A DNA stretch of 64,000 nucleotides. Source: Nitrospirota bacterium (lineage in GTDB: Bacteria; Nitrospirota; Nitrospiria; SBBL01; JAADHI01). Below are positions 1-64,000 of the stretch, in pieces (within the stretch, counting starts at the first letter, position 1; every line of letters begins with the position of its first letter). Location: assembly GCA_029261155.1 (NCBI GenBank), contig JAJDBW010000047.1, positions 1-64,000 of the forward strand. Reading direction: 5' to 3'. The notes beneath the pieces are model-generated. The model saw only the letters and a list, made by a program, of their open reading frames with translations, was not told the origin of the DNA and did no database searches. Both the position numbers and the translations under genes were made by a program.

Positions 1-2
1 AG

Positions 3-140
3 ATCAGCCTGTTGCGTTTCATTAACTTTTATAATACCGTCAAACCCCATAAGGGCATTGGCGACATGACCCCTTATGAAAAGCTATTTGAACACTTTCA
101 TGGATCAACAAATGTGTAAACAACGCGATGTTTTCTAACA
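3..140 (+). mobile_element. 3' end of IS element: C-terminus of integrase-core transposase (IS3/IS481-like) plus right end
   Basis: Translation from nt 3: ISLLRFINFYNTVKPHKGIGDMTPYEKLFEHFHGSTNV* (stop 117-119), typical rve transposase C-terminus; IS boundary near 140 is inferred from where RCC1 coding resumes. Confidence 0.75.
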
Positions 141-146
141 AGTAAG

Positions 147-860
147 GTAAAATGCTGGGGCGGCAATTCAGTAGGACAGCTCGTCATTGGGACAAAAGGG
201 AGGTTCTCTACCCCTGCCATGTTCGTGAGCGGTGTAACTGATGCCAGAGCCATTTCGGCTGGAGGTGATCACACCTGTGCATTGTTGTCCGGTGGATCTG
301 TAAAATGCTGGGGCTGGTTTTGGCATAAAAATTCACTCCCTAAAGGAATCGTTGCGAACGCGGTCGCATCCGGATACGGGGATACCTGCTTCCTTCTGGA
401 TGGATCAGCGAAGTGTTGGGGAAGTAATCCTCACCGAAATTTATGGTCGATCAAAGGTCTGAGCAACGCCAAGAGGATTACAGCAGGTCTGAATCATTAT
501 TGTGCTTTGCTCACGAATGGAACCGTGAAGTGTTGGGGGAAAAATGATCAAGGCCAATTTGGAGATCATTCAAAGGAAAGTTCCTTTAACCCAGTCACGG
601 TGGATGGCGTTTCATCCGCTACCGCCCTAGCAGCTGGAGAATCTCATACATGCGCACTTTTGTCAGACGGTAGTGTGGATTGCTGGGGAGGGAACCACCA
701 AGGCCAGCTGGGTGACGGAACAACGGTGAGTTCTCTTGCTCCTGTGACAGTCAGTGGAATTACTAACGCGACTACCATTACCGCTAGCGGTAACAATTCT
801 TGTGCTACCTTGGAAGACGGCACTGCAAAATGTTGGGGGCCAAACTACTCTCTTGAGTAA
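147..860 (+). pseudogene. RCC1-repeat (regulator of chromosome condensation-like) protein fragment, 5'-truncated by IS
   Basis: In-frame upstream of the listed ORF: VKCWGGNSVGQL...; repeats of GxxHTCALLSxGSVKCWGxNxxGQLGDG. Confidence 0.75.
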
Positions 861-869
861 GATTATGTC

Positions 870-935
870 ATGGAGGGCATCGCCAACCGCATCGTTTACG
901 ACGTCTCCTCCAAGCCCCCCAGTACCATCGAATAA
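870..935 (+). pseudogene. C-terminal tail remnant resembling GMP synthase (GuaA)
   Basis: MEGIANRIVYDVSSKPPSTIE*, matches the conserved GuaA C-terminus ([20 protein letters not shown]) from memory; no GuaA body upstream. Confidence 0.55.
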
Positions 936-945
936 TAGCCTCCGT

Positions 946-3660
946 TTAGAGATTGCCCTCCGGAATCAAGGCCGTACTCACCGAGCGCGTTAAGCTTTCT
1001 TCCTGGTCTGTCTTGATATAAAAGATGTCGACATTCGTGACTTCGCTGTCCACATAGCCTTCGCCCAAGAGCTCATTCCCCTGGCCGAGGAAGAACATCG
1101 CATCGATGTCGCCGGGTACGGCGCCCAAGGCCAGTGCGCTGGAGAGGTCCGCGCCCGCCGTTGAGACCAGCGTGCCGTCCTTGCAGGTGAAGAGCCCAAA
1201 GGCGTTGCAATTCACGATGCTAAATACCCGTGTTTCCGTTTGTCCGGCCATCGTGGCGTTTTCGGTTTCCTTCGTCGCCTGCGAACCGTCCGCCCGCGCC
1301 GCGTAGACTTGAGCATAGACGCCGGGGTTCGGCAGCTCTTCCTTGGTCTGCAGGGTTTGGAAATAGACGTAGTGCCAGGCCGGATCGGTCACCAAGTTGA
1401 GCACGGATTTCTGCGTATCCGGATGCAGGAAAATCGCGCCCCCGCCGCCCTTGGCAATGGATTTGACCGAACTGATTGGGCGTTCGGGGCCAAGATCCAC
1501 AGGTGTGTAAACGAGATTGTTCGCCGTGAGTTTCATATCCAAAATCTTTCGCCCTCCCTCGTTGGCCAATTGAACGGCCTTGCCGTCCCCGAAGAGCGGC
1601 ATGCGATAGATTTTTCCGAAGTCCGAAAAATAGAGCATGTCGCCATCGTAGACGGAGAAAAGCCCGTCGGGAAAGGACGACTTGTCGTCGTCTATTTCGT
1701 GCGACGAAATGTACTTGAGCGTCGCAGCGTTTATCAGATTGTTGATGCTCAGGTCGTTGGTGTTGTAAGGCGCATCGACGCTGAGGGTGTTGGCGTCGAT
1801 ATCGTAGACATAGAGCAGGCCTTGTGTCCCAGCTTTGTTGGCCTTGCTGCTGTCGTCGCTCGTCCATTCCGGTTTGTAGAGTAGGTCGATGCGAAGGGCG
1901 ACCTTGCCGGAGAAGGCGGCCTTGGACCCGCGGGTAGAGAGCGGAAAGACGCCGAGCATGTAGAATTTTTCCCGCCGCTTGCAAAAGGGCGGCGAGAATT
2001 CCTCCGGCGCGGGCGGCTTGGAGGCCGCGAAGACGATAGGGGAGCCGATGCCATTGGCCTTCGCCTTGAAGACGTTCCAACCCGGCGTGGTGTCGTCGTC
2101 GCCCAGCTTGCCCGTAAAGCCGACCTTGCCGGCGCCGTTTGTCGTTGTGTGGTCTTCCTCCTCGAATTCCGGATCGTCCACGCGCGTCCATTGAACGAGT
2201 TCCCCGCTTACCGGATTTTTAAAGGCGTCGTAGGCCCCGACGATGAAAGGATCAGCGAGCCATTCGCCTTCGTTTCCGACTTGATCGAAGCCCGATTCCG
2301 CACAAAAGAGCATAAAGTTTGTTTCCTTCAAGGCCGTGCCGCAGTCACTCAAATCGATGTTGCAGCGATGAAGCGCAATATAACTGGCCTGCGTGTTCAG
2401 TGTGACATCGCCGCTGGCCGTGAGGTCCACGGCTTCTTCGATGACGATGGCTTTAACGACGCGCCGTCCGGCGATTTGGGTTTCGAGATTGGCCAGTTCG
2501 GAATCGCTGGCGTCGAATCGAATCGTCTGGACGGTGCCATCCGCGAGGCAGATCTTTTTCGTACGTTTTTTTAATTTTAAGTTGAAAGCGTTTTGTCCCA
2601 GCTTTTCGAGATCGTCGTTGAAGATCTCAGGGTCGGTTGTCGGATCGGCCGTCTGCGGAAAATGGACCTCGACTTCGTTTTTGCCGTTCGGGCAGGGGAA
2701 GGTAATGTCCGCCGGTTGATCTGGATTCACAAAATAGCTCGTGTTCGTGTCAAGCCCGCCCACGGCGGCGGGGCCGGAGACCAGTACAGGCGTGCCCGTG
2801 AAAAAGCCGAGGGGATAGGGTTTCGAGGGATCGCCCGCCTTGTGCGGCTTTAGCACGTCTAGGTTCGCATCGGCCTGCGTCGTGTAGTTGGGCAGACTCC
2901 GTTCTTGTCTTCGGGATTTAATGGCGAGCCAGCCGGTGATTGCGCCTGTGTCCATGTCTACCAATTCGCCAATCGTAAAGATGTCGCGGCCCCTCGGCAG
3001 GGTGATGGGATCGTCATTCGGTCCCATACCGAGCTGGATAATTTTTTCGACATTGTCGTCGCCGATGGTGCAGCTGTCGTCCGGGCCGGGCATTGCATAG
3101 ACATAGAGTGAATTGTCGATGTTGGCATAATCTTCCAAAAGTGCGATCACGCCGCACATCTTATTCGCTTTATCTTCGCTGGAAACTTGAAGGGGCGTTT
3201 GCGATTGGGCTTTCAGCGCGCTGACCTTGTAGAAACGTCCGTTCGCAAATTCGTCGCCGGGTAATAGTTTTTCGTCGTCGAAAAACTGTTCGGACGGAAT
3301 GAGGTTTTCGCCCTGGGCGTAAAGAACAGCGTGAAGCTGTTTGTCCGTGACTTTTTGCGCGCCGGTGTTCCAAGTGCCGTTCACCACTTTTTGGAGCGAG
3401 CCCGCAATAAAGTCCGGTGCAATCTGCGCCGGAGCAGTGGGTTGCGCGGGATCGACGGCCCAAAGGCCGCAGCCCGTAAAAAAGAGCAGGCCGCCTGATC
3501 CGCCGGTGGGCCCGATCGCGGGGGCATTGTCCGGACAAGGATTGGCGGCGGCGTTTTGTCCGCCCCCTTCTCCGCCGCCCCCTCCGACACAGCTGGCGGC
3601 AAGACAAAACACCACCAATAAAATGAAGTGACTGAACCCTAAGCCGAAGCCTTTTTTCAT
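946..3660 (-). CDS. Large putative lipoprotein, function unknown
   Basis: 904 aa; N-terminal hydrophobic segment and lipobox-like LAASC; long uninterrupted ORF. Confidence 0.75.
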   Translation of the reverse strand: MKKGFGLGFSHFILLVVFCLAASCVGGGGGEGGGQNAAANPCPDNAPAIGPTGGSGGLLFFTGCGLWAVDPAQPTAPAQIAPDFIAGSLQKVVNGTWNTGAQKVTDKQLHAVLYAQGENLIPSEQFFDDEKLLPGDEFANGRFYKVSALKAQSQTPLQVSSEDKANKMCGVIALLEDYANIDNSLYVYAMPGPDDSCTIGDDNVEKIIQLGMGPNDDPITLPRGRDIFTIGELVDMDTGAITGWLAIKSRRQERSLPNYTTQADANLDVLKPHKAGDPSKPYPLGFFTGTPVLVSGPAAVGGLDTNTSYFVNPDQPADITFPCPNGKNEVEVHFPQTADPTTDPEIFNDDLEKLGQNAFNLKLKKRTKKICLADGTVQTIRFDASDSELANLETQIAGRRVVKAIVIEEAVDLTASGDVTLNTQASYIALHRCNIDLSDCGTALKETNFMLFCAESGFDQVGNEGEWLADPFIVGAYDAFKNPVSGELVQWTRVDDPEFEEEDHTTTNGAGKVGFTGKLGDDDTTPGWNVFKAKANGIGSPIVFAASKPPAPEEFSPPFCKRREKFYMLGVFPLSTRGSKAAFSGKVALRIDLLYKPEWTSDDSSKANKAGTQGLLYVYDIDANTLSVDAPYNTNDLSINNLINAATLKYISSHEIDDDKSSFPDGLFSVYDGDMLYFSDFGKIYRMPLFGDGKAVQLANEGGRKILDMKLTANNLVYTPVDLGPERPISSVKSIAKGGGGAIFLHPDTQKSVLNLVTDPAWHYVYFQTLQTKEELPNPGVYAQVYAARADGSQATKETENATMAGQTETRVFSIVNCNAFGLFTCKDGTLVSTAGADLSSALALGAVPGDIDAMFFLGQGNELLGEGYVDSEVTNVDIFYIKTDQEESLTRSVSTALIPEGNL

Positions 3661-3919
3661 TTTCCCCTCCGAAATTTCATCTTCTATAAATACGGCTTGT
3701 CATGATCTAAGCGGACATAGTGCAGGAAACGGACCAAGCCGATGAGAGGGGATGTTTAGATCTTGCGCTCGCCAAATTCAAAAGACAGCGGCGAATCGAA
3801 AAGGCCGGAAGGAGAAGGAATCGCCCTATCTAATAGAGAAGTGTGGGCGAGGATCGTCAGAAAGAAAGAACGGGCGTATCCATACGGCTTGTTTGTCGTG
3901 CCGATGTTAGGGGTTTTTA

Positions 3920-3958
3920 TTTCCGGAAAACAAAAGGGGAATTTCCGGAAACCGAAAG
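3920..3958 (+). promoter_or_regulatory. Tandem upstream activating motif pair (tttccggaaaacaaaag / tttccggaaaccgaaag)
   Basis: Two 17-bp copies at 3920-3936 and 3942-3958, equivalent pairs before the other two paralogs. Confidence 0.55.
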
Positions 3959-4007
3959 GTAAGCGGCCAAAAAGGCGATTTAATCCCCTTGTGGGCTCTT
4001 AAAATTT

Positions 4008-4023
4008 TGGCACGGCCCTTGCT
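4008..4023 (+). promoter_or_regulatory. Sigma-54 promoter TGGCACGGCCCTTGCT
   Basis: Matches TGGCAC-N5-TTGCW; upstream of 4121 CDS; identical core repeated at 6010 and 6757. Confidence 0.85.
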
Positions 4024-4056
4024 CTATACACATCCCGTTAGGCAATGACGAGGGTT

Positions 4057-4075
4057 GAGAAGGAAAGTCCTTCTC
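4057..4075 (+). promoter_or_regulatory. 5' UTR hairpin GAGAAGGA-aag-TCCTTCTC
   Basis: Perfect 8-bp stem; also present in the leader of copy 2 (6056-6077) with a different loop. Confidence 0.5.
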
Positions 4076-4120
4076 GGGATGACCCATAAACTTAAATTAA
4101 AAACATAAGGAGAAACGAAA

Positions 4121-4495
4121 ATGAAAAAGATGACCGCATTGGCAGCGTTTTTAGGATTGGCAATTATGTTTGGCGCACCGGCGAAAAGCGAGGCCTTCTG
4201 CTTGCTGCTTTGCGACGACAGCGACGAAGTCGCGATTGTGCAAGTGGAAGAATTTGCAGAAGTGACCGACTCTTCTTTAACCGCCGGTGATGGCAACACC
4301 ACGGCGATCAAAAACAGCAACAGTGTGGTGATTGGTGACGACGTAAGCAATCGTCAGAGCAACTTCATGGGCGGCATCGGCCTCAACGGCGGTGACCTCA
4401 GCCAGAGCAACTCGGCCAACATCACCGGTCAGCAAAATACCAATATCCACGACAACGACATGCGTTCTTTCCGAGGCGTTGCAGGAAACAACTAA
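4121..4495 (+). CDS. Secreted Asn/Gln/Ser-rich protein, paralog 1 (possible curlin-like subunit)
   Basis: Signal peptide then FCLLLC...; SNSVVIGDDVSNRQSNF...SQSNSANITGQQNTN; RBS aaggagaaac. Confidence 0.75.
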   Translation: MKKMTALAAFLGLAIMFGAPAKSEAFCLLLCDDSDEVAIVQVEEFAEVTDSSLTAGDGNTTAIKNSNSVVIGDDVSNRQSNFMGGIGLNGGDLSQSNSANITGQQNTNIHDNDMRSFRGVAGNN

Positions 4496-4510
4496 TGCCT
4501 TTTGAATGAA

Positions 4511-4545
4511 AGGGGCGAGGCCGATGGCTTCGCCCCTTTTTTTTT
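4511..4545 (+). terminator. Rho-independent terminator
   Basis: AGGGGCGAGGCCGATGGCTTCGCCCCT followed by T tract. Confidence 0.85.
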
Positions 4546-4765
4546 GTCATTTTCTCCATTTTCAAATCGATTCCGATGTTTTTAACTTTATCTTTTTCGC
4601 GTCTTGTCCTTATGGATTCCTTCCAATGAATAGACTTTATGTTTTCCATCAAAATCCTTAGGCTCGTTATTGTCAAAGTTGAAGTATTTAAGCTTGCTTG
4701 CTATCATCCGGCATAAGGACACGCGAAGGTGTTCGTCGTCTTTGAATTTGTTTTATGAGGAGCTT

Positions 4766-5422
4766 ATGTCGAAAAAGTGCATTGCCGAGTATATTGGCAC
4801 GTTCGTTCTTGTTTTTTCGGGGACCTCCGCCATTGTCGTGAATGACTTAAGCGATGGCAGGGTCACCCATGTCGGCATCGCGATGGTCTTCGGTCTTGTT
4901 GTCGCTGCGATGATTTACACATTGGGCGATATATCAGGGGCCCATCTTAATCCCGCGGTGACCATCGGGTTTTGGTGCGCAAAACGTTTCCCGAGAAAAA
5001 ACGTCATTCCCTATATTCTCAGCCAAATTTTGGGTGCTGTGAGTGCCAGCCTGCTGGTCTATCTTTTGTTTTTAAACCATGAAACCTTTGGCGCGACCTT
5101 ACCCTCCGGGACGCAGGGGCAGTCCTTTATATTGGAGTTGGTTCTTACGTTCATTCTTATGCTCACCATTATTAATGTTTCAAGCGAGGCAAAAGAAAAG
5201 GGGATTATTGCCGGATTGGCAATTGGCAGTGTTGTGGGCTTGGAGGCTTTATTTGCAGGCCCCATCTCCGGTGCCTCAATGAATCCGGCCCGTTCTATCG
5301 GACCCGCGTTATTGAGCGGTCACTTCAATTCGCTTTGGTTGTATATTGTCGCGCCAATCCTCGGGGCATGCCTGGCGATTGTTTGTTGTCGCTGTGTTAG
5401 GGAAAAGGAATGTTGTCGCTAA
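4766..5422 (+). CDS. MIP family aquaporin / glycerol channel (AqpS-like by context)
   Basis: AEYIGTFVLVFSGTSA...SGAHLNPAVTIG...SGASMNPARSIGPA: two NPA motifs; ATG at 4766 after a gagga RBS. Confidence 0.9.
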   Translation: MSKKCIAEYIGTFVLVFSGTSAIVVNDLSDGRVTHVGIAMVFGLVVAAMIYTLGDISGAHLNPAVTIGFWCAKRFPRKNVIPYILSQILGAVSASLLVYLLFLNHETFGATLPSGTQGQSFILELVLTFILMLTIINVSSEAKEKGIIAGLAIGSVVGLEALFAGPISGASMNPARSIGPALLSGHFNSLWLYIVAPILGACLAIVCCRCVREKECCR

Positions 5423-5841
5423 GGAAAACCGTTTTATTTGTCTGTGTTGAGAATTCCTGCCGCAGTCAGATGGCGGAAGCCTTCGGAAAAATTTTAGGAC
5501 AAGACGTGATTGAATCTTATTCCAGTGGTTCCCATCCCTCCGGTAGGGTTAATGAAAAAGCGATTCGCTCGATGAGAGAATTGGGATATGACTTAAGTGC
5601 TCATCGATCGAAACAGACTGATCGTCTTCCGCAGCAAAGGTTCGATTATGTCGTGACAATGGGCTGTGGTGAGGCCTGTCCAAATATCCAAGCAAGGGAA
5701 CGCGTGGATTGGCAGATACCCGATCCAAAGCACATGGAAATGAAAGCATTCAATGTGGTTCGGGACACCATTAAAGATAAAGTCATTTGTTTAATTGAGA
5801 AGATAAAGTCCACAAACGCGCCCATCCAGATACAGCGCTAA
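5410..5841 (+). CDS. arsC: Arsenate reductase, low-molecular-weight phosphatase type
   Basis: VLFVCVENSCRSQMAEAFGK (CX5R loop), VTMGCGEACP, WQIPDPK; overlaps aquaporin 3' end. Confidence 0.85.
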   Translation: MLSLRKTVLFVCVENSCRSQMAEAFGKILGQDVIESYSSGSHPSGRVNEKAIRSMRELGYDLSAHRSKQTDRLPQQRFDYVVTMGCGEACPNIQARERVDWQIPDPKHMEMKAFNVVRDTIKDKVICLIEKIKSTNAPIQIQR

Positions 5842-5921
5842 GTCCGCGTATTTATCAGGGGCATCTTCGCCCCTATCCCTTCATTAGGTTCTTGCATCTG
5901 CTCCCAAGGTTCATCTTCTCT

Positions 5922-5959
5922 TTTCCGAATTCCGAAAGTCTTTTTCTAGAAACCGAAAG
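5922..5959 (+). promoter_or_regulatory. Tandem upstream activating motif pair (tttccgaattccgaaag / tttctagaaaccgaaag)
   Basis: Copies at 5922-5938 and 5943-5959. Confidence 0.55.
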
Positions 5960-6009
5960 TCAGATCTCGGAAGATTGACCTTAAACCTCATTTTTGGTCT
6001 TTAAAATTT

Positions 6010-6025
6010 TGGCACGGCCCTTGCT
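6010..6025 (+). promoter_or_regulatory. Sigma-54 promoter TGGCACGGCCCTTGCT
   Basis: Consensus match; identical to the 4008 site with flanks aaaatttt and ctatacacatcccgttaggcaatgac. Confidence 0.85.
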
Positions 6026-6124
6026 CTATACACATCCCGTTAGGCAATGACAGTGGAGAAGGAGAAAAGTCCTTCTCATGATGATCAAAAAAAATAAAAC
6101 TTAAATAATAAAGGAGAAACGAAA

Positions 6125-6499
6125 ATGAAAAAGATGACTGTGTTCGCGACGTTTTTGGGATTGGCGATGATGTTTGCAGCTCCGGCGAAGAGTGAAGCCT
6201 TCTGCCTGATCTTCTGCTCCGACGGCGACGAAGTGGCCGTGGTTGAAGTCGAAGAGTTTGCCGAAGTGACCGATTCTTCTTTAACCGCCGGTGATGGCAA
6301 CACCACGGCGATCAAAAATAGCAACAGTGTTGTGATTGGTGACGATGTCTCCAATCGTCAAAGCAACTTCATGGGCGGCATTGGCATGAACCGTGGCGAT
6401 CTCAGCCAGAGCAACTCGGCCAACATCACCGGTCAGCAAAACACCAACATCCATGACAACGACATGCGTTCGTTCCGAGGCGTAACCGGAAACAACTAA
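6125..6499 (+). CDS. Secreted Asn/Gln/Ser-rich protein, paralog 2
   Basis: Same length (124 aa), signal peptide and FCLxxC start of mature region as paralog 1. Confidence 0.75.
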   Translation: MKKMTVFATFLGLAMMFAAPAKSEAFCLIFCSDGDEVAVVEVEEFAEVTDSSLTAGDGNTTAIKNSNSVVIGDDVSNRQSNFMGGIGMNRGDLSQSNSANITGQQNTNIHDNDMRSFRGVTGNN

Positions 6500-6512
6500 T
6501 GCGGTATGGATA

Positions 6513-6546
6513 AAGGGGCGGCGCTTCGGTGCCGCCCCTTTTTTTT
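6513..6546 (+). terminator. Rho-independent terminator
   Basis: AAGGGGCGGCGCTTCGGTGCCGCCCCTT plus T tract. Confidence 0.85.
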
Positions 6547-6657
6547 GTTTCGATTTTATTTCCCTTTCGCAAAGGAGGAATAAACCTTCGCCGATAATTA
6601 TATTAATTTTGAAATTTTAGCACTGCGCCCCCTTAGCCTTTCTCGCGTTCAAGCCAG

Positions 6658-6695
6658 CTTCCGGAATCCGAAAGGGTTTTTCCAGAATCCAAAAG
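6658..6695 (+). promoter_or_regulatory. Tandem upstream activating motif pair (cttccggaatccgaaag / tttccagaatccaaaag)
   Basis: Copies at 6658-6674 and 6679-6695. Confidence 0.5.
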
Positions 6696-6756
6696 TTCTG
6701 CGGTCTCGAAAAGACGGAAACCCCATTATACCGGGCGCTTTTCCCTGTTTTCGCCG

Positions 6757-6772
6757 TGGCACGGCCCTTGCT
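6757..6772 (+). promoter_or_regulatory. Sigma-54 promoter TGGCACGGCCCTTGCT
   Basis: Consensus match before the third paralog. Confidence 0.85.
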
Positions 6773-6864
6773 CTATAGCTTTGACGTTAGGCAAGACAAG
6801 AAGGAGTAAGGGCGTCCTCATTGGGATGATCCTTCAAACATTAAAAAACAAAGGAGAAACGAAA

Positions 6865-7239
6865 ATGAAAAAGATGATTGTCTTAGCAACATTTTTAGGA
6901 TTGGCGGTGATGTTTGCGGCACCGGCGAAGAGTGAAGCCTTCTGCTTGATTTTCTGCTCCGATAGCGACGAAGTCGCGGTGGTGGAAGTCGAAGCGTTTG
7001 CCGAAGTGACCGATTCGTCCTTAACGGCCGGCGACGGCAACACGACGGCGCTGAAGAACAGCAACACCGTGGTGATCGGCGGTGACGTGAACACCAACCA
7101 AAGGAATTTTATCGGCGGCATCGGTGTGAACCACGGCGATATTAGCCAGAGCAACTCGGCCAACATCACCGGCCAGCAAAACACCAACATCCACGACAAC
7201 GACATGCGTTCCTTCCGTGGACGCACGGGGAACAACTAA
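6865..7239 (+). CDS. Secreted Asn/Gln/Ser-rich protein, paralog 3
   Basis: 124 aa from ATG 6865 (RBS aaggagaaac); homologous to 4121 and 6125. Confidence 0.75.
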   Translation: MKKMIVLATFLGLAVMFAAPAKSEAFCLIFCSDSDEVAVVEVEAFAEVTDSSLTAGDGNTTALKNSNTVVIGGDVNTNQRNFIGGIGVNHGDISQSNSANITGQQNTNIHDNDMRSFRGRTGNN

Positions 7240-7257
7240 TCGAAACAAAAGCGAGAC

Positions 7258-7276
7258 GGGGGTGCGGTGCACCCCC
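7258..7276 (+). promoter_or_regulatory. Intercistronic hairpin GGGGGTGC-ggt-GCACCCCC without T tract
   Basis: Perfect 8-bp inverted repeat between paralog 3 and the next gene. Confidence 0.5.
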
Positions 7277-7299
7277 TACCGCTTAAAGGGAGAAGTCGG

Positions 7300-7767
7300 A
7301 TGAACAAGACAAAACAAATACTCATGACCAGCCTCATCATTTTTGGCCTTTTCCTTGCCGGAACGTTTGTCGTGGCGAATGCAGCGCCTCCGATTGAATC
7401 GGAAGAGGTGCAGGGGGAAGAGGCAGAAGAAGAAAAAGAAGAGCTGACGGCAGAAGAAAAGAAGGAAGCGAAAGAGAAAAAGAAACTGGGTGGCACACTC
7501 AGCAAGTTACGAAAATACCTCGAAGGCGAGGAAAAAAAATTACGCGTAAGCGGCAATCTGTTTAGTTCGAAACTGGATGTTTCGGACTGCACTTCGGCCG
7601 ATAAAGCGCGGGCCCGATTAAACGATGTGGGCGACGAAGGCGGGATTATTGTGAAGGAAGATTTGAACATCGGGGCCCACAACGAAGCCAATATCGAAAA
7701 GAACGAAGGCAGTATTACAAATGTGACGGAAGTCAATATTATTAACGAAGTTTACAAACGGTGCTAG
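7300..7767 (+). CDS. Small secreted protein, possible minor subunit/accessory
   Basis: Signal peptide, acidic/charged central segment, Asn-rich tail NIGAHNEANIEKNEGSITNVTEVNIINEV. Confidence 0.65.
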   Translation: MNKTKQILMTSLIIFGLFLAGTFVVANAAPPIESEEVQGEEAEEEKEELTAEEKKEAKEKKKLGGTLSKLRKYLEGEEKKLRVSGNLFSSKLDVSDCTSADKARARLNDVGDEGGIIVKEDLNIGAHNEANIEKNEGSITNVTEVNIINEVYKRC

Positions 7768-7798
7768 TCGAAGCTGTTGAAACAAGGCGGAGGATGAG

Positions 7799-8884
7799 AT
7801 GTTGAAACAAGGGGAATTCAAAATAAAATGGGGCTTGATGCTGATCCTGTTCTGGATCGTAAGCCTTGCACCGGCTGGGCTTAGGGGCCCGGCCTGGGCG
7901 GCGGCTGCCGGAGAGACCGGCGGGGTCAAGGTCCGTGTCGCCGTGGCGAAGTTTGGGGCGAACGATAGCTTTACGCAGCGCTATGGCGGTTGGGATGTCG
8001 GCGGTGGGCTCTCGGCCCAGTTGGTGACGGAATTGATCAACAGCGGTCAAGTCATCGTCGTCGAGCGCGGCATCCTGTCGCAGATTATCCGGGAACAGGA
8101 GTTGGCCAATTCCAAATTGGTGACGAAAGAAACCGCAGCCCAAGTCGGCAAGCTGCTCGGTGTCGATTATCTGATTGTTGGCGAGGTTACGGAATTCGAA
8201 CAAAAGGCCGTCGGCGCGGGCGGGCATTTCGGTCTATTTGATTGGTTTTTTCCAAAAGTTTCTGGAGATTTTACTGCGGCGCATGTCGGCATCGATCTGA
8301 GGGTCATTGACACCACCACCGGCGAAATCTTACATTCACACCGGGCCTCGGGCCGGGCTTGGGACAAGGCCGGCGCCGTGGAGCTGAATTCGCCCATTAG
8401 TTTTACCTTCGGCGCGGACGCCTTCCATAAAACCCCCCTGGGAAAAGCGACGCGTAAGGTCATCAACGATGCCCTGGGTTTTATCCTGGGATCGATACAA
8501 GAACGGCTGGAATCCTACTCCAATTGGGTTGGAAAGGTGATCCATGTCGAAGGTCAGCTCATTTACATTAATGCCGGGTCCATTTCACAGGTGAACGTGG
8601 GTGATCGCCTTTCCGTGTTTTCGATCAAAAAGGTGTTGACCGATCCAGAAACGAATCAGGTGGTCGGCCTAATCGAAAGCCCCATTGGTGAACTGGGCGT
8701 GGTGTCGACGAAAGAAAAGTTCTCCATGGCACGGGTAGTCGAAGGCAGGGTGCTCCCTAAAAAAGGCGATGTGGTCCGCTTCGCAAAACCCAGTGCCATA
8801 CCGGGAGCCAGCGGAGCGAGGCCGGGCGCGAAGGGACTCGAACAACTCAGTTATCAGGACGCGGATTACTTGGTGCTAGAGTAA
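7799..8884 (+). CDS. CsgG/HfaB-like outer-membrane secretion protein
   Basis: VAVAKFGANDS...GGGLSAQLVTELINSGQVIVVERGILSQIIREQELANS...AAQVGKLLGVDYLIVGEVTEF... Confidence 0.8.
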   Translation: MLKQGEFKIKWGLMLILFWIVSLAPAGLRGPAWAAAAGETGGVKVRVAVAKFGANDSFTQRYGGWDVGGGLSAQLVTELINSGQVIVVERGILSQIIREQELANSKLVTKETAAQVGKLLGVDYLIVGEVTEFEQKAVGAGGHFGLFDWFFPKVSGDFTAAHVGIDLRVIDTTTGEILHSHRASGRAWDKAGAVELNSPISFTFGADAFHKTPLGKATRKVINDALGFILGSIQERLESYSNWVGKVIHVEGQLIYINAGSISQVNVGDRLSVFSIKKVLTDPETNQVVGLIESPIGELGVVSTKEKFSMARVVEGRVLPKKGDVVRFAKPSAIPGASGARPGAKGLEQLSYQDADYLVLE

Positions 8885-8930
8885 TTCTGTTTGGGCAAAG
8901 CGTTTGACCCTTTAAGAAAGGTCGCATAAG

Positions 8931-10418
8931 ATGCACAGTCTCATGATAAAACGAATCCTTGTTATTCTCATCGCATTGGCGCAGGGGACCCTCTTGTCGG
9001 CATGTTTCCGCCAGGTGGCTCCGGATGAAGGCGGACCCACTTACTTGGAAGAAGGGCTCATCGCCTATGATCAGGGTCATTTCGATGAGGCCATCGGCCA
9101 TTTGAACAATGCCCTGAAGATTAATCCCGAAAACACCGAGGCCCGCTTTAAATTAGGCCTTATCTATCAAAAACAAAAACGGTTCGATGAAGCCCTTGCG
9201 GCTTATCGGGAAACGGTCCGGGTCGATCGCGCTCATATCAAGGCCCATTATAATTTGGCCAATCTCTATTCTTACGAAAAGGCCGACATGGTCCAGTCCA
9301 TATTCCATTACCGGCGCTTTTTGAGTCTCTCCCCCGGCCATCCCCACGCTGCCAGGGTGAGAAAACGGCTTCGTGAATTAACGGAGTCGCCGGACGAAAA
9401 AGGCTTGCATCACGCCATTGTGCCGCAAGGGAGAGTCCCCGAAACGGCCGTACTGGGGGGAGATTTGATTCAGCCGCCAACGCGGCCCCCTCAACTCCCT
9501 CTGGTACACCTCTCCTCTCAGCCGAGCGAAGTGTTTTCTTTTCCGCAAGTCGTTTGCCTCGAAGGGCGCGCGGGTCAAAACAAGGTCGAGGGCAGCGCCT
9601 TCGTCGTCGGCGCGGGCGGTTATCTCCTATCCAGCGGACATCAAGTAGATAAGGCGACGCAACTGATGGCGCGTTTCCAAGATGGAAAAAGTTATCCCGC
9701 GACTGTGCTTGCGGTCAGTGAAGCCCTCGATTTGGCCCTGCTTCAAATCCCCTATCCGGGTCTCGCGCCTCTGGAATTCGATAGGGCCCCATCGCCACGG
9801 GTTGGCGATACGGTCCTTGCCGTGGGCTGCCCCTTGGGGCTCGATCACAGCGCTTCGCAGGGGATTATCAGTGCGCCGGAGCGGAAGCTGGGTGGCATGC
9901 GACTTTTGCAAACCGACGTGTCGATTAATCCGGGCAATAGCGGCGGTCCCTTGCTTAATCAGGCGGGTGAGGTGACGGGCGTGATTGTGGGCGTGCTGCC
10001 CAAGGCCAATGGCATCGCCTTTGCGCTCCCAGCGGAAGAAGCGAAACGTTTTCTAGGCGCGACTTTTTTCCAAATCGGAAACTTGTTCGCCGAAGCCAAA
10101 CGCTATGACGAAGCGGCGGAGGCCCTGCAAACGAGTCTGCATTTCTCCCCCGAATCGGCGACGACACAGAGCAATCTGGGGGAGGTCTACCGGCGGATGA
10201 AACAATTTAAAAATGCGGAAAGCGCTTTTCTGAAAGCGGTTTCTCTCGATCCGCGTTATGCGGAAGCCCACTACAACCTCGGTGTGCTCTACGGCAATCA
10301 CCTGGGAGCCGAGGACAAGGCGGGAAGCCATTTTAGGGCTTATCTCAAACTGCAGCCGAATGCCGCCGATGCAAGCGAAGTGGGACAATGGCTGGCGGCG
10401 GCCGAGTCCACGGAATGA
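8931..10418 (+). CDS. TPR-flanked trypsin-like (S1C) serine protease, putative lipoprotein
   Basis: LLSAC lipobox; TPRs at both ends; SSGHQV / LDLALLQI / INPGNSGGPLL catalytic motifs. Confidence 0.8.
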   Translation: MHSLMIKRILVILIALAQGTLLSACFRQVAPDEGGPTYLEEGLIAYDQGHFDEAIGHLNNALKINPENTEARFKLGLIYQKQKRFDEALAAYRETVRVDRAHIKAHYNLANLYSYEKADMVQSIFHYRRFLSLSPGHPHAARVRKRLRELTESPDEKGLHHAIVPQGRVPETAVLGGDLIQPPTRPPQLPLVHLSSQPSEVFSFPQVVCLEGRAGQNKVEGSAFVVGAGGYLLSSGHQVDKATQLMARFQDGKSYPATVLAVSEALDLALLQIPYPGLAPLEFDRAPSPRVGDTVLAVGCPLGLDHSASQGIISAPERKLGGMRLLQTDVSINPGNSGGPLLNQAGEVTGVIVGVLPKANGIAFALPAEEAKRFLGATFFQIGNLFAEAKRYDEAAEALQTSLHFSPESATTQSNLGEVYRRMKQFKNAESAFLKAVSLDPRYAEAHYNLGVLYGNHLGAEDKAGSHFRAYLKLQPNAADASEVGQWLAAAESTE

Positions 10419-10447
10419 ATGAAGATCAAATGGGTAAGGATAGAACA

Positions 10448-11776
10448 ATGGAAAGCTTAGGGCGTTATAAAATTATCGAAGAAATCGGCCGTGGGGCGAT
10501 GGGCATCGTCTACAAAGGGAACGATCCGAAGATCAATCGGACCGTGGCCTTGAAGTGTTTGCGCGCCAACCTGCTTGATGGACGCGAGGGGGCCGGGCGA
10601 CGATTTCAATTGGAAATGCGCGCCTTGGGCCGCTTAATCCATCCCAATATTGTGACGATATTCGACGCCGGCGAAGAGGAGGAAAAGGGACAGGCCTATA
10701 TCGTCATGGAGTATGTCGAAGGCATTTCACTGGCCCAACTCATCAAACAGGGCCGGGCGCTCTCGATCGAACAGGCCGTTCAAATCGTCATTCAAATTTG
10801 CCGCGGGCTCGATTTTGCGCATTCAAAAGAAGTGATCCACCGCGACATTAAGCCAGGGAACATCCTGCTTTCGGAGGATTTTCAAACAGTTAAAATCACA
10901 GATTTCGGCATCGCCCGCCTCGACAATACCGCGCTAACGCAAACGGACCGCCTGACTGGGACCCCGCACTACATGTCACCGGAGCAATGCCGAGGCGAAG
11001 AACTCGACGGCCGTTCCGATCTCTTCGCCGTGGGGGCCCTGCTCTACGAGCTCCTGACCCGGCAGAAAGCTTTTGTTGGAGACTCGGTCGCCACAGTGAT
11101 GCATCAGGTGCTTCATACGAGTCCCTATCCCCCTGCCCTGGTCGATGGGACGATCCCAGAGGGCCTAAGCAGTGTGGCGATGCAGGCCTTGGAGAAGGAG
11201 GTCGATGACCGCTTCGCATCGGGCCAGGAGATGGCCGATGCCTTGTATGATGCAGCGGAGGCGAGCGGAACGCTCAGTATCAGTCAAACTTTTACAACAG
11301 AAGCGCTTGAAGCAAAGGAAGCCAAGACCCCCTTCCGATTCCAATATGCCCTTTATCTAAGTGTTTTCCTGATCGTGCTGGCGGTCTTTGTTGGCGCGAT
11401 TCGGCGGGAAGCCGTCACGAAGGATACTTTGTCCCAGGGACCGGCGGGCCTGGCGGAGACGCAAGCCGGGGTCGATGCGCCTGAAGTGCATCCGCCTTCG
11501 GTGTCTGTGGCCTTGCCGCCTGTTCCGGAAAAAAGTGCGGGGGCTCCGACCACTTTTCTCTCGAAAGGCCATGTGGCATTTTCGACCACGCCTTCGGGCG
11601 CGGATATTTTCATTAACGGCGACTTGGTGGGGAAGAGCCCGCTTTCGATTCAACTGCCGGCCGGTCCGCACGAACTGGTCGTTTTGAAAAAGGGCTTCCA
11701 TGCCTTGGAGGCCTCATTGGACGTTCCCTCCGGGGAGCGGATCCCCATTAACCTAAAACTGATAGAGGAGGAATGA
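10448..11776 (+). CDS. Hanks-type Ser/Thr protein kinase with TM segment and C-terminal PEGA domain
   Basis: GRYKIIEEIGRGAMGIVYKG, VIHRDIKPGNILL, DFGIAR, SPEQ; TM; VAFSTTPSGADIFINGDLVGKSPL. Confidence 0.9.
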   Translation: MESLGRYKIIEEIGRGAMGIVYKGNDPKINRTVALKCLRANLLDGREGAGRRFQLEMRALGRLIHPNIVTIFDAGEEEEKGQAYIVMEYVEGISLAQLIKQGRALSIEQAVQIVIQICRGLDFAHSKEVIHRDIKPGNILLSEDFQTVKITDFGIARLDNTALTQTDRLTGTPHYMSPEQCRGEELDGRSDLFAVGALLYELLTRQKAFVGDSVATVMHQVLHTSPYPPALVDGTIPEGLSSVAMQALEKEVDDRFASGQEMADALYDAAEASGTLSISQTFTTEALEAKEAKTPFRFQYALYLSVFLIVLAVFVGAIRREAVTKDTLSQGPAGLAETQAGVDAPEVHPPSVSVALPPVPEKSAGAPTTFLSKGHVAFSTTPSGADIFINGDLVGKSPLSIQLPAGPHELVVLKKGFHALEASLDVPSGERIPINLKLIEEE

Positions 11777-13692
11777 CCATGAAACCGATAAAGTGTTTGA
11801 TCCTGGTCGGTCTCAGCCTTTTCTTTCTCCTCGACGCTTGGCATGGAGAGGCGGCCCTTCAAAAAGGCACGATCGCCCCATCGATCCCGTCGTTGGAGAA
11901 AAAAGAAAAACGGCCGATGACCGTTGTTTACTTTTTTAAGCTCGACTCCAAGCCGGGCCGCGAAGGACTGGCGCATCTCCAATCGCTCTATAAACAGTAC
12001 GAAGCGGCAGGCATCGCCATCGTCGCCGTCAGCAAGGACGATCCCAAGGCCGTCGATGCCTATTTCAAATCGAAGCCAGTGCACTTTCCCGTCGTCAAGG
12101 ATTCAGGAAAGTTGTTTGACGGTTACGATCTGGGCTTCATCCTGCCAACGACTTATGTCTTGGGGCCGGGCGGCCGAGTGACGGATGTGCTTGAAGGCGG
12201 CGGGGCCTCCTCGCACCGCTTCGTGACCACAGTGGCGCAACGCGCACTTCAATTGAAAAAAACCGATTTGGCAAAGCAGCTCTTTACGAAGGCGGTCGAG
12301 GCGAATCCCAAAGACGCCGCCGGTCAAACGGGTTTGGGCCATGTCTTCTTAAAGGAAGGCAAGTTGGATAAAGCCGAGGCGGTTTTTTCCAAGGTGGCCC
12401 AACTGAAAGCCCCCGAGGCCATACTTGGAAAAGAGGGTTTGGCCGCTGTCCACATGAAAAAGGGGGAAAACGACAAGGCCCTCGCGCTTGCCGAAGACCT
12501 CCAGAAAAGCGATCCGGAGAACGGCCTGGTGCATCTTATCAAGGGCAACATCCTTGCCGGCCAAGGCAATCAGCAAGCGGCCTTGGTGTCCTACAACAAG
12601 GCCATCGAAGGCAAGCTCAGCAACGATTGGCAAGCGGCCGAGGCCCTGAACAAAGCCGGGCGGATTTATTCTGAGCAGGGCGAATACGATCAGGCGGAGT
12701 CGATGTATACGCGGGCCGTCAATCAAAATCCCTACTCCGCCGAAATCCTCACCAACCGCGGGGCCCTCTACGAAAAGAAGGGCGAACCTCAAAAGGCCCT
12801 GGCGCTCTATCAAGAGGCGCTCACCGTCGATCCGGAGGACAATGTCGCTCATCTGCTCGCCAAGCGCATGATGCAGCATTTGGCCTTTAAGGAAGACATG
12901 GCGCGGCAAAAGCGCATCGACGACTTGGTGGGCCAACTGACAGACCGTTTCAAGGCGGGTGACTTTAAAACAGCCGCCGATGCCGATGCCTGGTCTTCGC
13001 GGCCCATGACCGTGGCCTTTCTGGGGATGAAATCCATGGGCGGCGCCCTGCTCCGAGAAGGCATGGTGGAAGTGATTCAACAGGAGATCGGCCAAAGCTT
13101 GTCGGCCTCCGGCCGCATCTCCGTGGTCGAACGCGAAATCATGGACAAGCTTCTGGGCGAGTTAAAACTCGGTTCGTCTGAATTGGCCGATCCCGACACG
13201 GCTCTGAAATTGGGCCGACTCTTGGCTGCCCGCTTGGTGGTCACAGGATCGCTGGTCCAGGTCCCCGGCGGCCTTCGTCTCAGCCTGCGGCTGATCGATC
13301 CGGAAACCTCGGAAATCAAGATCCGCTATGCCGACGAAATGGGCGCGAATCAAAACCTCATTACGACCGCCGAGAAAAGCGCAGCCGCCCTGGGCGAACG
13401 GATCAAAGCCACCTATCCGCTGCGTGGGAAGATCGCCCTGGTCGAGGATGAAGGCCAGGTGATCATCAACCTCGGCAAGAAGCACGGTATCCTTGCCGGC
13501 ACCCAGATGAAGATCATTGCCGAGGGCAGTCCCATCGTCATCGACGGCAAGGTGATCGGGCATCGTAAAAAGAAAGTCGGCCTGCTTGAAATAACGGAGG
13601 TTGAAGAAAAACTGTCCTACGGCCGCTTGCAAGAGCAAGTGGCGAAAGTCGAAGTGAATCAAATGGTGATGGAGCGTGTGGACGGTCGTTAA
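11773..13692 (+). CDS. Thioredoxin-fold/TPR/CsgG-like fusion protein
   Basis: N-terminal redoxin-like region, central TPRs, C-terminal IQQEIGQSLSASGRISVVEREIMDKLLGELKLG...AARLVVTGSLVQV. Confidence 0.75.
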   Translation: MTMKPIKCLILVGLSLFFLLDAWHGEAALQKGTIAPSIPSLEKKEKRPMTVVYFFKLDSKPGREGLAHLQSLYKQYEAAGIAIVAVSKDDPKAVDAYFKSKPVHFPVVKDSGKLFDGYDLGFILPTTYVLGPGGRVTDVLEGGGASSHRFVTTVAQRALQLKKTDLAKQLFTKAVEANPKDAAGQTGLGHVFLKEGKLDKAEAVFSKVAQLKAPEAILGKEGLAAVHMKKGENDKALALAEDLQKSDPENGLVHLIKGNILAGQGNQQAALVSYNKAIEGKLSNDWQAAEALNKAGRIYSEQGEYDQAESMYTRAVNQNPYSAEILTNRGALYEKKGEPQKALALYQEALTVDPEDNVAHLLAKRMMQHLAFKEDMARQKRIDDLVGQLTDRFKAGDFKTAADADAWSSRPMTVAFLGMKSMGGALLREGMVEVIQQEIGQSLSASGRISVVEREIMDKLLGELKLGSSELADPDTALKLGRLLAARLVVTGSLVQVPGGLRLSLRLIDPETSEIKIRYADEMGANQNLITTAEKSAAALGERIKATYPLRGKIALVEDEGQVIINLGKKHGILAGTQMKIIAEGSPIVIDGKVIGHRKKKVGLLEITEVEEKLSYGRLQEQVAKVEVNQMVMERVDGR

Positions 13693-14413
13693 AACATTAA
13701 AGCCTTGGAAACGGGACGCGATGGTTTTCTTTGCCGCCCTGTCTTTAAGCGCCTGTGCCCATGGACCCGATCCGAAGGTTGCGGGTGAGATTCTTGCTGA
13801 AGAAGACCGGGCCCAGATTCTTACGGTGGCGGTTCTGCCCTTCGAGGACAACAGTCTCGCGGCTTCGCCGGAGACGGCGGGCTTGGGCCGCACGCTTGCA
13901 GACGGGATCGCGGACAGGCTTTCGGATGAAAGGGCCTTGGTCTTTATCGACCGAGAATCCATCGACAAAATCCTGGAGGAATTGGCCTTGTCGAGCGGAG
14001 GCCTGACCGAATCGGATCACCGCTTGCGCTTGGGCCACTTGCTGGGCGCGCAGTATTTGGTTGTGGGAGGCTACATGGCCATCGGGACCTCGCTTCGTGT
14101 GGATGCGCGCGTCATCGAAGTGGAACGGGGCTTGGCGGAGGGCCGCGCGGTTGAAGGCGGACTTGAGGCGCGAAGGGACATCGAACGCGCCTTGTCTCAA
14201 AAGATTTCCGAGGTCCTCCTGGCCAAGGCCAATCGCGGCAGCGTTTTAAGGCCGACAAGCAGCTTGGATTATTATCGAAGCGGGCTAGCGCTCGAAAAGA
14301 AAAAGCGATTCCAACAGGCATTAAGCCACTACCAACAGGCCTTGGCGCTCGACGTGGAAAATCAGCCCGCGCGCGAACGCATGGAGGCCTTGTTACTCAA
14401 GGAGCTCGAATAA
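13676..14413 (+). CDS. CsgG/FlgO (TolB-N)-like lipoprotein
   Basis: SLSAC lipobox; LTVAVLPFEDNSL...LADGIADRLSDERALVFIDRESIDKILEELALSSGGL; C-terminal TPR. Confidence 0.7.
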   Translation: MWTVVKTLKPWKRDAMVFFAALSLSACAHGPDPKVAGEILAEEDRAQILTVAVLPFEDNSLAASPETAGLGRTLADGIADRLSDERALVFIDRESIDKILEELALSSGGLTESDHRLRLGHLLGAQYLVVGGYMAIGTSLRVDARVIEVERGLAEGRAVEGGLEARRDIERALSQKISEVLLAKANRGSVLRPTSSLDYYRSGLALEKKKRFQQALSHYQQALALDVENQPARERMEALLLKELE

Positions 14414-14415
14414 AG

Positions 14416-15750
14416 ATGCAATCCATAGATCATAAACGAAAAAAAGGTGTTATCCCCTGGCGCGCACATCGTGCTTTTAGATCGATTATTCTTGGGGCTA
14501 TCGTTGTTCTCACTTTTTGTTCCATTATTGTGGAATCGGCATGGTCGATGGAACTGAAAGTGTTGAGAGGGCTTTATCAAAATGCACAATACGCGGAGAT
14601 TGTGAAGGACCTCGGGGAAGAAGGCGCATGGCGCGCCGATGAATCGCTCTATCTGGGATTAAGCCATTTGCGGCTTGGCAATTCTGAAAAGGCCATCCGC
14701 GCCTGGAAACGCTACGTGACCTTGGAAAAAGGAAGCGAAGGGGGCCGAAAGATAAACCAATACCTCACGCTGCTCAGGCAACAACATGCAAAGCAAGAGG
14801 CCCGCCGACTGATCGCGCAAGAAAAATCGCTATCGGAAAATTTGGATGCCAAGGCCATCGCGGTTTCTCTTTTTCAAAACCTGGGGCGCGCGGAGTATGC
14901 CCGGCTTTCTAAGGGCTTGGCCGAGATGATCATTACGGATTTGTCGCAAGTGAAGGCCTTGCGGGTGGTGGAGCGCATCCAAATCCAGGCCATTCTCAAC
15001 GAATTGAAATTGGCGGAGTCCGGCCTCGTCGATAAAAGCAGCGCAGCCCGGGTCGGCAAGTTGGTGGGTGCCGCGCGGGTGACCACCGGCAGTTATGTCG
15101 ATTTCGATGCCGAAAAAATTCGTCTTGATGCGGCGGTCAGCCGAACCGAAACCGGCAAGCTGCTGACGGCGAGCGAGGCCAGCGGGGCATTGGCCACTTT
15201 TTACGAATTGGAAAAAACCTTGGTTTTTAAAATTCTGTGCGGCATCGGTTACTGTCCGGAATCCTTGGAGAGCCGGGAGCGCCTTGCCGTCGAAAAAATA
15301 CACACGAAAAATTTTAAGGCCTTTGAACACTACTCTGAAGGCCTGGCACTTCGGGATCAGGGCGAGTATGTCGAGGCGGCGCGGGCCTTCTCGTTTGCGC
15401 TGGAAGAAGATCCGACATTCGACTTGGCCCGAAAGGCCCTCCTTGAAACCCCCATTGCCGAATTCGATCTTGCGGCCATGGTGAGCGGGGGAGAAGGGTT
15501 GGGAAAAGGGGGTCCGCCCATCCTTGATCTTCAGGCCATGTCGGCCTCGGCGCTTTTGGACGCGCCGATACTGCAGGGCAAGACGAGCCCGAAATCACTC
15601 CAATTGTCCGCCATTCAATCACAGGTGCCACTCTTTCCACTCATCTCACAACAACCCATGGGCAATACAGGTGGGACAACGGGCGGTGGCGGAACGGGGG
15701 CCGGCGCACCTCCGAACGTGAATGTTCAGATTCAAATTCAATTGCCATGA
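14416..15750 (+). CDS. TPR plus CsgG-like protein
   Basis: IAVSLFQNLG...LAEMIITDLSQVKALRVVERIQIQAILNELKLAESGL...VGKLVGAARVTTGSYV. Confidence 0.7.
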   Translation: MQSIDHKRKKGVIPWRAHRAFRSIILGAIVVLTFCSIIVESAWSMELKVLRGLYQNAQYAEIVKDLGEEGAWRADESLYLGLSHLRLGNSEKAIRAWKRYVTLEKGSEGGRKINQYLTLLRQQHAKQEARRLIAQEKSLSENLDAKAIAVSLFQNLGRAEYARLSKGLAEMIITDLSQVKALRVVERIQIQAILNELKLAESGLVDKSSAARVGKLVGAARVTTGSYVDFDAEKIRLDAAVSRTETGKLLTASEASGALATFYELEKTLVFKILCGIGYCPESLESRERLAVEKIHTKNFKAFEHYSEGLALRDQGEYVEAARAFSFALEEDPTFDLARKALLETPIAEFDLAAMVSGGEGLGKGGPPILDLQAMSASALLDAPILQGKTSPKSLQLSAIQSQVPLFPLISQQPMGNTGGTTGGGGTGAGAPPNVNVQIQIQLP

Positions 15751-17384
15751 GAGGAAGACAAGACATGTGCTTTCCAAAAGATTGCAGAACGAATTCGGCA
15801 CAACGGCGATTCCGGTTTATCAAGAGCACAGCGAGGGGCGGTGTTTTATCTTCTGCCCGACTGATGTTTTTTTTACTTCTTCCCCTCTTGTTTTCCTGCG
15901 GCCAAAACAATTCAAATCATTCCGATTCCTTGGGGATTACGCTCGAAATACCGCTCGGAGGATCTGAAAAGGGCCTTTCCAAATTACGTGCGGCCGAAGG
16001 CGAAGTCATCGGAGAAGTCCACTTCCGTGTTTCCACTGCAAGCGATGAAGAAGTCGTTGGGCAGGTTCAGGATCTTTTATTTGGACAACAAGCGATTTCG
16101 GTAACGCTCAATGTGCCCACGGCCGTGCCCCTGACTTTCTCGGTAGAAATTTTTGATAAGGACGGCCCGCGCCTCTTGTCTGGATCGACGGTGAAGACCC
16201 TTGTTCCCGCGAATAGCAGCGATCCGATTGTGATTCAACTTTTTCCGGAGCCTATCGTGGAATTTCCTATCGCGGTGAAAACCCATATCGAATTTGGCGC
16301 GAGCCTGGCCTTTGACGGCGAGAACTACTTGGTCGGCCTCTGGGAGGACACAGGCAATGGGGAAGGGATACAAACCCAGCGGGTTTCGCCTGCCGGAAGC
16401 CTCGTCGGTCCACCAACCGATATTTCGAGCCTGAGTGGAGACGCCTTGGGCGTGCCTTTCGTGGCCTTTGACGGCGCGAATTATTTGCTGGCGGCGCAGA
16501 TTTCCGATGAGGGTGTGCGATTGGATGGGCAAATTATTTCTACAGCGGGCGCGCTCGACGGTGAGCCCTTCAATATTGGAACTTCTTCCATTATCATCGA
16601 AGAAGAAAAGGGTGGCATGGCCTTTGGCGGGGGGAATTACTTGGTCGTTATCGAAAAGGACGATCAACAGGTTTTCGGCTACATCGTTACACCCGACGGC
16701 CAGGTCGGACGCCCCTTCTTGGTGAGCCAAAACGGCCATACGGGCGTGCACAATGTGAGCTTCGACGGCGTGAACTTTCTCGTGGTTTGGGCCGATGGCC
16801 AAAGCAATGCCGAGGTCAAGGGGCGCTTCGTCGATCCGACGGATTTGACTGGAAAAATGGGTGAGGAATTTACCGTTCATTCCGGTCAGTTTCCCAGCGA
16901 CGAATTCGTCACGCTGGCCTTCGGCGAAAGCCGGTACTTGGTGTTGTGGCAAGAAGAAGTCGGCGGGGCCGGGAGCAGCGATTGGGATATTTTCGGACAG
17001 TTGGTCGATCCCGCCGGGACCTTGATCGGCGAGCGCATAGCCATTGCGCAAGGCGCGGGTCCGCAGGTTTTTCCGAACGCTGTTTTTGATGGGGAGCAGT
17101 TCTTGGTGTCTTGGACCGAGGCCGCGAATCTATTCGATATTAAAATTCAAAAGCGCGCCTTCGATCTTTCCGGAAACCCTTTGGGCGCGGAATCGACCTT
17201 GTTTGTCTCGGCCGGTGACGGGCGCTTTCCCTGGTACAGCCGCATTGGGTTTAATGACACAAAATATTTTGCCGTGGTCAATCGCGGTCGGCCGGGAGAC
17301 GATCCCTTCGACATTAAGCAGTATCAAAATCAAGATGTTTTCGGGGCGGTTTTTTCGCTCTTGCAGCTGTCCGTATTGGATTAA
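15747..17384 (+). CDS. Putative surface lipoprotein with repeated FDGxNYLVxW blades
   Basis: LLFSCGQ lipobox; repeated AFDGENYLVGLW / AFDGANYLLAAQ / SFDGVNFLVVWAD / VFDGEQFLVSWTE. Confidence 0.65.
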   Translation: MRGRQDMCFPKDCRTNSAQRRFRFIKSTARGGVLSSARLMFFLLLPLLFSCGQNNSNHSDSLGITLEIPLGGSEKGLSKLRAAEGEVIGEVHFRVSTASDEEVVGQVQDLLFGQQAISVTLNVPTAVPLTFSVEIFDKDGPRLLSGSTVKTLVPANSSDPIVIQLFPEPIVEFPIAVKTHIEFGASLAFDGENYLVGLWEDTGNGEGIQTQRVSPAGSLVGPPTDISSLSGDALGVPFVAFDGANYLLAAQISDEGVRLDGQIISTAGALDGEPFNIGTSSIIIEEEKGGMAFGGGNYLVVIEKDDQQVFGYIVTPDGQVGRPFLVSQNGHTGVHNVSFDGVNFLVVWADGQSNAEVKGRFVDPTDLTGKMGEEFTVHSGQFPSDEFVTLAFGESRYLVLWQEEVGGAGSSDWDIFGQLVDPAGTLIGERIAIAQGAGPQVFPNAVFDGEQFLVSWTEAANLFDIKIQKRAFDLSGNPLGAESTLFVSAGDGRFPWYSRIGFNDTKYFAVVNRGRPGDDPFDIKQYQNQDVFGAVFSLLQLSVLD

Positions 17385-17443
17385 TGGGAAGGTCGCGTTT
17401 CAAGATAATAGGATTCAAAAATGAAAATAGAAAAGGTGGGGTC

Positions 17444-19006
17444 ATGATCCGAACAAGATTTAAGGTCGTTTTCGTTTTAATTTTGAGTGTCGCATTTCTG
17501 GGTTCAGTGCGGGTGGCGCACGCCGAAGCGGATAACTTATATCAGCGGCTGCTTTCGAAAGGCATTGGCGGTTTGGAGCGACGCGACCTGGGGCTCGCGC
17601 TACAAAATTTTGAAGAGGCCCTTGCGATGCAGCCCGAGGGCGTTGAGGCTAACTACTACCTGGGTGTGACGCATGCGCGGGCCAATCGCTTCAATAAAGC
17701 GGAGAGGCATTTTCTCAAAGCGATTTCGATCGAACGTACTTTTATGCCGGCCCAGTTTGACTTGGGGGTCCTTTATTATCAAAACAAGAAGGATCAAAAG
17801 GCGCTTCGCCTCTTCTCTATGGTGCAAGGGATGGACCCGGATCGGGCACGCGTTTATTTTTATCAGGGCGTAATTCTCCGTCGAAATGGAAAAACGGAAG
17901 AAGGCGATGCGAAGCTCGATCGGGCGCTTGCGCTCGATTCCGAGCTTGCGGCGGAAATTAATTTTTTAAGAGGGGCCGGCCACTTGCAGGCCGGACAATC
18001 CCGTGCCGCGCGAAAATCCTTACAAGAGGTGATTACCCTAACGCCGGAAGGTGAACTGGCGGACGCGGCGCGAGATTTGTTGGCACAAACGGGGGGGGCT
18101 TCCGGCAAGAAAAAACGCCTCAGTCTGCAGGCCTCCTTGGGCCTGCAGTACGACGACAATGTCATCCTCGAACCACGTTCGGCTTCCGCTTCAGCGGCGG
18201 GGATTACGAAGAAAAGCGATTTCGTCGGCCTGCTCTATCTACTGGCGAAATATGCCTGGTTGCAAGGGGACGATTGGCGCGGCGATCTCAAATACACTTA
18301 CTTTCTTAATTTCCACCAGGACAGTTCCTTGACTGATTTCGATGTCCAGGATAATCATTTTTCCGCAAGTGTTGGTCGCCGTTTCGGGAAGTTTGATGCC
18401 GACATCGAATATACCTTTCAAGTGGCCACCTTGGGCGGCGAAACCTACATACTTGCACATCGATTTCGCCCCAGAGCCATGCTTCATCATTCGAGGGCAC
18501 AAATTTCTGAGCTGGTGTATCAGTTCGGCATGAAGGATTTTGAAGATATTCCCTTGCTCTTTCCCGCCAATTCCGAACGCGATGTAAAGACCCATTTCCT
18601 CGGATTCAGTCATTATTTGGTTTACCTTCAAGATGGCGTGGTCTACGGAACGCTCTTGTATGAAATGGAAGCGGCGGGCGACAGTATTGCCGAAGACGAT
18701 TGGGGCTACGATGCCTTCGGCTTGAAATTGGGTACGGCCCTGCCGCCTTGGCACAGCCTAACGGCGGCCTTCGAATTGAATTGGCGGATGCGTCAATACA
18801 AAAACCCAAACCAACTTGCGCCGCTTGCGAACCCCGGGTTAAAACGGGAGGACGACGATCTTCTCTTCATCGTTTCCTTGAGCCGGCCCCTGAATGACGC
18901 CCTCGATCTATCGGCCCAGTACTTATATCAATTGAACGATTCGAATATCGCGGCTTTCGATTACCGACGGAATATTGTGGGATTTATCATCACGGCCAAG
19001 TATTAA
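17444..19006 (+). CDS. TPR protein with C-terminal outer-membrane beta-barrel-like region
   Basis: N-terminal TPRs then alternating beta-strand pattern ending ...DYRRNIVGFIITAKY. Confidence 0.65.
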   Translation: MIRTRFKVVFVLILSVAFLGSVRVAHAEADNLYQRLLSKGIGGLERRDLGLALQNFEEALAMQPEGVEANYYLGVTHARANRFNKAERHFLKAISIERTFMPAQFDLGVLYYQNKKDQKALRLFSMVQGMDPDRARVYFYQGVILRRNGKTEEGDAKLDRALALDSELAAEINFLRGAGHLQAGQSRAARKSLQEVITLTPEGELADAARDLLAQTGGASGKKKRLSLQASLGLQYDDNVILEPRSASASAAGITKKSDFVGLLYLLAKYAWLQGDDWRGDLKYTYFLNFHQDSSLTDFDVQDNHFSASVGRRFGKFDADIEYTFQVATLGGETYILAHRFRPRAMLHHSRAQISELVYQFGMKDFEDIPLLFPANSERDVKTHFLGFSHYLVYLQDGVVYGTLLYEMEAAGDSIAEDDWGYDAFGLKLGTALPPWHSLTAAFELNWRMRQYKNPNQLAPLANPGLKREDDDLLFIVSLSRPLNDALDLSAQYLYQLNDSNIAAFDYRRNIVGFIITAKY

Positions 19007-19021
19007 GGAAAGACAACAAGC

Positions 19022-22000
19022 TTGCGATCAAAAAAATCGGAGCCGATCCGCGAATGCGAGAAGACGATGGAGATCTTAAAGAAAAAGACCCTGGCGAATG
19101 GGACAAGGCATTGTGTTGGATTACGGACCCTTGCGCTTTTTTTTCTGCTTTTGTTTTTCGCAGCCTGTGGTCCCGGTGCTTCGGGCGGGGGCGCACCGGA
19201 GTCCACAAGCGCCGTCGGCATTACACTTTCCCTTCCCCAATCGAATACGGGGAATCGATCTAAAGCCCTTCGCGCCCCGTCGGTTTCCGAATCCATTGCG
19301 TCCTTACGTATCACGGTGAGCAGTGCCGACGGCGATGCCTTGACTTCGGCGGATCTGGATGTTTCCACGGGTGGAACCGTGACCGTTCCCTTGGCCGTGC
19401 CTTCCGGTTCTGCACGTCTTTTTGTTGTCGAAATCCTCGACAATAAAAAGAGGGTCTTGTTTCTGGGCAGCGCGATGGCCGATCTCTTGCCCGGTGTGTC
19501 CGTGACCCTGCCTGTCAGCGTTAGCCCACCCATGACGATCAGCCCGAATGTGATTAGCATTCCGGTCCGGGGCAGTCAGCAGTTTCAAGCGGCCTTGAGT
19601 CCCGCTTTGCTGGGGCTACTGATGGATGCGACACTCGATTGGCGCATCGAAGATGAAAATGGAACCGTCATCAAGGTCGGGATCCTTCCCGAAACAGGCG
19701 CGGCAGTGACCTACACCGCGCCGGATCAATTGCCAATTCAAAGCGACTTGATTATTAAAGTCTCCCTGCGCTCGAATCCAAATATTTATCAAAGCCTGCC
19801 GCTCTCCATTGTTCTGGCGCGCCTTGTGGATGGTCAGCTCGGCAATGATGGAGGGGATTGCGGCAGCGAACTTTCCCCCTGCAAAACCATCGGCAAGGCC
19901 ATGAACTTGGCAAAGGCGGGTGAGGTGGTCCTGGTCAAACCGGGCGTCTATCCTTTCGGCGGCGCCAATGGTGAAGCGGTGCCCTTGCCCTTGACCGAAG
20001 GCGTCACCTTGGAAGGCCAGGCGATCGACGGGCAATTGGCCATTCTCGATTTTATCTCTCCAAACAAGGACGACGATGAGACGCCGGGACCCGGCATTCT
20101 AGGTGCAAACGATGCGACCATTCGTGGCCTGACCCTTCAGGAAAACGGCCAATTTGACAGCCTCATCGACACGAAGGGATCGACGCTGGTCATTGAAAAT
20201 AATGTTTTTAAAGATTTGTGTGGGCAGTGCGGGGCTGTGGCGCTATGGGTTCAAGGCGGGGGCAGCCCGGAGATCTTGGGCAATCTCTTCGGGGATTTCG
20301 ATGCCGATGGTTTTACAAGGGCGTTACAAATTGATGACGCAAGCACACCGCGAATCCAATCCAACAGTTTTATTGGAAACAAAACTGGCGTTTCCATCCA
20401 AAACCCGGCTCAACCGGATATGGGCGGTGGGGCAAAGGGAAGCCTTGGCCACAATCGGCTTAGCTGTAATGAGGATGCCGATTTAACTAACAATTCATCC
20501 ACAGGAATTCTTTTTGCGCAAAACAACCAATGGGACCACGCGCCTCCGGAAGAGGGTGTGTTCGCGGTCGGGAGTGGAATCGACATTTTCGACGCGGGGC
20601 GTTTCATCGATGCAAGCAATGACAGCCTTTTTCCCAATTCGCGTTGCAATTACGGCATTCGCGTTTCGCCGGTATCCGGGTTGGTCACGACGGAAGATGG
20701 CGGAACCGCGAATTTTACAGTGGTATTGAACACCCCTCCGAAGGCCGATGTCTTCATTACCCTTTCGTCGAACGATACCAGTGAGGGGACGGTTTCTGTG
20801 CCAAGCTTAACGTTCACATCGGAGAATTGGAATCAGGTACAAACAGTGACGATTACCGGGAAGGACGATGACTCGGTAGACGGGGATGTCTCTTATACGA
20901 TTGAAATCGATCCCGCGCAAAGTGAGGATCTTCATTACGAGGGCAGGGATGCCGAGGATGTGTCTGTGCTCAATCAGGATAACGATTCGGCCTCCGGCGC
21001 GGGCATTACTGTGAACCCGACTACTGGCCTCGTTACGACGGAGGCAGGCGGCACGGACACCTTCACTGTCGTCCTGCGATCGCAGCCGACGGCGCCGGTC
21101 ACCATTGGGCTGACTTCGGATAACACCTTAGAAGGCACCGTTTCTCCGAACAGCCTAACCTTCACAGTCGCCAACTGGAACCGAGAACAAGTCGTGACGA
21201 TCACGGGTCAGAATGATGACGTGGCCGATGGCGATGTGGACTACACCATTGTGACGGCAGCGGCAAGCAGCAGCGATGCAATCTACAACGGCATGGATGC
21301 GGAAGATGTGACGCTTACAAATCAAGACAACGATACGGTCGGCATTACCGTGAATCCCATCGCCGGTCTGGTGACGACCGAGGCGGGCGGAAGCGACAGC
21401 TTTAGCCTTGTGCTCAATTCGCAGCCGAGGGCACCGGTGACCATTCGATTGCGGTCGAGCGACACGACAGAAGGAAGCCTTTCACTCAGCAGCCTCACTT
21501 TTACGGCGACCAATTGGAACATCGAACAGCGCGTGACGGTGACAGGCGTCAATGACGACATTGATGATGAAGATGTCGATTACTTAATCATCACCACCGC
21601 ATCGAGCAATGATGCAGCGTACAACGTGATCGATCCTGACGATGTGGGTGTCACGAATCGTGATGACGATCAGTTCGGCATTCTTGTTAATCCACTCATC
21701 GGCTTGGTGACCACCGAAGCGGGCGGAACGGCGACCTTTACCGTTGTCCTTCAGTCTCAACCGACGGCAAACGTGAATATTGGACTTTCTTCCAGTGACG
21801 GAACGGAAGGCCGGGTCTCAGCCCAGAGCCTCACCTTTACTTCCACAAACTGGAACCAGGCACAAACCGTGACCGTCACGGGACAAGATGACGATGTGGC
21901 CGATGGACCGGTTGCGTACACCATTTTCACGGATCCTGCAACAAGCAACGACCCGAGCTATAACGGACTGGATCCCGCGGATGTCTCACTTACGAACCAA

Positions 22001-23227
22001 GACAACGATGCTGTCGGCATCACCGTGAATCCCATCGCTGGTTTGGTGACCACCGAGGCGGGCGGAACGGACCGCTTTACCCTCGTTCTAAACTCACAAC
22101 CGATTGCCGACGTTACGGTCCGTATTTCATCAAGCGATACGAGTGAAGGAAGCGTTTCGCCGATTAGCGTAAGCTTTGGTTTGGCGAATTGGAATCAAGC
22201 CCAAACTGTGGTCGTGACCGGACTGGATGATAGTGTGGTGGATGGTGATATCGCTTACACGATTGTGACGGCACCCGCCGGGAGCAACGATCCGAATTAC
22301 AATGGCCTCGATCCCTCCGATGTCGCGGTGACGAACCAGGACAATGATGTGCTCTCGCACACCCTCACCGTTCGGACGGCCGGAACGGGACGCGGATCTG
22401 TCAGTTCTCTTCCCGCCGGGATTGATTGCGGCCAGGACTGTTCAGAAAGCTTTCCGGCGGGTACACAGGTCCGCTTAACCGCGATTCCAGACAAAGCCTC
22501 GGTCTTTAGCGGTTGGAGCGGCGATCCGGATTGCAGTGCAGCAGGCGCGGCAACTTCGGTGACCATGAATGGCGATAAAACCTGCGTGGCGACCTTCACG
22601 CTGCTTTATATCTTCAAGGCCAACTTCGATTCCGACGATGTCGGCAAACCCCCGAATATCAGTCCGCCCGCGCAGGGCGACCAGGTTTGGGATCGCTTGG
22701 AACTCATTACAGGCCAGAGCGGAAGGGTTCACGTTCAGGACCAGGTGGGTGACTTGAGTAAAAACCCGCTTTTACTCGATTCGCCGACACGCCAAAATGG
22801 ATCCGTTGCTTTCCGCGGATTTGTGGAAGGGGCGCCGCCCGGAAGAGGTGTCTATCTATTGCGCTGGCAGTCCCTTTTGAACTCGGACCCCCAGGTTCCT
22901 GTTGCGGCCAATATCGGCATCCTCGACAGCGAGGGGACGATCATCGGGGTCCTGACTTACCGCGCAGGTAATTTGCTCGACTTCAATAATATTTCCCCGG
23001 AGGAAGGCATTGGCGTGCCCTGGAAATTGGATGTCGCTCAAACCTTTGAGGTGACTGTAAATCTCGACATAAACAGGCTGAGCCTTACTATTGACGGTGT
23101 CGCAGTTTCGGGATTTCAGGATGTCCCCTTCTTTAGTCAGAATACGGGGGGTCTTGCAGAGATTATTATGAGTGTGGGTGTGCTTCAGAAGATGGGTGTG
23201 GACGATATCGAAGTGATCGTCCAGTAA
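19022..23227 (+). CDS. 1401-aa surface lipoprotein: beta-helix region, five ~110-aa tandem beta domains, InlB-B-like repeat, C-terminal lectin-like region
   Basis: FAACG lipobox; five copies of GLVTTEAGGTxxFTVVL...SSDTTEG...LTFTxxNWNxxQTVTVTGxDDD; LTVRTAGTGRGSVSS...CVATF. Confidence 0.75.
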   Translation: MRSKKSEPIRECEKTMEILKKKTLANGTRHCVGLRTLALFFLLLFFAACGPGASGGGAPESTSAVGITLSLPQSNTGNRSKALRAPSVSESIASLRITVSSADGDALTSADLDVSTGGTVTVPLAVPSGSARLFVVEILDNKKRVLFLGSAMADLLPGVSVTLPVSVSPPMTISPNVISIPVRGSQQFQAALSPALLGLLMDATLDWRIEDENGTVIKVGILPETGAAVTYTAPDQLPIQSDLIIKVSLRSNPNIYQSLPLSIVLARLVDGQLGNDGGDCGSELSPCKTIGKAMNLAKAGEVVLVKPGVYPFGGANGEAVPLPLTEGVTLEGQAIDGQLAILDFISPNKDDDETPGPGILGANDATIRGLTLQENGQFDSLIDTKGSTLVIENNVFKDLCGQCGAVALWVQGGGSPEILGNLFGDFDADGFTRALQIDDASTPRIQSNSFIGNKTGVSIQNPAQPDMGGGAKGSLGHNRLSCNEDADLTNNSSTGILFAQNNQWDHAPPEEGVFAVGSGIDIFDAGRFIDASNDSLFPNSRCNYGIRVSPVSGLVTTEDGGTANFTVVLNTPPKADVFITLSSNDTSEGTVSVPSLTFTSENWNQVQTVTITGKDDDSVDGDVSYTIEIDPAQSEDLHYEGRDAEDVSVLNQDNDSASGAGITVNPTTGLVTTEAGGTDTFTVVLRSQPTAPVTIGLTSDNTLEGTVSPNSLTFTVANWNREQVVTITGQNDDVADGDVDYTIVTAAASSSDAIYNGMDAEDVTLTNQDNDTVGITVNPIAGLVTTEAGGSDSFSLVLNSQPRAPVTIRLRSSDTTEGSLSLSSLTFTATNWNIEQRVTVTGVNDDIDDEDVDYLIITTASSNDAAYNVIDPDDVGVTNRDDDQFGILVNPLIGLVTTEAGGTATFTVVLQSQPTANVNIGLSSSDGTEGRVSAQSLTFTSTNWNQAQTVTVTGQDDDVADGPVAYTIFTDPATSNDPSYNGLDPADVSLTNQDNDAVGITVNPIAGLVTTEAGGTDRFTLVLNSQPIADVTVRISSSDTSEGSVSPISVSFGLANWNQAQTVVVTGLDDSVVDGDIAYTIVTAPAGSNDPNYNGLDPSDVAVTNQDNDVLSHTLTVRTAGTGRGSVSSLPAGIDCGQDCSESFPAGTQVRLTAIPDKASVFSGWSGDPDCSAAGAATSVTMNGDKTCVATFTLLYIFKANFDSDDVGKPPNISPPAQGDQVWDRLELITGQSGRVHVQDQVGDLSKNPLLLDSPTRQNGSVAFRGFVEGAPPGRGVYLLRWQSLLNSDPQVPVAANIGILDSEGTIIGVLTYRAGNLLDFNNISPEEGIGVPWKLDVAQTFEVTVNLDINRLSLTIDGVAVSGFQDVPFFSQNTGGLAEIIMSVGVLQKMGVDDIEVIVQ

Positions 23228-23250
23228 TGCGCAAAGGATGGGGCTTGACC

Positions 23251-23967
23251 TTAGTTTTCTGGCCGCTTGTACCAGTACCAACAAAGCGAACGGAAAAAGA
23301 TCAGAAAAGGGAAGAAGAGGCAGAGTGCTGTCATTAAGATCACCCGTTCCGGATGATCTAATTTCCGTGCGGAGGTGGTGATCGGATATTCCGTAATGAC
23401 ACAAAAAGACATCCGCTTTTTCTTCCCCCAGCGTTTTAAATCTCGCGAAAATCGAATTTCTTCTCCGGCATACAAATATTTGCTAAATCCCCCGATGTCC
23501 TCAAAGGCCTCCCGTAAACAGTAGACGAAGCTGCCTGCCGCCAGTTGAAATCGCCGCGAGACGCCTGTCCAAAACATTAGGATGAGTTTGGAAAAAACGC
23601 CGGTCTGCCGGTCGAAGCGGATGAGTGTGCCGCCGCCACAACAGCGTCCGTCTTCGAGCTTGTCGAGCGCGGTTTTTAGGAGTTGGGGGGAAATCAGGCT
23701 GTCGGCATCTAAAAAGATGAGGTAGTGTCCGGTCGCGAGGGCTGCGCCGGCATTGCGGGCCCGGGAGATTTGGTTTTTCCCTTCGAAGGCGACCTTGGCG
23801 CCGTGGGCCTCGGCCACTTGGGCGGTGTTGTCGGTGGAATTATTATCGGCCACAATAATTTCACCCTTTAGTGCTATTGTCGCCATGGCCGCTTTTAAGG
23901 TGGCCAGCGATTTAGGTAACCAGGCGGCTTCGTTGTAAGCCGGAATGATGACAGAATAGTGCGGCAT
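23251..23967 (-). CDS. Glycosyltransferase family 2
   Basis: YSVIIPAYNEAAWLPKSL...EIIVADNNSTDNTAQVAE...NAGAALATGHYLIFLDADS. Confidence 0.85.
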   Translation of the reverse strand: MPHYSVIIPAYNEAAWLPKSLATLKAAMATIALKGEIIVADNNSTDNTAQVAEAHGAKVAFEGKNQISRARNAGAALATGHYLIFLDADSLISPQLLKTALDKLEDGRCCGGGTLIRFDRQTGVFSKLILMFWTGVSRRFQLAAGSFVYCLREAFEDIGGFSKYLYAGEEIRFSRDLKRWGKKKRMSFCVITEYPITTSARKLDHPERVILMTALCLFFPFLIFFRSLCWYWYKRPEN

Positions 23968-24030
23968 GTGCGTTAATCTAGGAAAGGGGCGCTTGTTCAT
24001 GCGCAGGGCGAAATAGAGAGTTGTAGGCGA

Positions 24031-24303
24031 TTATTCTAGTACGACGGCGACGCCGCCGCCTTCTTTGTCGACCACGGGCATGGATTTGTTGCAATGGGGA
24101 CATTTGACATAGACGAGGTTGTCGAAAAGGCCGATGCTGTAGTGATTGACGAGTAAGTCGAATTCTTTTTTGCAGGCGGGGCAGGCAGTGAGATAACGCT
24201 TGAGGAAGACCGTGATATCGGATTGGATGGTTTCGATTTGATGTTGCAATCGAAGAACTTCCGATTCGAGGCGGTCGACCCGCTTGGCGATCTCTTCGGA
24301 CAT
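24031..24303 (-). CDS. Coiled-coil/zinc-ribbon-like small protein
   Basis: RVDRLESEVLRLQHQIE...CPAC...CPHC. Confidence 0.55.
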   Translation of the reverse strand: MSEEIAKRVDRLESEVLRLQHQIETIQSDITVFLKRYLTACPACKKEFDLLVNHYSIGLFDNLVYVKCPHCNKSMPVVDKEGGGVAVVLE

Positions 24304-24499
24304 GCTTATATCATAGGTTATATCGGGTCTGCACGCAAGAGAATTACTACAAAATTGTTTAGAAAATACGCGTGGCCTTGCTTAGCACCCTAATTCTGCA
24401 TTATCCTAAGCGCAGAGGCTTTCGCCTTGTTTTTTCGCGTGTAGCCCGTTATCATGTCGATCCGACTCGGGCCAAACTCAAGGTTTTGAAGAGCTTAAG

Positions 24500-24919
24500 A
24501 TGCAAGATCAGGTACAAATGGATATTGAGATGAAAGACAGCCCGCAAGAAGCGGTTCAAGAAACCTACATTGATCACAAAGATCTCGCCGTGCTCTGGGC
24601 GGTGGGCGTGCTGGTTTCTTTGTTGATTTCCCTTGCCGGGACGATGTGGAACCCATCCAGCTACGATGCCATTCAGAGCACCGCCGTCGACGAAACGGAA
24701 GCGCGGGTGGAAAACAGCCAAAACCAGCTCGTGGCCAATGCCTTAAACAATGGAGAAATCGAATACCACTTCTCCATGGACAAGTTGGTGAAGCTCAAGC
24801 CGGGCTACGTGCGTTTTTCCGTCGATTTGGTTCGCCTCATCCTCTTTCCCTGTGGTCCCATTGTGATTCTCGGCCTGCTCATTCGGAAATCCATACAACA
24901 TTCGAAGCAAAAGCGCTAG
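24500..24919 (+). CDS. Hypothetical membrane protein
   Basis: 139 aa with two predicted TM stretches. Confidence 0.55.
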   Translation: MQDQVQMDIEMKDSPQEAVQETYIDHKDLAVLWAVGVLVSLLISLAGTMWNPSSYDAIQSTAVDETEARVENSQNQLVANALNNGEIEYHFSMDKLVKLKPGYVRFSVDLVRLILFPCGPIVILGLLIRKSIQHSKQKR

Positions 24920-24955
24920 CGCCCGGCGAAGCAGAGAAAACAAAGAACAGACCGA

Positions 24956-26710
24956 ATGGCGAAGGCTTCAAACAGCTGGCGAATTTTAAACTACGCCCGT
25001 CCCTATGTCCGCACTTTGGCGATTGCGACGGCCTTCCTCCTCATATCCTCCGGCATCAGCCTCAGCATTCCCTGGATTGTTCGCGGGCCTATCGACGACA
25101 TCCTTACGCGCCGCGAGATTCCATCCCTGCTGGCGCTCTTTGGCCTGATCCTCCTTTTTATGGTTCAAGCCCTCTTTTCCTTTACACACAATTATCTTTC
25201 GGGTGCGGTCGGGCAACGTGTGCTCGCCGATCTTCGCGTCCATCTTTTTTCGCATCTTCAGTCTTTATCGCTTCCTTTTTTCAGCGGCCGCCGAACGGGT
25301 GAGCTGCTCTCCAGGTTGACCAACGACCTGGGCGTGGTCCAATCTCTGGCCACGGAGATGCCGGTTAATATCATACGGCAGGGCCTGATTCTTATCGGCG
25401 GCATCATCATCATTATCTACATGAATTGGCGGTTAACCGTTCTGGCCCTCTTCCTCATCCCGATCGTGGTTATCGCCGCGCGTTTCATGGGAAGGCGATT
25501 GCGGGCCTTGTCCACATCGGTCCAAGACCAGTTGGCCCATACGACCACCTTAATGGAAGAGATGATTACGGGGATACGGACGATCAAGTCTTTTGGCCGG
25601 GAAAACTATGAGGCGGAGCGCTTTTCCGCGCAAACGAACAAAACCCTCGAGGTGATGTTGAAACGCTTGCGGATTTCCACGGCCTTTGGGCCTTTGATGG
25701 TTTTTCTTGGCTTCAGCACGGCCTGCGGCCTGATGTGGTACGGGGCGCGGGAGGTCGTGTTGGGGAAGATTACACCGGGCGAAGTCATCGCCTTTGTCAT
25801 GTATGCCGTGATTATTACCGGACCGGTAGGTAGTTTTGCACGCCTTTTTTCTCAGCTGCAAGAAGGCCTCGGAGCCAGTCGACGGGTCTTCGAACTCCTG
25901 GATACCCCGGCTCTCATTGCAGATGCGCCCAATGCCTTTCGCCTTCCGCCCATTGCCGGCGCGGTGCGCTTCGATGGGGTTTCTTTTTATTATGACGAAA
26001 GCCAGCCCGTCTTACAGGCCATCGATTTCGAGATTCAACCCGGCGAGAAGGTCGCCCTTGTGGGCCCCAGCGGCGCGGGGAAGAGCACGCTCATTCACCT
26101 CTTGCATCGCTTTTACGATCCGGTGTCTGGGACAGTTTCGATTGATGGGCATCCACTCAAGAAGGTCCAGATTAAAAGTTATTACGATCAGATCGCTTAC
26201 GTGCCTCAGGAGGTTCTCCTTTTTGGCGGGAGCCTGCGGGACAATATTCGCTATGGTCGGCTGGAGGCCACGGAAGAAGAAGTGATTGCGGCCTCACAGG
26301 CGGCCCACGCCCACGACTTTATCACGACCTTTGTAAAAGGCTACGATACGGTTGTTGGCGAAAAGGGCTTAACCCTTTCCGGCGGGCAGCGGCAGCGCAT
26401 TGCTATTGCCCGCGCGTTTTTAAAAAATCCCAGAGTGCTTATCCTCGACGAGGCCACGGCCTATCTCGACAACGAGTCTGAGCTGTTTATCCAGGAGGCC
26501 TTGGAGGTTTTAATGGCGGATAAGACGACCTTTATGATTGCACACCGGCTTTCGACGATTCAAAAGGCAGACCGCATCCTTGTCTTCAATAAAGGAAAGC
26601 TTGTGGAGCAAGGGAACCATGCCGAACTCATGACCTTGGGCGCACTGTACTATCACCTCTACACCCTCAAAGCCGCAGGCGCGGAGCTTCCTATTTCGGA
26701 TCAAGTCTAA
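24956..26710 (+). CDS. ABC transporter ATP-binding/permease (MsbA-like)
   Basis: ABC membrane domain; VGPSGAGKSTLIHLL, LSGGQRQRIAIARAF, VLILDEATAYLD. Confidence 0.9.
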   Translation: MAKASNSWRILNYARPYVRTLAIATAFLLISSGISLSIPWIVRGPIDDILTRREIPSLLALFGLILLFMVQALFSFTHNYLSGAVGQRVLADLRVHLFSHLQSLSLPFFSGRRTGELLSRLTNDLGVVQSLATEMPVNIIRQGLILIGGIIIIIYMNWRLTVLALFLIPIVVIAARFMGRRLRALSTSVQDQLAHTTTLMEEMITGIRTIKSFGRENYEAERFSAQTNKTLEVMLKRLRISTAFGPLMVFLGFSTACGLMWYGAREVVLGKITPGEVIAFVMYAVIITGPVGSFARLFSQLQEGLGASRRVFELLDTPALIADAPNAFRLPPIAGAVRFDGVSFYYDESQPVLQAIDFEIQPGEKVALVGPSGAGKSTLIHLLHRFYDPVSGTVSIDGHPLKKVQIKSYYDQIAYVPQEVLLFGGSLRDNIRYGRLEATEEEVIAASQAAHAHDFITTFVKGYDTVVGEKGLTLSGGQRQRIAIARAFLKNPRVLILDEATAYLDNESELFIQEALEVLMADKTTFMIAHRLSTIQKADRILVFNKGKLVEQGNHAELMTLGALYYHLYTLKAAGAELPISDQV

Positions 26711-27200
26711 GCGAAGAATCTTCTTTTTGGGGGATCGATTCGTTCACGTGGATCGGGAGTTGAAGCTTGTGGCTTCCGGCTTGATCTTGCCAGCTGAGCT
26801 TGAGATCGACTTTTTGGGGGCTTTGTTTCGAATCTAGGGCAATGGAGAGGTCGCCTTTTGGAAGGGCCGACACGGCGTTCTGCCATTCCTTAAAATCCTC
26901 ATCGCAAGTGGAGAGCGGGTTTTGTTCGGGGCAGTTTGTTTTTAGATTGGCCGCCGTTTGCATGCCATCGTAAAGTTGAACATTGGCGCCGTTTTCTTGG
27001 ATACGCGCGCTCACTTTTTGCACAATCCGATTGGCCAAGATCGTGTGTTCCGAGTCGTTTGCCTTTCGCAGCGCGGAAACCTTCATTGAAAGCAGGGCGA
27101 GCAAGCCAAAAGTTACGATAATCATCACGCCGAAAATCTCAATCAGCGTAAAGCCGTTTTCCTCCTTTGTCCAATTCGTTTTTAAAAAGTAAAGGCGCAT
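26691..27200 (-). CDS. Prepilin-type (PilV-like) protein
   Basis: GFTLIEIFGVMIIVTFGLLALLSMKVSALRKA type IV prepilin motif. Confidence 0.75.
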   Translation of the reverse strand: MRLYFLKTNWTKEENGFTLIEIFGVMIIVTFGLLALLSMKVSALRKANDSEHTILANRIVQKVSARIQENGANVQLYDGMQTAANLKTNCPEQNPLSTCDEDFKEWQNAVSALPKGDLSIALDSKQSPQKVDLKLSWQDQAGSHKLQLPIHVNESIPQKEDSSLRLDPK

Positions 27201-27466
27201 AATCTCTTCAATAACAAGGGGTTTTGGGCTAAGAGCCCTTTAACAAGGCCCAAGCCGTATCTCTGTGATGAGCAATCCTTATGCCTAAGCTTTTTGGAAG
27301 GACTGAATGATTAAATAACAATTAATTTCAATGTGTTATGGATTTGTAATTTATAAGAGAAGGATGGGCTATGAAACGCGCACTTCTTATTTATGAGAAA
27401 GGTCTTACATAATGCCGGGGGGAGATGGAAATAAATAAACTGAGATGAATAATACCGCTTTGCTGG

Positions 27467-28123
27467 TTATTCTTCCTTGATTGTTTGCTGTGCCGCGAGT
27501 GTTCTTAGGCGATCTAAGCTTGTCTCGCTAGGAACTTGATCGAGTTGAAGGGAGGAAATGGTTTCTTCGGAATTCAGTTTGAAGGTGCAGGAAGGCGGCG
27601 GGCCGGGCTGACAAGCATAGTGTTGAATCTCCTCATGCTGGATGACCCGCGGTTTCTCAGCGAAGACATAAATGCGTTTATTCGTGAGCAGATAAGACCC
27701 CGGCACGATCGCGAGAAAGAATTCGTCTTTTTCTGGGGGGATGATTTTAAATGCGGTATCGAGTGCGGTCTGCATTGCTTTGTCCGAGAGTAGCAGCTCC
27801 ACCAGCAGGGCGAGCGATCTTTTCCGTGTTTTCAATTCGTATTGATCGTTAAAATCCGAGAGCCGACCCGATTGCCAAGCCCCATAAGAATGCTTCAGGA
27901 AGGCCACGGCCTTCGGGTCTGCAGCGAGGGTGTGGACGCCCATGCCCTGATTAATCTTAAGATTTTTCCGACCCCGAAAAGCGGCGTTGAGACCAATGGC
28001 AATTAACGGAAGGGCCACCATCCAGATCTGCTTTTCTCCAATACCCAGGGCCGAAGAAACGAGCGCCGCGATCCCCAGCAGCAGCCCAATAATCCCCACG
28101 GCAAGATCAATTTTAGGCGTCAT
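27467..28123 (-). CDS. Hypothetical membrane protein
   Basis: Two N-terminal TM segments, soluble C-terminus. Confidence 0.5.
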   Translation of the reverse strand: MTPKIDLAVGIIGLLLGIAALVSSALGIGEKQIWMVALPLIAIGLNAAFRGRKNLKINQGMGVHTLAADPKAVAFLKHSYGAWQSGRLSDFNDQYELKTRKRSLALLVELLLSDKAMQTALDTAFKIIPPEKDEFFLAIVPGSYLLTNKRIYVFAEKPRVIQHEEIQHYACQPGPPPSCTFKLNSEETISSLQLDQVPSETSLDRLRTLAAQQTIKEE

Positions 28124-28321
28124 GTTTTCCTTGTGTGATATTTAAATACGAACCGATATTATGAAAAACGACAAGGGGATTTTAACACAAGCGAAAAAGA
28201 AGATGAACGCCTTGCTCGAAAAAAAAATTAAGTGGTTTTGGAAAATACGAATGGCCGGCGCTAGGCCTAAATGATGAAAGGCCAAAAGCCGCGCGGCGAG
28301 ATGCGCTTGTGCCGTATATCT

Positions 28322-28639
28322 TTAACCTGGCATCTTCATTAACTCAGACACTTCAAGCGAACCGCCAATATCAAGAAAGGGGCAGGCCTTTGCCATCTCC
28401 AATGCCGCCTCCATTGTATCCGCTTCAATAATGGTGTACCCCGACATGGATGTTGTGCTTCCTGTTGTGACCGTCCCATCGGCATTCACGGTGCGTGTAT
28501 CTTTAAAAGGATTGGCGGGACTCACTGCCGCATCGCCCAAAGCGGACAACCATGCTTTATATTTCGCGAAATGTTTCTGACCTTCCTCAGGGCTAGAGGG
28601 CTGATCGCCGCCGAGGTAAGTAATAATGTACTGAGCCAT
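28322..28639 (-). CDS. YCII/DGPF-domain protein
   Basis: AQYIITYLGG...GYTIIEADTMEAALEMAKACPFLDIGGSLEVSELMKM. Confidence 0.75.
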   Translation of the reverse strand: MAQYIITYLGGDQPSSPEEGQKHFAKYKAWLSALGDAAVSPANPFKDTRTVNADGTVTTGSTTSMSGYTIIEADTMEAALEMAKACPFLDIGGSLEVSELMKMPG

Positions 28640-28804
28640 GTGCTGATCTCCTTATCTTAAGAGTTAAATTCGAATGGTCTAGCAAAAATACATAAGCTAA
28701 AAACAATTTTTACGCGTTAAGGGCTTGGGTAGAGCTTTGTGCCCCAGCCTGCATTTGGATGTGGTGGCATGCGCAGCAGGCCCGACCTTACTTGCAAGGT
28801 CTTG

Positions 28805-29191
28805 TTATCCCGCGGCGCCATTGGCTTCTGGCAATTGAACAAATACTGCAGAGAGACCCGCACTCCCGACGACTTCCGTTAGGTGACCCTTTCCGGTTGT
28901 GTCGTCCAACAAAACGAGGCTGCCTGCAGAGAATTTTCGCATTTCCCCATCACACACCGTGACCTGCAGCTGTCCCGATAATTGAAAGTAGAACTGACGT
29001 TTTGGCGTGGGATGCCAATTTCCGCCCCATGCGGGGGGAACGTCGCAGAGGATTACGCGCTCAGCCTCGACGGGTTCGGCAATGTTCAAGGGTGGCGCTG
29101 GGGGCGCAAAATCAACCGGTGCCACCGCTACGGAAACATCCTCGAAGTGCGACTCGCCCGCGGCATCGCAATAAATACGTGTGTAGTTCAC
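28805..29191 (-). CDS. Cupin-fold protein
   Basis: WHPTPKRQFYFQLSGQLQVTVCDGEMRKFSAGSLVLLDDTTGKGHLTEVVG. Confidence 0.75.
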   Translation of the reverse strand: MNYTRIYCDAAGESHFEDVSVAVAPVDFAPPAPPLNIAEPVEAERVILCDVPPAWGGNWHPTPKRQFYFQLSGQLQVTVCDGEMRKFSAGSLVLLDDTTGKGHLTEVVGSAGLSAVFVQLPEANGAAG

Positions 29192-29300
29192 TATTTTCTC
29201 CTATTGCTTCGCTGTGAATCATAGGGTTGTTTAAGATGACCTCGTTTGTGGTTGAGCTGACCGTGCCCGCCCCGAAAAACAGCCTAACACTAAAAAAGTA

Positions 29301-30272
29301 TATGCCTCTTAACAATACTCAGCAATTGGAGTACAATTCAATAAATTCAATTTGTTAGGAGGTAAGTGATGAAGATGGAACAAGTCAGTTTTCTCGAATG
29401 GCAAGAACGTTATGGCAGTGAAACCGCGTGTGTTGATGCCTTGCGCATGATCCGGTGGCCCGAAGGGTTTCAGTGCCCGAAATGTGGACATCATGCAGCG
29501 TCTCTCATTTCTACCCGTCGCCTTCATCAGTGCAGTCAGTGCTTTCATCAGGTTTCCGCAACAGCGGGAACCCTCTTTCATTCGACCAAGCTGCCACTGG
29601 TAAAGTGGTTTTGGACTATCTACCTGGTTGGAGCAGACAAAGGGGGTATTTCGGCCTTGCGCCTCGCTAAGTTTTTGGGTATCTCCTGGTTGACGGCGCA
29701 CCGGATGCTTCGGAAAATCCGAACTGCCATGGGAGATCGGGATCGTGGCTATAAACTGACCGACTTGATTGAGCTTGACGATGCCTATGTCGGTGGAAAA
29801 CGCTCGGGAGGAAAGCGGGGGCGCGGTGCTGAAGGCAAACGGGGCGTACTGCTTGCGGTTGAAAAGCGGGGTTCGGGGCCGGGTTTATGTCGGCACAAGT
29901 CGTTGACTCGATCTCGCAAAAAACAGTGAAACGCTTTGTTGATGAGTGTATCAGCCCCGGTCAAACCGTCCGCACAGATGCTTTTCGGTCTATGAATGTA
30001 ATCGGTCAGACACAGTTTCATGAAAGCCGTGTAACGCCCGGCAAGGAAGCTGGAAAATGGCTGCCTTGGGTACACATCGTCATTAGCAACCTGAAGACTT
30101 TTTTGAACGGCACATTTCATGGTGTTTCCGGGGGCTACTTGCAAGAATACCTTGATGAATGTTGCTATCGTTTTAATCGCAGATTCTGGGAAAATGAACT
30201 CCCATTTCGTTTGCTCAATGCTTGTTTAATCCATAAGCCCCTTCCAATCACTGACTTTCGTTAAGAGGCATA
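29301..30272 (+). mobile_element. IS1595 family (ISXO2-like) insertion sequence, 972 bp, with TIRs and 8-bp TSD
   Basis: TIR TATGCCTCTTAAC (29301-29313) / GTTAAGAGGCATA (30260-30272); flanking repeat aaaaagta at 29293-29300 and 30273-30280. Confidence 0.9.
29366..30264 (+). pseudogene. IS1595-type transposase, frameshifted into 29366-29929 and 29887-30264
   Basis: CPKC...H-CSQC zinc ribbon, ELDDAYVGGKRSGGKRGRG; continuation MSAQVVDSISQKTVKRFV...TDAFRSMN...WLPWVHIVISNLKTFLNGTFHGV in another frame. Confidence 0.8.
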
Positions 30273-30315
30273 AAAAAGTATTACGAGGTCTGGTTGAGCG
30301 AGCGGTTAGTTAGAC

Positions 30316-30978
30316 TCAAGCACCTGAAATACCCATATGTGAATCATTTTTTAGCAGCCAAACATTCTCTTTTGCCGCACATATTCCCTTTAGTCCGTCC
30401 GGTATATTCGTGCTTGAAATGAGCGCGAGATCATAACGATCTCTATAGTGTTGATTCACCTCCTCTTTACTAATTGAAAAAGGAGGGCCTTCCATTAATT
30501 TTTGGTCGTACTCATAGCAAATGAGCAACTGCGGCGCTTTATCCGTAATTTCCGTTAAATGTGCAGTGTATCGATTGCGCATTTCTTTCGGCAGGGCGAC
30601 TTAAGTGGCCCTGTCATAAGTTGCATTGACCGAGCCAAGGATTTTATGAGACAAATGAAAAATATCACCCGCAAATATATCGATATTATTTGCGCTATAG
30701 TGATCGACTTCACTCATTTTTGATATTTTTGGCTCCACCCCAAGCTCTGTAAATAATTGCTCAAGGGCTATTTTGCTCAATTCAGATCCAGCAACGCGAT
30801 AGCCATTGGAAAGTAGCCACCCAATATCAAGCGTTTTACCGCACAGTGGTAAAAACACACGGCTGCCTTTAGCTAAAGATAGTTCATTGAAGTACCTAAC
30901 GAGTAGTGGGTTCGCTTCACTTACGTGGAAAGCAATATTATTGTTTTCCCACCGTTGATGCCAAAAACGAGTATCCAG
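30316..30978 (-). pseudogene. Thiopurine S-methyltransferase-like gene, interrupted by in-frame TAA and lacking an ATG
   Basis: DTRFWHQRWENNNIAFHVSEANPLLVRYF...VFLPLCGKTLDIGWLLSNGYRV...YDRAT*VALPKEMRNRYTAHLTEITDKAPQLLICYEYDQ...AKENVWLL. Confidence 0.8.
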
Positions 30979-31046
30979 AATAGCCTTTTTAGAAGTTTAC
31001 TTGCCCATAAGGGTTCGAGCTAAGTTGCACCCTATTTAGCTCACAG

Positions 31047-31156
31047 GCACAACGACGTTGTGACGGCGAGTGAAAAAGGCGAAGCCGCGAAACGGTATCT
31101 GCTTCAGCGATTGTTCGGCGGCGGATGAAACATCCGATTGCAAGGCATTGTTAGGC
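31047..31156 (-). other. attC-like integron recombination site
   Basis: Ends GCACAAC...GTTAGGC with imperfect inverted arms; the TAA stop of the 31151 CDS lies within GCCTAAC. Confidence 0.6.
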
Positions 31157-31828
31157 GCAAGGGACTGCTTTGATGATGATCGATCCATTTGGAAAGGAGA
31201 TATCTCCCAATTTCCCTTCTCCTTCATCGTAATGTGTAATTAATATTTCACCGAAGCCCTGTGTTCGCATTGCGTCTTCGATTTCCTCGGGCGAGCGAAT
31301 TTGATGGCCCAACTCATGGAAACGTAAGCTTTCGAGAGTGCGCACTGGCCGAATGCCAAAGACGCACCTGCTTTTCGGTTTAAACCAAGGGCGGATGTGT
31401 GTAAGCAGTGCATTTAAGTCATCAATGAAGTAAAGGACATTCACTGCGATCAGCCCATCGATGCTTTCATCCTCTACTCGTGCGTCGTAACAATTTCCAG
31501 AATGAACATCTATTCGGGCAGAGCTCGCGCAGCGCAGGGCTTTCTCTGCGACCTGAGCCATATCATTAGAAATCTCTATACCAAGATAACGCCCCTTGAA
31601 ACCGATTTTTTTTACGAGACCGGAAGACAAAGCGCCATTACCGGGTCCAATCTCGATAATGAATTCTCCCTCATTTGGAGCTAATGCCTCAAGCGTGCGA
31701 GCCGTGATAAATGCGTTGGTGTCATTCATTTTAGTCGCAATTTCGGCCCCCTGTTCTCCGTTTGGATAGGCTAGCTGTGCCACTATATTTTTCAGCTGCT
31801 TCGCTTCCACTTTCTCTCCTAGCGCCAA
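31151..31828 (-). CDS. Class I SAM-dependent methyltransferase
   Basis: EGEFIIEIGPGNGALSSGLVKKIGFKGRYLGIEIS... Confidence 0.8.
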   Translation of the reverse strand: MALGEKVEAKQLKNIVAQLAYPNGEQGAEIATKMNDTNAFITARTLEALAPNEGEFIIEIGPGNGALSSGLVKKIGFKGRYLGIEISNDMAQVAEKALRCASSARIDVHSGNCYDARVEDESIDGLIAVNVLYFIDDLNALLTHIRPWFKPKSRCVFGIRPVRTLESLRFHELGHQIRSPEEIEDAMRTQGFGEILITHYDEGEGKLGDISFPNGSIIIKAVPCA

Positions 31829-31886
31829 ACGTAATGTTGAGGGGCGCGCCGCTTTTGGCGCGTCTCTCTCGTGCGAAATGTTAGGC
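31824..31886 (-). other. attC-like integron recombination site
   Basis: GCCAAAC...GTTAGGC ends, GC-rich internal hairpin GGCGCGCCGCTTTTGGCGCG, adjacent to the stop of the VOC gene. Confidence 0.6.
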
Positions 31887-32342
31887 TGACCTTATAAATT
31901 TCTTGGTATCAGATAAATAGTCATTTGCCATATCAGCCGTGAGGAGCTCAATCATGACGCTATTCTCTATCCAGAACTCAATTACATTGAATCCGCCTCT
32001 CGGCAACTCTAAAGCTTTCCATCCCTGTGTTGCCGCAACCTTGAAAATTTCTTCTCTCGAACGATTGATGGAGATCGTGGCATGTGTCGCGCAGAATCTG
32101 GAGTGTGAAGGGTTGTGCTGAAAATTCGCTTGATCTTCACCTGCATCAGGGTACATCTCCGTACCCGTAGGATATAACTCTATCGCCGAGCCGTGTTCAT
32201 CTCCAAACCAAACAATGTATGAGTTCGGGTAAGGGCCAAACCGGGTAATGGTTCCACCGAAAAGGTCAGCCATCACCTCAGAAACATTTTTGGTATCTTG
32301 AACGGAAATCGAATAGTGATGAATCATATGAGTTGAGTCCAA
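31881..32342 (-). CDS. VOC/glyoxalase-like protein
   Basis: IHHYSISVQDTKNVSEVMADLFGG...GSAIELYPTGTEM...ATHATISI. Confidence 0.65.
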   Translation of the reverse strand: MDSTHMIHHYSISVQDTKNVSEVMADLFGGTITRFGPYPNSYIVWFGDEHGSAIELYPTGTEMYPDAGEDQANFQHNPSHSRFCATHATISINRSREEIFKVAATQGWKALELPRGGFNVIEFWIENSVMIELLTADMANDYLSDTKKFIRSA

Positions 32343-32463
32343 AGAGCGCCTTGTATCACCAGTGCCGCCAACAAACTTGCCGCGGCCGTGCCGCCGCGCT
32401 TCTCGCCATCTGGTGCATACAATTGTTCTGTGATTACTGCTTTATTTTCAATTCGTTACTGGT

Positions 32464-33447
32464 TCAATTTCTTTTTATAGATAAGCTACTATCTAATTCA
32501 TACATCACAATTGCTGTTTGAAAAACCACCCGTCTGCCATCCTCCCAGACTAAAGGCTCATTTTCTTTCTGGCCACCATGCTCCTGCCGTTGCACAATGT
32601 CATTTACTGCTCGCCAAAAGTTCAATAAAGACTCTAATAATTCTTTTTCTGCCTCACCCAACTTGGCCGCCTGTTTTTTTAATACAGCCATAATTCTCCT
32701 GACAGTCTTGGTTATATCTTTATCAACCTCATCTGGTTTGTGTAGTTGAACAAGCGCAGTGGCAAACTCTTGCATCGCTTCTCTACAATTATGGCCAATA
32801 GTAGTAAGTTGTTTTTCTGAATCGCTTGCCCACAACATCTCCTCTGCATCAAACCACCTCTGGTATGCGCTAGGATATTTTTGTTGAAAAACGTCACTAG
32901 ATAAATAACTTTTCATCGTAGACTCAAGGCGTTGTACGGGCTGGCCTTCATGTTCTTTTAATTGTTCGTAATATTTAAAACCTTTTGGGGTTACATCGAA
33001 ATTTGGGGTTCCCTGTGACCCGGAACCTTTAGAGATAAGATTTTCACTAGCAAGGACGTTAAGGTCTCCTAGATAAGCTGGGATTTTGCCATTTAGTAGG
33101 CCTGGATGAATAATATCTGATCCACCCATATACTCGATTGCAGTAAATTTCTGGCGATTTTGATGAGTTAAATTTCTTGAGGCTTCAACTAATAACTTGA
33201 AAAGTTCTTTTTGTTCCGGCTCTAGTAAGATTTGAAATTCAAATTGTTTTTTGAGGTATTCTTCCTCTTTTAATTCGCTATAACGCCTTTCAACAGCTGA
33301 ATAGTATGGATCAGACTTAAAGCGAGCGCATTCATTCATTACAAACTCAAGTTCGTCCTTGGTATAGGACGATATTATGCTTTTATCACCTAATTTGATA
33401 AACCGCTCGAATGCATTAATAATTTTCCATGTCGAATCTTTTAACAT
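32464..33447 (-). CDS. Hypothetical protein
   Basis: 327 aa ORF, no family recognised. Confidence 0.55.
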   Translation of the reverse strand: MLKDSTWKIINAFERFIKLGDKSIISSYTKDELEFVMNECARFKSDPYYSAVERRYSELKEEEYLKKQFEFQILLEPEQKELFKLLVEASRNLTHQNRQKFTAIEYMGGSDIIHPGLLNGKIPAYLGDLNVLASENLISKGSGSQGTPNFDVTPKGFKYYEQLKEHEGQPVQRLESTMKSYLSSDVFQQKYPSAYQRWFDAEEMLWASDSEKQLTTIGHNCREAMQEFATALVQLHKPDEVDKDITKTVRRIMAVLKKQAAKLGEAEKELLESLLNFWRAVNDIVQRQEHGGQKENEPLVWEDGRRVVFQTAIVMYELDSSLSIKRN

Positions 33448-33783
33448 TCCAATTCACATCACTTTTAATAAGGGATCCAGTTTATGATTTAAACACAGAA
33501 CATATACTTTACGGCCCAATTGCCGAATTTAATTACGGGCTTGATTGATGTATAAAGATTTCGATTAAAAATGTCAAAAGCGTGCAGGCTTTATTGGGAA
33601 TAAGGGTTTAATAAAATGTTGTACCTGGGGCGACTGCGAAATGGTTCATTAAGCGAGGGAAGGAAGCCCTAGCTCCATTTCGGGCTAGGCACTGGGATAG
33701 GGCTGGAGCCCTAGAAGGATGGGCTCCTTTTACAGTGTTTTATAAGGGTGTTGATTCAGGAGTAAACATCAGGATGATGATGC

Positions 33784-34716
33784 TTAGCCTTTGCCGTTTC
33801 CTTCGGAATAGATGGCTTCGAGTATGGGGCCGGCGCCTTTTTCCAACAAGGCATCAGCGACGGCTTCCCCGAGTGTGCCCGCTTCTAAATAGGGGGCGGT
33901 TTTGCTTTCTCGGATCACTTGCGTGCCGTCGAGGTTGGCGACGAGTCCTTGCAGGCTGAGCTTGCCATCCGCGAAGGTGGCATGCCCTCCAATGGGCACT
34001 TGGCAACCCCCTTCAAGCTTGGCAAGCAAATCGCGTTCGGCTTTAACGGCGATGGAGGTATTGGAATGATTCAAGGGGAGAACAATTTCTTGGATCTCGG
34101 GATCGAACTTTCGAATTTCGATGCCGAGCGCGCCTTGAGCGATGGCGGGGAGCATCTGATCTGTCGGCAAGTATTCTGTAATGTCGTCCTTTAAACCCAA
34201 GCGATGCAGGCCGGCGGCGGCAAGGATGATGGCATCGAATTCGCCCTTCTTGGCTTTTTGAAGACGCGTATCGAGATTGCCCCGGAGGGCGACGATTTCA
34301 AGATCGGGCCGAAGGGCCAAAAGCTGGGCCTGTCGCCGAAGCGAGCTGGTGCCGACGCGCGCGCCTTTAGGCAACTCGGCCAGCTTTTTTCCATCGTGGC
34401 TAATGAGGGCGTCGCGCGGATCTTCCCGTTCTGGAATGGCGGCGATCATGAGGCCCTTGGGGAGTTCGCTGGGCACGTCTTTCATGCTGTGTACGGCGAG
34501 ATCAATTTTTTCTTCCAGCAGGGCTTCATCGATTTCTTTGACGAAGAGGCCCTTGCCACCCACCTTGGCAAGCGGAACATCTAAAATTTTATCCCCGGTG
34601 GTTTGTATTTGTTTGATCTCGCATTCAATACCTTTGGCCTGCAATTGTTCACGCACCCAATTGGCTTGCCACAGTGCCAGCTTACTTCCTCGACTTCCAA
34701 TCCTAATCATCCTCAT
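33784..34716 (-). CDS. hemC: Porphobilinogen deaminase
   Basis: RIGSRGSKLALWQANWV...VHSMKDVPSELPKGL...RGNLDTRLQKAKKGEFDAIILAAAGL. Confidence 0.95.
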   Translation of the reverse strand: MRMIRIGSRGSKLALWQANWVREQLQAKGIECEIKQIQTTGDKILDVPLAKVGGKGLFVKEIDEALLEEKIDLAVHSMKDVPSELPKGLMIAAIPEREDPRDALISHDGKKLAELPKGARVGTSSLRRQAQLLALRPDLEIVALRGNLDTRLQKAKKGEFDAIILAAAGLHRLGLKDDITEYLPTDQMLPAIAQGALGIEIRKFDPEIQEIVLPLNHSNTSIAVKAERDLLAKLEGGCQVPIGGHATFADGKLSLQGLVANLDGTQVIRESKTAPYLEAGTLGEAVADALLEKGAGPILEAIYSEGNGKG

Positions 34717-34777
34717 CCTTTCCGGTTTTTAAGGGTTGTGGTTGGTGGGAGATTTTCTTTCTTACGCTGATCCCAGT

Positions 34778-36142
34778 TTAATGCGGACTGCCTTGTGATC
34801 GGGCGATTAAGACATCAACCCCGCCTTTTTCTCCGAGCCATATCCGTTTTTCCGTGTCGATGGCGACGGCGTAAACATTTTCATTGGCGAGGCCATGTTG
34901 TGCTGTAAAACGTGTCCATGTTTTTCCGTCGAAGCGCGAGACCCCGTGGTTGGTGCCAAACCAGAGCGCGCCATCGTGCGGATCGACGGTGACATCATAG
35001 ACGATGTTGCCCGCCAAGCCGTCCTCGGTGGTATAGCTTTGCCACTGGCTGCCATCGAAGCGGCTCACCCCGCCGCCCCAGGTGCCGAACCATTTGTTGC
35101 CTGCCGGATCGATGGCCATCGAAAAAACATAATTTTCATTATAGGTTTCGTTGCCGCTAGGGTCCAAGACCGATAGATTGTGCGAATGTTTGTAGGCTTC
35201 TTCGCCTTCACCGAATTGCGTGCCGAATCCGGTATTATCGCTCTTGGAGAGGCGGTGTTTGTTGGGCGCGCCCAAGCCGTCTTGGTGTACCCAGGTTTGC
35301 CATTGGCCATTGGGTGCAAGTCGGCTGACGCCGCCTTCGGTGCCGAACCAAATGGCGCCCTCTGCGTCGATCGCAATGGCATAGACCCAGCGGTCGGCGA
35401 GGCCGTCTCCGGTGTTAAAGTTTTTAAAGTGCTTTCCGTCGAAACGGCTTACGCCGTTCCAAGTGGCGATCCAAGTGGTGCCATCGGCGGCGAAATCGAC
35501 GCCGTAGACCCAAAAATCGGCAAGGCCATCGGAAGGAAGATAGGTCTTCCAATCCTTGCCGTCGAAGCGGCTGATTCCGCCATTGTTGGTGCCGAACCAA
35601 TAGATTCCTTTGGGGTCTTTGTTCATTGTAAAGATGTAGGGGCTCATGAGGCCGTCTTTTGTCGTATAGGTTTGGGTGGCTTGGCCTGATCGGCTTGAGA
35701 CTTGAATGATGCCTTCGGTCGTGCCGACCCAAACGGATTGATCGTCCGAGAGTAGGGAGCGAACATAGCTGCCTTCGCCGGTGCTGAAGCTGCCGCCTAT
35801 GCTGTAATCGGCGTGGCGCACGAGGGTGAGGGGCGGCGGCGTTTCCACCGGAGGGGCACCCGGAGGTTTTGAGGGCACGAGTCTATGGGGCGCTGGGGAT
35901 GGCGCCGTTTTGGGCGGCGGGACAGTGCGGGGCGGTGCTGAACTTTGGGTCTCGCGTGTTTGCGCTTCCCTTTTTTCTGGGGCTTTTTCCGGCCTTCTTT
36001 CGGCTGTTTTTTCTGAAGAGCGTTCTCTTGACGGCGGGCTGATGGGTTGGATGAGACCTTGACCGCAAGCAGTGAGAAAAAATAAAAAGAAAATTGAAAT
36101 GAGCAAAGGCTTGGCGGGCCTTTTCGGACCGATCGTCATCAA
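34778..36142 (-). CDS. Beta-propeller (two-component-regulator propeller-like) lipoprotein
   Basis: FFLTACGQ lipobox; repeats SRFDGKxWxxYxxxDGLAxxxVYxVxxDxxGxxWxGTxxGVSRFDG. Confidence 0.8.
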   Translation of the reverse strand: MMTIGPKRPAKPLLISIFFLFFLTACGQGLIQPISPPSRERSSEKTAERRPEKAPEKREAQTRETQSSAPPRTVPPPKTAPSPAPHRLVPSKPPGAPPVETPPPLTLVRHADYSIGGSFSTGEGSYVRSLLSDDQSVWVGTTEGIIQVSSRSGQATQTYTTKDGLMSPYIFTMNKDPKGIYWFGTNNGGISRFDGKDWKTYLPSDGLADFWVYGVDFAADGTTWIATWNGVSRFDGKHFKNFNTGDGLADRWVYAIAIDAEGAIWFGTEGGVSRLAPNGQWQTWVHQDGLGAPNKHRLSKSDNTGFGTQFGEGEEAYKHSHNLSVLDPSGNETYNENYVFSMAIDPAGNKWFGTWGGGVSRFDGSQWQSYTTEDGLAGNIVYDVTVDPHDGALWFGTNHGVSRFDGKTWTRFTAQHGLANENVYAVAIDTEKRIWLGEKGGVDVLIARSQGSPH

Positions 36143-37443
36143 GGGTTTTTCTCTTCCTCCTTGGCGGGCGAGAGTTCCTCTTTGAGATCGAAGAGTTTTC
36201 GCGTGGCTTCAAGAATCATGTTGCCGTTTGTCGAGTGGACTTCTGCTTTGAGTACGGTGAGGGGTTTGTGCAAGAGCTTGTTCACGATTGAGGCGGTCAG
36301 GCCTTCTAAGGCTTGAAGCTGCGCCGGGCTGAGTTCGCCAAGTTTAGAGGTGATCTTTCCGAGCTCTGCAAGGCGGATACGCTCTGCGCGATCTTTAATG
36401 GCGATGATCATGGGGACGGCATCGAGCGATTTAAACCACCGCGCAAACTGCTCGATCTCTTCGCTAATAATGTCTTCCGCTTTGAGCGCTTCTTTCTTAC
36501 GCGATTCGAGATTGGTTTCAACGGCGACTTGCAAATCGTCAATGTCATAGAGAAAGACATTGTCCAGATCGTTGATCTTGGGGTCGATATTGCGCGGGAC
36601 GGAGATGTCGATAAAAAAGATGGGCCGGTTTTGCCGGAGGGCGATGGCCTTGGCCACCTCTTCGGGCTTGATCAGGTAGTGCGGCGCCCCGGCGGAGCAA
36701 AGCACGATATCCGATTTGATCATCTCCGAGGCGTAGTCTTCGAACTTGATCGGGATGCCCTTGAAGGTTTTGGCCAATTCGAGCGCGCGGTCGTAGCTTC
36801 GGTTGGCGATGGCGATGGATTCGACCCCGCTGTTGACGAAGTGACGCGCGGCCAATTCGGCCATTTCGCCCGCGCCGATTAGGAGCGCGGATTTTTTATC
36901 GAGCCGCCCGAAGATTTTCTTTGCCAATTCCACTGCGGCATAACTGATTGACACGGCGTTCTGGGCGATTTTGGTTTCTGTGCGAATTCGCTTGGCGACC
37001 GAGATGGCTTTTTTAAGCGCCTTCGTTAACACGAGCCCGGTTGTTTTATGGAGCACCGCGTGGTCGAAGGCCTCTTTGATTTGGCCAAGGATCTGCGGTT
37101 CGCCGATAATCATGGAGTCAAGGCTGGAGGCGACCCGGAAGAGATGCCGAATGGCGTTGCTTGAGGCATACATATAAAAACAAGGGTCGAGTGTTTCGAA
37201 GGCGATATCGGGGTGCGATCGGGCGAAAAATTGTTTGACGGCTTGGAAACCTTTGTGGGTTTCCTTAACCACGGCGCAGACCTCCACGCGATTGCATGTG
37301 GAGAGGATGAGTCCCTCTTCAATGCAGGGGTCGGCCGTGAGCGCGCAGAGCGCTTCGCCCATTTTGTCATCCGAGATCGAAAGGCGTTCTCGAATTTCCA
37401 CGGGGGCGGTGCGGTGGTTAATGCCGATTAAAACAATGTTCAT
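36139..37443 (-). CDS. hemA: Glutamyl-tRNA reductase
   Basis: GINHRTAPVEIRERL...LSTCNRVEV...GEPQILGQIKEAF...GAGEMAELAARH. Confidence 0.95.
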   Translation of the reverse strand: MNIVLIGINHRTAPVEIRERLSISDDKMGEALCALTADPCIEEGLILSTCNRVEVCAVVKETHKGFQAVKQFFARSHPDIAFETLDPCFYMYASSNAIRHLFRVASSLDSMIIGEPQILGQIKEAFDHAVLHKTTGLVLTKALKKAISVAKRIRTETKIAQNAVSISYAAVELAKKIFGRLDKKSALLIGAGEMAELAARHFVNSGVESIAIANRSYDRALELAKTFKGIPIKFEDYASEMIKSDIVLCSAGAPHYLIKPEEVAKAIALRQNRPIFFIDISVPRNIDPKINDLDNVFLYDIDDLQVAVETNLESRKKEALKAEDIISEEIEQFARWFKSLDAVPMIIAIKDRAERIRLAELGKITSKLGELSPAQLQALEGLTASIVNKLLHKPLTVLKAEVHSTNGNMILEATRKLFDLKEELSPAKEEEKNP

Positions 37444-37461
37444 AACAACACGTTCCGAGTT

Positions 37462-38274
37462 CTAGGCCAAGGTCACAAAAATAAAAATAACGCCGACGAA
37501 GCCGATAATCGCCAAGCGTGCGGCTTTCGTGGCCCGCCATCCAATTGTAATTCGCCCGTGCAAGACCAAGAGATAAAAAAACCAGATACCCAAAGATAAG
37601 GCCTGTTTAGAGTTGTTGCCACCCCAATAGGAACCTAAGGCGTATTGGGCCCACAAGGCACCAGTAATGATGCCCAGGGTGAGCAGGGGAAAGCCCAAAA
37701 GGATGGCCGTTTTGTTCCATTGGTCGAGCTGGTCGAGGGGGGGCAGTCGTTGATAGAGGGTATTAAGTTGTTTCGATTTTAAAAATTTTTCTTGAAGCAG
37801 ATACATAATGCCCGCGATAAAGGCAAGCGTGAAGGCCACAATGCCAAGGACCGAAAGGGTGGTATGGATACCCAGCAGAGTGTTGACGAGCGTGGGATTG
37901 AGGTCCGGAATTTTATTGGGCAAGGCCGAGGCCGAAATGAGCGATAGAAAAGCGAGCGGAAGAATAAAGGAACCGAGGATATAGATATGGTATTTGAATT
38001 CTACCCAAAAAAAGATGAGCACGATGGCCCAAGAAAAAAAGGAGACCGCTTCTTGAAGATTGGCTAAGGGGACATAGCCGCTTTCTTTTAAACGGATGGC
38101 AAGGGCGACGGTGTGCGAGAGAAATCCGCTCCCCGTGACAATGACCGCCAGGCGTTGCGTCCACGAGGGTGCGCCCGTGCCTTGCCGCTGGTCCCAGCTG
38201 AGGATTAATAAAAAAAACAGGGTTCCCAAAAAATAGAAAATGAGGGTCGCTTTAAAAAAGAAAATGTTCAGCAT
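37462..38274 (-). CDS. Cytochrome c assembly protein CcsA/HemX-like
   Basis: Multi-TM; LGIHTTLSVLGIVAFTLAF; GAxWAQYALGSYWGGNNSKQALSLGIWFFYLLVLHGR. Confidence 0.85.
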   Translation of the reverse strand: MLNIFFFKATLIFYFLGTLFFLLILSWDQRQGTGAPSWTQRLAVIVTGSGFLSHTVALAIRLKESGYVPLANLQEAVSFFSWAIVLIFFWVEFKYHIYILGSFILPLAFLSLISASALPNKIPDLNPTLVNTLLGIHTTLSVLGIVAFTLAFIAGIMYLLQEKFLKSKQLNTLYQRLPPLDQLDQWNKTAILLGFPLLTLGIITGALWAQYALGSYWGGNNSKQALSLGIWFFYLLVLHGRITIGWRATKAARLAIIGFVGVIFIFVTLA

Positions 38275-38368
38275 GTTTATTGTTTAAACCAATTCAGTTT
38301 GATGCTTCAAGCGCGAAGGGTCTTTCTGCTTTTCTTTTACCTCGATCACGTTTAGTGTGGGTGATGCC

Positions 38369-39127
38369 TCATGTTTTCGTCAGGGTATTTTCTGCATTCT
38401 TTCTAAGCACCACCAGGGTGCGTGCCGCCTTGCTAAAAGGAAGCTGAAAGGGTGCGTGCATTTCTAATCCCAATAAGGGATAGTTATTTAAGCGATGCTC
38501 CCAGGCGTTTCGGTCCGAGCGTGCTTGGAAAAAGAGTAGCCTTCCCCCGGCGCGCACAAGAGAGAGTCCTTTGTCCAAAACGAGCGTCGGAGAAAGCGCA
38601 CGCGTTAAAAGCAAGTCGTAGCCTCCCGGTGGCCCTTCCTCGCTCGCATGCTCAATCCTCGCGTTGATTACGGAAACATAACGCATTCCGAGTAGGCCAA
38701 TCAAGTGATGAAGAAAGGCGGCCTTTTTTTGGACAGGCTCCACCAGGGTGATCCTCAAATCGGGAAGGGCGATTTTTAGGACCAAGGCGGGAAAACCGGC
38801 GCCGCTTCCCACATCGATCCAATGCGCATCGGCTTCAGGTTCTAATAGAGTCAGGGGGCTAAGGGAATCCAAAAAATGCTTAATAATCACCTCATCTTCT
38901 TGCCGGATTGCAGTGAGGTTGATTTTTTTATTCCAGCGGAAGAGTTCGCGCAGGTAGCGCATCATTTGGTCGATTTGCGTTGGTGAGAGCAGGAGGCCGA
39001 GCTGGGCAGCGCCGGAAATGAGCAAAGTGCTGGGATCTTTGGGGTCTTCTGGAACCAAAGGTTCAGCTTGAGATGCGACGTTTTTTTTCTGTTTCATTTG
39101 AAGGGTCGATGGCGTCTTGCTGTACAT
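38369..39127 (-). CDS. rsmG: 16S rRNA (guanine527-N7)-methyltransferase; start may be internal
   Basis: [30 protein letters not shown]...[37 protein letters not shown]. Confidence 0.9.
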
Positions 39128-40997
39128 GCCGTTGACGCCCTTTTTTGGCCAGTGCGATCATGAGGATAGAAATCGCTGCGGGGGTAATGCCTGAAATACG
39201 AGCGGCCTGGCCCAAAGACTGCGGCTTAATGTTCAGGAGCTTTTCTTGGACCTCTTTCGAAAGACCTTTTAATTCTAAGTAATTGAAATTATTTGGAATT
39301 AATTTCTGTTCGATTTCTTGCAAGCGCGAGACGTGGGACAACTCCCGCTGGATATAGCCTTCGTACTTGATCTGAATTTCCAGTTCTTCCGAAACGGAAG
39401 GGTCTTCCTGAACCTCAAGTTTTGCCCAGCGGGCGATTTTTGCGAAATCGATCTCGGGACGTTTCATGAGTTTTCCAAGGCTAAGGGCAAAAAGGTTTCC
39501 TGATATACCTTCCTCTTTTGCGAGGCGATCTGCCTCAGGCAAGTTTCCAAAACGTGTTTCATCGAGCCAGGACCTGCGGGATTTTATTTTATCTATTTTA
39601 ATCATGTACTTACGATAAGCCTGTTCAGCTAAGAGGCCGATCGCGTAGCCTTTTTCCATCAGCCTCAGGTCGGCATTGCCGTGTCGAAGGAGGAGGCGGT
39701 ATTCGGCCCGCGAGGTAAACATCCGATAAGGCTCCTCCGTGCCCAGGGTGACCAAGTCGTCAATAAGGACCCCGATATAGGCCTCTGATCGCTTTAGTAT
39801 GAGAGGTTCCGCGTTACTTTGCTTCAGGGCGGCGTTAATTCCGGCCATGAGGCCTTGGGCGGCGGCTTCTTCATAGCCCGAGGTGCCGTTGATTTGTCCC
39901 GCGTGATAGAGCCCGGAGACCGCTTTGGTCTCTAAGGTGGGGTAGAGCTGGGTGGGCGGGATGAAGTCATATTCGATTGCATAACCGGGCCGAATCATCT
40001 TAACCTTTTCGAGTCCGGGGATGCTCTGGACAAATTTGAGTTGAACCGCTTCAGGTAGTGAGGTGGAGATGCCGTTGGGGTAGACGACCGAAGTCGTTTT
40101 TCCTTCTGGCTCCAGAAAAACCTGATGGCGGGGGTGATCGGAAAAACGCACGACTTTATCTTCGATCGAAGGGCAGTAACGGGGTCCGATCCCAGTGATG
40201 ACGCCGGAATAAAGCGGAGATTCTCCCAGGTGTGCATTTATTATTTCATGCGTCTTTTCATTGGTATAGGTCAGGTGACAGGCAATTTGCTCAACATTGA
40301 GTTTTTCCGTGGAATAAGAAAAAGGCAGCGGTGGATCGTCACCGTACTGGGGTGCGAGTTTCGAGTAGTCGATGCTTTTTCCCTCAAGGCGTGGCGGTGT
40401 TCCGGTTTTTAGGCGCCCCAGGCGAAAGCCGAGCGCCAGGAGGCTGTCGGAGGCTTTTTCTGCCCTTTTTTCTCCGATGCGTCCCGCTGGAAAGGATTCC
40501 TTTCCAATATGAATGAGTCCTTTTAAAAAGGTGCCGGTGGTGAGGATGACCGCATTGGCGTAATATTCCGTCCCGTCCGATAAGGCCACGCCTTGGATCC
40601 GCTCTTTTTTAACCAGAAGGCGGTCGACCATGCCTTCAAGTACGGTGAGCTTCGGCGTATTCAGTAGGGTATGGGTCATCACCCGTCGATAGATGTCGCG
40701 ATCAGCCTGGGCACGAAGGGCACGTACTGCGGGCCCCTTACGCATATTCAGCATACGAAATTGGATGCCCGCCTGATCGATGGCTCGCGCCATCTCTCCG
40801 CCCAGGGCGTCGATTTCTCTAACCAAATGACCCTTTGCAATCCCGCCTATTGCAGGATTGCAGGACATCTGGCCGATATTCTCCAGCTTAAGCGTGATTA
40901 GCAGGGTTTCTGTGCCCATTCTCGCAGAGGCCAGGGCGGCTTCGCTTCCGGCATGGCCTGCCCCGACAACGATGATGGGGAATTTATTATTCATCAC
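39063..40997 (-). CDS. mnmG: tRNA uridine 5-carboxymethylaminomethyl modification enzyme MnmG
   Basis: [21 protein letters not shown]...[24 protein letters not shown]. Confidence 0.97.
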
Positions 40998-41083
40998 TTT
41001 ATACTCTTTGACAGTTTTTCTTTATGTTTAGGTCTTTGGCAGTGGGTTTCCCCTGCTTTCTCTCTCTGTAAAATTTCGTTTAC

Positions 41084-41099
41084 TGTTCCACGTGGAACA
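41084..41099. promoter_or_regulatory. parS-like centromere site TGTTCCACGTGGAACA
   Basis: Perfect 16-bp palindrome matching TGTTNCACGTGNAACA; intergenic between mnmG and mnmE. Confidence 0.85.
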
Positions 41100-41113
41100 C
41101 GATGTTCAAGAAC

Positions 41114-42499
41114 TTACTTTCCAATGCAAAATTGGTCAAATATTTGATCAAGAATTTCATCTACCGTGGTTTCTCCCGTAATTTCTCCTAAGGCATCAAG
41201 GGATTCTCGAAGGTCGATGGCGGGGAATTCCCAGGAAAGGCCTTGATTTACGGAGGCCAATGCGTGGACCAGGCTTTTTTTAGCGGACTCCAAGGCTTTT
41301 TTGTGGCGAAGGAGGCCGATTGCGGGCGGTTCTTTTTCGGAGCGAGTTATGAGTTGGGCTTTGATTTTATCACGGAGTTCGGGAAAGCCCTGGCTGGTTC
41401 TTGCAGATAAGTTTAAAAACTGCTCTTCTGGCGGGTCTCCCGGAATCGAGTCCATCTCTAGCGCCCTGGGTAGGTCTGATTTATTCAATACAATGATTTT
41501 GGGCCCATTTTTTAGGGTCTCAGACAATTTGATGTCTTCTTTGGAGAGGGCTTCACTGGCATCAAGGAGCCAAAGCGTTAAATCGGCATTTTTTTGGGCG
41601 GCCTCTCCACGGCGGACGCCTTCTTGTTCAATGGGATGTTCTGCTTCCCTGTAGCCTGCGGTATCAACCAATTTAATCAAAATGCCACCGAAGTCTATGG
41701 TTTCTTGTAGTAAATCTCGCGTGGTGCCCGGGTAGGGCGTGACAATGGCGCGGTCCTCCTTTAAGAAAAGATTTAAAAGGCTCGATTTTCCAACATTGGG
41801 ACGCCCAACGATGACGACGGTATAGCCTTCTCGAATTTGTCTCCCGTAGCTATAATCCGCGAGCATGGCCGAAACGGATTGAAGTACAGCCGAAATTTGC
41901 TTGCTCAGGGTTTCGGGGCTGCAGAGGGGGATTTCGTCTTCCGAGAAATCAATCGAGGCTTCTATTTGAGCAATCATAGGAAGCAGGCGTCCTTGAAGGC
42001 TGAGGATTTTCTTTGAGAGCTGTCCTTTCATCTGGGCCATAGCCCATTGATGATGTGTCTCGGATTGGGAGGCGATCAGTTCCATAACCGCTTCGGCCTG
42101 CGCTAAATCTATTTTTCCGGAAAGAAAGGCCCGGCGTGTAAATTCACCTGGTGCTGCCAGACGCGCCCCTTGTTTTAAAAGCAAGGCTATGATTTTTTCC
42201 AGCAGAAAATTATTTCCATGTGATTGAATTTCAACGGTATTTTCGCCTGTATAGGAATTGGGGGCCTTCATGATGAGGAAGATCGCTTCGTCCACAAGGG
42301 TCTGCGTCTCTGGGTCGATGACCTTACCGTGATGAAGAGTGTGGCTATCAAATTCGGAGAGGGTCCCTTTGCCGCGAAAAAGTGCTCCGCTTATCGGGAT
42401 TGCTGCTTTCCCGCTAATGCGGATGACGCCGATTCCCGCATTGCCGGGTGGTGTTGATATTGCGCAAATTGTATCGTGTTCCCCAAGACGCCCTTTCAT
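41114..42499 (-). CDS. mnmE: tRNA modification GTPase MnmE
   Basis: DTICAISTPPGNAGIGVIRISG...VVIVGRPNVGKSSLLNLF...DTAGYREAEHPIEQEGV...C-terminal FDQFCIGK. Confidence 0.97.
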   Translation of the reverse strand: MKGRLGEHDTICAISTPPGNAGIGVIRISGKAAIPISGALFRGKGTLSEFDSHTLHHGKVIDPETQTLVDEAIFLIMKAPNSYTGENTVEIQSHGNNFLLEKIIALLLKQGARLAAPGEFTRRAFLSGKIDLAQAEAVMELIASQSETHHQWAMAQMKGQLSKKILSLQGRLLPMIAQIEASIDFSEDEIPLCSPETLSKQISAVLQSVSAMLADYSYGRQIREGYTVVIVGRPNVGKSSLLNLFLKEDRAIVTPYPGTTRDLLQETIDFGGILIKLVDTAGYREAEHPIEQEGVRRGEAAQKNADLTLWLLDASEALSKEDIKLSETLKNGPKIIVLNKSDLPRALEMDSIPGDPPEEQFLNLSARTSQGFPELRDKIKAQLITRSEKEPPAIGLLRHKKALESAKKSLVHALASVNQGLSWEFPAIDLRESLDALGEITGETTVDEILDQIFDQFCIGK

Positions 42500-42547
42500 T
42501 TCTTTAGCGATCCTCCCGACACAACAGACAGGCCCAGTAGAGGTCCT

Positions 42548-44206
42548 TTACTTGTCTTCTCTTTTAATTAAATATTGCTGCGTAATGGTCAGGACGTTAT
42601 TGACGAGCCAGTAGAGGACGAGACCGGAAGGGAAATTCAGGAAGAAAAAGGTGTAGACGATGGGCAAAAAAAGCATCAGTTTTGCCTGCGTCGGGTCCAT
42701 GGTCGAAGGCTGGGTATATTGCTGAAGAAACATCGTTGCGCCCATGACGATGGGCAGGACGTAAAAGGGATCGGGTTCGGAGAGATCTTGCACCCAAGCA
42801 AAAAAAGGTGCTTGCCTCAACTCGATGGTTGTATAGAGAATATTATAGAGCGAAATAAAGACTGGAATTTGAAGCAACATAGGAAGACAGCCCCCGAGCG
42901 GGTTTACTTTTTCTGTCTTATACAAGTTAATGAGTTCCTTATTCATTTTTTCTTTATCTTTGCCCCATTGTTTTCGAATGGCGGCAACTTTGGGCTGGAT
43001 TGAAGACATAGACTTCATCGATTGAAGGCTTTTTTTCGTGATGGGAAAAAAGAGAATTTTGACCAGCCCGGTCACCATCATGATGGCGACCCCATAATTA
43101 TGCGTGAATTGGTAGAAAAATCCGAGGAGATAAAAAATAGGCTTTGAAATCAGGCGAACAGGGAGCAAACTACCAAAGATAAACCAACCGAAGTCGATGC
43201 TTTCGTCGAGATTCACTTTTAGTTTTGACAGGCGATCATATTCTTTCGGTCCGGCATAAAGCGAGAATTCACGCGCCCCTTGCCCTTCAACTCGGATCTG
43301 GGCGAAAAGAGCCGTCTCGTCTTTTTTTACGATGGATACAGGTCCGAAAGGTTTATCCCCTCTTGGGATAAGTGCGCTAATAAAATACTTGTCTTGAAGC
43401 CCAAACCACTTCGTCTTGTCTTCGTAAACGACCTTCTCACTCTCCATTTTGGAAGGGGTGTTTCGCAAAACTTCCGTCTCGACCAGCGCAATGGAGCCCG
43501 TGCTTCGTCCGACGCCTCCTTGTTCGTTCCATTCGTTGATGCCGAAGTTGGTCCCAAGCGAAAGGTCATAAGTCTCCGAATAGCCTTCGGTGACAATACT
43601 GAGGTCGACAAGATAGGTGTCGTTACGAAAACGGAGTTCTTTGATGATTTTTCTGCCATCCGGTTCGATAGAGATCATTCGAACCTTTCCTTCAGGAAGG
43701 CCCTCGCTCAGTTGTAGCGGGTTTGCTTCAAATTGGTAGACTCTCTTACCCGGTTCAGTATCTCCTGGCATGATGAGCGTTAAAGGGAGGTTTTCAGATC
43801 CGTCTTGAATCAGCTGAATTCGCTCTTCTGTTTTGTCCTCGTTCTTTTTCGTATATTTTTTTAATTCCCAACTTTTAAGGGTGCCCCCAATGTTGGAGAG
43901 GGTGATGCGATAGAGGTCGCTCTCAATAACCTTTATCTTTTCAAGGGCATGGATTCGTTCTTGCTCGATTTGTCGTGGGTCTTCGACTGGCGTGTTTAAA
44001 GGACCGGGTGTTTCTGATGGGGCAGTCGGGCTTTCTTCGCTTCCTGAGCGATGCTCAGGGTCCGATCGATGCGATTCTTCTGCTGAATCCTCGATAGAAG
44101 GAGATAGATTCGGCTGGACGGGGCCGGAGACCCAAGTAATAAAAACAGGATAAAGAAAGATAATTACAAGGGATATTGTAACAAAAACAATAAGTCGGCG
44201 TTCCAT
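42548..44206 (-). CDS. yidC: Membrane protein insertase YidC
   Basis: N-terminal TM + periplasmic domain; NYGVAIMMVTGLVKILFFPITKKSLQSMKSM...NPLGGCLPMLLQIPVFISLYNIL. Confidence 0.95.
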   Translation of the reverse strand: MERRLIVFVTISLVIIFLYPVFITWVSGPVQPNLSPSIEDSAEESHRSDPEHRSGSEESPTAPSETPGPLNTPVEDPRQIEQERIHALEKIKVIESDLYRITLSNIGGTLKSWELKKYTKKNEDKTEERIQLIQDGSENLPLTLIMPGDTEPGKRVYQFEANPLQLSEGLPEGKVRMISIEPDGRKIIKELRFRNDTYLVDLSIVTEGYSETYDLSLGTNFGINEWNEQGGVGRSTGSIALVETEVLRNTPSKMESEKVVYEDKTKWFGLQDKYFISALIPRGDKPFGPVSIVKKDETALFAQIRVEGQGAREFSLYAGPKEYDRLSKLKVNLDESIDFGWFIFGSLLPVRLISKPIFYLLGFFYQFTHNYGVAIMMVTGLVKILFFPITKKSLQSMKSMSSIQPKVAAIRKQWGKDKEKMNKELINLYKTEKVNPLGGCLPMLLQIPVFISLYNILYTTIELRQAPFFAWVQDLSEPDPFYVLPIVMGATMFLQQYTQPSTMDPTQAKLMLFLPIVYTFFFLNFPSGLVLYWLVNNVLTITQQYLIKREDK

Positions 44207-44236
44207 TAAGCTCTTATCATCCCCAGCATCATTCGG

Positions 44237-44449
44237 TTATTTAACAGGATCGTAGCCACCGGTGCAGAAGGGATGGCAGCGTGAGAGGCGTTTTAAGGTC
44301 ATGACGATACCGGTGAAGGACCCATATTGTTTAAGCGCCTGAATGGAATAAGACGAACAACTTGGATAAAACCGGCAAACGGGAGGGAAGAGCGGTGAAA
44401 TAATCCAACGATAAAACCGGACGAAAGCCGTAAGTAGGAAGGTCATCAT
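44237..44449 (-). CDS. yidD: Membrane protein insertion efficiency factor
   Basis: YRWIISPLFPPVCRFYPSCSSYSIQALKQYG...RLSRCHPFCTGGYDPV. Confidence 0.95.
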   Translation of the reverse strand: MMTFLLTAFVRFYRWIISPLFPPVCRFYPSCSSYSIQALKQYGSFTGIVMTLKRLSRCHPFCTGGYDPVK

Positions 44450-44841
44450 GCCTGTCTTGAGCGTCCAGATTTATTAAAAAGTTGTTGTAATTCATCGACA
44501 ATCTGCTTTAAGCCCAGTCCTTTCATTTTTGTTCTCGGTATCAATACCATGTCATATCCAAGGATCGTATGTCTCATTTGATGCAAGGCGGCACGAATAA
44601 GGCGTTTTGCATGATTTCGTTCAACGGCGATGCCAAAGTGCTTTTTCATGAAGATGGCATAGCAGGGTGTCTCGGCGGCGCTTCTTAAAGTGTATAAGAC
44701 AAAGACATCGGAGACCCGTTTTTTCCCCTCATGGAAGACGGTTTGCACCGACCTTTTATCCACAAGCTTTCCAAGGACGATCTTAGACGGAAAGGCGCTT
44801 TCTTCCTTTGGCCCTGCGTCGATTAATAACTCTCCTGCCAT
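44446..44841 (-). CDS. rnpA: Ribonuclease P protein component; start uncertain
   Basis: [21 protein letters not shown]...[35 protein letters not shown]. Confidence 0.9.
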
Positions 44842-44920
44842 TGGATGTTTCCATGCGTTTTAAGAAACCATGCGTTCTTTTTCTTTTCAATTTACTCGGT
44901 TGACGAAATGTCGTGGACAT
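44783..44920 (-). CDS. rpmH: 50S ribosomal protein L34 (not in the supplied ORF track)
   Basis: Translated by hand: [45 protein letters not shown], upstream ggagc. Confidence 0.95.
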
Positions 44921-44944
44921 CTTATGCTCCTTTTTTTAGACTGA

Positions 44945-44980
44945 CCGACCATAATCTATAATTTTTCGGCTCTTGTCAAG
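44945..44980 (-). promoter_or_regulatory. Probable sigma-70 promoter of rpmH operon
   Basis: Minus strand TTGACA followed at 15-17 nt by AT-rich tagattat. Confidence 0.45.
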
Positions 44981-45102
44981 TATTTGCCTAAGACGCGCTC
45001 GATATTGATAGAAAGGGGGAGAAGGGCCTCTCTGTGAAAGGCATGTATCGGGATTCTTAAAAAGGGGATGTGTTACAAGGAAGGAGATGTTCGCCTTGGG
45101 AT

Positions 45103-45909
45103 TTAATTGAGTATATAGCTAATGCCGCTGCTAATAATGTAGTCTGGCGCGTCTTTTGTGAGCCCAAAGCCGGCGAGGACATCGATAATAAAAGCGTCCG
45201 TCGGTTGAATTGAAAAGCCTCCCATGGCGGTCATCGGATCTCCAGATGTTCCACTGCCGACATTCGAACGCCCAAAAAGCTCGCCCAGAATTTTTAAAGG
45301 GGTATCCGGGACCTCCACCGCCAGCCCGAGGGCATAGCGCACCTGATCCGGCAAGTCCTGTCCTGGGGGATTGCCTATAAAATAATAACCCAGGTTGATG
45401 TGGGCCGTTAAGGGTGAGAAGGTTTTACTGGCAATTGCGCGGAAGCCCACATCGACCACGCCGGTCGTATTAAATTCCGCTTTTCGTCCCGCTGTTGGAA
45501 ACTTTAGGATCATTTGACCGGCAACCGAAAGCGGATTGGCTGCGCGTCCTTTTAAAAATCGAACCTTTGTCTTCAAAAGAAGATCGCCGGGGCGATTCTT
45601 GCTGTTGCCTTGGTTGCTCACAAATATATAGGGTATCTCAAGGTTGAATTCTAAATTATGAATAAGGCCGTACCTTATTCCAAGATTAAATATCGTTTGT
45701 TTCTGGTCGGCGGCGACCCGGTTGAAGATGAGGCCGCTTTCCAATAGATAGCGTCCGCGATCGGTGGGAATAGCCGTTTCCGTTTCTATAAACGGTCGCT
45801 CGGCAAAGCCCGGATTCGGCGTCAGCGCGATGAGGGTCATGAGTATAAAGGAGAGAAAAAAGAAGCGTTTCACGCGACCTATCTTACATAGGCGCGGTAT
45901 GGCTGTCAA
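45103..45909 (-). CDS. Outer-membrane beta-barrel-like protein
   Basis: Signal peptide; ETETAIPTDRGRYLLESGLIF...GIRYGLIHNLEFNLEIPYIF. Confidence 0.6.
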   Translation of the reverse strand: MTAIPRLCKIGRVKRFFFLSFILMTLIALTPNPGFAERPFIETETAIPTDRGRYLLESGLIFNRVAADQKQTIFNLGIRYGLIHNLEFNLEIPYIFVSNQGNSKNRPGDLLLKTKVRFLKGRAANPLSVAGQMILKFPTAGRKAEFNTTGVVDVGFRAIASKTFSPLTAHINLGYYFIGNPPGQDLPDQVRYALGLAVEVPDTPLKILGELFGRSNVGSGTSGDPMTAMGGFSIQPTDAFIIDVLAGFGLTKDAPDYIISSGISYILN

Positions 45910-46727
45910 GACCGGTGGCTGTCGGAATAGCCTTCTTCTTCAGATGGAAATTTTCCGGATTGCACGTCGGATTTGTAACGTAAAAAGGCCTCGCCCGCAA
46001 TTGTGGCCAGGTCGGCATAGCGTCGAACGAATTTGGGTTGAAAGCGCGTGAATAGGCCGAGCAGGTCGTGGAGGACGAGGACTTGTCCATCGCAGTGGGG
46101 TCCGGCGCCGATGCCAATGGTCGGAATATCGATTGCGGCGGTAATGTCCTTCGCCAAGTCCGTTGGGATGCCTTCCAAAACAAGGGAAAAGGCGCCCGCC
46201 GACTCCAGGGCCTTGGCATCGCTTAAAAGCTCTTGAGCCTCCTGGGTGTTTCGGCCTTGAACTTTGTAGCCCCCCATGCGGTGAAGCGATTGAGGGGTGA
46301 GGCCGATATGGGCCATAACCGGAATATCTTGTCGGGTCAAGGCTTCGACGCGGTCAAGCACCCGGGCACCGCCTTCTAATTTAACCGCGCCGGCCCGACC
46401 CTCTTTCAAAAAACGACCGGCGTTGGTCAAGGTCTCTTCGAGGCTGGCTTGGTAAGACATAAAGGGCATGTCGCCGACGACCAGCGCCCGCTTTGCGGCG
46501 CGGGAGACCATCTGCGTGTGATAGATCATCTGGTCCATCGTCACCGGCAGAGTGCTTTCTTCGCCCTGAACGACGATACCCAGGGTATCGCCCACGAGAA
46601 GAATATCGATCCCCGCTTCGTCAATGAGTTTTGCGAAAGGATAGTCGTAGGCCGTTAAGACGGCGATTTTTTCGCCGATTTCTTTTTTCTTCCGAATGAG
46701 GGGAACGGTGACGCGATCGCTCGGCAT
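45906..46727 (-). CDS. panB: 3-methyl-2-oxobutanoate hydroxymethyltransferase
   Basis: VLTAYDYPFAKLIDEAGIDILLVGDTLGIVVQG...MAHIGLTPQSLHRMGGYKVQG. Confidence 0.95.
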   Translation of the reverse strand: MPSDRVTVPLIRKKKEIGEKIAVLTAYDYPFAKLIDEAGIDILLVGDTLGIVVQGEESTLPVTMDQMIYHTQMVSRAAKRALVVGDMPFMSYQASLEETLTNAGRFLKEGRAGAVKLEGGARVLDRVEALTRQDIPVMAHIGLTPQSLHRMGGYKVQGRNTQEAQELLSDAKALESAGAFSLVLEGIPTDLAKDITAAIDIPTIGIGAGPHCDGQVLVLHDLLGLFTRFQPKFVRRYADLATIAGEAFLRYKSDVQSGKFPSEEEGYSDSHRS

Positions 46728-47633
46728 TTATCCCTCGACGAGGCCTGGGGCACAGGGGAGCAGGCCGGCGCGTTCGAGGATGACCGGAATTTGGTCTTCC
46801 GCGCCAATGGCCATGATGTGAATGCCGTCACAGAGGTCTCGAATGGATTCGATGGTCTCGACGGCGATTTCAAGACCCGTTTCCATCGCCCGCTCGGGAC
46901 CCGCATCCTCGAGTTTTTGGATTAGCGCGTCAGGAACCGTAATTCCCGGGATATGCTTGGAGACGAATCGGGCCATCTTTTCGGTCCGCAGCAACAGAAT
47001 GCCTGCGATGATTTTGACTTCAAAACCTCGCGCGAAGTCCATGAACTTATTGAAACGATCGGGGTTGAAGACCGCCTGGGTTTGAAAAAATCGTGCGCCC
47101 ACCATGACCTTTTTCCTGAATTTCATCAGGAGCGGCGCCAAGGGCTGGGTCTCTGGCAGGGCCACGCTTCCCGGAAAAAGATCCGTCTTGCCTTTGAGGA
47201 CATTGTCCACCATGTCGCGGCCTGCGTTGAGCCCCTCAATTACTTTTAAAATTTGTACCGAATCCAAATCGAAGACGGGCTTGGTTTCTTTTTGATTTCC
47301 GATGGTGACGTAATCGCCTGTCAGACAGAGCACATTTCTTATGCCCAAGATATGGGCCCCTAATAAATCGGACTGAATCGCGAGGCGGTTTCGGTCCCGA
47401 CCGGTAATTTGATAAACCGGGTCGTGGCCCATGTCGCGGAGGACTTTGCAAACGGCTAAGGACGAGGCCCGCATGATGGCGGCTTGGTTGTCGGTGACGT
47501 TAATGGCGTGAACCTTGCCCAATAAACGTGTGGCGCGTTCGATAAAGCGTCTCATGTCGCTCCCCTTGGGTGGCGGGGATTCGACCGTGACAATAAATTC
47601 TCCCAATTCGCAAGCGGCTTTAAGGGGCTTCAT
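46728..47633 (-). CDS. metF: Methylenetetrahydrofolate reductase family protein
   Basis: FIVTVESPPPKGSDMRRF...VTDNQAAIMRASSLAVCKVL...GARFFQTQAVFNPDRF. Confidence 0.85.
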   Translation of the reverse strand: MKPLKAACELGEFIVTVESPPPKGSDMRRFIERATRLLGKVHAINVTDNQAAIMRASSLAVCKVLRDMGHDPVYQITGRDRNRLAIQSDLLGAHILGIRNVLCLTGDYVTIGNQKETKPVFDLDSVQILKVIEGLNAGRDMVDNVLKGKTDLFPGSVALPETQPLAPLLMKFRKKVMVGARFFQTQAVFNPDRFNKFMDFARGFEVKIIAGILLLRTEKMARFVSKHIPGITVPDALIQKLEDAGPERAMETGLEIAVETIESIRDLCDGIHIMAIGAEDQIPVILERAGLLPCAPGLVEG

Positions 47634-47642
47634 GGGGCTCCT

Positions 47643-47927
47643 TTATTTAGCGCTTTCATTTTTTGTCTTCACCAGGTCGGCATAAAAGTTGGTGTTTCGG
47701 GCCTCTTGAATCTGGAGCATCTTATCCAAGTCGCCTTCTTGTTCCAGCTTGTTGTAAATGTTGACCCAAACGCAATCGAAGGTTTCAACCACTTCGCACT
47801 TTCCTCCATCGACCACGCCGCCGCAGGGGCCGTTGACGAGCTCCTTGGGGCAATGGACAATGGGACATATCCCGCCGGTCTGTTCGCAGAGGTGCTCGTG
47901 GACGCAGTCGGGATATTTATAGCGCAT
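47643..47927 (-). CDS. MTHFR C-terminal-like Cys-rich protein
   Basis: CVHEHLCEQTGGICPIVHCPKELVNGPCGGVVDGGKCEV. Confidence 0.8.
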   Translation of the reverse strand: MRYKYPDCVHEHLCEQTGGICPIVHCPKELVNGPCGGVVDGGKCEVVETFDCVWVNIYNKLEQEGDLDKMLQIQEARNTNFYADLVKTKNESAK

Positions 47928-47931
47928 CGCG

Positions 47932-48789
47932 TTATCTTCCTTGTTGCTCCGACCACTTCGCGGATTGCAGGGTGTTTGATAGGAGCATGGCGATGGTCAT
48001 CGGTCCGACGCCGCCCGGCACGGGCGTGATGGCGCCCGCGCGATTTTTCACCGACTCAAAATCGACGTCGCCCGCCAGCTTGCCATCCGGAAGGCGGTTA
48101 ATGCCGACATCGATGACCGTGGCGCCGGCTTTGACCATGTTTTCCGTAATAAAACGAGGCCGCCCGATTGCCGCCACGAGGATGTCGGCCTGACTGCAGA
48201 TCTCCGCCAAATTCCGCGTTTTAGAATGACAAATTGTGACGGTGGCATGGCGATGGAGCAAGAGGCAGGCGGCGGGTTTTCCGACAATATCGCTGCGTCC
48301 CACAATTACGGCATGGGCACCCTGGATCGCAATGCCGGAGGCGCTTAACAATTCAATAATACCCAGCGGCGTGCAAGGCACGAAGCCGTCTTGATTCGCG
48401 ACCAGCTTGCCGACGTTCGTATAATGAAAGCCGTCCACATCCTTATCCGGGCTGACCGCATCAAGGATACGGCGTGTATTAATCTGTTTTGGGAGCGGGA
48501 GTTGAACCAGGATCCCATGGATTTTCGGGTCGGCATTTAAACGTCCGACCAATTCAAGGACTTGCGACTCGGATGCGTCTTCCGGCAAAGTGTATTCTTC
48601 GGAATAAATCCCGACTTCTTCGCACATCCGCCGCTTGTTCCGCACATAAATTTTCGAAGCAGGGTTTTCCCCGACTAAAACAGCGGCAAGGCCGGGTGGC
48701 CGGGTCGATCGCTCGGCTTCGATCTCTTTTTTAATGCGGTCACGCACCGCTTGTGCGATGCGTTTTCCATCAATCTGAATTGCGGTCAC
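47932..48789 (-). CDS. folD: Bifunctional methylenetetrahydrofolate dehydrogenase/cyclohydrolase
   Basis: VGENPASKIYVRNKRRMCEEVGI...QLPLPKQINTRRILDAVSPDKDVDGFH; GTG start 48789 after aggagg. Confidence 0.95.
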   Translation of the reverse strand: MTAIQIDGKRIAQAVRDRIKKEIEAERSTRPPGLAAVLVGENPASKIYVRNKRRMCEEVGIYSEEYTLPEDASESQVLELVGRLNADPKIHGILVQLPLPKQINTRRILDAVSPDKDVDGFHYTNVGKLVANQDGFVPCTPLGIIELLSASGIAIQGAHAVIVGRSDIVGKPAACLLLHRHATVTICHSKTRNLAEICSQADILVAAIGRPRFITENMVKAGATVIDVGINRLPDGKLAGDVDFESVKNRAGAITPVPGGVGPMTIAMLLSNTLQSAKWSEQQGR

Positions 48790-49495
48790 GCTTAACCTCC
48801 TGGCAATGTAGGGTTCGTGTCTCCGTGATGATTTGGGAGACCGGTCGGTCTGTGGATTCGATAGGCAATCGATCCACGATTTGAAGATCAAAGGCAAGGC
48901 CGATGACCGGGGCCTCAACGGATTTGAGCGCGCGGTCGTAATAGCCGAAGCCGTAACCCAGGCGGTTTCCCTGGAGATCGAAGCCCACGCCGGGGATAAG
49001 CCATAGATCGATTGCGCTGCTGGGTATTCTTTCTTGGACACTGGCTTGGGCTTGCCGGATACCGAAGGGGCCGATTTCTAGGATGTTCGGATCAAAGCGG
49101 GGCAATGCGGAAAAATAGAGGGTCTTGTTCATAGGCTTAAGCACCGGCGTTACCACACGCTTTTTTAATCGAAAGGCTTCTTGGATTAAGAAATCCGTTC
49201 CGACTTCGCTTTCATGCGCGAGATAAATGTGGACCGATTGGGCAGATTGAAATGGATCGCTTCGCACGATTCGTTTGGCGATCTCAATGCTTTTTTCGCG
49301 GTGTGCCAAATCGGAGACGCTTTTTCTTAAAAGCAGCAATTCCCTGCGCATGACAGTCTTCGATGCGGTATAATCCAATCGGGAATCCTTATGCGTGGCC
49401 CAAGGTAGCAGTCCCCCGAATCGCTTGTCAAGAAAGCCCAGGACTTCGCTTATTTGAGGGGCTTGTATCGTTTGTCCGCTTTGGATACAATTCAT
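48770..49495 (-). CDS. 5-formyltetrahydrofolate cyclo-ligase; start probably internal (49351)
   Basis: MRRELLLLRKSVSDL...IPSSAIDLWLIPGVGFDLQGNRLGYGFGYYDRAL. Confidence 0.85.
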   Translation of the reverse strand: MNCIQSGQTIQAPQISEVLGFLDKRFGGLLPWATHKDSRLDYTASKTVMRRELLLLRKSVSDLAHREKSIEIAKRIVRSDPFQSAQSVHIYLAHESEVGTDFLIQEAFRLKKRVVTPVLKPMNKTLYFSALPRFDPNILEIGPFGIRQAQASVQERIPSSAIDLWLIPGVGFDLQGNRLGYGFGYYDRALKSVEAPVIGLAFDLQIVDRLPIESTDRPVSQIITETRTLHCQEVKRDRNSD

Positions 49496-49733
49496 TTTGA
49501 CCTAGGTTATCTTACCCGATTTTGTTGAAACAAGAAATACATGATCAAAACAACACTCCATATTAAAGCGATACTGGCGAAGCCGATCGCCTTAAATCCG
49601 ATGTTTTGGTCCCCAAAGGCTAGCGCAGGCGCCTGAATTTAAAAAAGGAGACTCCCTAGTGTGGTTCGTTTTCATTTTCCCTGCTATATTTCCTGAATCC
49701 TTATCGTTCCCCTCGTTCGCGGGTTTAGGCTAA

Positions 49734-51830
49734 ATGGACACATTCCCTTACATGCTTCTCCCCACCTCAATCAGTATTGCACTTTGCATCGGCTTGGCCG
49801 CATTTATCGGATCGCGAGGTTTTCGACCGGCTGGAAACCTCGGCTTTACCCTCGCCATGTTGGGTTTGGCTTTAAAAGAGGCCGGAGTGCTTATGATGGG
49901 CGCCGCCCTTAGCCCGTCTCGTCTGCTTTTTTGGGGACAAGTTTTTTTGTTTGGCCAGGCCATTATGGGGGCCGGATGGTTACTTTTTTCGATGACCTTT
50001 GCCCGAGTTAATGCTTCGGAGCTTCTCAAAAAAGGATGGCCGCTCCTCACCGGATATACCATCGTATTGCTCGGCCTATTATGGTTTCCGCTCTTCTCGG
50101 GTCGCCCCGCCGGCCTGAGCGATTCTCCCCTGGTTTTCGTGAGTCGGCTCGGATATGTCTTCGATTTATTTTACTTACTTGCCATGGTTTTTTGTTTGAT
50201 GAATTTGGAGCAGACGTATCGCGCCGCTTCGGGTTCGCCCCGATTTCAAATTAAGTATATGGTCTTGGGTGTTGGGTCGGTCATGGCCTTAGAGGTCTAT
50301 CGAGCCGGTCAAGTTTTGCTCTTCTCCTCTATTGATCTCAATATTGCTCCTTATTATTCATCCGCGCTTATCTTGGCCTATGGCGTTATTTTATTTGCGA
50401 TTGTTCGACACCGCCTCTTAAACGTGGATGTTTTTGTCTCCCGCTACGTGGTTTATAAATCTGTCACCCTGCTGGCAGTGGGCTGTTATCTGGCTGTTGT
50501 GGGACTCATGGTGATTGGCGTCCAGCGCTTCGGGGGCGCGAGCTATGTCCATCTAATTCCGATTTTTGTATTTGCCGCGCTCTTAGGGATGGTAATCCTG
50601 CTCCTCTCCGAAGGTTTACGCCGACAGATGCAAACCTTTATCAATGTCCACTTTTATCGCAATAAATACGATTACCGCATCAAGTGGCAAGAGTTTACGA
50701 GTGCGGTCGGCAATCAACTCAACTTACCGGAATTGCTGCCTTCCTTAGTGTCTTGGTTGTCGGAGACGATCGGAACGAACGACGCGGCCATTTGGCTGCT
50801 TGACCGTGACCGTGATCGGTATTATCTCGCCAGCCGACGGAGTTTTTCCTCGGCACCCTCCATCTGGTCGGGGGAGGGGGCCTTGGTCCAGGCCATTCGG
50901 GACCGTGCAAATCCTTTGGTTTTAAGTTCAAAAGATGATCTCTTCGAGTCGATTCGCGCGGAAGCTTCCGATTTTTTCGAATCGAATCAAGACACAGCCT
51001 GGATTCCCATGTTGTCGAACGAGGAGATGGTGGGGATTATTGGTCTCGGAAAAAAAATCACCAAGGACCGTTACGATTATCACGATTTAGAACTCCTGAT
51101 GACCATTTCCGATCAGGCAGCCGGCCAGATCGACCGGGTGCGCCTCATCGAAGAACTGGGGGTGGTTCGAGAGCTCAAGGCGATACATACCTTGTCTTCC
51201 TTTTTCCTGCACGACTTAAAAAATTACACCTCCACTTTGTCGCTTTTGGCTCAGAATGTCAGAAAGCACGGTGAAAACCCCGATTTTCAAAAAGATGCCT
51301 TTCGAACCATCGAAGCCACGGTCGAAAAGATGAATCAATTGATTCGACACATTACGGTCGTGGCGAAAGGGCTTGTCTTGAACCGGACGATGGTGGACAT
51401 TAACCAGCTGATCGAGGAAACCCTTTCGGGTCTCAATGGCGCGCTGGGCTTGAAAGGGCGGGTCTATTCGCTCCTTTCCGACCTGCCGCTCCTCTTGGCG
51501 GATTCGGAGCAGCTGGCCAACGTATTGCGTAACTTAATCATCAATGCCTGCAATGCGGTCGATGAACAAGGTCATGTCGATATTGAAACGCGAGCTGACG
51601 ATGAGCAGATCTACATTATTATACGGGATAACGGCAGCGGGATGACGGAAGAGTTCATCGCGACCAAGCTGTTTAAGCCCCTCCGCACGACCAAAGCGGC
51701 CGGTTGGGGAATCGGCCTGTTTCAATGCCAGCAAATCGTCAAGGGGCACGGCGGACGGATTGGCGTTGAAAGTGAAGAAGGAGAAGGCAGCACTTTTACT
51801 GTCGCTTTGCCCTTGGTGAGTAAAACCTAA
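49734..51830 (+). CDS. Membrane GAF histidine kinase, PrsK-like
   Basis: Multi-TM N-terminus, GAF, FFLHDLKNYTSTLSLLAQN H-box, GSGMTEEFIATKLFKPLRTTKAAGWGIGLFQCQQIV. Confidence 0.8.
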   Translation: MDTFPYMLLPTSISIALCIGLAAFIGSRGFRPAGNLGFTLAMLGLALKEAGVLMMGAALSPSRLLFWGQVFLFGQAIMGAGWLLFSMTFARVNASELLKKGWPLLTGYTIVLLGLLWFPLFSGRPAGLSDSPLVFVSRLGYVFDLFYLLAMVFCLMNLEQTYRAASGSPRFQIKYMVLGVGSVMALEVYRAGQVLLFSSIDLNIAPYYSSALILAYGVILFAIVRHRLLNVDVFVSRYVVYKSVTLLAVGCYLAVVGLMVIGVQRFGGASYVHLIPIFVFAALLGMVILLLSEGLRRQMQTFINVHFYRNKYDYRIKWQEFTSAVGNQLNLPELLPSLVSWLSETIGTNDAAIWLLDRDRDRYYLASRRSFSSAPSIWSGEGALVQAIRDRANPLVLSSKDDLFESIRAEASDFFESNQDTAWIPMLSNEEMVGIIGLGKKITKDRYDYHDLELLMTISDQAAGQIDRVRLIEELGVVRELKAIHTLSSFFLHDLKNYTSTLSLLAQNVRKHGENPDFQKDAFRTIEATVEKMNQLIRHITVVAKGLVLNRTMVDINQLIEETLSGLNGALGLKGRVYSLLSDLPLLLADSEQLANVLRNLIINACNAVDEQGHVDIETRADDEQIYIIIRDNGSGMTEEFIATKLFKPLRTTKAAGWGIGLFQCQQIVKGHGGRIGVESEEGEGSTFTVALPLVSKT

Positions 51831-51901
51831 AGCGATGTGCAAGATAAGTCGATTGAATCCAGGGGCTTGCCTAAGGAGCGCCGAGGGTTGCGTTCTAAAA
51901 G

Positions 51902-52435
51902 CTACATCTTTTTTATAGAGATTAATTGGTTTTCTTTGAAATAGATCGTCATTCTTTTACTGTAGTAGAACCACTTTTCTTTATCAGAAAGCGAACCCAC
52001 AACAGGCCGGACCTCTTCGGGTTTTCCTAGGCTGGCCTCAACTTGCGCTTTCGTCATGCCGACGAAAATGCGACTTTTTTCAATCGCCGTTTTGGTTTTC
52101 TCATCCAACTCTGGGTGTTTGTCGAGATAGGCACTTCGCCTACGAATCTCAAGTTTTACAAACACGGTGTCGTAGAGTGATCTGCGTTTGCGTTTGGAGA
52201 GCGAGTGTCCGGTGATATGGACCACATAGTCCATGTCACTGATTTTCTGCATATGGCTGAGTCCTTCATCCCCAGCGATGATGAGCAGAATTTCGAGCAA
52301 CTCGGCATCGCTGGCCACCTGTCCATGCTCGAAAAGGGTTTCTATCCGCGCCTTTGCATCCTTGTTGAAGGCATAGACCCAGGTCTGCGATAGAAAATGG
52401 AAAAGAACTAAAATGAGAAGAAGGCGGGTTTTCAT
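51902..52435 (-). CDS. Secreted protein with BamE/SmpA-like C-terminal motif
   Basis: Signal peptide; IFVGMTKAQVEASLGKPEEVRPVVG...KWFYYSKRMTIYF. Confidence 0.6.
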   Translation of the reverse strand: MKTRLLLILVLFHFLSQTWVYAFNKDAKARIETLFEHGQVASDAELLEILLIIAGDEGLSHMQKISDMDYVVHITGHSLSKRKRRSLYDTVFVKLEIRRRSAYLDKHPELDEKTKTAIEKSRIFVGMTKAQVEASLGKPEEVRPVVGSLSDKEKWFYYSKRMTIYFKENQLISIKKM

Positions 52436-52879
52436 CTTATGGCGAATTCAATCATGTCTTGAGACGATGTGAAAATATCGCCCGAAACAACAAGATAATA
52501 GTAGCACAAGCGGTGTTGAATTTACAGAAGTGAATCGTTCGTTCTGACGGTCGGTGATTGAAACGGGGTAAAGACGCAAATTATCGAGCGAAGGTGGATG
52601 AGGGCTTAGATCGGGTTGTGACGCTTTAGTGGCTTGGATTAAAACCGAAACGCTTAAGGTTGGCGTCGTTTGAGGAAGGGGCATAGCCAAAACAAAGTCT
52701 AAATCTTCGCGGTTTTGATTCAGAACGTTCCACCCCGATATCGGCTTTCGATGCGTGGCCCTGAAAGATCGAAGGAATCGATTGAATGGCGTTTAGCCCA
52801 TTTCCCTGATCGGCCGCGTATTGGATAGAAATACCGATTAACATTGTTTTAGATAAACCCCCTCGGTGCATTGCAGGCA

Positions 52880-53143
52880 TTATTTCGCGACCGTTTTGGT
52901 TTCTTCTGTATGGAAGAGCGGTCGAACCAATACCGGTTCACCTGTAAAGCGACCCTTAACGCTTTCGTAATCGGTTGGAATCGGAATACCCTGTTTCATA
53001 AACTTGAGCCAATCTTCGGTGATTTCTCTAAAGGTGCCGGTAATCGGTGCTCTAAAGATTCGTGCGGCGCCAAAAAGCAAAACGTTGAGAAAAACAAAAG
53101 CGAGTGGGATCGCCAATCCATAAGTAAATGTGAGATTAATCAT
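52880..53143 (-). CDS. Small membrane protein
   Basis: MINLTFTYGLAIPLAFVFLNVLLFGAARIF...; ATG after caggagg; consensus sigma-54 promoter upstream. Confidence 0.7.
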   Translation of the reverse strand: MINLTFTYGLAIPLAFVFLNVLLFGAARIFRAPITGTFREITEDWLKFMKQGIPIPTDYESVKGRFTGEPVLVRPLFHTEETKTVAK

Positions 53144-53183
53144 TGTAGCCTCCTGGGTTAATTGTTTATTGCTTAGCCTATAT

Positions 53184-53199
53184 AGCAATCACTGTGCCA
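53184..53199 (-). promoter_or_regulatory. Sigma-54 promoter TGGCACAGTGATTGCT
   Basis: Minus strand, exact TGGCAC-N5-TTGCW, ~40 nt upstream of the 53143 start. Confidence 0.85.
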
Positions 53200-53246
53200 A
53201 AATAAATATACATATAATTCAACAGCTTATGCTAGATTATTCTACG

Positions 53247-53277
53247 TGGAAGATGTTCCATGTTTCACAAGGAAACA
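53247..53277. promoter_or_regulatory. Two adjacent dyads TGGAA-gatg-TTCCA and TGTTTC-acaag-GAAACA, candidate activator sites
   Basis: Perfect inverted repeats 50-80 bp upstream of the sigma-54 promoter. Confidence 0.5.
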
Positions 53278-53524
53278 TAATTTCGTTGATAAATGGAACG
53301 TTTTCGGTTTTGGATAGGTGCTTTGAAAGAAAGGGTCAAGACGAATAAAGAGACAAATGGTTATGATGCATTTGTATGCATGCCTCTTTTTAATAAGGTC
53401 GTTAGTCAGTCCTTTTCAGCCATGCATCTAAATGGGAAAGGGCTCAGAATATTCCCGAGCACGCATATTGTCCTTTCCGTCTAATACCGGAGGTTTCCTC
53501 TGGTGTTCGCTAAGCCTTCCTAAA

Positions 53525-53538
53525 TTGATGTAAATCAA
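53525..53538. promoter_or_regulatory. FNR-type box TTGATGTAAATCAA
   Basis: Exact TTGAT-N4-ATCAA, upstream of the 53624 activator gene. Confidence 0.7.
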
Positions 53539-53623
53539 CTAAAGCCTTAACTTCCATCATTGCCGATACGAAATAGATCCTGTAAAGTTTCGTTAACTTC
53601 TTGTTAAACGATGGAAAATTGAT

Positions 53624-54988
53624 ATGGCATTCCGACCGGATTACACAGCCGATCCTTTTTATCTCTCCATCCTCAACAGCATCACCGATACCATGATCGT
53701 CATAAAAAAAGATTTTACCGTGGATTATGCGAATCAATCGGTTCAATGCGATTCTGTAGACGAGGCCGTAGGCCAAAAGTGCTATGCCCTTTTACATGGG
53801 CGGACGACGCCATGTGAGGACTGTCCTTGCACTGATGTATTTAAAACGGGCAAACAGTCCCGATCCATTCGGCGGAGTGGGCATCAAGGTGAAGCCCTTC
53901 AAAAAGAACTTCGGGTTTACCCGATTTTAGATGTGGACGGTCAGGTGGCGCGCGCCATCGAAATTGTGCAAGACCTGCCTTTTTATACCGATTCCTCGCC
54001 TGTTGCCTTGCCCGCTTCACCCGGCGAAAAAACCGCTTTTTTCGGAATGATCGGACAGAGCAAAAAGATGCGGGCTTTGTTTCACATGACCTGCCTCGTT
54101 GCGCCGAGCAACGCTACCGTTTTGATTTGCGGGGAAAGCGGCACAGGAAAAGAACGGGTTGCGCAGGCCATTCATCAACTGAGCCCTCGACGCCAAGGTC
54201 CTTTCGTCGCGATCGATTGTGGTGCCTTGCCCGAGACCTTGTTGGAGAGCGAGCTCTTCGGTCATGTTAAAGGCGCCTTTACCGGCGCTTTTCAAAATAA
54301 GAAAGGACTTTTTGAAGAAGCCAAAGGGGGCACTCTGTTTCTGGACGAGATTGGCGACACGAGCTTGGTATTTCAATCGAAACTTCTACGGGCCCTGCAG
54401 GAAGGTGAAACACGTCCCGTCGGAGGAAACCGAAGTGTAAAGATCGATGTCAGGTTGATCGCCGCGACGAACCGGTCCTTAAAAGAAGCCATTGCCAAAA
54501 AAACCTTCCGGGAAGACCTCTACTATCGATTGGCCGTCATGCCAATTTTAATTCCTCCCTTACGCGGACGCCTAGACGATATTAGGCTTTTATGCGATTA
54601 CTTCATCAAGAAATATACCCAGCAAAATGGGAAGGGGCCCATGACATTGTCGAAAGAGGCTTTCGAAGTCCTGCTCCGCATGCCTTGGAAGGGAAATGTT
54701 AGGGAATTGGAGAACATTATCGAGCGCGGGGTCCTCGTATCCCAGCAATCCGAAATCTTACTTGAATCCCTCCTTATCGATGAAGAGGTGACTTCATTCG
54801 CCCCACCCATTTTCGGTTCTCTTTTAAGCGGAACAAAGGAGGTCCGTACCCGTGTCGAAAGAGAGCGTATCATTGATTCTCTAGAACAACATAATGGGAA
54901 TAAGTCACGAGCCGCACGTGCCCTCGGTATCTCACGTGCAAGTTTATATAACAAGTTAAAGCAATATCAGATCTCAAGCGCGGCCTAA
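53624..54988 (+). CDS. PAS-domain sigma-54 dependent transcriptional activator
   Basis: [44 protein letters not shown]-terminal Fis HTH; CEDCPC in PAS region. Confidence 0.95.
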
Positions 54989-55345
54989 TTCACATTTAAG
55001 CGATTTCCCATCTCGTGCTAGGATCAATACGCGACCTCCCTATCCAGTCATTCTCTCTGTTTAGCATCTTATGATTTACATTCGAGGGAGCTCCCTTGCG
55101 CGTATTCATCCTTCTGTTTTGTCGTTCTTTCTTAAAAGTATATTGACATTATTAGAAGGCATACTATTAAATGAATGGGGTTGAACAGTCGGTATTTTTT
55201 ATTCTATTTTTCCCTATAAGATGGGGACACCGGATAACCCATGATTGTCGGGCGAATCGATAAAGACGAGGGAGACGGCGATTGAAGACTTTAAGCCCAT
55301 GCGAAAGTTGAGAATAGAACGAGCGGAAAGCACTTTAAGGTTGAG

Positions 55346-56062
55346 ATGAAAACATTAAATGCACTCCCGATTATCGATTGCCGCCAGTGTCAGGCGCGTG
55401 CGCAATCGTCCTTCTGCGGTTTGCTAAAGGACGACGAAATTAATCTTTTTATGCAGTTAAAAAAAGACCATTTATATCAGAAAAATCAGGCCTTGTTTTA
55501 TGAGGGCCACAGTTGCGACACGATCTACCTCCTTTGCAACGGCAGTGTGAAATTGGTGCAATCTTCCGACGCAGGCCACCAACAGATCGATGAAGTGGTG
55601 TCTCCAGGCGGATGGGTCGACAAAGGCGCAGCATTCTCCAGCGGCCGTCATTCCGTGACCGCCCAAGCCTTGGAAAATTCGGTGGTCAGCCTCTTGTCGG
55701 TCGCCCAAATTTTGCCAAATTTAAAATCGCTCCCGAGCTTGTCGCTGACCTTGATCACCGCTTTGAGCAAGGAAGTGGATAAGGGGAGGGAGCGCCTTCG
55801 CCTACTCCGAACCAAAAGCGCCAAGGCGCGTTTGGCCAGCGTTCTCCTGGGGCTTTGCCGAACGCATGGTGTGAAGCAGGACCATGGCATTTCGATAAAA
55901 CTCGCCCTAAAACGGGAAGAGTTGGCCGAGATGGTTTGCGTGACTCAAGAAACAGTCGTTCGTCTTTTGACTTCGCTTAAAAAAGAAGGGCTCATACAAT
56001 TGTCTGGTAAAGAGATTACAATTCTTCAAGAACAAGGCCTCTCCCGCATCCTCAATCACTAA
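55346..56062 (+). CDS. Crp/Fnr family regulator with Cys-rich N-terminus
   Basis: DCRQCQARAQSSFCGLL; cNMP-like domain; HTH LKREELAEMVCVTQETVVRLLTSLKKEGLI. Confidence 0.9.
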   Translation: MKTLNALPIIDCRQCQARAQSSFCGLLKDDEINLFMQLKKDHLYQKNQALFYEGHSCDTIYLLCNGSVKLVQSSDAGHQQIDEVVSPGGWVDKGAAFSSGRHSVTAQALENSVVSLLSVAQILPNLKSLPSLSLTLITALSKEVDKGRERLRLLRTKSAKARLASVLLGLCRTHGVKQDHGISIKLALKREELAEMVCVTQETVVRLLTSLKKEGLIQLSGKEITILQEQGLSRILNH

Positions 56063-56340
56063 AGCCTTCAGCGCCGCGATTTCCGCAATTTTAAGAACCG
56101 GTCCCTTTCGACACAAGTAAGCTGATTCGCGTTTTCTCTTTTTTTAAAAAAGCGTTTAAAGTGAACTATGCGCTGAGTCCTTCAGTCTTTATATCAAAAC
56201 CTCCCTGTATAAGATTGTCCAAAAAAGCGTCTATTTGTTTAGACATTTAGACACTTTATCTTTGGTCAATCGGATCCTTTATTATTCGGTGCGATATACA
56301 AGCAATGAATTTTGTTGTTGTTTTTTGCTTATCTGGTGTT

Positions 56341-56356
56341 AGGCATACCCTTTGCT
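56341..56356 (+). promoter_or_regulatory. Candidate sigma-54 promoter AGGCATACCCTTTGCT
   Basis: GG/GC dinucleotides at correct spacing; two mismatches to TGGCAC-N5-TTGCW; 126 nt upstream of the MCO start. Confidence 0.4.
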
Positions 56357-56481
56357 ATTTATCTACGCAACATTGTTTTGACGAAAAGTGACTCAAGCGA
56401 TTGAAAGACCAGACTGTGGAACCTTAATGGAATAACACCCGGAGTCAACCGAAACACATAAAGAAGAGAAAAGGAGATGTA

Positions 56482-59400
56482 ATGGAGAAAACAGGGAAAA
56501 CCAAGTTGAGGGTGCTTGCCGTATTCTTGCTGATCTTCTCGTCACAAGGCGGGGTCTATGCCGGCGGTGATCATCATTCTAGCCATGACACTTTAGAAAC
56601 GGAGCGAGGACATACTGTTGAGAATGTGGATGCCCAGAAGCTGGCCTCGGCGGACTGGAAAGCGAAACTTCGGGAACAGATTAAGCGGGAAGAGCGTCAT
56701 GAAGGCGATGAAGGCCGCACCGCCCTAGTGGATAAGGCCATGAATTCTTTGATGGGCGAGATCAAGGGGCACCAGGCGAAATCGGGAAGCTCCGGACCCT
56801 TCAGCGATTTAAGTGCCATGCAGCAGATGGATCGAAGCTGGTTTCTTGGGCCGACAGGTGCGGCGGAGACGGTAACGGCCGGTGGAAGATGCCCAAGCAA
56901 TGCACCCGTAAAAGAATTGGATGTCTCTGCAATCAACATCGAAATCACGCTGAACCAATGGCTCGATTTTCACCCGGGCTACATGTATGTCTTAACGGAA
57001 AACCTCGAGGCGGTTCGTGAAGAGGAACGATTGAACCGGGAGGCAAGAAAAAAACCGGGATACGATCCGGGTGCGGTGAGCTTGGGACATCAAACCGACT
57101 TGATCACGCCTTTGATCATTCGGGGTAACCAAGGCGACTGCATGATTATTACCCTCCACAATCAACTTGAGGGTGAAGATGCCAGCATGCACATTCATGG
57201 TTCCCAAATGGTGGTTCAGAAGACCGGACAACCCGCGACCTCGGTGAATCCCGACTCCACCGTTCCCGAAGGCGAGAGCCGGGTCTTCGAGTGGTATATT
57301 CAAGCGGATGCCCAAGAAGGCGGGCTGTCCTTCCACAGTCATGTCGGCCGCGAACCCGGCAGCCTTGGTCTCATCGGGTCTTTCATTGTCGAGCCGATGG
57401 GTTCACGCTATTTAAATCCAATCACGGGCAAAGAGGCCAAGAGCGGCTGGCAGATGATGATCGCCTACGACGATGACCTTGACCCCATATCAAAAGACTT
57501 CCGTGAGTTTGTGCTGGTCTACCATGAGGTCGGCGATGAATCCTTCCGGCCTTTAAATCGAGACGGCGAAATGATCCCGCAGCGCGACCCGAATACCGAT
57601 GCCTATCGGCCTTCGGCGCGGGCAATGAATTTTCGGAGCGAGCCTTTTGGTATTAACAATTTAGCCGTCCAAGAAAAATATTTCCATTTCGAAGACGAGT
57701 CGATGGCCTACAGCGCCTATACTTTTGGAGATGTGCCGACGACGATTCCGCGGTCTTACATGGGCGACCCCGCGAAATACCGCCTCGTGCACGGCGGCGG
57801 CGAGGTCTTTCACTCTCACCATCCCCATGGTGGATCGATCCGCTGGTTGCGTCAGCCCAAGGCGGACGGCAAGAGCGAGGAGTTGTTGACGGCGGCTTGG
57901 GACAACCCGGTGAAATTTCCGGTGATTCGAACCGTTTCGGATCGCGTCGATGTCGAAGTCATCGGGCCTTCTGAGGTCCTCGATTTACAGACCGAATGCG
58001 GTTCCGGCCTATGCCAGCAATTGGCAGGGGATTTTCTTTTTCACTGCCATGTCGCACATCATTATGTTGCCGGAATGTGGGGCTACTGGCGGGTTTACAA
58101 CACCCTTCAATCGGGCAACTATCCCTTTACCAGTACCGATGCCATGGTCCCTTTGCAGGAGCTTCCGGATCGAAAAGGGCGAATGAAACCGGCCGTGACC
58201 TCGGACAAGCTCGTCGGCAAGACCATGGACTGGTTTGACAAGAAGTGGAACATTACCAAGAAAAAAACCGATTGGTCGAAACCTATCCCCGATGTCTCGG
58301 TCAAGGATTGGGTAACCATGATGGTGCCGCCCGCCGGTGAGCCGGGTCATACTTCCGACGAAAAGGGGCAGATCCTTGCCTACGACGCAAGTGTTTGGGA
58401 TTGGACCTGGGACGGCCTGAAGGCCATGGGTGAAAAAGAGGCGACAGGTAAATTCAACAATCCGAAATACAAATCGCCCATGCCCGGCAAGCGGCCACCC
58501 ATCCTTTTCGATGCGAAGACGGGCAAGATTGCCTGGCCGCACTTTAAGCCGCATTTTGGCAAGCGGGTCCCTTTTGCCCGGCATCACGGCCCAGCCCCTT
58601 GGCTGGAGCCCATCCACATGGACAAGAATAATGGTTCGCTTTCGACTGATCCGGGGAGTGTCGGCGCACCAGGCGAGGAGACGACCCAACCGGCGCGACC
58701 CGGCGAGCAAGGTCGTTGGTCACTCTGTCCCGAAGGTGCGGGCCGGAAGCAGTACACCATCCACTTTATCCAAACCCCGATTACGATGAACGATGCCATC
58801 GGGGGCGATAAACGGGTGGTCGATCCGGACGGCACGATCTTCGTGCTGCAAGAAGAGGTGGCGAAAGTCCGGGCCAATCCTGATTTGGCGCGGCCCTTGG
58901 TCTACCGGGCCAATATCTACGACTGCATCGATGTCATCTTAAAGAGCGAGTGGGTCGATAATAATCCGACCAACTTCCAGATGTCGAAGATCAACATCCA
59001 CCCGCACTTCATCCAATTCGATAACCAGGCCTCGGACGGGGTCATCAGCGGCTTTTCCTACGAACAGTCGATGCGGCCTTTTACGATGCTGAGCAAGGAT
59101 GAAAAACGGGGCTTGCCCGCACCGATGAATGCGCTTCAGGTGGCGGATTCGGCACCCGGCGCGATTCAAATCAAGCTGAAGATGGGCAAGGGCACCGTGC
59201 CCTTCCATGAGAATACCGACATCATGCTCGGCATGCACGAGGTAGAAACCTCCGAGGTGCGCTGGATTCGGAAGATCGAACGCGATGCCGCAACCGGGGT
59301 CGATACCCTGACCTTTAGCGAGCCCCTCAAGAACGCCCATAAAAAAGACGAGATCATCTCGACGGAATTCGTCCGTTACCGCCTATGGGCGGATGCCGAT

Positions 59401-61449
59401 GTCGGGACGGTCTTCTGGCACGACCACGCCTTAGGCGGCACCACTTGGCCGCACGGCGCGGTCGGCGCGGTCATTATCGAGCCGGTGGGGTCCACCTATC
59501 ACGACCCGGTTACAGGGGATGAGATCCGCAGCGGCCCGATCGCCGATATTCACTCCATCGAGCCGATCGGCTACGGCTACAGCGGCAGCTTTCGAGAAAT
59601 GGCCCACTTCCTTCACGACACCGTGCCTTACACGGCCCAGGTCGTGACCGATGGCAATCCACCGGGTCAAAGCAAGCAGGCTGCCATCGATGCCGGGCAG
59701 GTGCTCTTTTTTCAGATGCCCAACGATCTGGACTATGCGGCAGTGACGCATCTCAACGGCGGTACGCATACGACGGGCGGCGGCTTTTTCTTCAAGGCGG
59801 AATCGATTGCCAAGCGTCTGAAGAACAATCCCGATCCCTCGCTGGTGTTCTCCAGCATCGCGCATAAAAAAGATCCGGGTACGCCCTTGCTCAGGGCCTA
59901 TCTCGGCGACACTATCGTGTTTAGAACGCTGCACACAATGATGAATGAAACGCACACCTGGCACATCGCGGGTCATGCCTTTCGAACCGAACGCTATGCG
60001 CAGAACTCCGATTTTAGGAATGCACATCATATCGGCATCGCGGAGCGCTATGACCTGGTGACCCGGGCGGGCGGTACAATGCAGATGGCGGGCGACTACC
60101 TTCATTTTGACGGACGCCCATCCCATCTTGGCGAAGGAAGCTGGGGCATTATCCGTGTCTTGGACGAGGAAGCCGGCGATCTAAAGAGGCTCCCAGGGAA
60201 AGACCTTGTTCCCAAATCGGCGAAGCAAGTCTGTCCCTCGGATGCCCCGCTCAAGCAATTCAAGGTGGTGGCGACCGATCATGCCTTAAAGTACAACCAA
60301 AACGCGCCAGACGTCATCGAGGTGGACTTCGATCGGACGCTTCAGGTGGCTAATCCTGAGGGCAAAATTTTTATGCTCGAAGGAGACATGGCGAAGGTCG
60401 CGGCGGGAGATCAGCCCCATCCTTTAACCCTGCATGTCAACTCCGGGGATTGCGTTAAAGTTACGCTCCGAAACAATCTAAAGGGAAAGAAGGCTTCGTT
60501 CTCTGCCGACATGCTGGCCTTCGATCCGCTCGATTCGCAGGGCGTAAACGTCGGGAACAATAAAGGTGATCAAACCGTTGCCCCCGGAAAGAGCAAGACC
60601 TACACCTTTTATGCGCCGCCGGAATACGGAGAGTTTTCTGCGCTGGTGTGGGACTGGGGGAATTTCATGAACAGCGTCCGTGATGGGCTTTATGGGGCGA
60701 TTGTTGTCGGTCCGCGGGGTGCGAATTACCGCGACCCAATTACCGGCGAAGACGTTTCCAATAAAAACGCCTGGGCGGTGGATGTCATCCTCGACCGGAG
60801 CAATCCGAAAATGGCGGGCCGATCCGATTATCGTGATGTGTCGCTCTTCTTTCAAGATGAAGACAACATCATCGGCACCGCCTTCATGCCTTATATCCAG
60901 CAGATTGCCGGATTGGCGGGCGTGAACTACCGCATCGAACCTTGGATGTACCGCGAAGAAAACGGGTGTGAATTGGGGACGATGTTTACGCCTTGCGTTG
61001 CGGGCGAGAACGATCCGGCCACGCCAACCATCTTGGCGCATGCCGGAGATCCGGTCCGCATTCATGTCTTCGGAGCCTTCAACGAGCAGAACCAGGTGTT
61101 CAGCCTCGAAGGACACTCCTGGCCTTTCAAGATCAATATGCCGGGGGCGGACGAGATGCATTCGGAAGAGTTCGGTTCGTCGGAAAACCTCGATGTCATG
61201 GTCCGGACGGCGGGTGGTCCGACTCAACTGCCGGGAATCTACCTTTGGCAGAACCACCGCCTGCCTTATGCAGCCGCAGGCCAGTGGGGCTACTTCAAGG
61301 TGTTGCCGTCGGGGAATCAATCGATTCTTCCTTTGAATACGGGCGGCGGGATCGGTAACCGGATGGCCGAAACACCGGAAGGCGGTGCACCGGAGGTGCT
61401 GTCGGGTTTGGACGAAGTTCCCGGCCCGGTCTCGATGCTCGAAAAATAA
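56482..61449 (+). CDS. Giant multicopper oxidase, 1655 aa, multiple cupredoxin domains
   Basis: HIHGSQ, FHSHVG, HSHHPHG, FHCHVAHHYVAGMWG; second set HPHFIQF, WHDHALGG, HTWHIAGH; Sec signal peptide. Confidence 0.9.
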   Translation: MEKTGKTKLRVLAVFLLIFSSQGGVYAGGDHHSSHDTLETERGHTVENVDAQKLASADWKAKLREQIKREERHEGDEGRTALVDKAMNSLMGEIKGHQAKSGSSGPFSDLSAMQQMDRSWFLGPTGAAETVTAGGRCPSNAPVKELDVSAINIEITLNQWLDFHPGYMYVLTENLEAVREEERLNREARKKPGYDPGAVSLGHQTDLITPLIIRGNQGDCMIITLHNQLEGEDASMHIHGSQMVVQKTGQPATSVNPDSTVPEGESRVFEWYIQADAQEGGLSFHSHVGREPGSLGLIGSFIVEPMGSRYLNPITGKEAKSGWQMMIAYDDDLDPISKDFREFVLVYHEVGDESFRPLNRDGEMIPQRDPNTDAYRPSARAMNFRSEPFGINNLAVQEKYFHFEDESMAYSAYTFGDVPTTIPRSYMGDPAKYRLVHGGGEVFHSHHPHGGSIRWLRQPKADGKSEELLTAAWDNPVKFPVIRTVSDRVDVEVIGPSEVLDLQTECGSGLCQQLAGDFLFHCHVAHHYVAGMWGYWRVYNTLQSGNYPFTSTDAMVPLQELPDRKGRMKPAVTSDKLVGKTMDWFDKKWNITKKKTDWSKPIPDVSVKDWVTMMVPPAGEPGHTSDEKGQILAYDASVWDWTWDGLKAMGEKEATGKFNNPKYKSPMPGKRPPILFDAKTGKIAWPHFKPHFGKRVPFARHHGPAPWLEPIHMDKNNGSLSTDPGSVGAPGEETTQPARPGEQGRWSLCPEGAGRKQYTIHFIQTPITMNDAIGGDKRVVDPDGTIFVLQEEVAKVRANPDLARPLVYRANIYDCIDVILKSEWVDNNPTNFQMSKINIHPHFIQFDNQASDGVISGFSYEQSMRPFTMLSKDEKRGLPAPMNALQVADSAPGAIQIKLKMGKGTVPFHENTDIMLGMHEVETSEVRWIRKIERDAATGVDTLTFSEPLKNAHKKDEIISTEFVRYRLWADADVGTVFWHDHALGGTTWPHGAVGAVIIEPVGSTYHDPVTGDEIRSGPIADIHSIEPIGYGYSGSFREMAHFLHDTVPYTAQVVTDGNPPGQSKQAAIDAGQVLFFQMPNDLDYAAVTHLNGGTHTTGGGFFFKAESIAKRLKNNPDPSLVFSSIAHKKDPGTPLLRAYLGDTIVFRTLHTMMNETHTWHIAGHAFRTERYAQNSDFRNAHHIGIAERYDLVTRAGGTMQMAGDYLHFDGRPSHLGEGSWGIIRVLDEEAGDLKRLPGKDLVPKSAKQVCPSDAPLKQFKVVATDHALKYNQNAPDVIEVDFDRTLQVANPEGKIFMLEGDMAKVAAGDQPHPLTLHVNSGDCVKVTLRNNLKGKKASFSADMLAFDPLDSQGVNVGNNKGDQTVAPGKSKTYTFYAPPEYGEFSALVWDWGNFMNSVRDGLYGAIVVGPRGANYRDPITGEDVSNKNAWAVDVILDRSNPKMAGRSDYRDVSLFFQDEDNIIGTAFMPYIQQIAGLAGVNYRIEPWMYREENGCELGTMFTPCVAGENDPATPTILAHAGDPVRIHVFGAFNEQNQVFSLEGHSWPFKINMPGADEMHSEEFGSSENLDVMVRTAGGPTQLPGIYLWQNHRLPYAAAGQWGYFKVLPSGNQSILPLNTGGGIGNRMAETPEGGAPEVLSGLDEVPGPVSMLEK

Positions 61450-61531
61450 ACCGGGCCAAAAAAGGCATGGGGGCAAGGCGTTCCTCGTCTTCGTTTTGCC
61501 TCCAAGCCTCCGAGGCGAGAAAAGGAAATCG

Positions 61532-62500
61532 ATGCGAAGATATCTAGACTTGAGTATCGTTGTTCTTCTTATTGGGTGTGTCGGCTTCATTCCCTATTGT
61601 GAGGCGCAAGCCTATGAAGAGGTTGATGTTGCCAACGCGGGGTCGATTACCGGTCGAATCACCCTGAAAGGTCCGCGTCCGAAAGCCAGAGTCTTTGCCC
61701 TGGTTCTCTATCCCTTCGGCCCATTTTGCAAAAAAATATCGGATGGGGCAGGAAATGTTCGCCTCAATGATTTTGTCGTCAATGCGGGTGATGGCTTATG
61801 GGAAGCGGTGGTCGCCGTCAAGGCCGTCGATAAAGGCAAGCCTTATCGTCCGGCGGTCGCCGATTTTGTGGCGGTGGACTGTATGTTTCACCCAGCCGAC
61901 ATCGCCGACAGTGAGATTTTTTCTGTCGACGAGGCGGGCCAAATGCATCATGAACATCCGAATGTCGCGATCATTCATAATCATCAAAGAATGAATGTGA
62001 TCAACCGGGATCCGATTATCCATAACATCCAAGTCTTTCAAAACGAAAAAGGGAATATTATTTTGAATGCCCCTCTTCCGGGCGCAAAGAAGCCGAAGCC
62101 GGGGGTCCAGCCGCTTGCTTACAAACCGCGAGGTGGGGTCTTGCATTATAAAAAAGGGAAACGTATTTCGCAGATGATTTGCGGGATGCACGAGTTTATG
62201 CAGAGCTGGGGTTTTGTCGTGGACAATCCTTATTTTTCGAAAACGGAAAAAGATGGTCGCTATAAAATTGATGGACTGTTGCCAGGGACCTACACGGTGA
62301 GTATTTGGCATCCGCATTATGAAGTCTACGAGAGGAAAGTGACCGTGCGCGCGAATCGGACGACGACCCTCGATTTTGCATTCGATGCCAGCTTGATCAA
62401 TAATCCGGAATATGAGTCGCAAAAACAGTTTCGAATCAGCCCCGCAACGCCGGAAGACCATGAGCTGCGCGAAGGAGAAGAGCGCATCATCATGGATTAA
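61532..62500 (+). CDS. Secreted cupredoxin-like protein with carboxypeptidase-regulatory-like domain, paralog A
   Basis: MRRYLDLSIVVLLIG signal; NRDPIIHNIQ, MICGMHEFMQSWG (CxxHxxM), DGRYKIDGLLPGTYTVSIWHPHYE. Confidence 0.7.
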   Translation: MRRYLDLSIVVLLIGCVGFIPYCEAQAYEEVDVANAGSITGRITLKGPRPKARVFALVLYPFGPFCKKISDGAGNVRLNDFVVNAGDGLWEAVVAVKAVDKGKPYRPAVADFVAVDCMFHPADIADSEIFSVDEAGQMHHEHPNVAIIHNHQRMNVINRDPIIHNIQVFQNEKGNIILNAPLPGAKKPKPGVQPLAYKPRGGVLHYKKGKRISQMICGMHEFMQSWGFVVDNPYFSKTEKDGRYKIDGLLPGTYTVSIWHPHYEVYERKVTVRANRTTTLDFAFDASLINNPEYESQKQFRISPATPEDHELREGEERIIMD

Positions 62501-62534
62501 GAAGCCCCCTTTCCAGAGGGCAAGGGAATAGGCG

Positions 62535-63407
62535 ATGTCAAAATTTTTTATCCAGACAGGGGTTTTGAAGGGCGTTCTCTTCTTATTTATCCTGTGGGTC
62601 CCGGTTTTGGGCTGGACTTACGAGGAGGTCGAGGTGACCTCCGGTGGGACATTAAAGGGCCGCGCCTTTTTACAGGGGACCACGCCGCCTGCTCGCATCT
62701 ATCATCTCATTTTCTCTCCGAATATCGAATTCTGCCGGAATATTTCAGATGGAAATGGAAATCGAATCTTGCGTGAGTTCCGGGTTTCGGATGCGGGTGG
62801 GTTTGAAAATGTATTGGTGGCCATCATCGGTGTCGGGAAGGGCAAGCCCTTCGACTTTACGCCAAAAATTAATATTGAGCATTGCCGGATGACCCCCTTT
62901 GTGTCGGCCATACGTCATAGGCATCCCATCGCCCTTTCCAACAAAGATCCGATTACGCATGACGTTCAAGCCTATACCTTGAAGGGCGATTATACCTTTG
63001 CGATGTTCAACAAACCCATGCCCGCCAAGACGGAGGCGACACGGCAGGTCCTTTTCCGCGATGGTCATACTTTCTTCAGAACCCAGTGCGGGGTGCACGA
63101 TTATATGCAGTCTTGGGGGATGGCCGTTGGCAATCCCTACTTTGCCGTGACGGACGAGGACGGACACTTCGAAATTCCGGATGTGCCGCCGGGGACCTAT
63201 TATGTGGTGGCCTGGCATCCGCATCTAAAGCCGAAAGCGCAAGAAATTACGATTGAATCGGAAGAAAGCGTTTCAGTCGATTTTAATTTTGATGCCGCAG
63301 AGGTTCATATCCCCCTTCACGACCGTCAACTCAATTACCGCTTAAATACCTGGCTTGAGCCGCATCACCTTGTTCCTCCAACGGTTGAACTACAGATGTA
63401 CAACTAA
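62535..63407 (+). CDS. Secreted cupredoxin-like protein with carboxypeptidase-regulatory-like domain, paralog B
   Basis: SNKDPITHDVQ, TQCGVHDYMQSWGMAVGNPYF, DGHFEIPDVPPGTYYVVAWHPHL. Confidence 0.7.
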   Translation: MSKFFIQTGVLKGVLFLFILWVPVLGWTYEEVEVTSGGTLKGRAFLQGTTPPARIYHLIFSPNIEFCRNISDGNGNRILREFRVSDAGGFENVLVAIIGVGKGKPFDFTPKINIEHCRMTPFVSAIRHRHPIALSNKDPITHDVQAYTLKGDYTFAMFNKPMPAKTEATRQVLFRDGHTFFRTQCGVHDYMQSWGMAVGNPYFAVTDEDGHFEIPDVPPGTYYVVAWHPHLKPKAQEITIESEESVSVDFNFDAAEVHIPLHDRQLNYRLNTWLEPHHLVPPTVELQMYN

Positions 63408-63638
63408 GGGCAAGTTCGTTTGGCAAAACTTGCCACGGGAAAAGCAGGACATAGTTGTCCAAAATTGGCGGAACGTATTTTATGTCCCATCAAAAAAATC
63501 CGCACGATCAATGTTGCCTTTTTTCCAAAGCGAAAGGAGATGATGCGCGCAGTTGAGAAGGTTCCGCGTTTTTTTAATGACACGACACTGAGATGGGCAA
63601 ACGAAAAAAAGTTTCCTTAATAAATTCAGACCTATAAA

Positions 63639-64000
63639 ATGACTCGTCGATCTTACAGGGGAAGTTTAAGCGCGCTTCAAAACGACCCGATCAGAATTTT
63701 AAAAGCCGAACACAATATATCACTTCTGCGATTGGATGCCATTGAGCGCTCGCTGCAATTTTTGGAAAGTCTTCCGAGGTCCGGAGTGCGAGAGGATAGT
63801 ACAGACGAACAGACGCACCTTCGAGATTGTTTAATCTCGCTTCAGCATCTGCTAGAACTTCATTTCCTTAAAGAGGAAGAGGCCTTATTCCCGGTATTGG
63901 CGGAATATATCGGTCGGGCAGGCGGCCCGATTGATGCGGTGGTCGACGAGCATACGCGTATTCGAAGCGCCTTGGGCGATTTAAGACAAAAGGTCACTGA
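63639..64000 (+). CDS. Hemerythrin HHE-like protein, truncated by window end
   Basis: Hand translation: MTRRSYRGSLSALQNDPIRILKAEHNISLLRLDAIE...LLELHFLKEEEALFPVLAEYIGRAGGPIDAVVDEHTRIRSALGDLR... Confidence 0.75.
   Translation, partial: MTRRSYRGSLSALQNDPIRILKAEHNISLLRLDAIERSLQFLESLPRSGVREDSTDEQTHLRDCLISLQHLLELHFLKEEEALFPVLAEYIGRAGGPIDAVVDEHTRIRSALGDLRQKVT

Follow-up and report, generated by a model that had tools for sequence, protein, structure and literature searches.

Does the long gene run of this Nitrospirota bacterium, a relative of manganese-oxidising Nitrospirota, encode a curli system or another kind of export machinery? Both curli and holdfast anchors use CsgG-type export, and the earlier note had described the run as a curli-like secretion and surface assembly locus driven by sigma-54. 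The window, i.e. the whole stretch of DNA that was analysed, comprises 64,000 nucleotides. The locus probably encodes a system of the CsgG family for outer-membrane export and surface assembly, different from curli. Judged from its sequence, Asn-rich small proteins appear to be exported via an outer-membrane pore related to the curli pore of Escherichia coli, and the subunits, accessory proteins and controls differ from those of curli.

Gene run, promoters and stem-loops

The features of the locus are as follows.

4008..4023, + strand: sigma-54 (-24/-12) box of S1, TGGCACGGCCCTTGCT, 0 mismatches, 98 bp upstream of the ATG
4121..4495, + strand: S1, secreted subunit, 124 aa; signal peptide, CxxxC, Asn/Ser/Gly-rich; 80-89% identical to S2/S3
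4508..4540, + strand: intrinsic terminator after S1, 15-pair stem and T run
6010..6025, + strand: sigma-54 box of S2, 0 mismatches
6125..6499, + strand: S2, secreted subunit, 124 aa; 86% identical to S3
6512..6541, + strand: intrinsic terminator after S2, 13-pair stem and T run
6757..6772, + strand: sigma-54 box of the long operon, TGGCACGGCCCTTGCT, 0 mismatches, 93 bp upstream of S3
6865..7239, + strand: S3, secreted subunit, 124 aa, operon gene 1; homologs adjoin the pore gene in relatives
7258..7276, + strand: predicted stem-loop without T run in the S3-gene2 gap; -22.9 kcal/mol for 7240-7299, z -2.4
7300..7767, + strand: gene2, 155-aa secreted protein; N-terminal part charged, C-terminal part Asn-rich and Cys-bracketed
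7799..8884, + strand: CsgG-type outer-membrane pore (PF03783, 4e-30) with FlgT_C-like C-terminal domain; no Cys lipid anchor
8931..10418, + strand: lipoprotein, TPR/trypsin-like protease/TPR (Trypsin_2, 3e-30)
10388..11776, + strand: Ser/Thr kinase (Pkinase, 7e-51) with TM segment and PEGA (9e-12)
11773..13692, + strand: thioredoxin-fold/TPR/hairpin-less CsgG-like/FlgT_C-like fusion; no CxxC
13676..14413, + strand: hairpin-less CsgG-like lipoprotein with TPR; partial CsgG match (1e-9), lipobox LSAC, loop of 11 residues
14416..15750, + strand: TPR and hairpin-less CsgG-like protein; partial CsgG match (1e-10), loop of 12 residues
15747..17384, + strand: 545-aa lipoprotein, LFSC lipobox, no family
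17384..19006, + strand: TPR and putative outer-membrane beta-barrel; TPR matches, weak BBP2_2 and TIGR03016; 42-46% identity in relatives
19022..23227, + strand: 1401-aa surface protein (DUF1565, 1e-29; Flg_new_2, 1e-8); homologs in the same cluster of relatives

Eleven co-directional genes run from 6865 to 23227, from S3 to the surface protein, with successive junctions of +60, +31, +46, -31, -4, -17, +2, -4, -1 and +15 bp. The arrangement first described, eleven genes with overlaps or small gaps behind a third sigma-54 promoter, was borne out (junctions of -31 to +60 bp; perfect -24/-12 box), and no strong internal terminator was found between its genes, whereas those after S1 and S2 are strong. 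Pfam recovered the domains named in the earlier note (CsgG at 7799, Trypsin_2, Pkinase with PEGA, the TPRs), and also DUF1565. Its start of the system at 6658 had to be moved: the system begins at 4008, with the box of S1, and S1 (4121) and S2 (6125) are also part of it, as two extra subunit genes ahead of the eleven-gene run.

The boxes at 4008, 6010 and 6757 are identical, and each is followed 93-100 bp downstream by the start of a subunit gene. Among 13 perfect boxes found in 535 kb of strand sequence (11 loci, some being the same genome under two identifiers), 12 precede a subunit gene, the exception being at position 53184 of the window. In the Troglogloeales loci checked, the first subunit is preceded at 66-109 bp by a box with 0-1 mismatches, and outside Troglogloeales a -24/-12 box precedes L084, L087, L139 and L143. 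No box was found within 400 bp of the start used at L085 and L140, nor within 400 bp at L141, L142 and L144, where the coordinate used is off the start codon and the absence is not firm. On sequence grounds, the operon is predicted to be sigma-54-dependent, with a box at a fixed place that is kept among relatives. No sigma-54 activator linked to the operon was detected in the window. In Ca. Manganitrophus (L081, L082), as at L083, such activator genes immediately precede the operon; an activator of the Ca. Manganitrophus type was sought in the genome G000 and not found, G000 itself having one FHA-activator, unlinked to the operon.

Stem-loops were predicted after subunit genes at 15 of the 16 junctions folded, which suggests high ratios of subunit to machine. 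At the S3-gene2 position, the relatives have analogous stems of different sequence, and the stem-loop at 7258..7276 is a possible mRNA processing or stability element.

The pore-type protein, its putative substrates and partners

S3 matched no Pfam family, and PDB profile searches with the subunits and gene2 gave matches at chance level only. A CxxxC lies close to the mature start in all 26 subunits aligned. The AF2 model of a subunit is unstructured (pLDDT 40) and therefore supports neither a fibre nor a fold. In gene2, C97 and C155 are invariant (15 sequences from two phyla); this protein is a probable minor subunit or nucleator.

The protein at 7799 matches the CsgG Pfam family with 105 bits, over positions 9-205 of 210. 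By sequence comparison, it has both pore-type hairpin insertions (37 and 36 residues), for which membrane insertion is predicted; their lengths are near constant in 15 orthologs, where a Tyr and a Trp upstream are conserved. CsgG was also the top match in the PDB HMM search (1.3e-7). The CsgG fold of this protein is supported by HMM and also, with moderate confidence, by its AF2 model (pLDDT 61.7). Foldseek with this model matched both FlgT and CsgG, the best match being FlgT, a periplasmic ring protein, and not CsgG. These top matches containing FlgT (8z5n, E=3e-13; 3w1e, 4e-13), the weak Pfam matches to FlgT_M and FlgT_C and a C-terminal domain resembling that of TsaP could mean that 7799 and the paralogs are FlgT-like ring proteins of the periplasm, placed round a flagellum or pilus, the small proteins being periplasmic or surface ornaments. 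We consider this quite improbable, as FlgT_M (25 vs. 31.2 bits) and FlgT_C (18.3 vs. 27 bits) fall under the Pfam cut-offs, both long insertions are present, and flagellar or pilus genes are absent from the operon and from the core cassette.

In the NCBIfam search, the best match of 7799 was HfaB (2.4e-6), with CsgG behind it (0.02). HfaB is believed to be the exporter of HfaA and HfaD (PMC6707917). Together with the large surface proteins and the putative barrel of the operon, this match would fit a holdfast-anchor-like complex, as HfaABD of Caulobacter, in which the pore exports a few surface proteins tethering a polysaccharide or mineral sheath, with no long fibres. Such a complex is unlikely here: the HfaB score of 26.9 bits is far under the family cut-off of 300, the operon has no polysaccharide genes, and the tandem subunit genes, two or three in number and followed by stem-loops, point to mass production. 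A general NCBIfam scan gave no match to HfaA or HfaD for S3 or gene2.

Several CsgG paralogs had been proposed. Four CsgG-like proteins are indeed encoded, but only 7799 is of the pore type; the three others lack the hairpin insertions (loops of 11-12 and 13-18 residues vs. 37 and 36), and the idea of several CsgG pores was therefore rejected. Likewise, the thioredoxin fold reported in 11773..13692 is present, but CxxC is absent in all nine relatives, and a redox role was discarded. For the 8931 protease, a loss of the triad in relatives had been suspected from strict patterns; alignment shows the catalytic His/Asp/Ser kept in 10/10. The VALK, HRD and DFG motifs of the kinase are intact in 11/11. 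The 1401-aa protein combines a hydrophobic signal ending in AAC, a DUF1565 beta-helix, repeated modules and an InlB-B-like repeat.

Distribution and proposed mechanism

Conservation in related genomes, on which the earlier note had made its reading depend, was found: the gene set is kept in a sister genus (5/5 genomes) and also in Ca. Manganitrophus; only the 3' end departs from the gene order seen here. A distant phylum has a five-gene core, consisting of two Asn/Ser-rich subunits, gene2, CsgG pore and TPR lipoprotein, the last being plain, vs. the TPR/protease lipoprotein here. Several of these cores have sigma-54 boxes and FHA/kinase neighbours; at L141 and L142, an FHA-activator and a kinase adjoin the core. 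G001, the other genome of this genus, lacks the operon, as do G002 and G004. The other CsgG homologs of Nitrospirota (12 loci, L116-L127) have neither subunits nor gene2 and therefore stand in a different context. Searches of the accessible literature for Manganitrophus together with CsgG, or for CsgG together with FlgT/TolB paralogs, gave no description of the cluster; a comparative-genomics paper on the Mn(II)-oxidising lineage, which gives prominence to electron-transfer genes and to type IV pili, contains neither 'curli' nor 'secret-' in its main text (PMC9040806).

With a pore-type CsgG having both insertions, a conserved neighbourhood and conserved -24/-12 boxes, sigma-54-driven CsgG-dependent export of Asn-rich subunits is well supported at the level of sequence. 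In the mechanism that we propose, sigma-54 and an enhancer-binding activator would turn on the three subunit promoters, S1 and S2 being monocistronic and the S3 transcript continuing into the machinery genes; the stem-loop after S3 may raise the amount of subunit mRNA relative to that of the machinery. Sec would take the Asn/Ser-rich subunits with their CxxxC tag across the inner membrane, and likewise gene2, the Cys-paired protein with a putatively CsgB-like role; both would then pass, unfolded, through an oligomeric 7799 pore in the outer membrane. Export would be gated or quality-controlled by the TPR/protease lipoprotein or, in the minimal core, by its plain TPR counterpart. The hairpin-less CsgG/TPR proteins would form a periplasmic scaffold, and a surface platform would consist of the barrel together with the large beta-helix protein. 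The kinase may sense the periplasm through PEGA and signal in the cytoplasm, plausibly to the FHA-type sigma-54 activator.

More tentatively, the locus could represent a separate class of CsgG-dependent export, with CxxxC-tagged Asn/Ser-rich subunits and a Cys-bracketed gene2 nucleator, under the control of a Ser/Thr kinase that acts on a sigma-54 activator of the FHA type. Manganese-oxidising Nitrospirota would share this class with a distant subsurface phylum and would use it to build a surface polymer, possibly a matrix organising mineral oxides. In this locus, the CsgG pore stands beside subunits unrelated to the known ones, a kinase and a protease encoded in the operon, and sigma-54 boxes. 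The lineages with the system include enriched Mn(II)-oxidising members; it would offer a testable candidate for the surface material of such cells, and could serve as a new model of how CsgG pores recognise their substrates.

Comparison with curli, HfaABD and FlgT

As in curli, a pore-type CsgG with two hairpin insertions in its sequence is encoded beside small secreted subunits rich in Asn/Gln/Ser and a second minor component. Curlin repeats (PF07012), CsgE and CsgF were each found by HMM in 0/10 genomes, with a positive E. coli control, and QxGxxN, the minimal curli motif, in 0/26 subunits aligned. Curli membership was rejected on these results, so that of the curli-like sigma-54 system first described, the sigma-54-driven export stands and the assignment to curli does not. 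A true but very divergent csg system, with curlins that no longer have recognisable repeats, would share the Asn/Gln/Ser/Gly-rich small subunits, the minor component and the pore, and CsgE and CsgF are missing from some accepted alphaproteobacterial curli systems (PMC3521004). We nevertheless regard it as highly improbable, given the absences above and the pore itself: curli CsgG is lipidated at its N-terminal Cys, whereas 7799 has no lipobox and no cysteine at all, and it carries an extra FlgT_C-like domain. Also unlike curli, our CsgG-family system has sigma-54 promoters, and its operon adds the TPR/protease, the kinase, hairpin-less CsgG-like proteins, a barrel and a giant surface protein.

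The Caulobacter holdfast anchor offers another parallel, HfaB being a CsgG relative that goes with a small CsgA-like protein and a larger surface protein; the gene set described here is, however, far larger. As in FlgT of the flagellar H ring, a FlgT_C-like domain comes after a CsgG/FlgT_M-like one in 7799, but the protein differs by its long hairpin insertions and by the absence of a flagellar context. In our best reading, the locus would work like curli or holdfast-anchor export, yet it is not curli.

Extent of the locus and encoded proteins

The window is part of contig C42 of a 3.56-Mb genome, whose relatives belong to the Troglogloeales/Manganitrophaceae group of Nitrospirota. The co-directional eleven-gene run described in the earlier note was recovered on the plus strand (6865-23227), with junctions of -31 to +60 bp, and the sigma-54 box reported before it is a perfect -24/-12 sequence, TGGCACGGCCCTTGCT. 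The start of the locus, previously placed at 6658, belongs further upstream, as identical copies of this box precede each of three paralogous genes encoding 124-aa subunits (S1, 4121; S2, 6125; S3, 6865). Strong intrinsic terminators close S1 and S2; S3 has no strong one, so its transcript can run on into the machinery genes. Domain searches assigned the products as follows.

7799 (+): CsgG protein with a FlgT_C-like C-terminal domain (PF03783, 105 bits)
8931 (+): TPR/trypsin/TPR lipoprotein
10388 (+): kinase with PEGA
11773 (+): thioredoxin-fold/TPR/CsgG-like/FlgT_C-like fusion
13676 (+): partial CsgG-like domain and TPRs
14416 (+): partial CsgG-like domain and TPRs
17384 (+): TPRs and a weak barrel match
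19022 (+): surface protein with DUF1565 and an InlB-B-like repeat

In domain-family searches, neither 15747 nor the subunits matched any family. The trypsin triad is kept in 10 out of 10 aligned sequences and the kinase catalytic motifs are intact in 11 out of 11. The CxxC of the thioredoxin domain is absent in all nine relatives examined, so this domain is unlikely to act as an oxidoreductase.

Three neighbouring features were also observed. Between S1 and S2 (4766-5841), an aquaporin-like channel gene overlaps a low-molecular-weight phosphatase/arsenate-reductase-like gene, which looks like an arsenic-handling pair. A large lipoprotein-like gene with a FTGCGLWAVDPAQ motif lies upstream of the subunit genes in divergent orientation (946-3660, minus strand) and is similarly placed in two relatives (L075:258-2795 and L076:1-2305, both minus strand); a Pfam search with the L075 copy gave no match. 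At 29366-30264, two overlapping ORFs resemble a broken zinc-ribbon transposase (putative).

Conservation and reduced core

Conservation of the neighbourhood, proposed earlier as a check, was found in the sister genus (G003, G005-G008) and in Ca. Manganitrophus-type genomes (G012, G014, G015, G018). The set is split over two contigs in G016, only its first part is present in G017, at a contig end, and the G006 and G008 contigs stop inside the surface gene. The conserved set comprises the subunits, gene2 (a 155-aa secreted Cys-pair protein, 7300..7767), CsgG, the TPR/protease, the kinase, the thioredoxin fusion, the CsgG-like lipoprotein, the TPR/CsgG-like protein, the surface protein and the barrel. 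Gene order is identical through the CsgG-like lipoprotein, whereas the 3' end varies: the barrel gene follows the surface gene in relatives but precedes it in the window, most relatives carry an additional surface-like lipoprotein gene, and 15747 has no clear ortholog in the relatives compared. Among the genomes searched, G002 and G004 lack the operon, as does G001, which is of the same genus. In the complete genome CP114561 (L080), the sigma-54 activator and the TPR/protease each occupy two overlapping frames instead of one ORF (6097-8165, 11088-12607), possibly through long-read sequencing errors.

Further CsgG genes exist in the wider Nitrospirota; none of the 12 loci inspected has subunits or gene2. 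Two loci of a Nitrospinae MAG (L088, L089) carry CsgG-like genes 39-42% identical to 7799, with neither subunits nor gene2 recognisable beside them. A reduced core (subunit 1, subunit 2, gene2, CsgG, TPR lipoprotein) was found in MAGs carrying the label Deltaproteobacteria or Bdellovibrio (L084-L087), some contigs being incomplete for the set, and in additional genomes from their phylum. Its subunit 1 is N/S/T/D-rich without Cys; subunit 2 has CxxxC and a RxxSHNxG-like motif. In the phylum of these MAGs, gene2 occurs in 8 of 47 genomes, and its Cys pair is kept in both phyla. The C-terminal part of gene2 is like the subunits (VNIRVGHEKLEI vs. VTINAGHERLDV in L086), which suggests that its product may be a minor subunit or nucleator. 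The gene2-CsgG cassette occurs twice per genome in G345 (L140/L141) and G316 (L085/L144).

Promoters, activators and stem-loops

In Troglogloeales loci, the first subunit is preceded at a distance of 66-109 bp by a box with 0-1 mismatches; such boxes also precede L084, L087, L139 and L143. A sigma-54 activator gene is directly upstream in Ca. Manganitrophus (L080-L082) and L083; this type was sought in the source genome and not found, but the source genome has one FHA-type activator, unlinked to the operon. Elsewhere, the core is followed (L142) or flanked (L141) by genes for an FHA-type activator and a kinase, and FHA proteins lie between the CsgG and TPR genes (L140, L144). This placement, with the intact kinase motifs, makes a regulatory loop from kinase to FHA-type activator to sigma-54 plausible. 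A fourth perfect box in the window, TGGCACAGTGATTGCT (53184, minus strand), lies where a short ORF on the minus strand begins; a gene for a sigma-54 activator is nearby (53624-54988).

At 15 of 16 junctions folded, the subunit gene is followed by a stem-loop that lacks a long T run; the stem-loop sequences differ between lineages. Shuffle tests on six junctions gave z of -2.4 to -5.3 in five and no comparable signal in L069. In fimbrial operons, such stem-loops can raise subunit over machine expression.

Candidate pore and comparison with known systems

In E. coli CsgG, the barrel is built from two hairpins projecting from the central sheet. At these sites 7799 has insertions of 37 and 36 residues, compared with 11-12 and 13-18 in the three other CsgG-like proteins. 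Of the several CsgG paralogs announced earlier, four CsgG-like proteins are present, but only 7799 has pore-length insertions. Insertion lengths are nearly constant among 15 orthologs of 7799 (34-38 residues for the first), and a Tyr and a Trp are conserved immediately upstream; this region may correspond to the CsgG constriction (Tyr51/Asn55/Phe56; PMC6957492). AlphaFold2 predicted long strands at 124-141, 153-171 and 177-195, with a mean pLDDT of only 61.7. Foldseek with this model ranked FlgT first and CsgG next, and a sequence-profile search of the PDB ranked CsgG first; together with the PF03783 match, these results support the expected CsgG fold at 7799, the structure prediction at moderate confidence. 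From sequence and model, 7799 is probably the pore, and we take the other three as a putative periplasmic scaffold.

In the openly readable main texts searched, no paper joins Manganitrophus and CsgG; in the main text of the family's comparative-genomics paper (PMC9040806), 'curli' and 'secret-' are absent. The protein 7799 falls below the HfaB family cut-off of the holdfast anchor and below FlgT cut-offs. The curli-like description holds for the pore-type CsgG protein, a feature common to both systems, but not for curlin repeats, CsgE or CsgF, which HMM searches of 10 genomes did not find, or for a lipidated CsgG, as 7799 has no lipobox. By comparison, the system would work like curli or holdfast-anchor export, and on sequence grounds we file the locus as a putative new variant of CsgG-type export.
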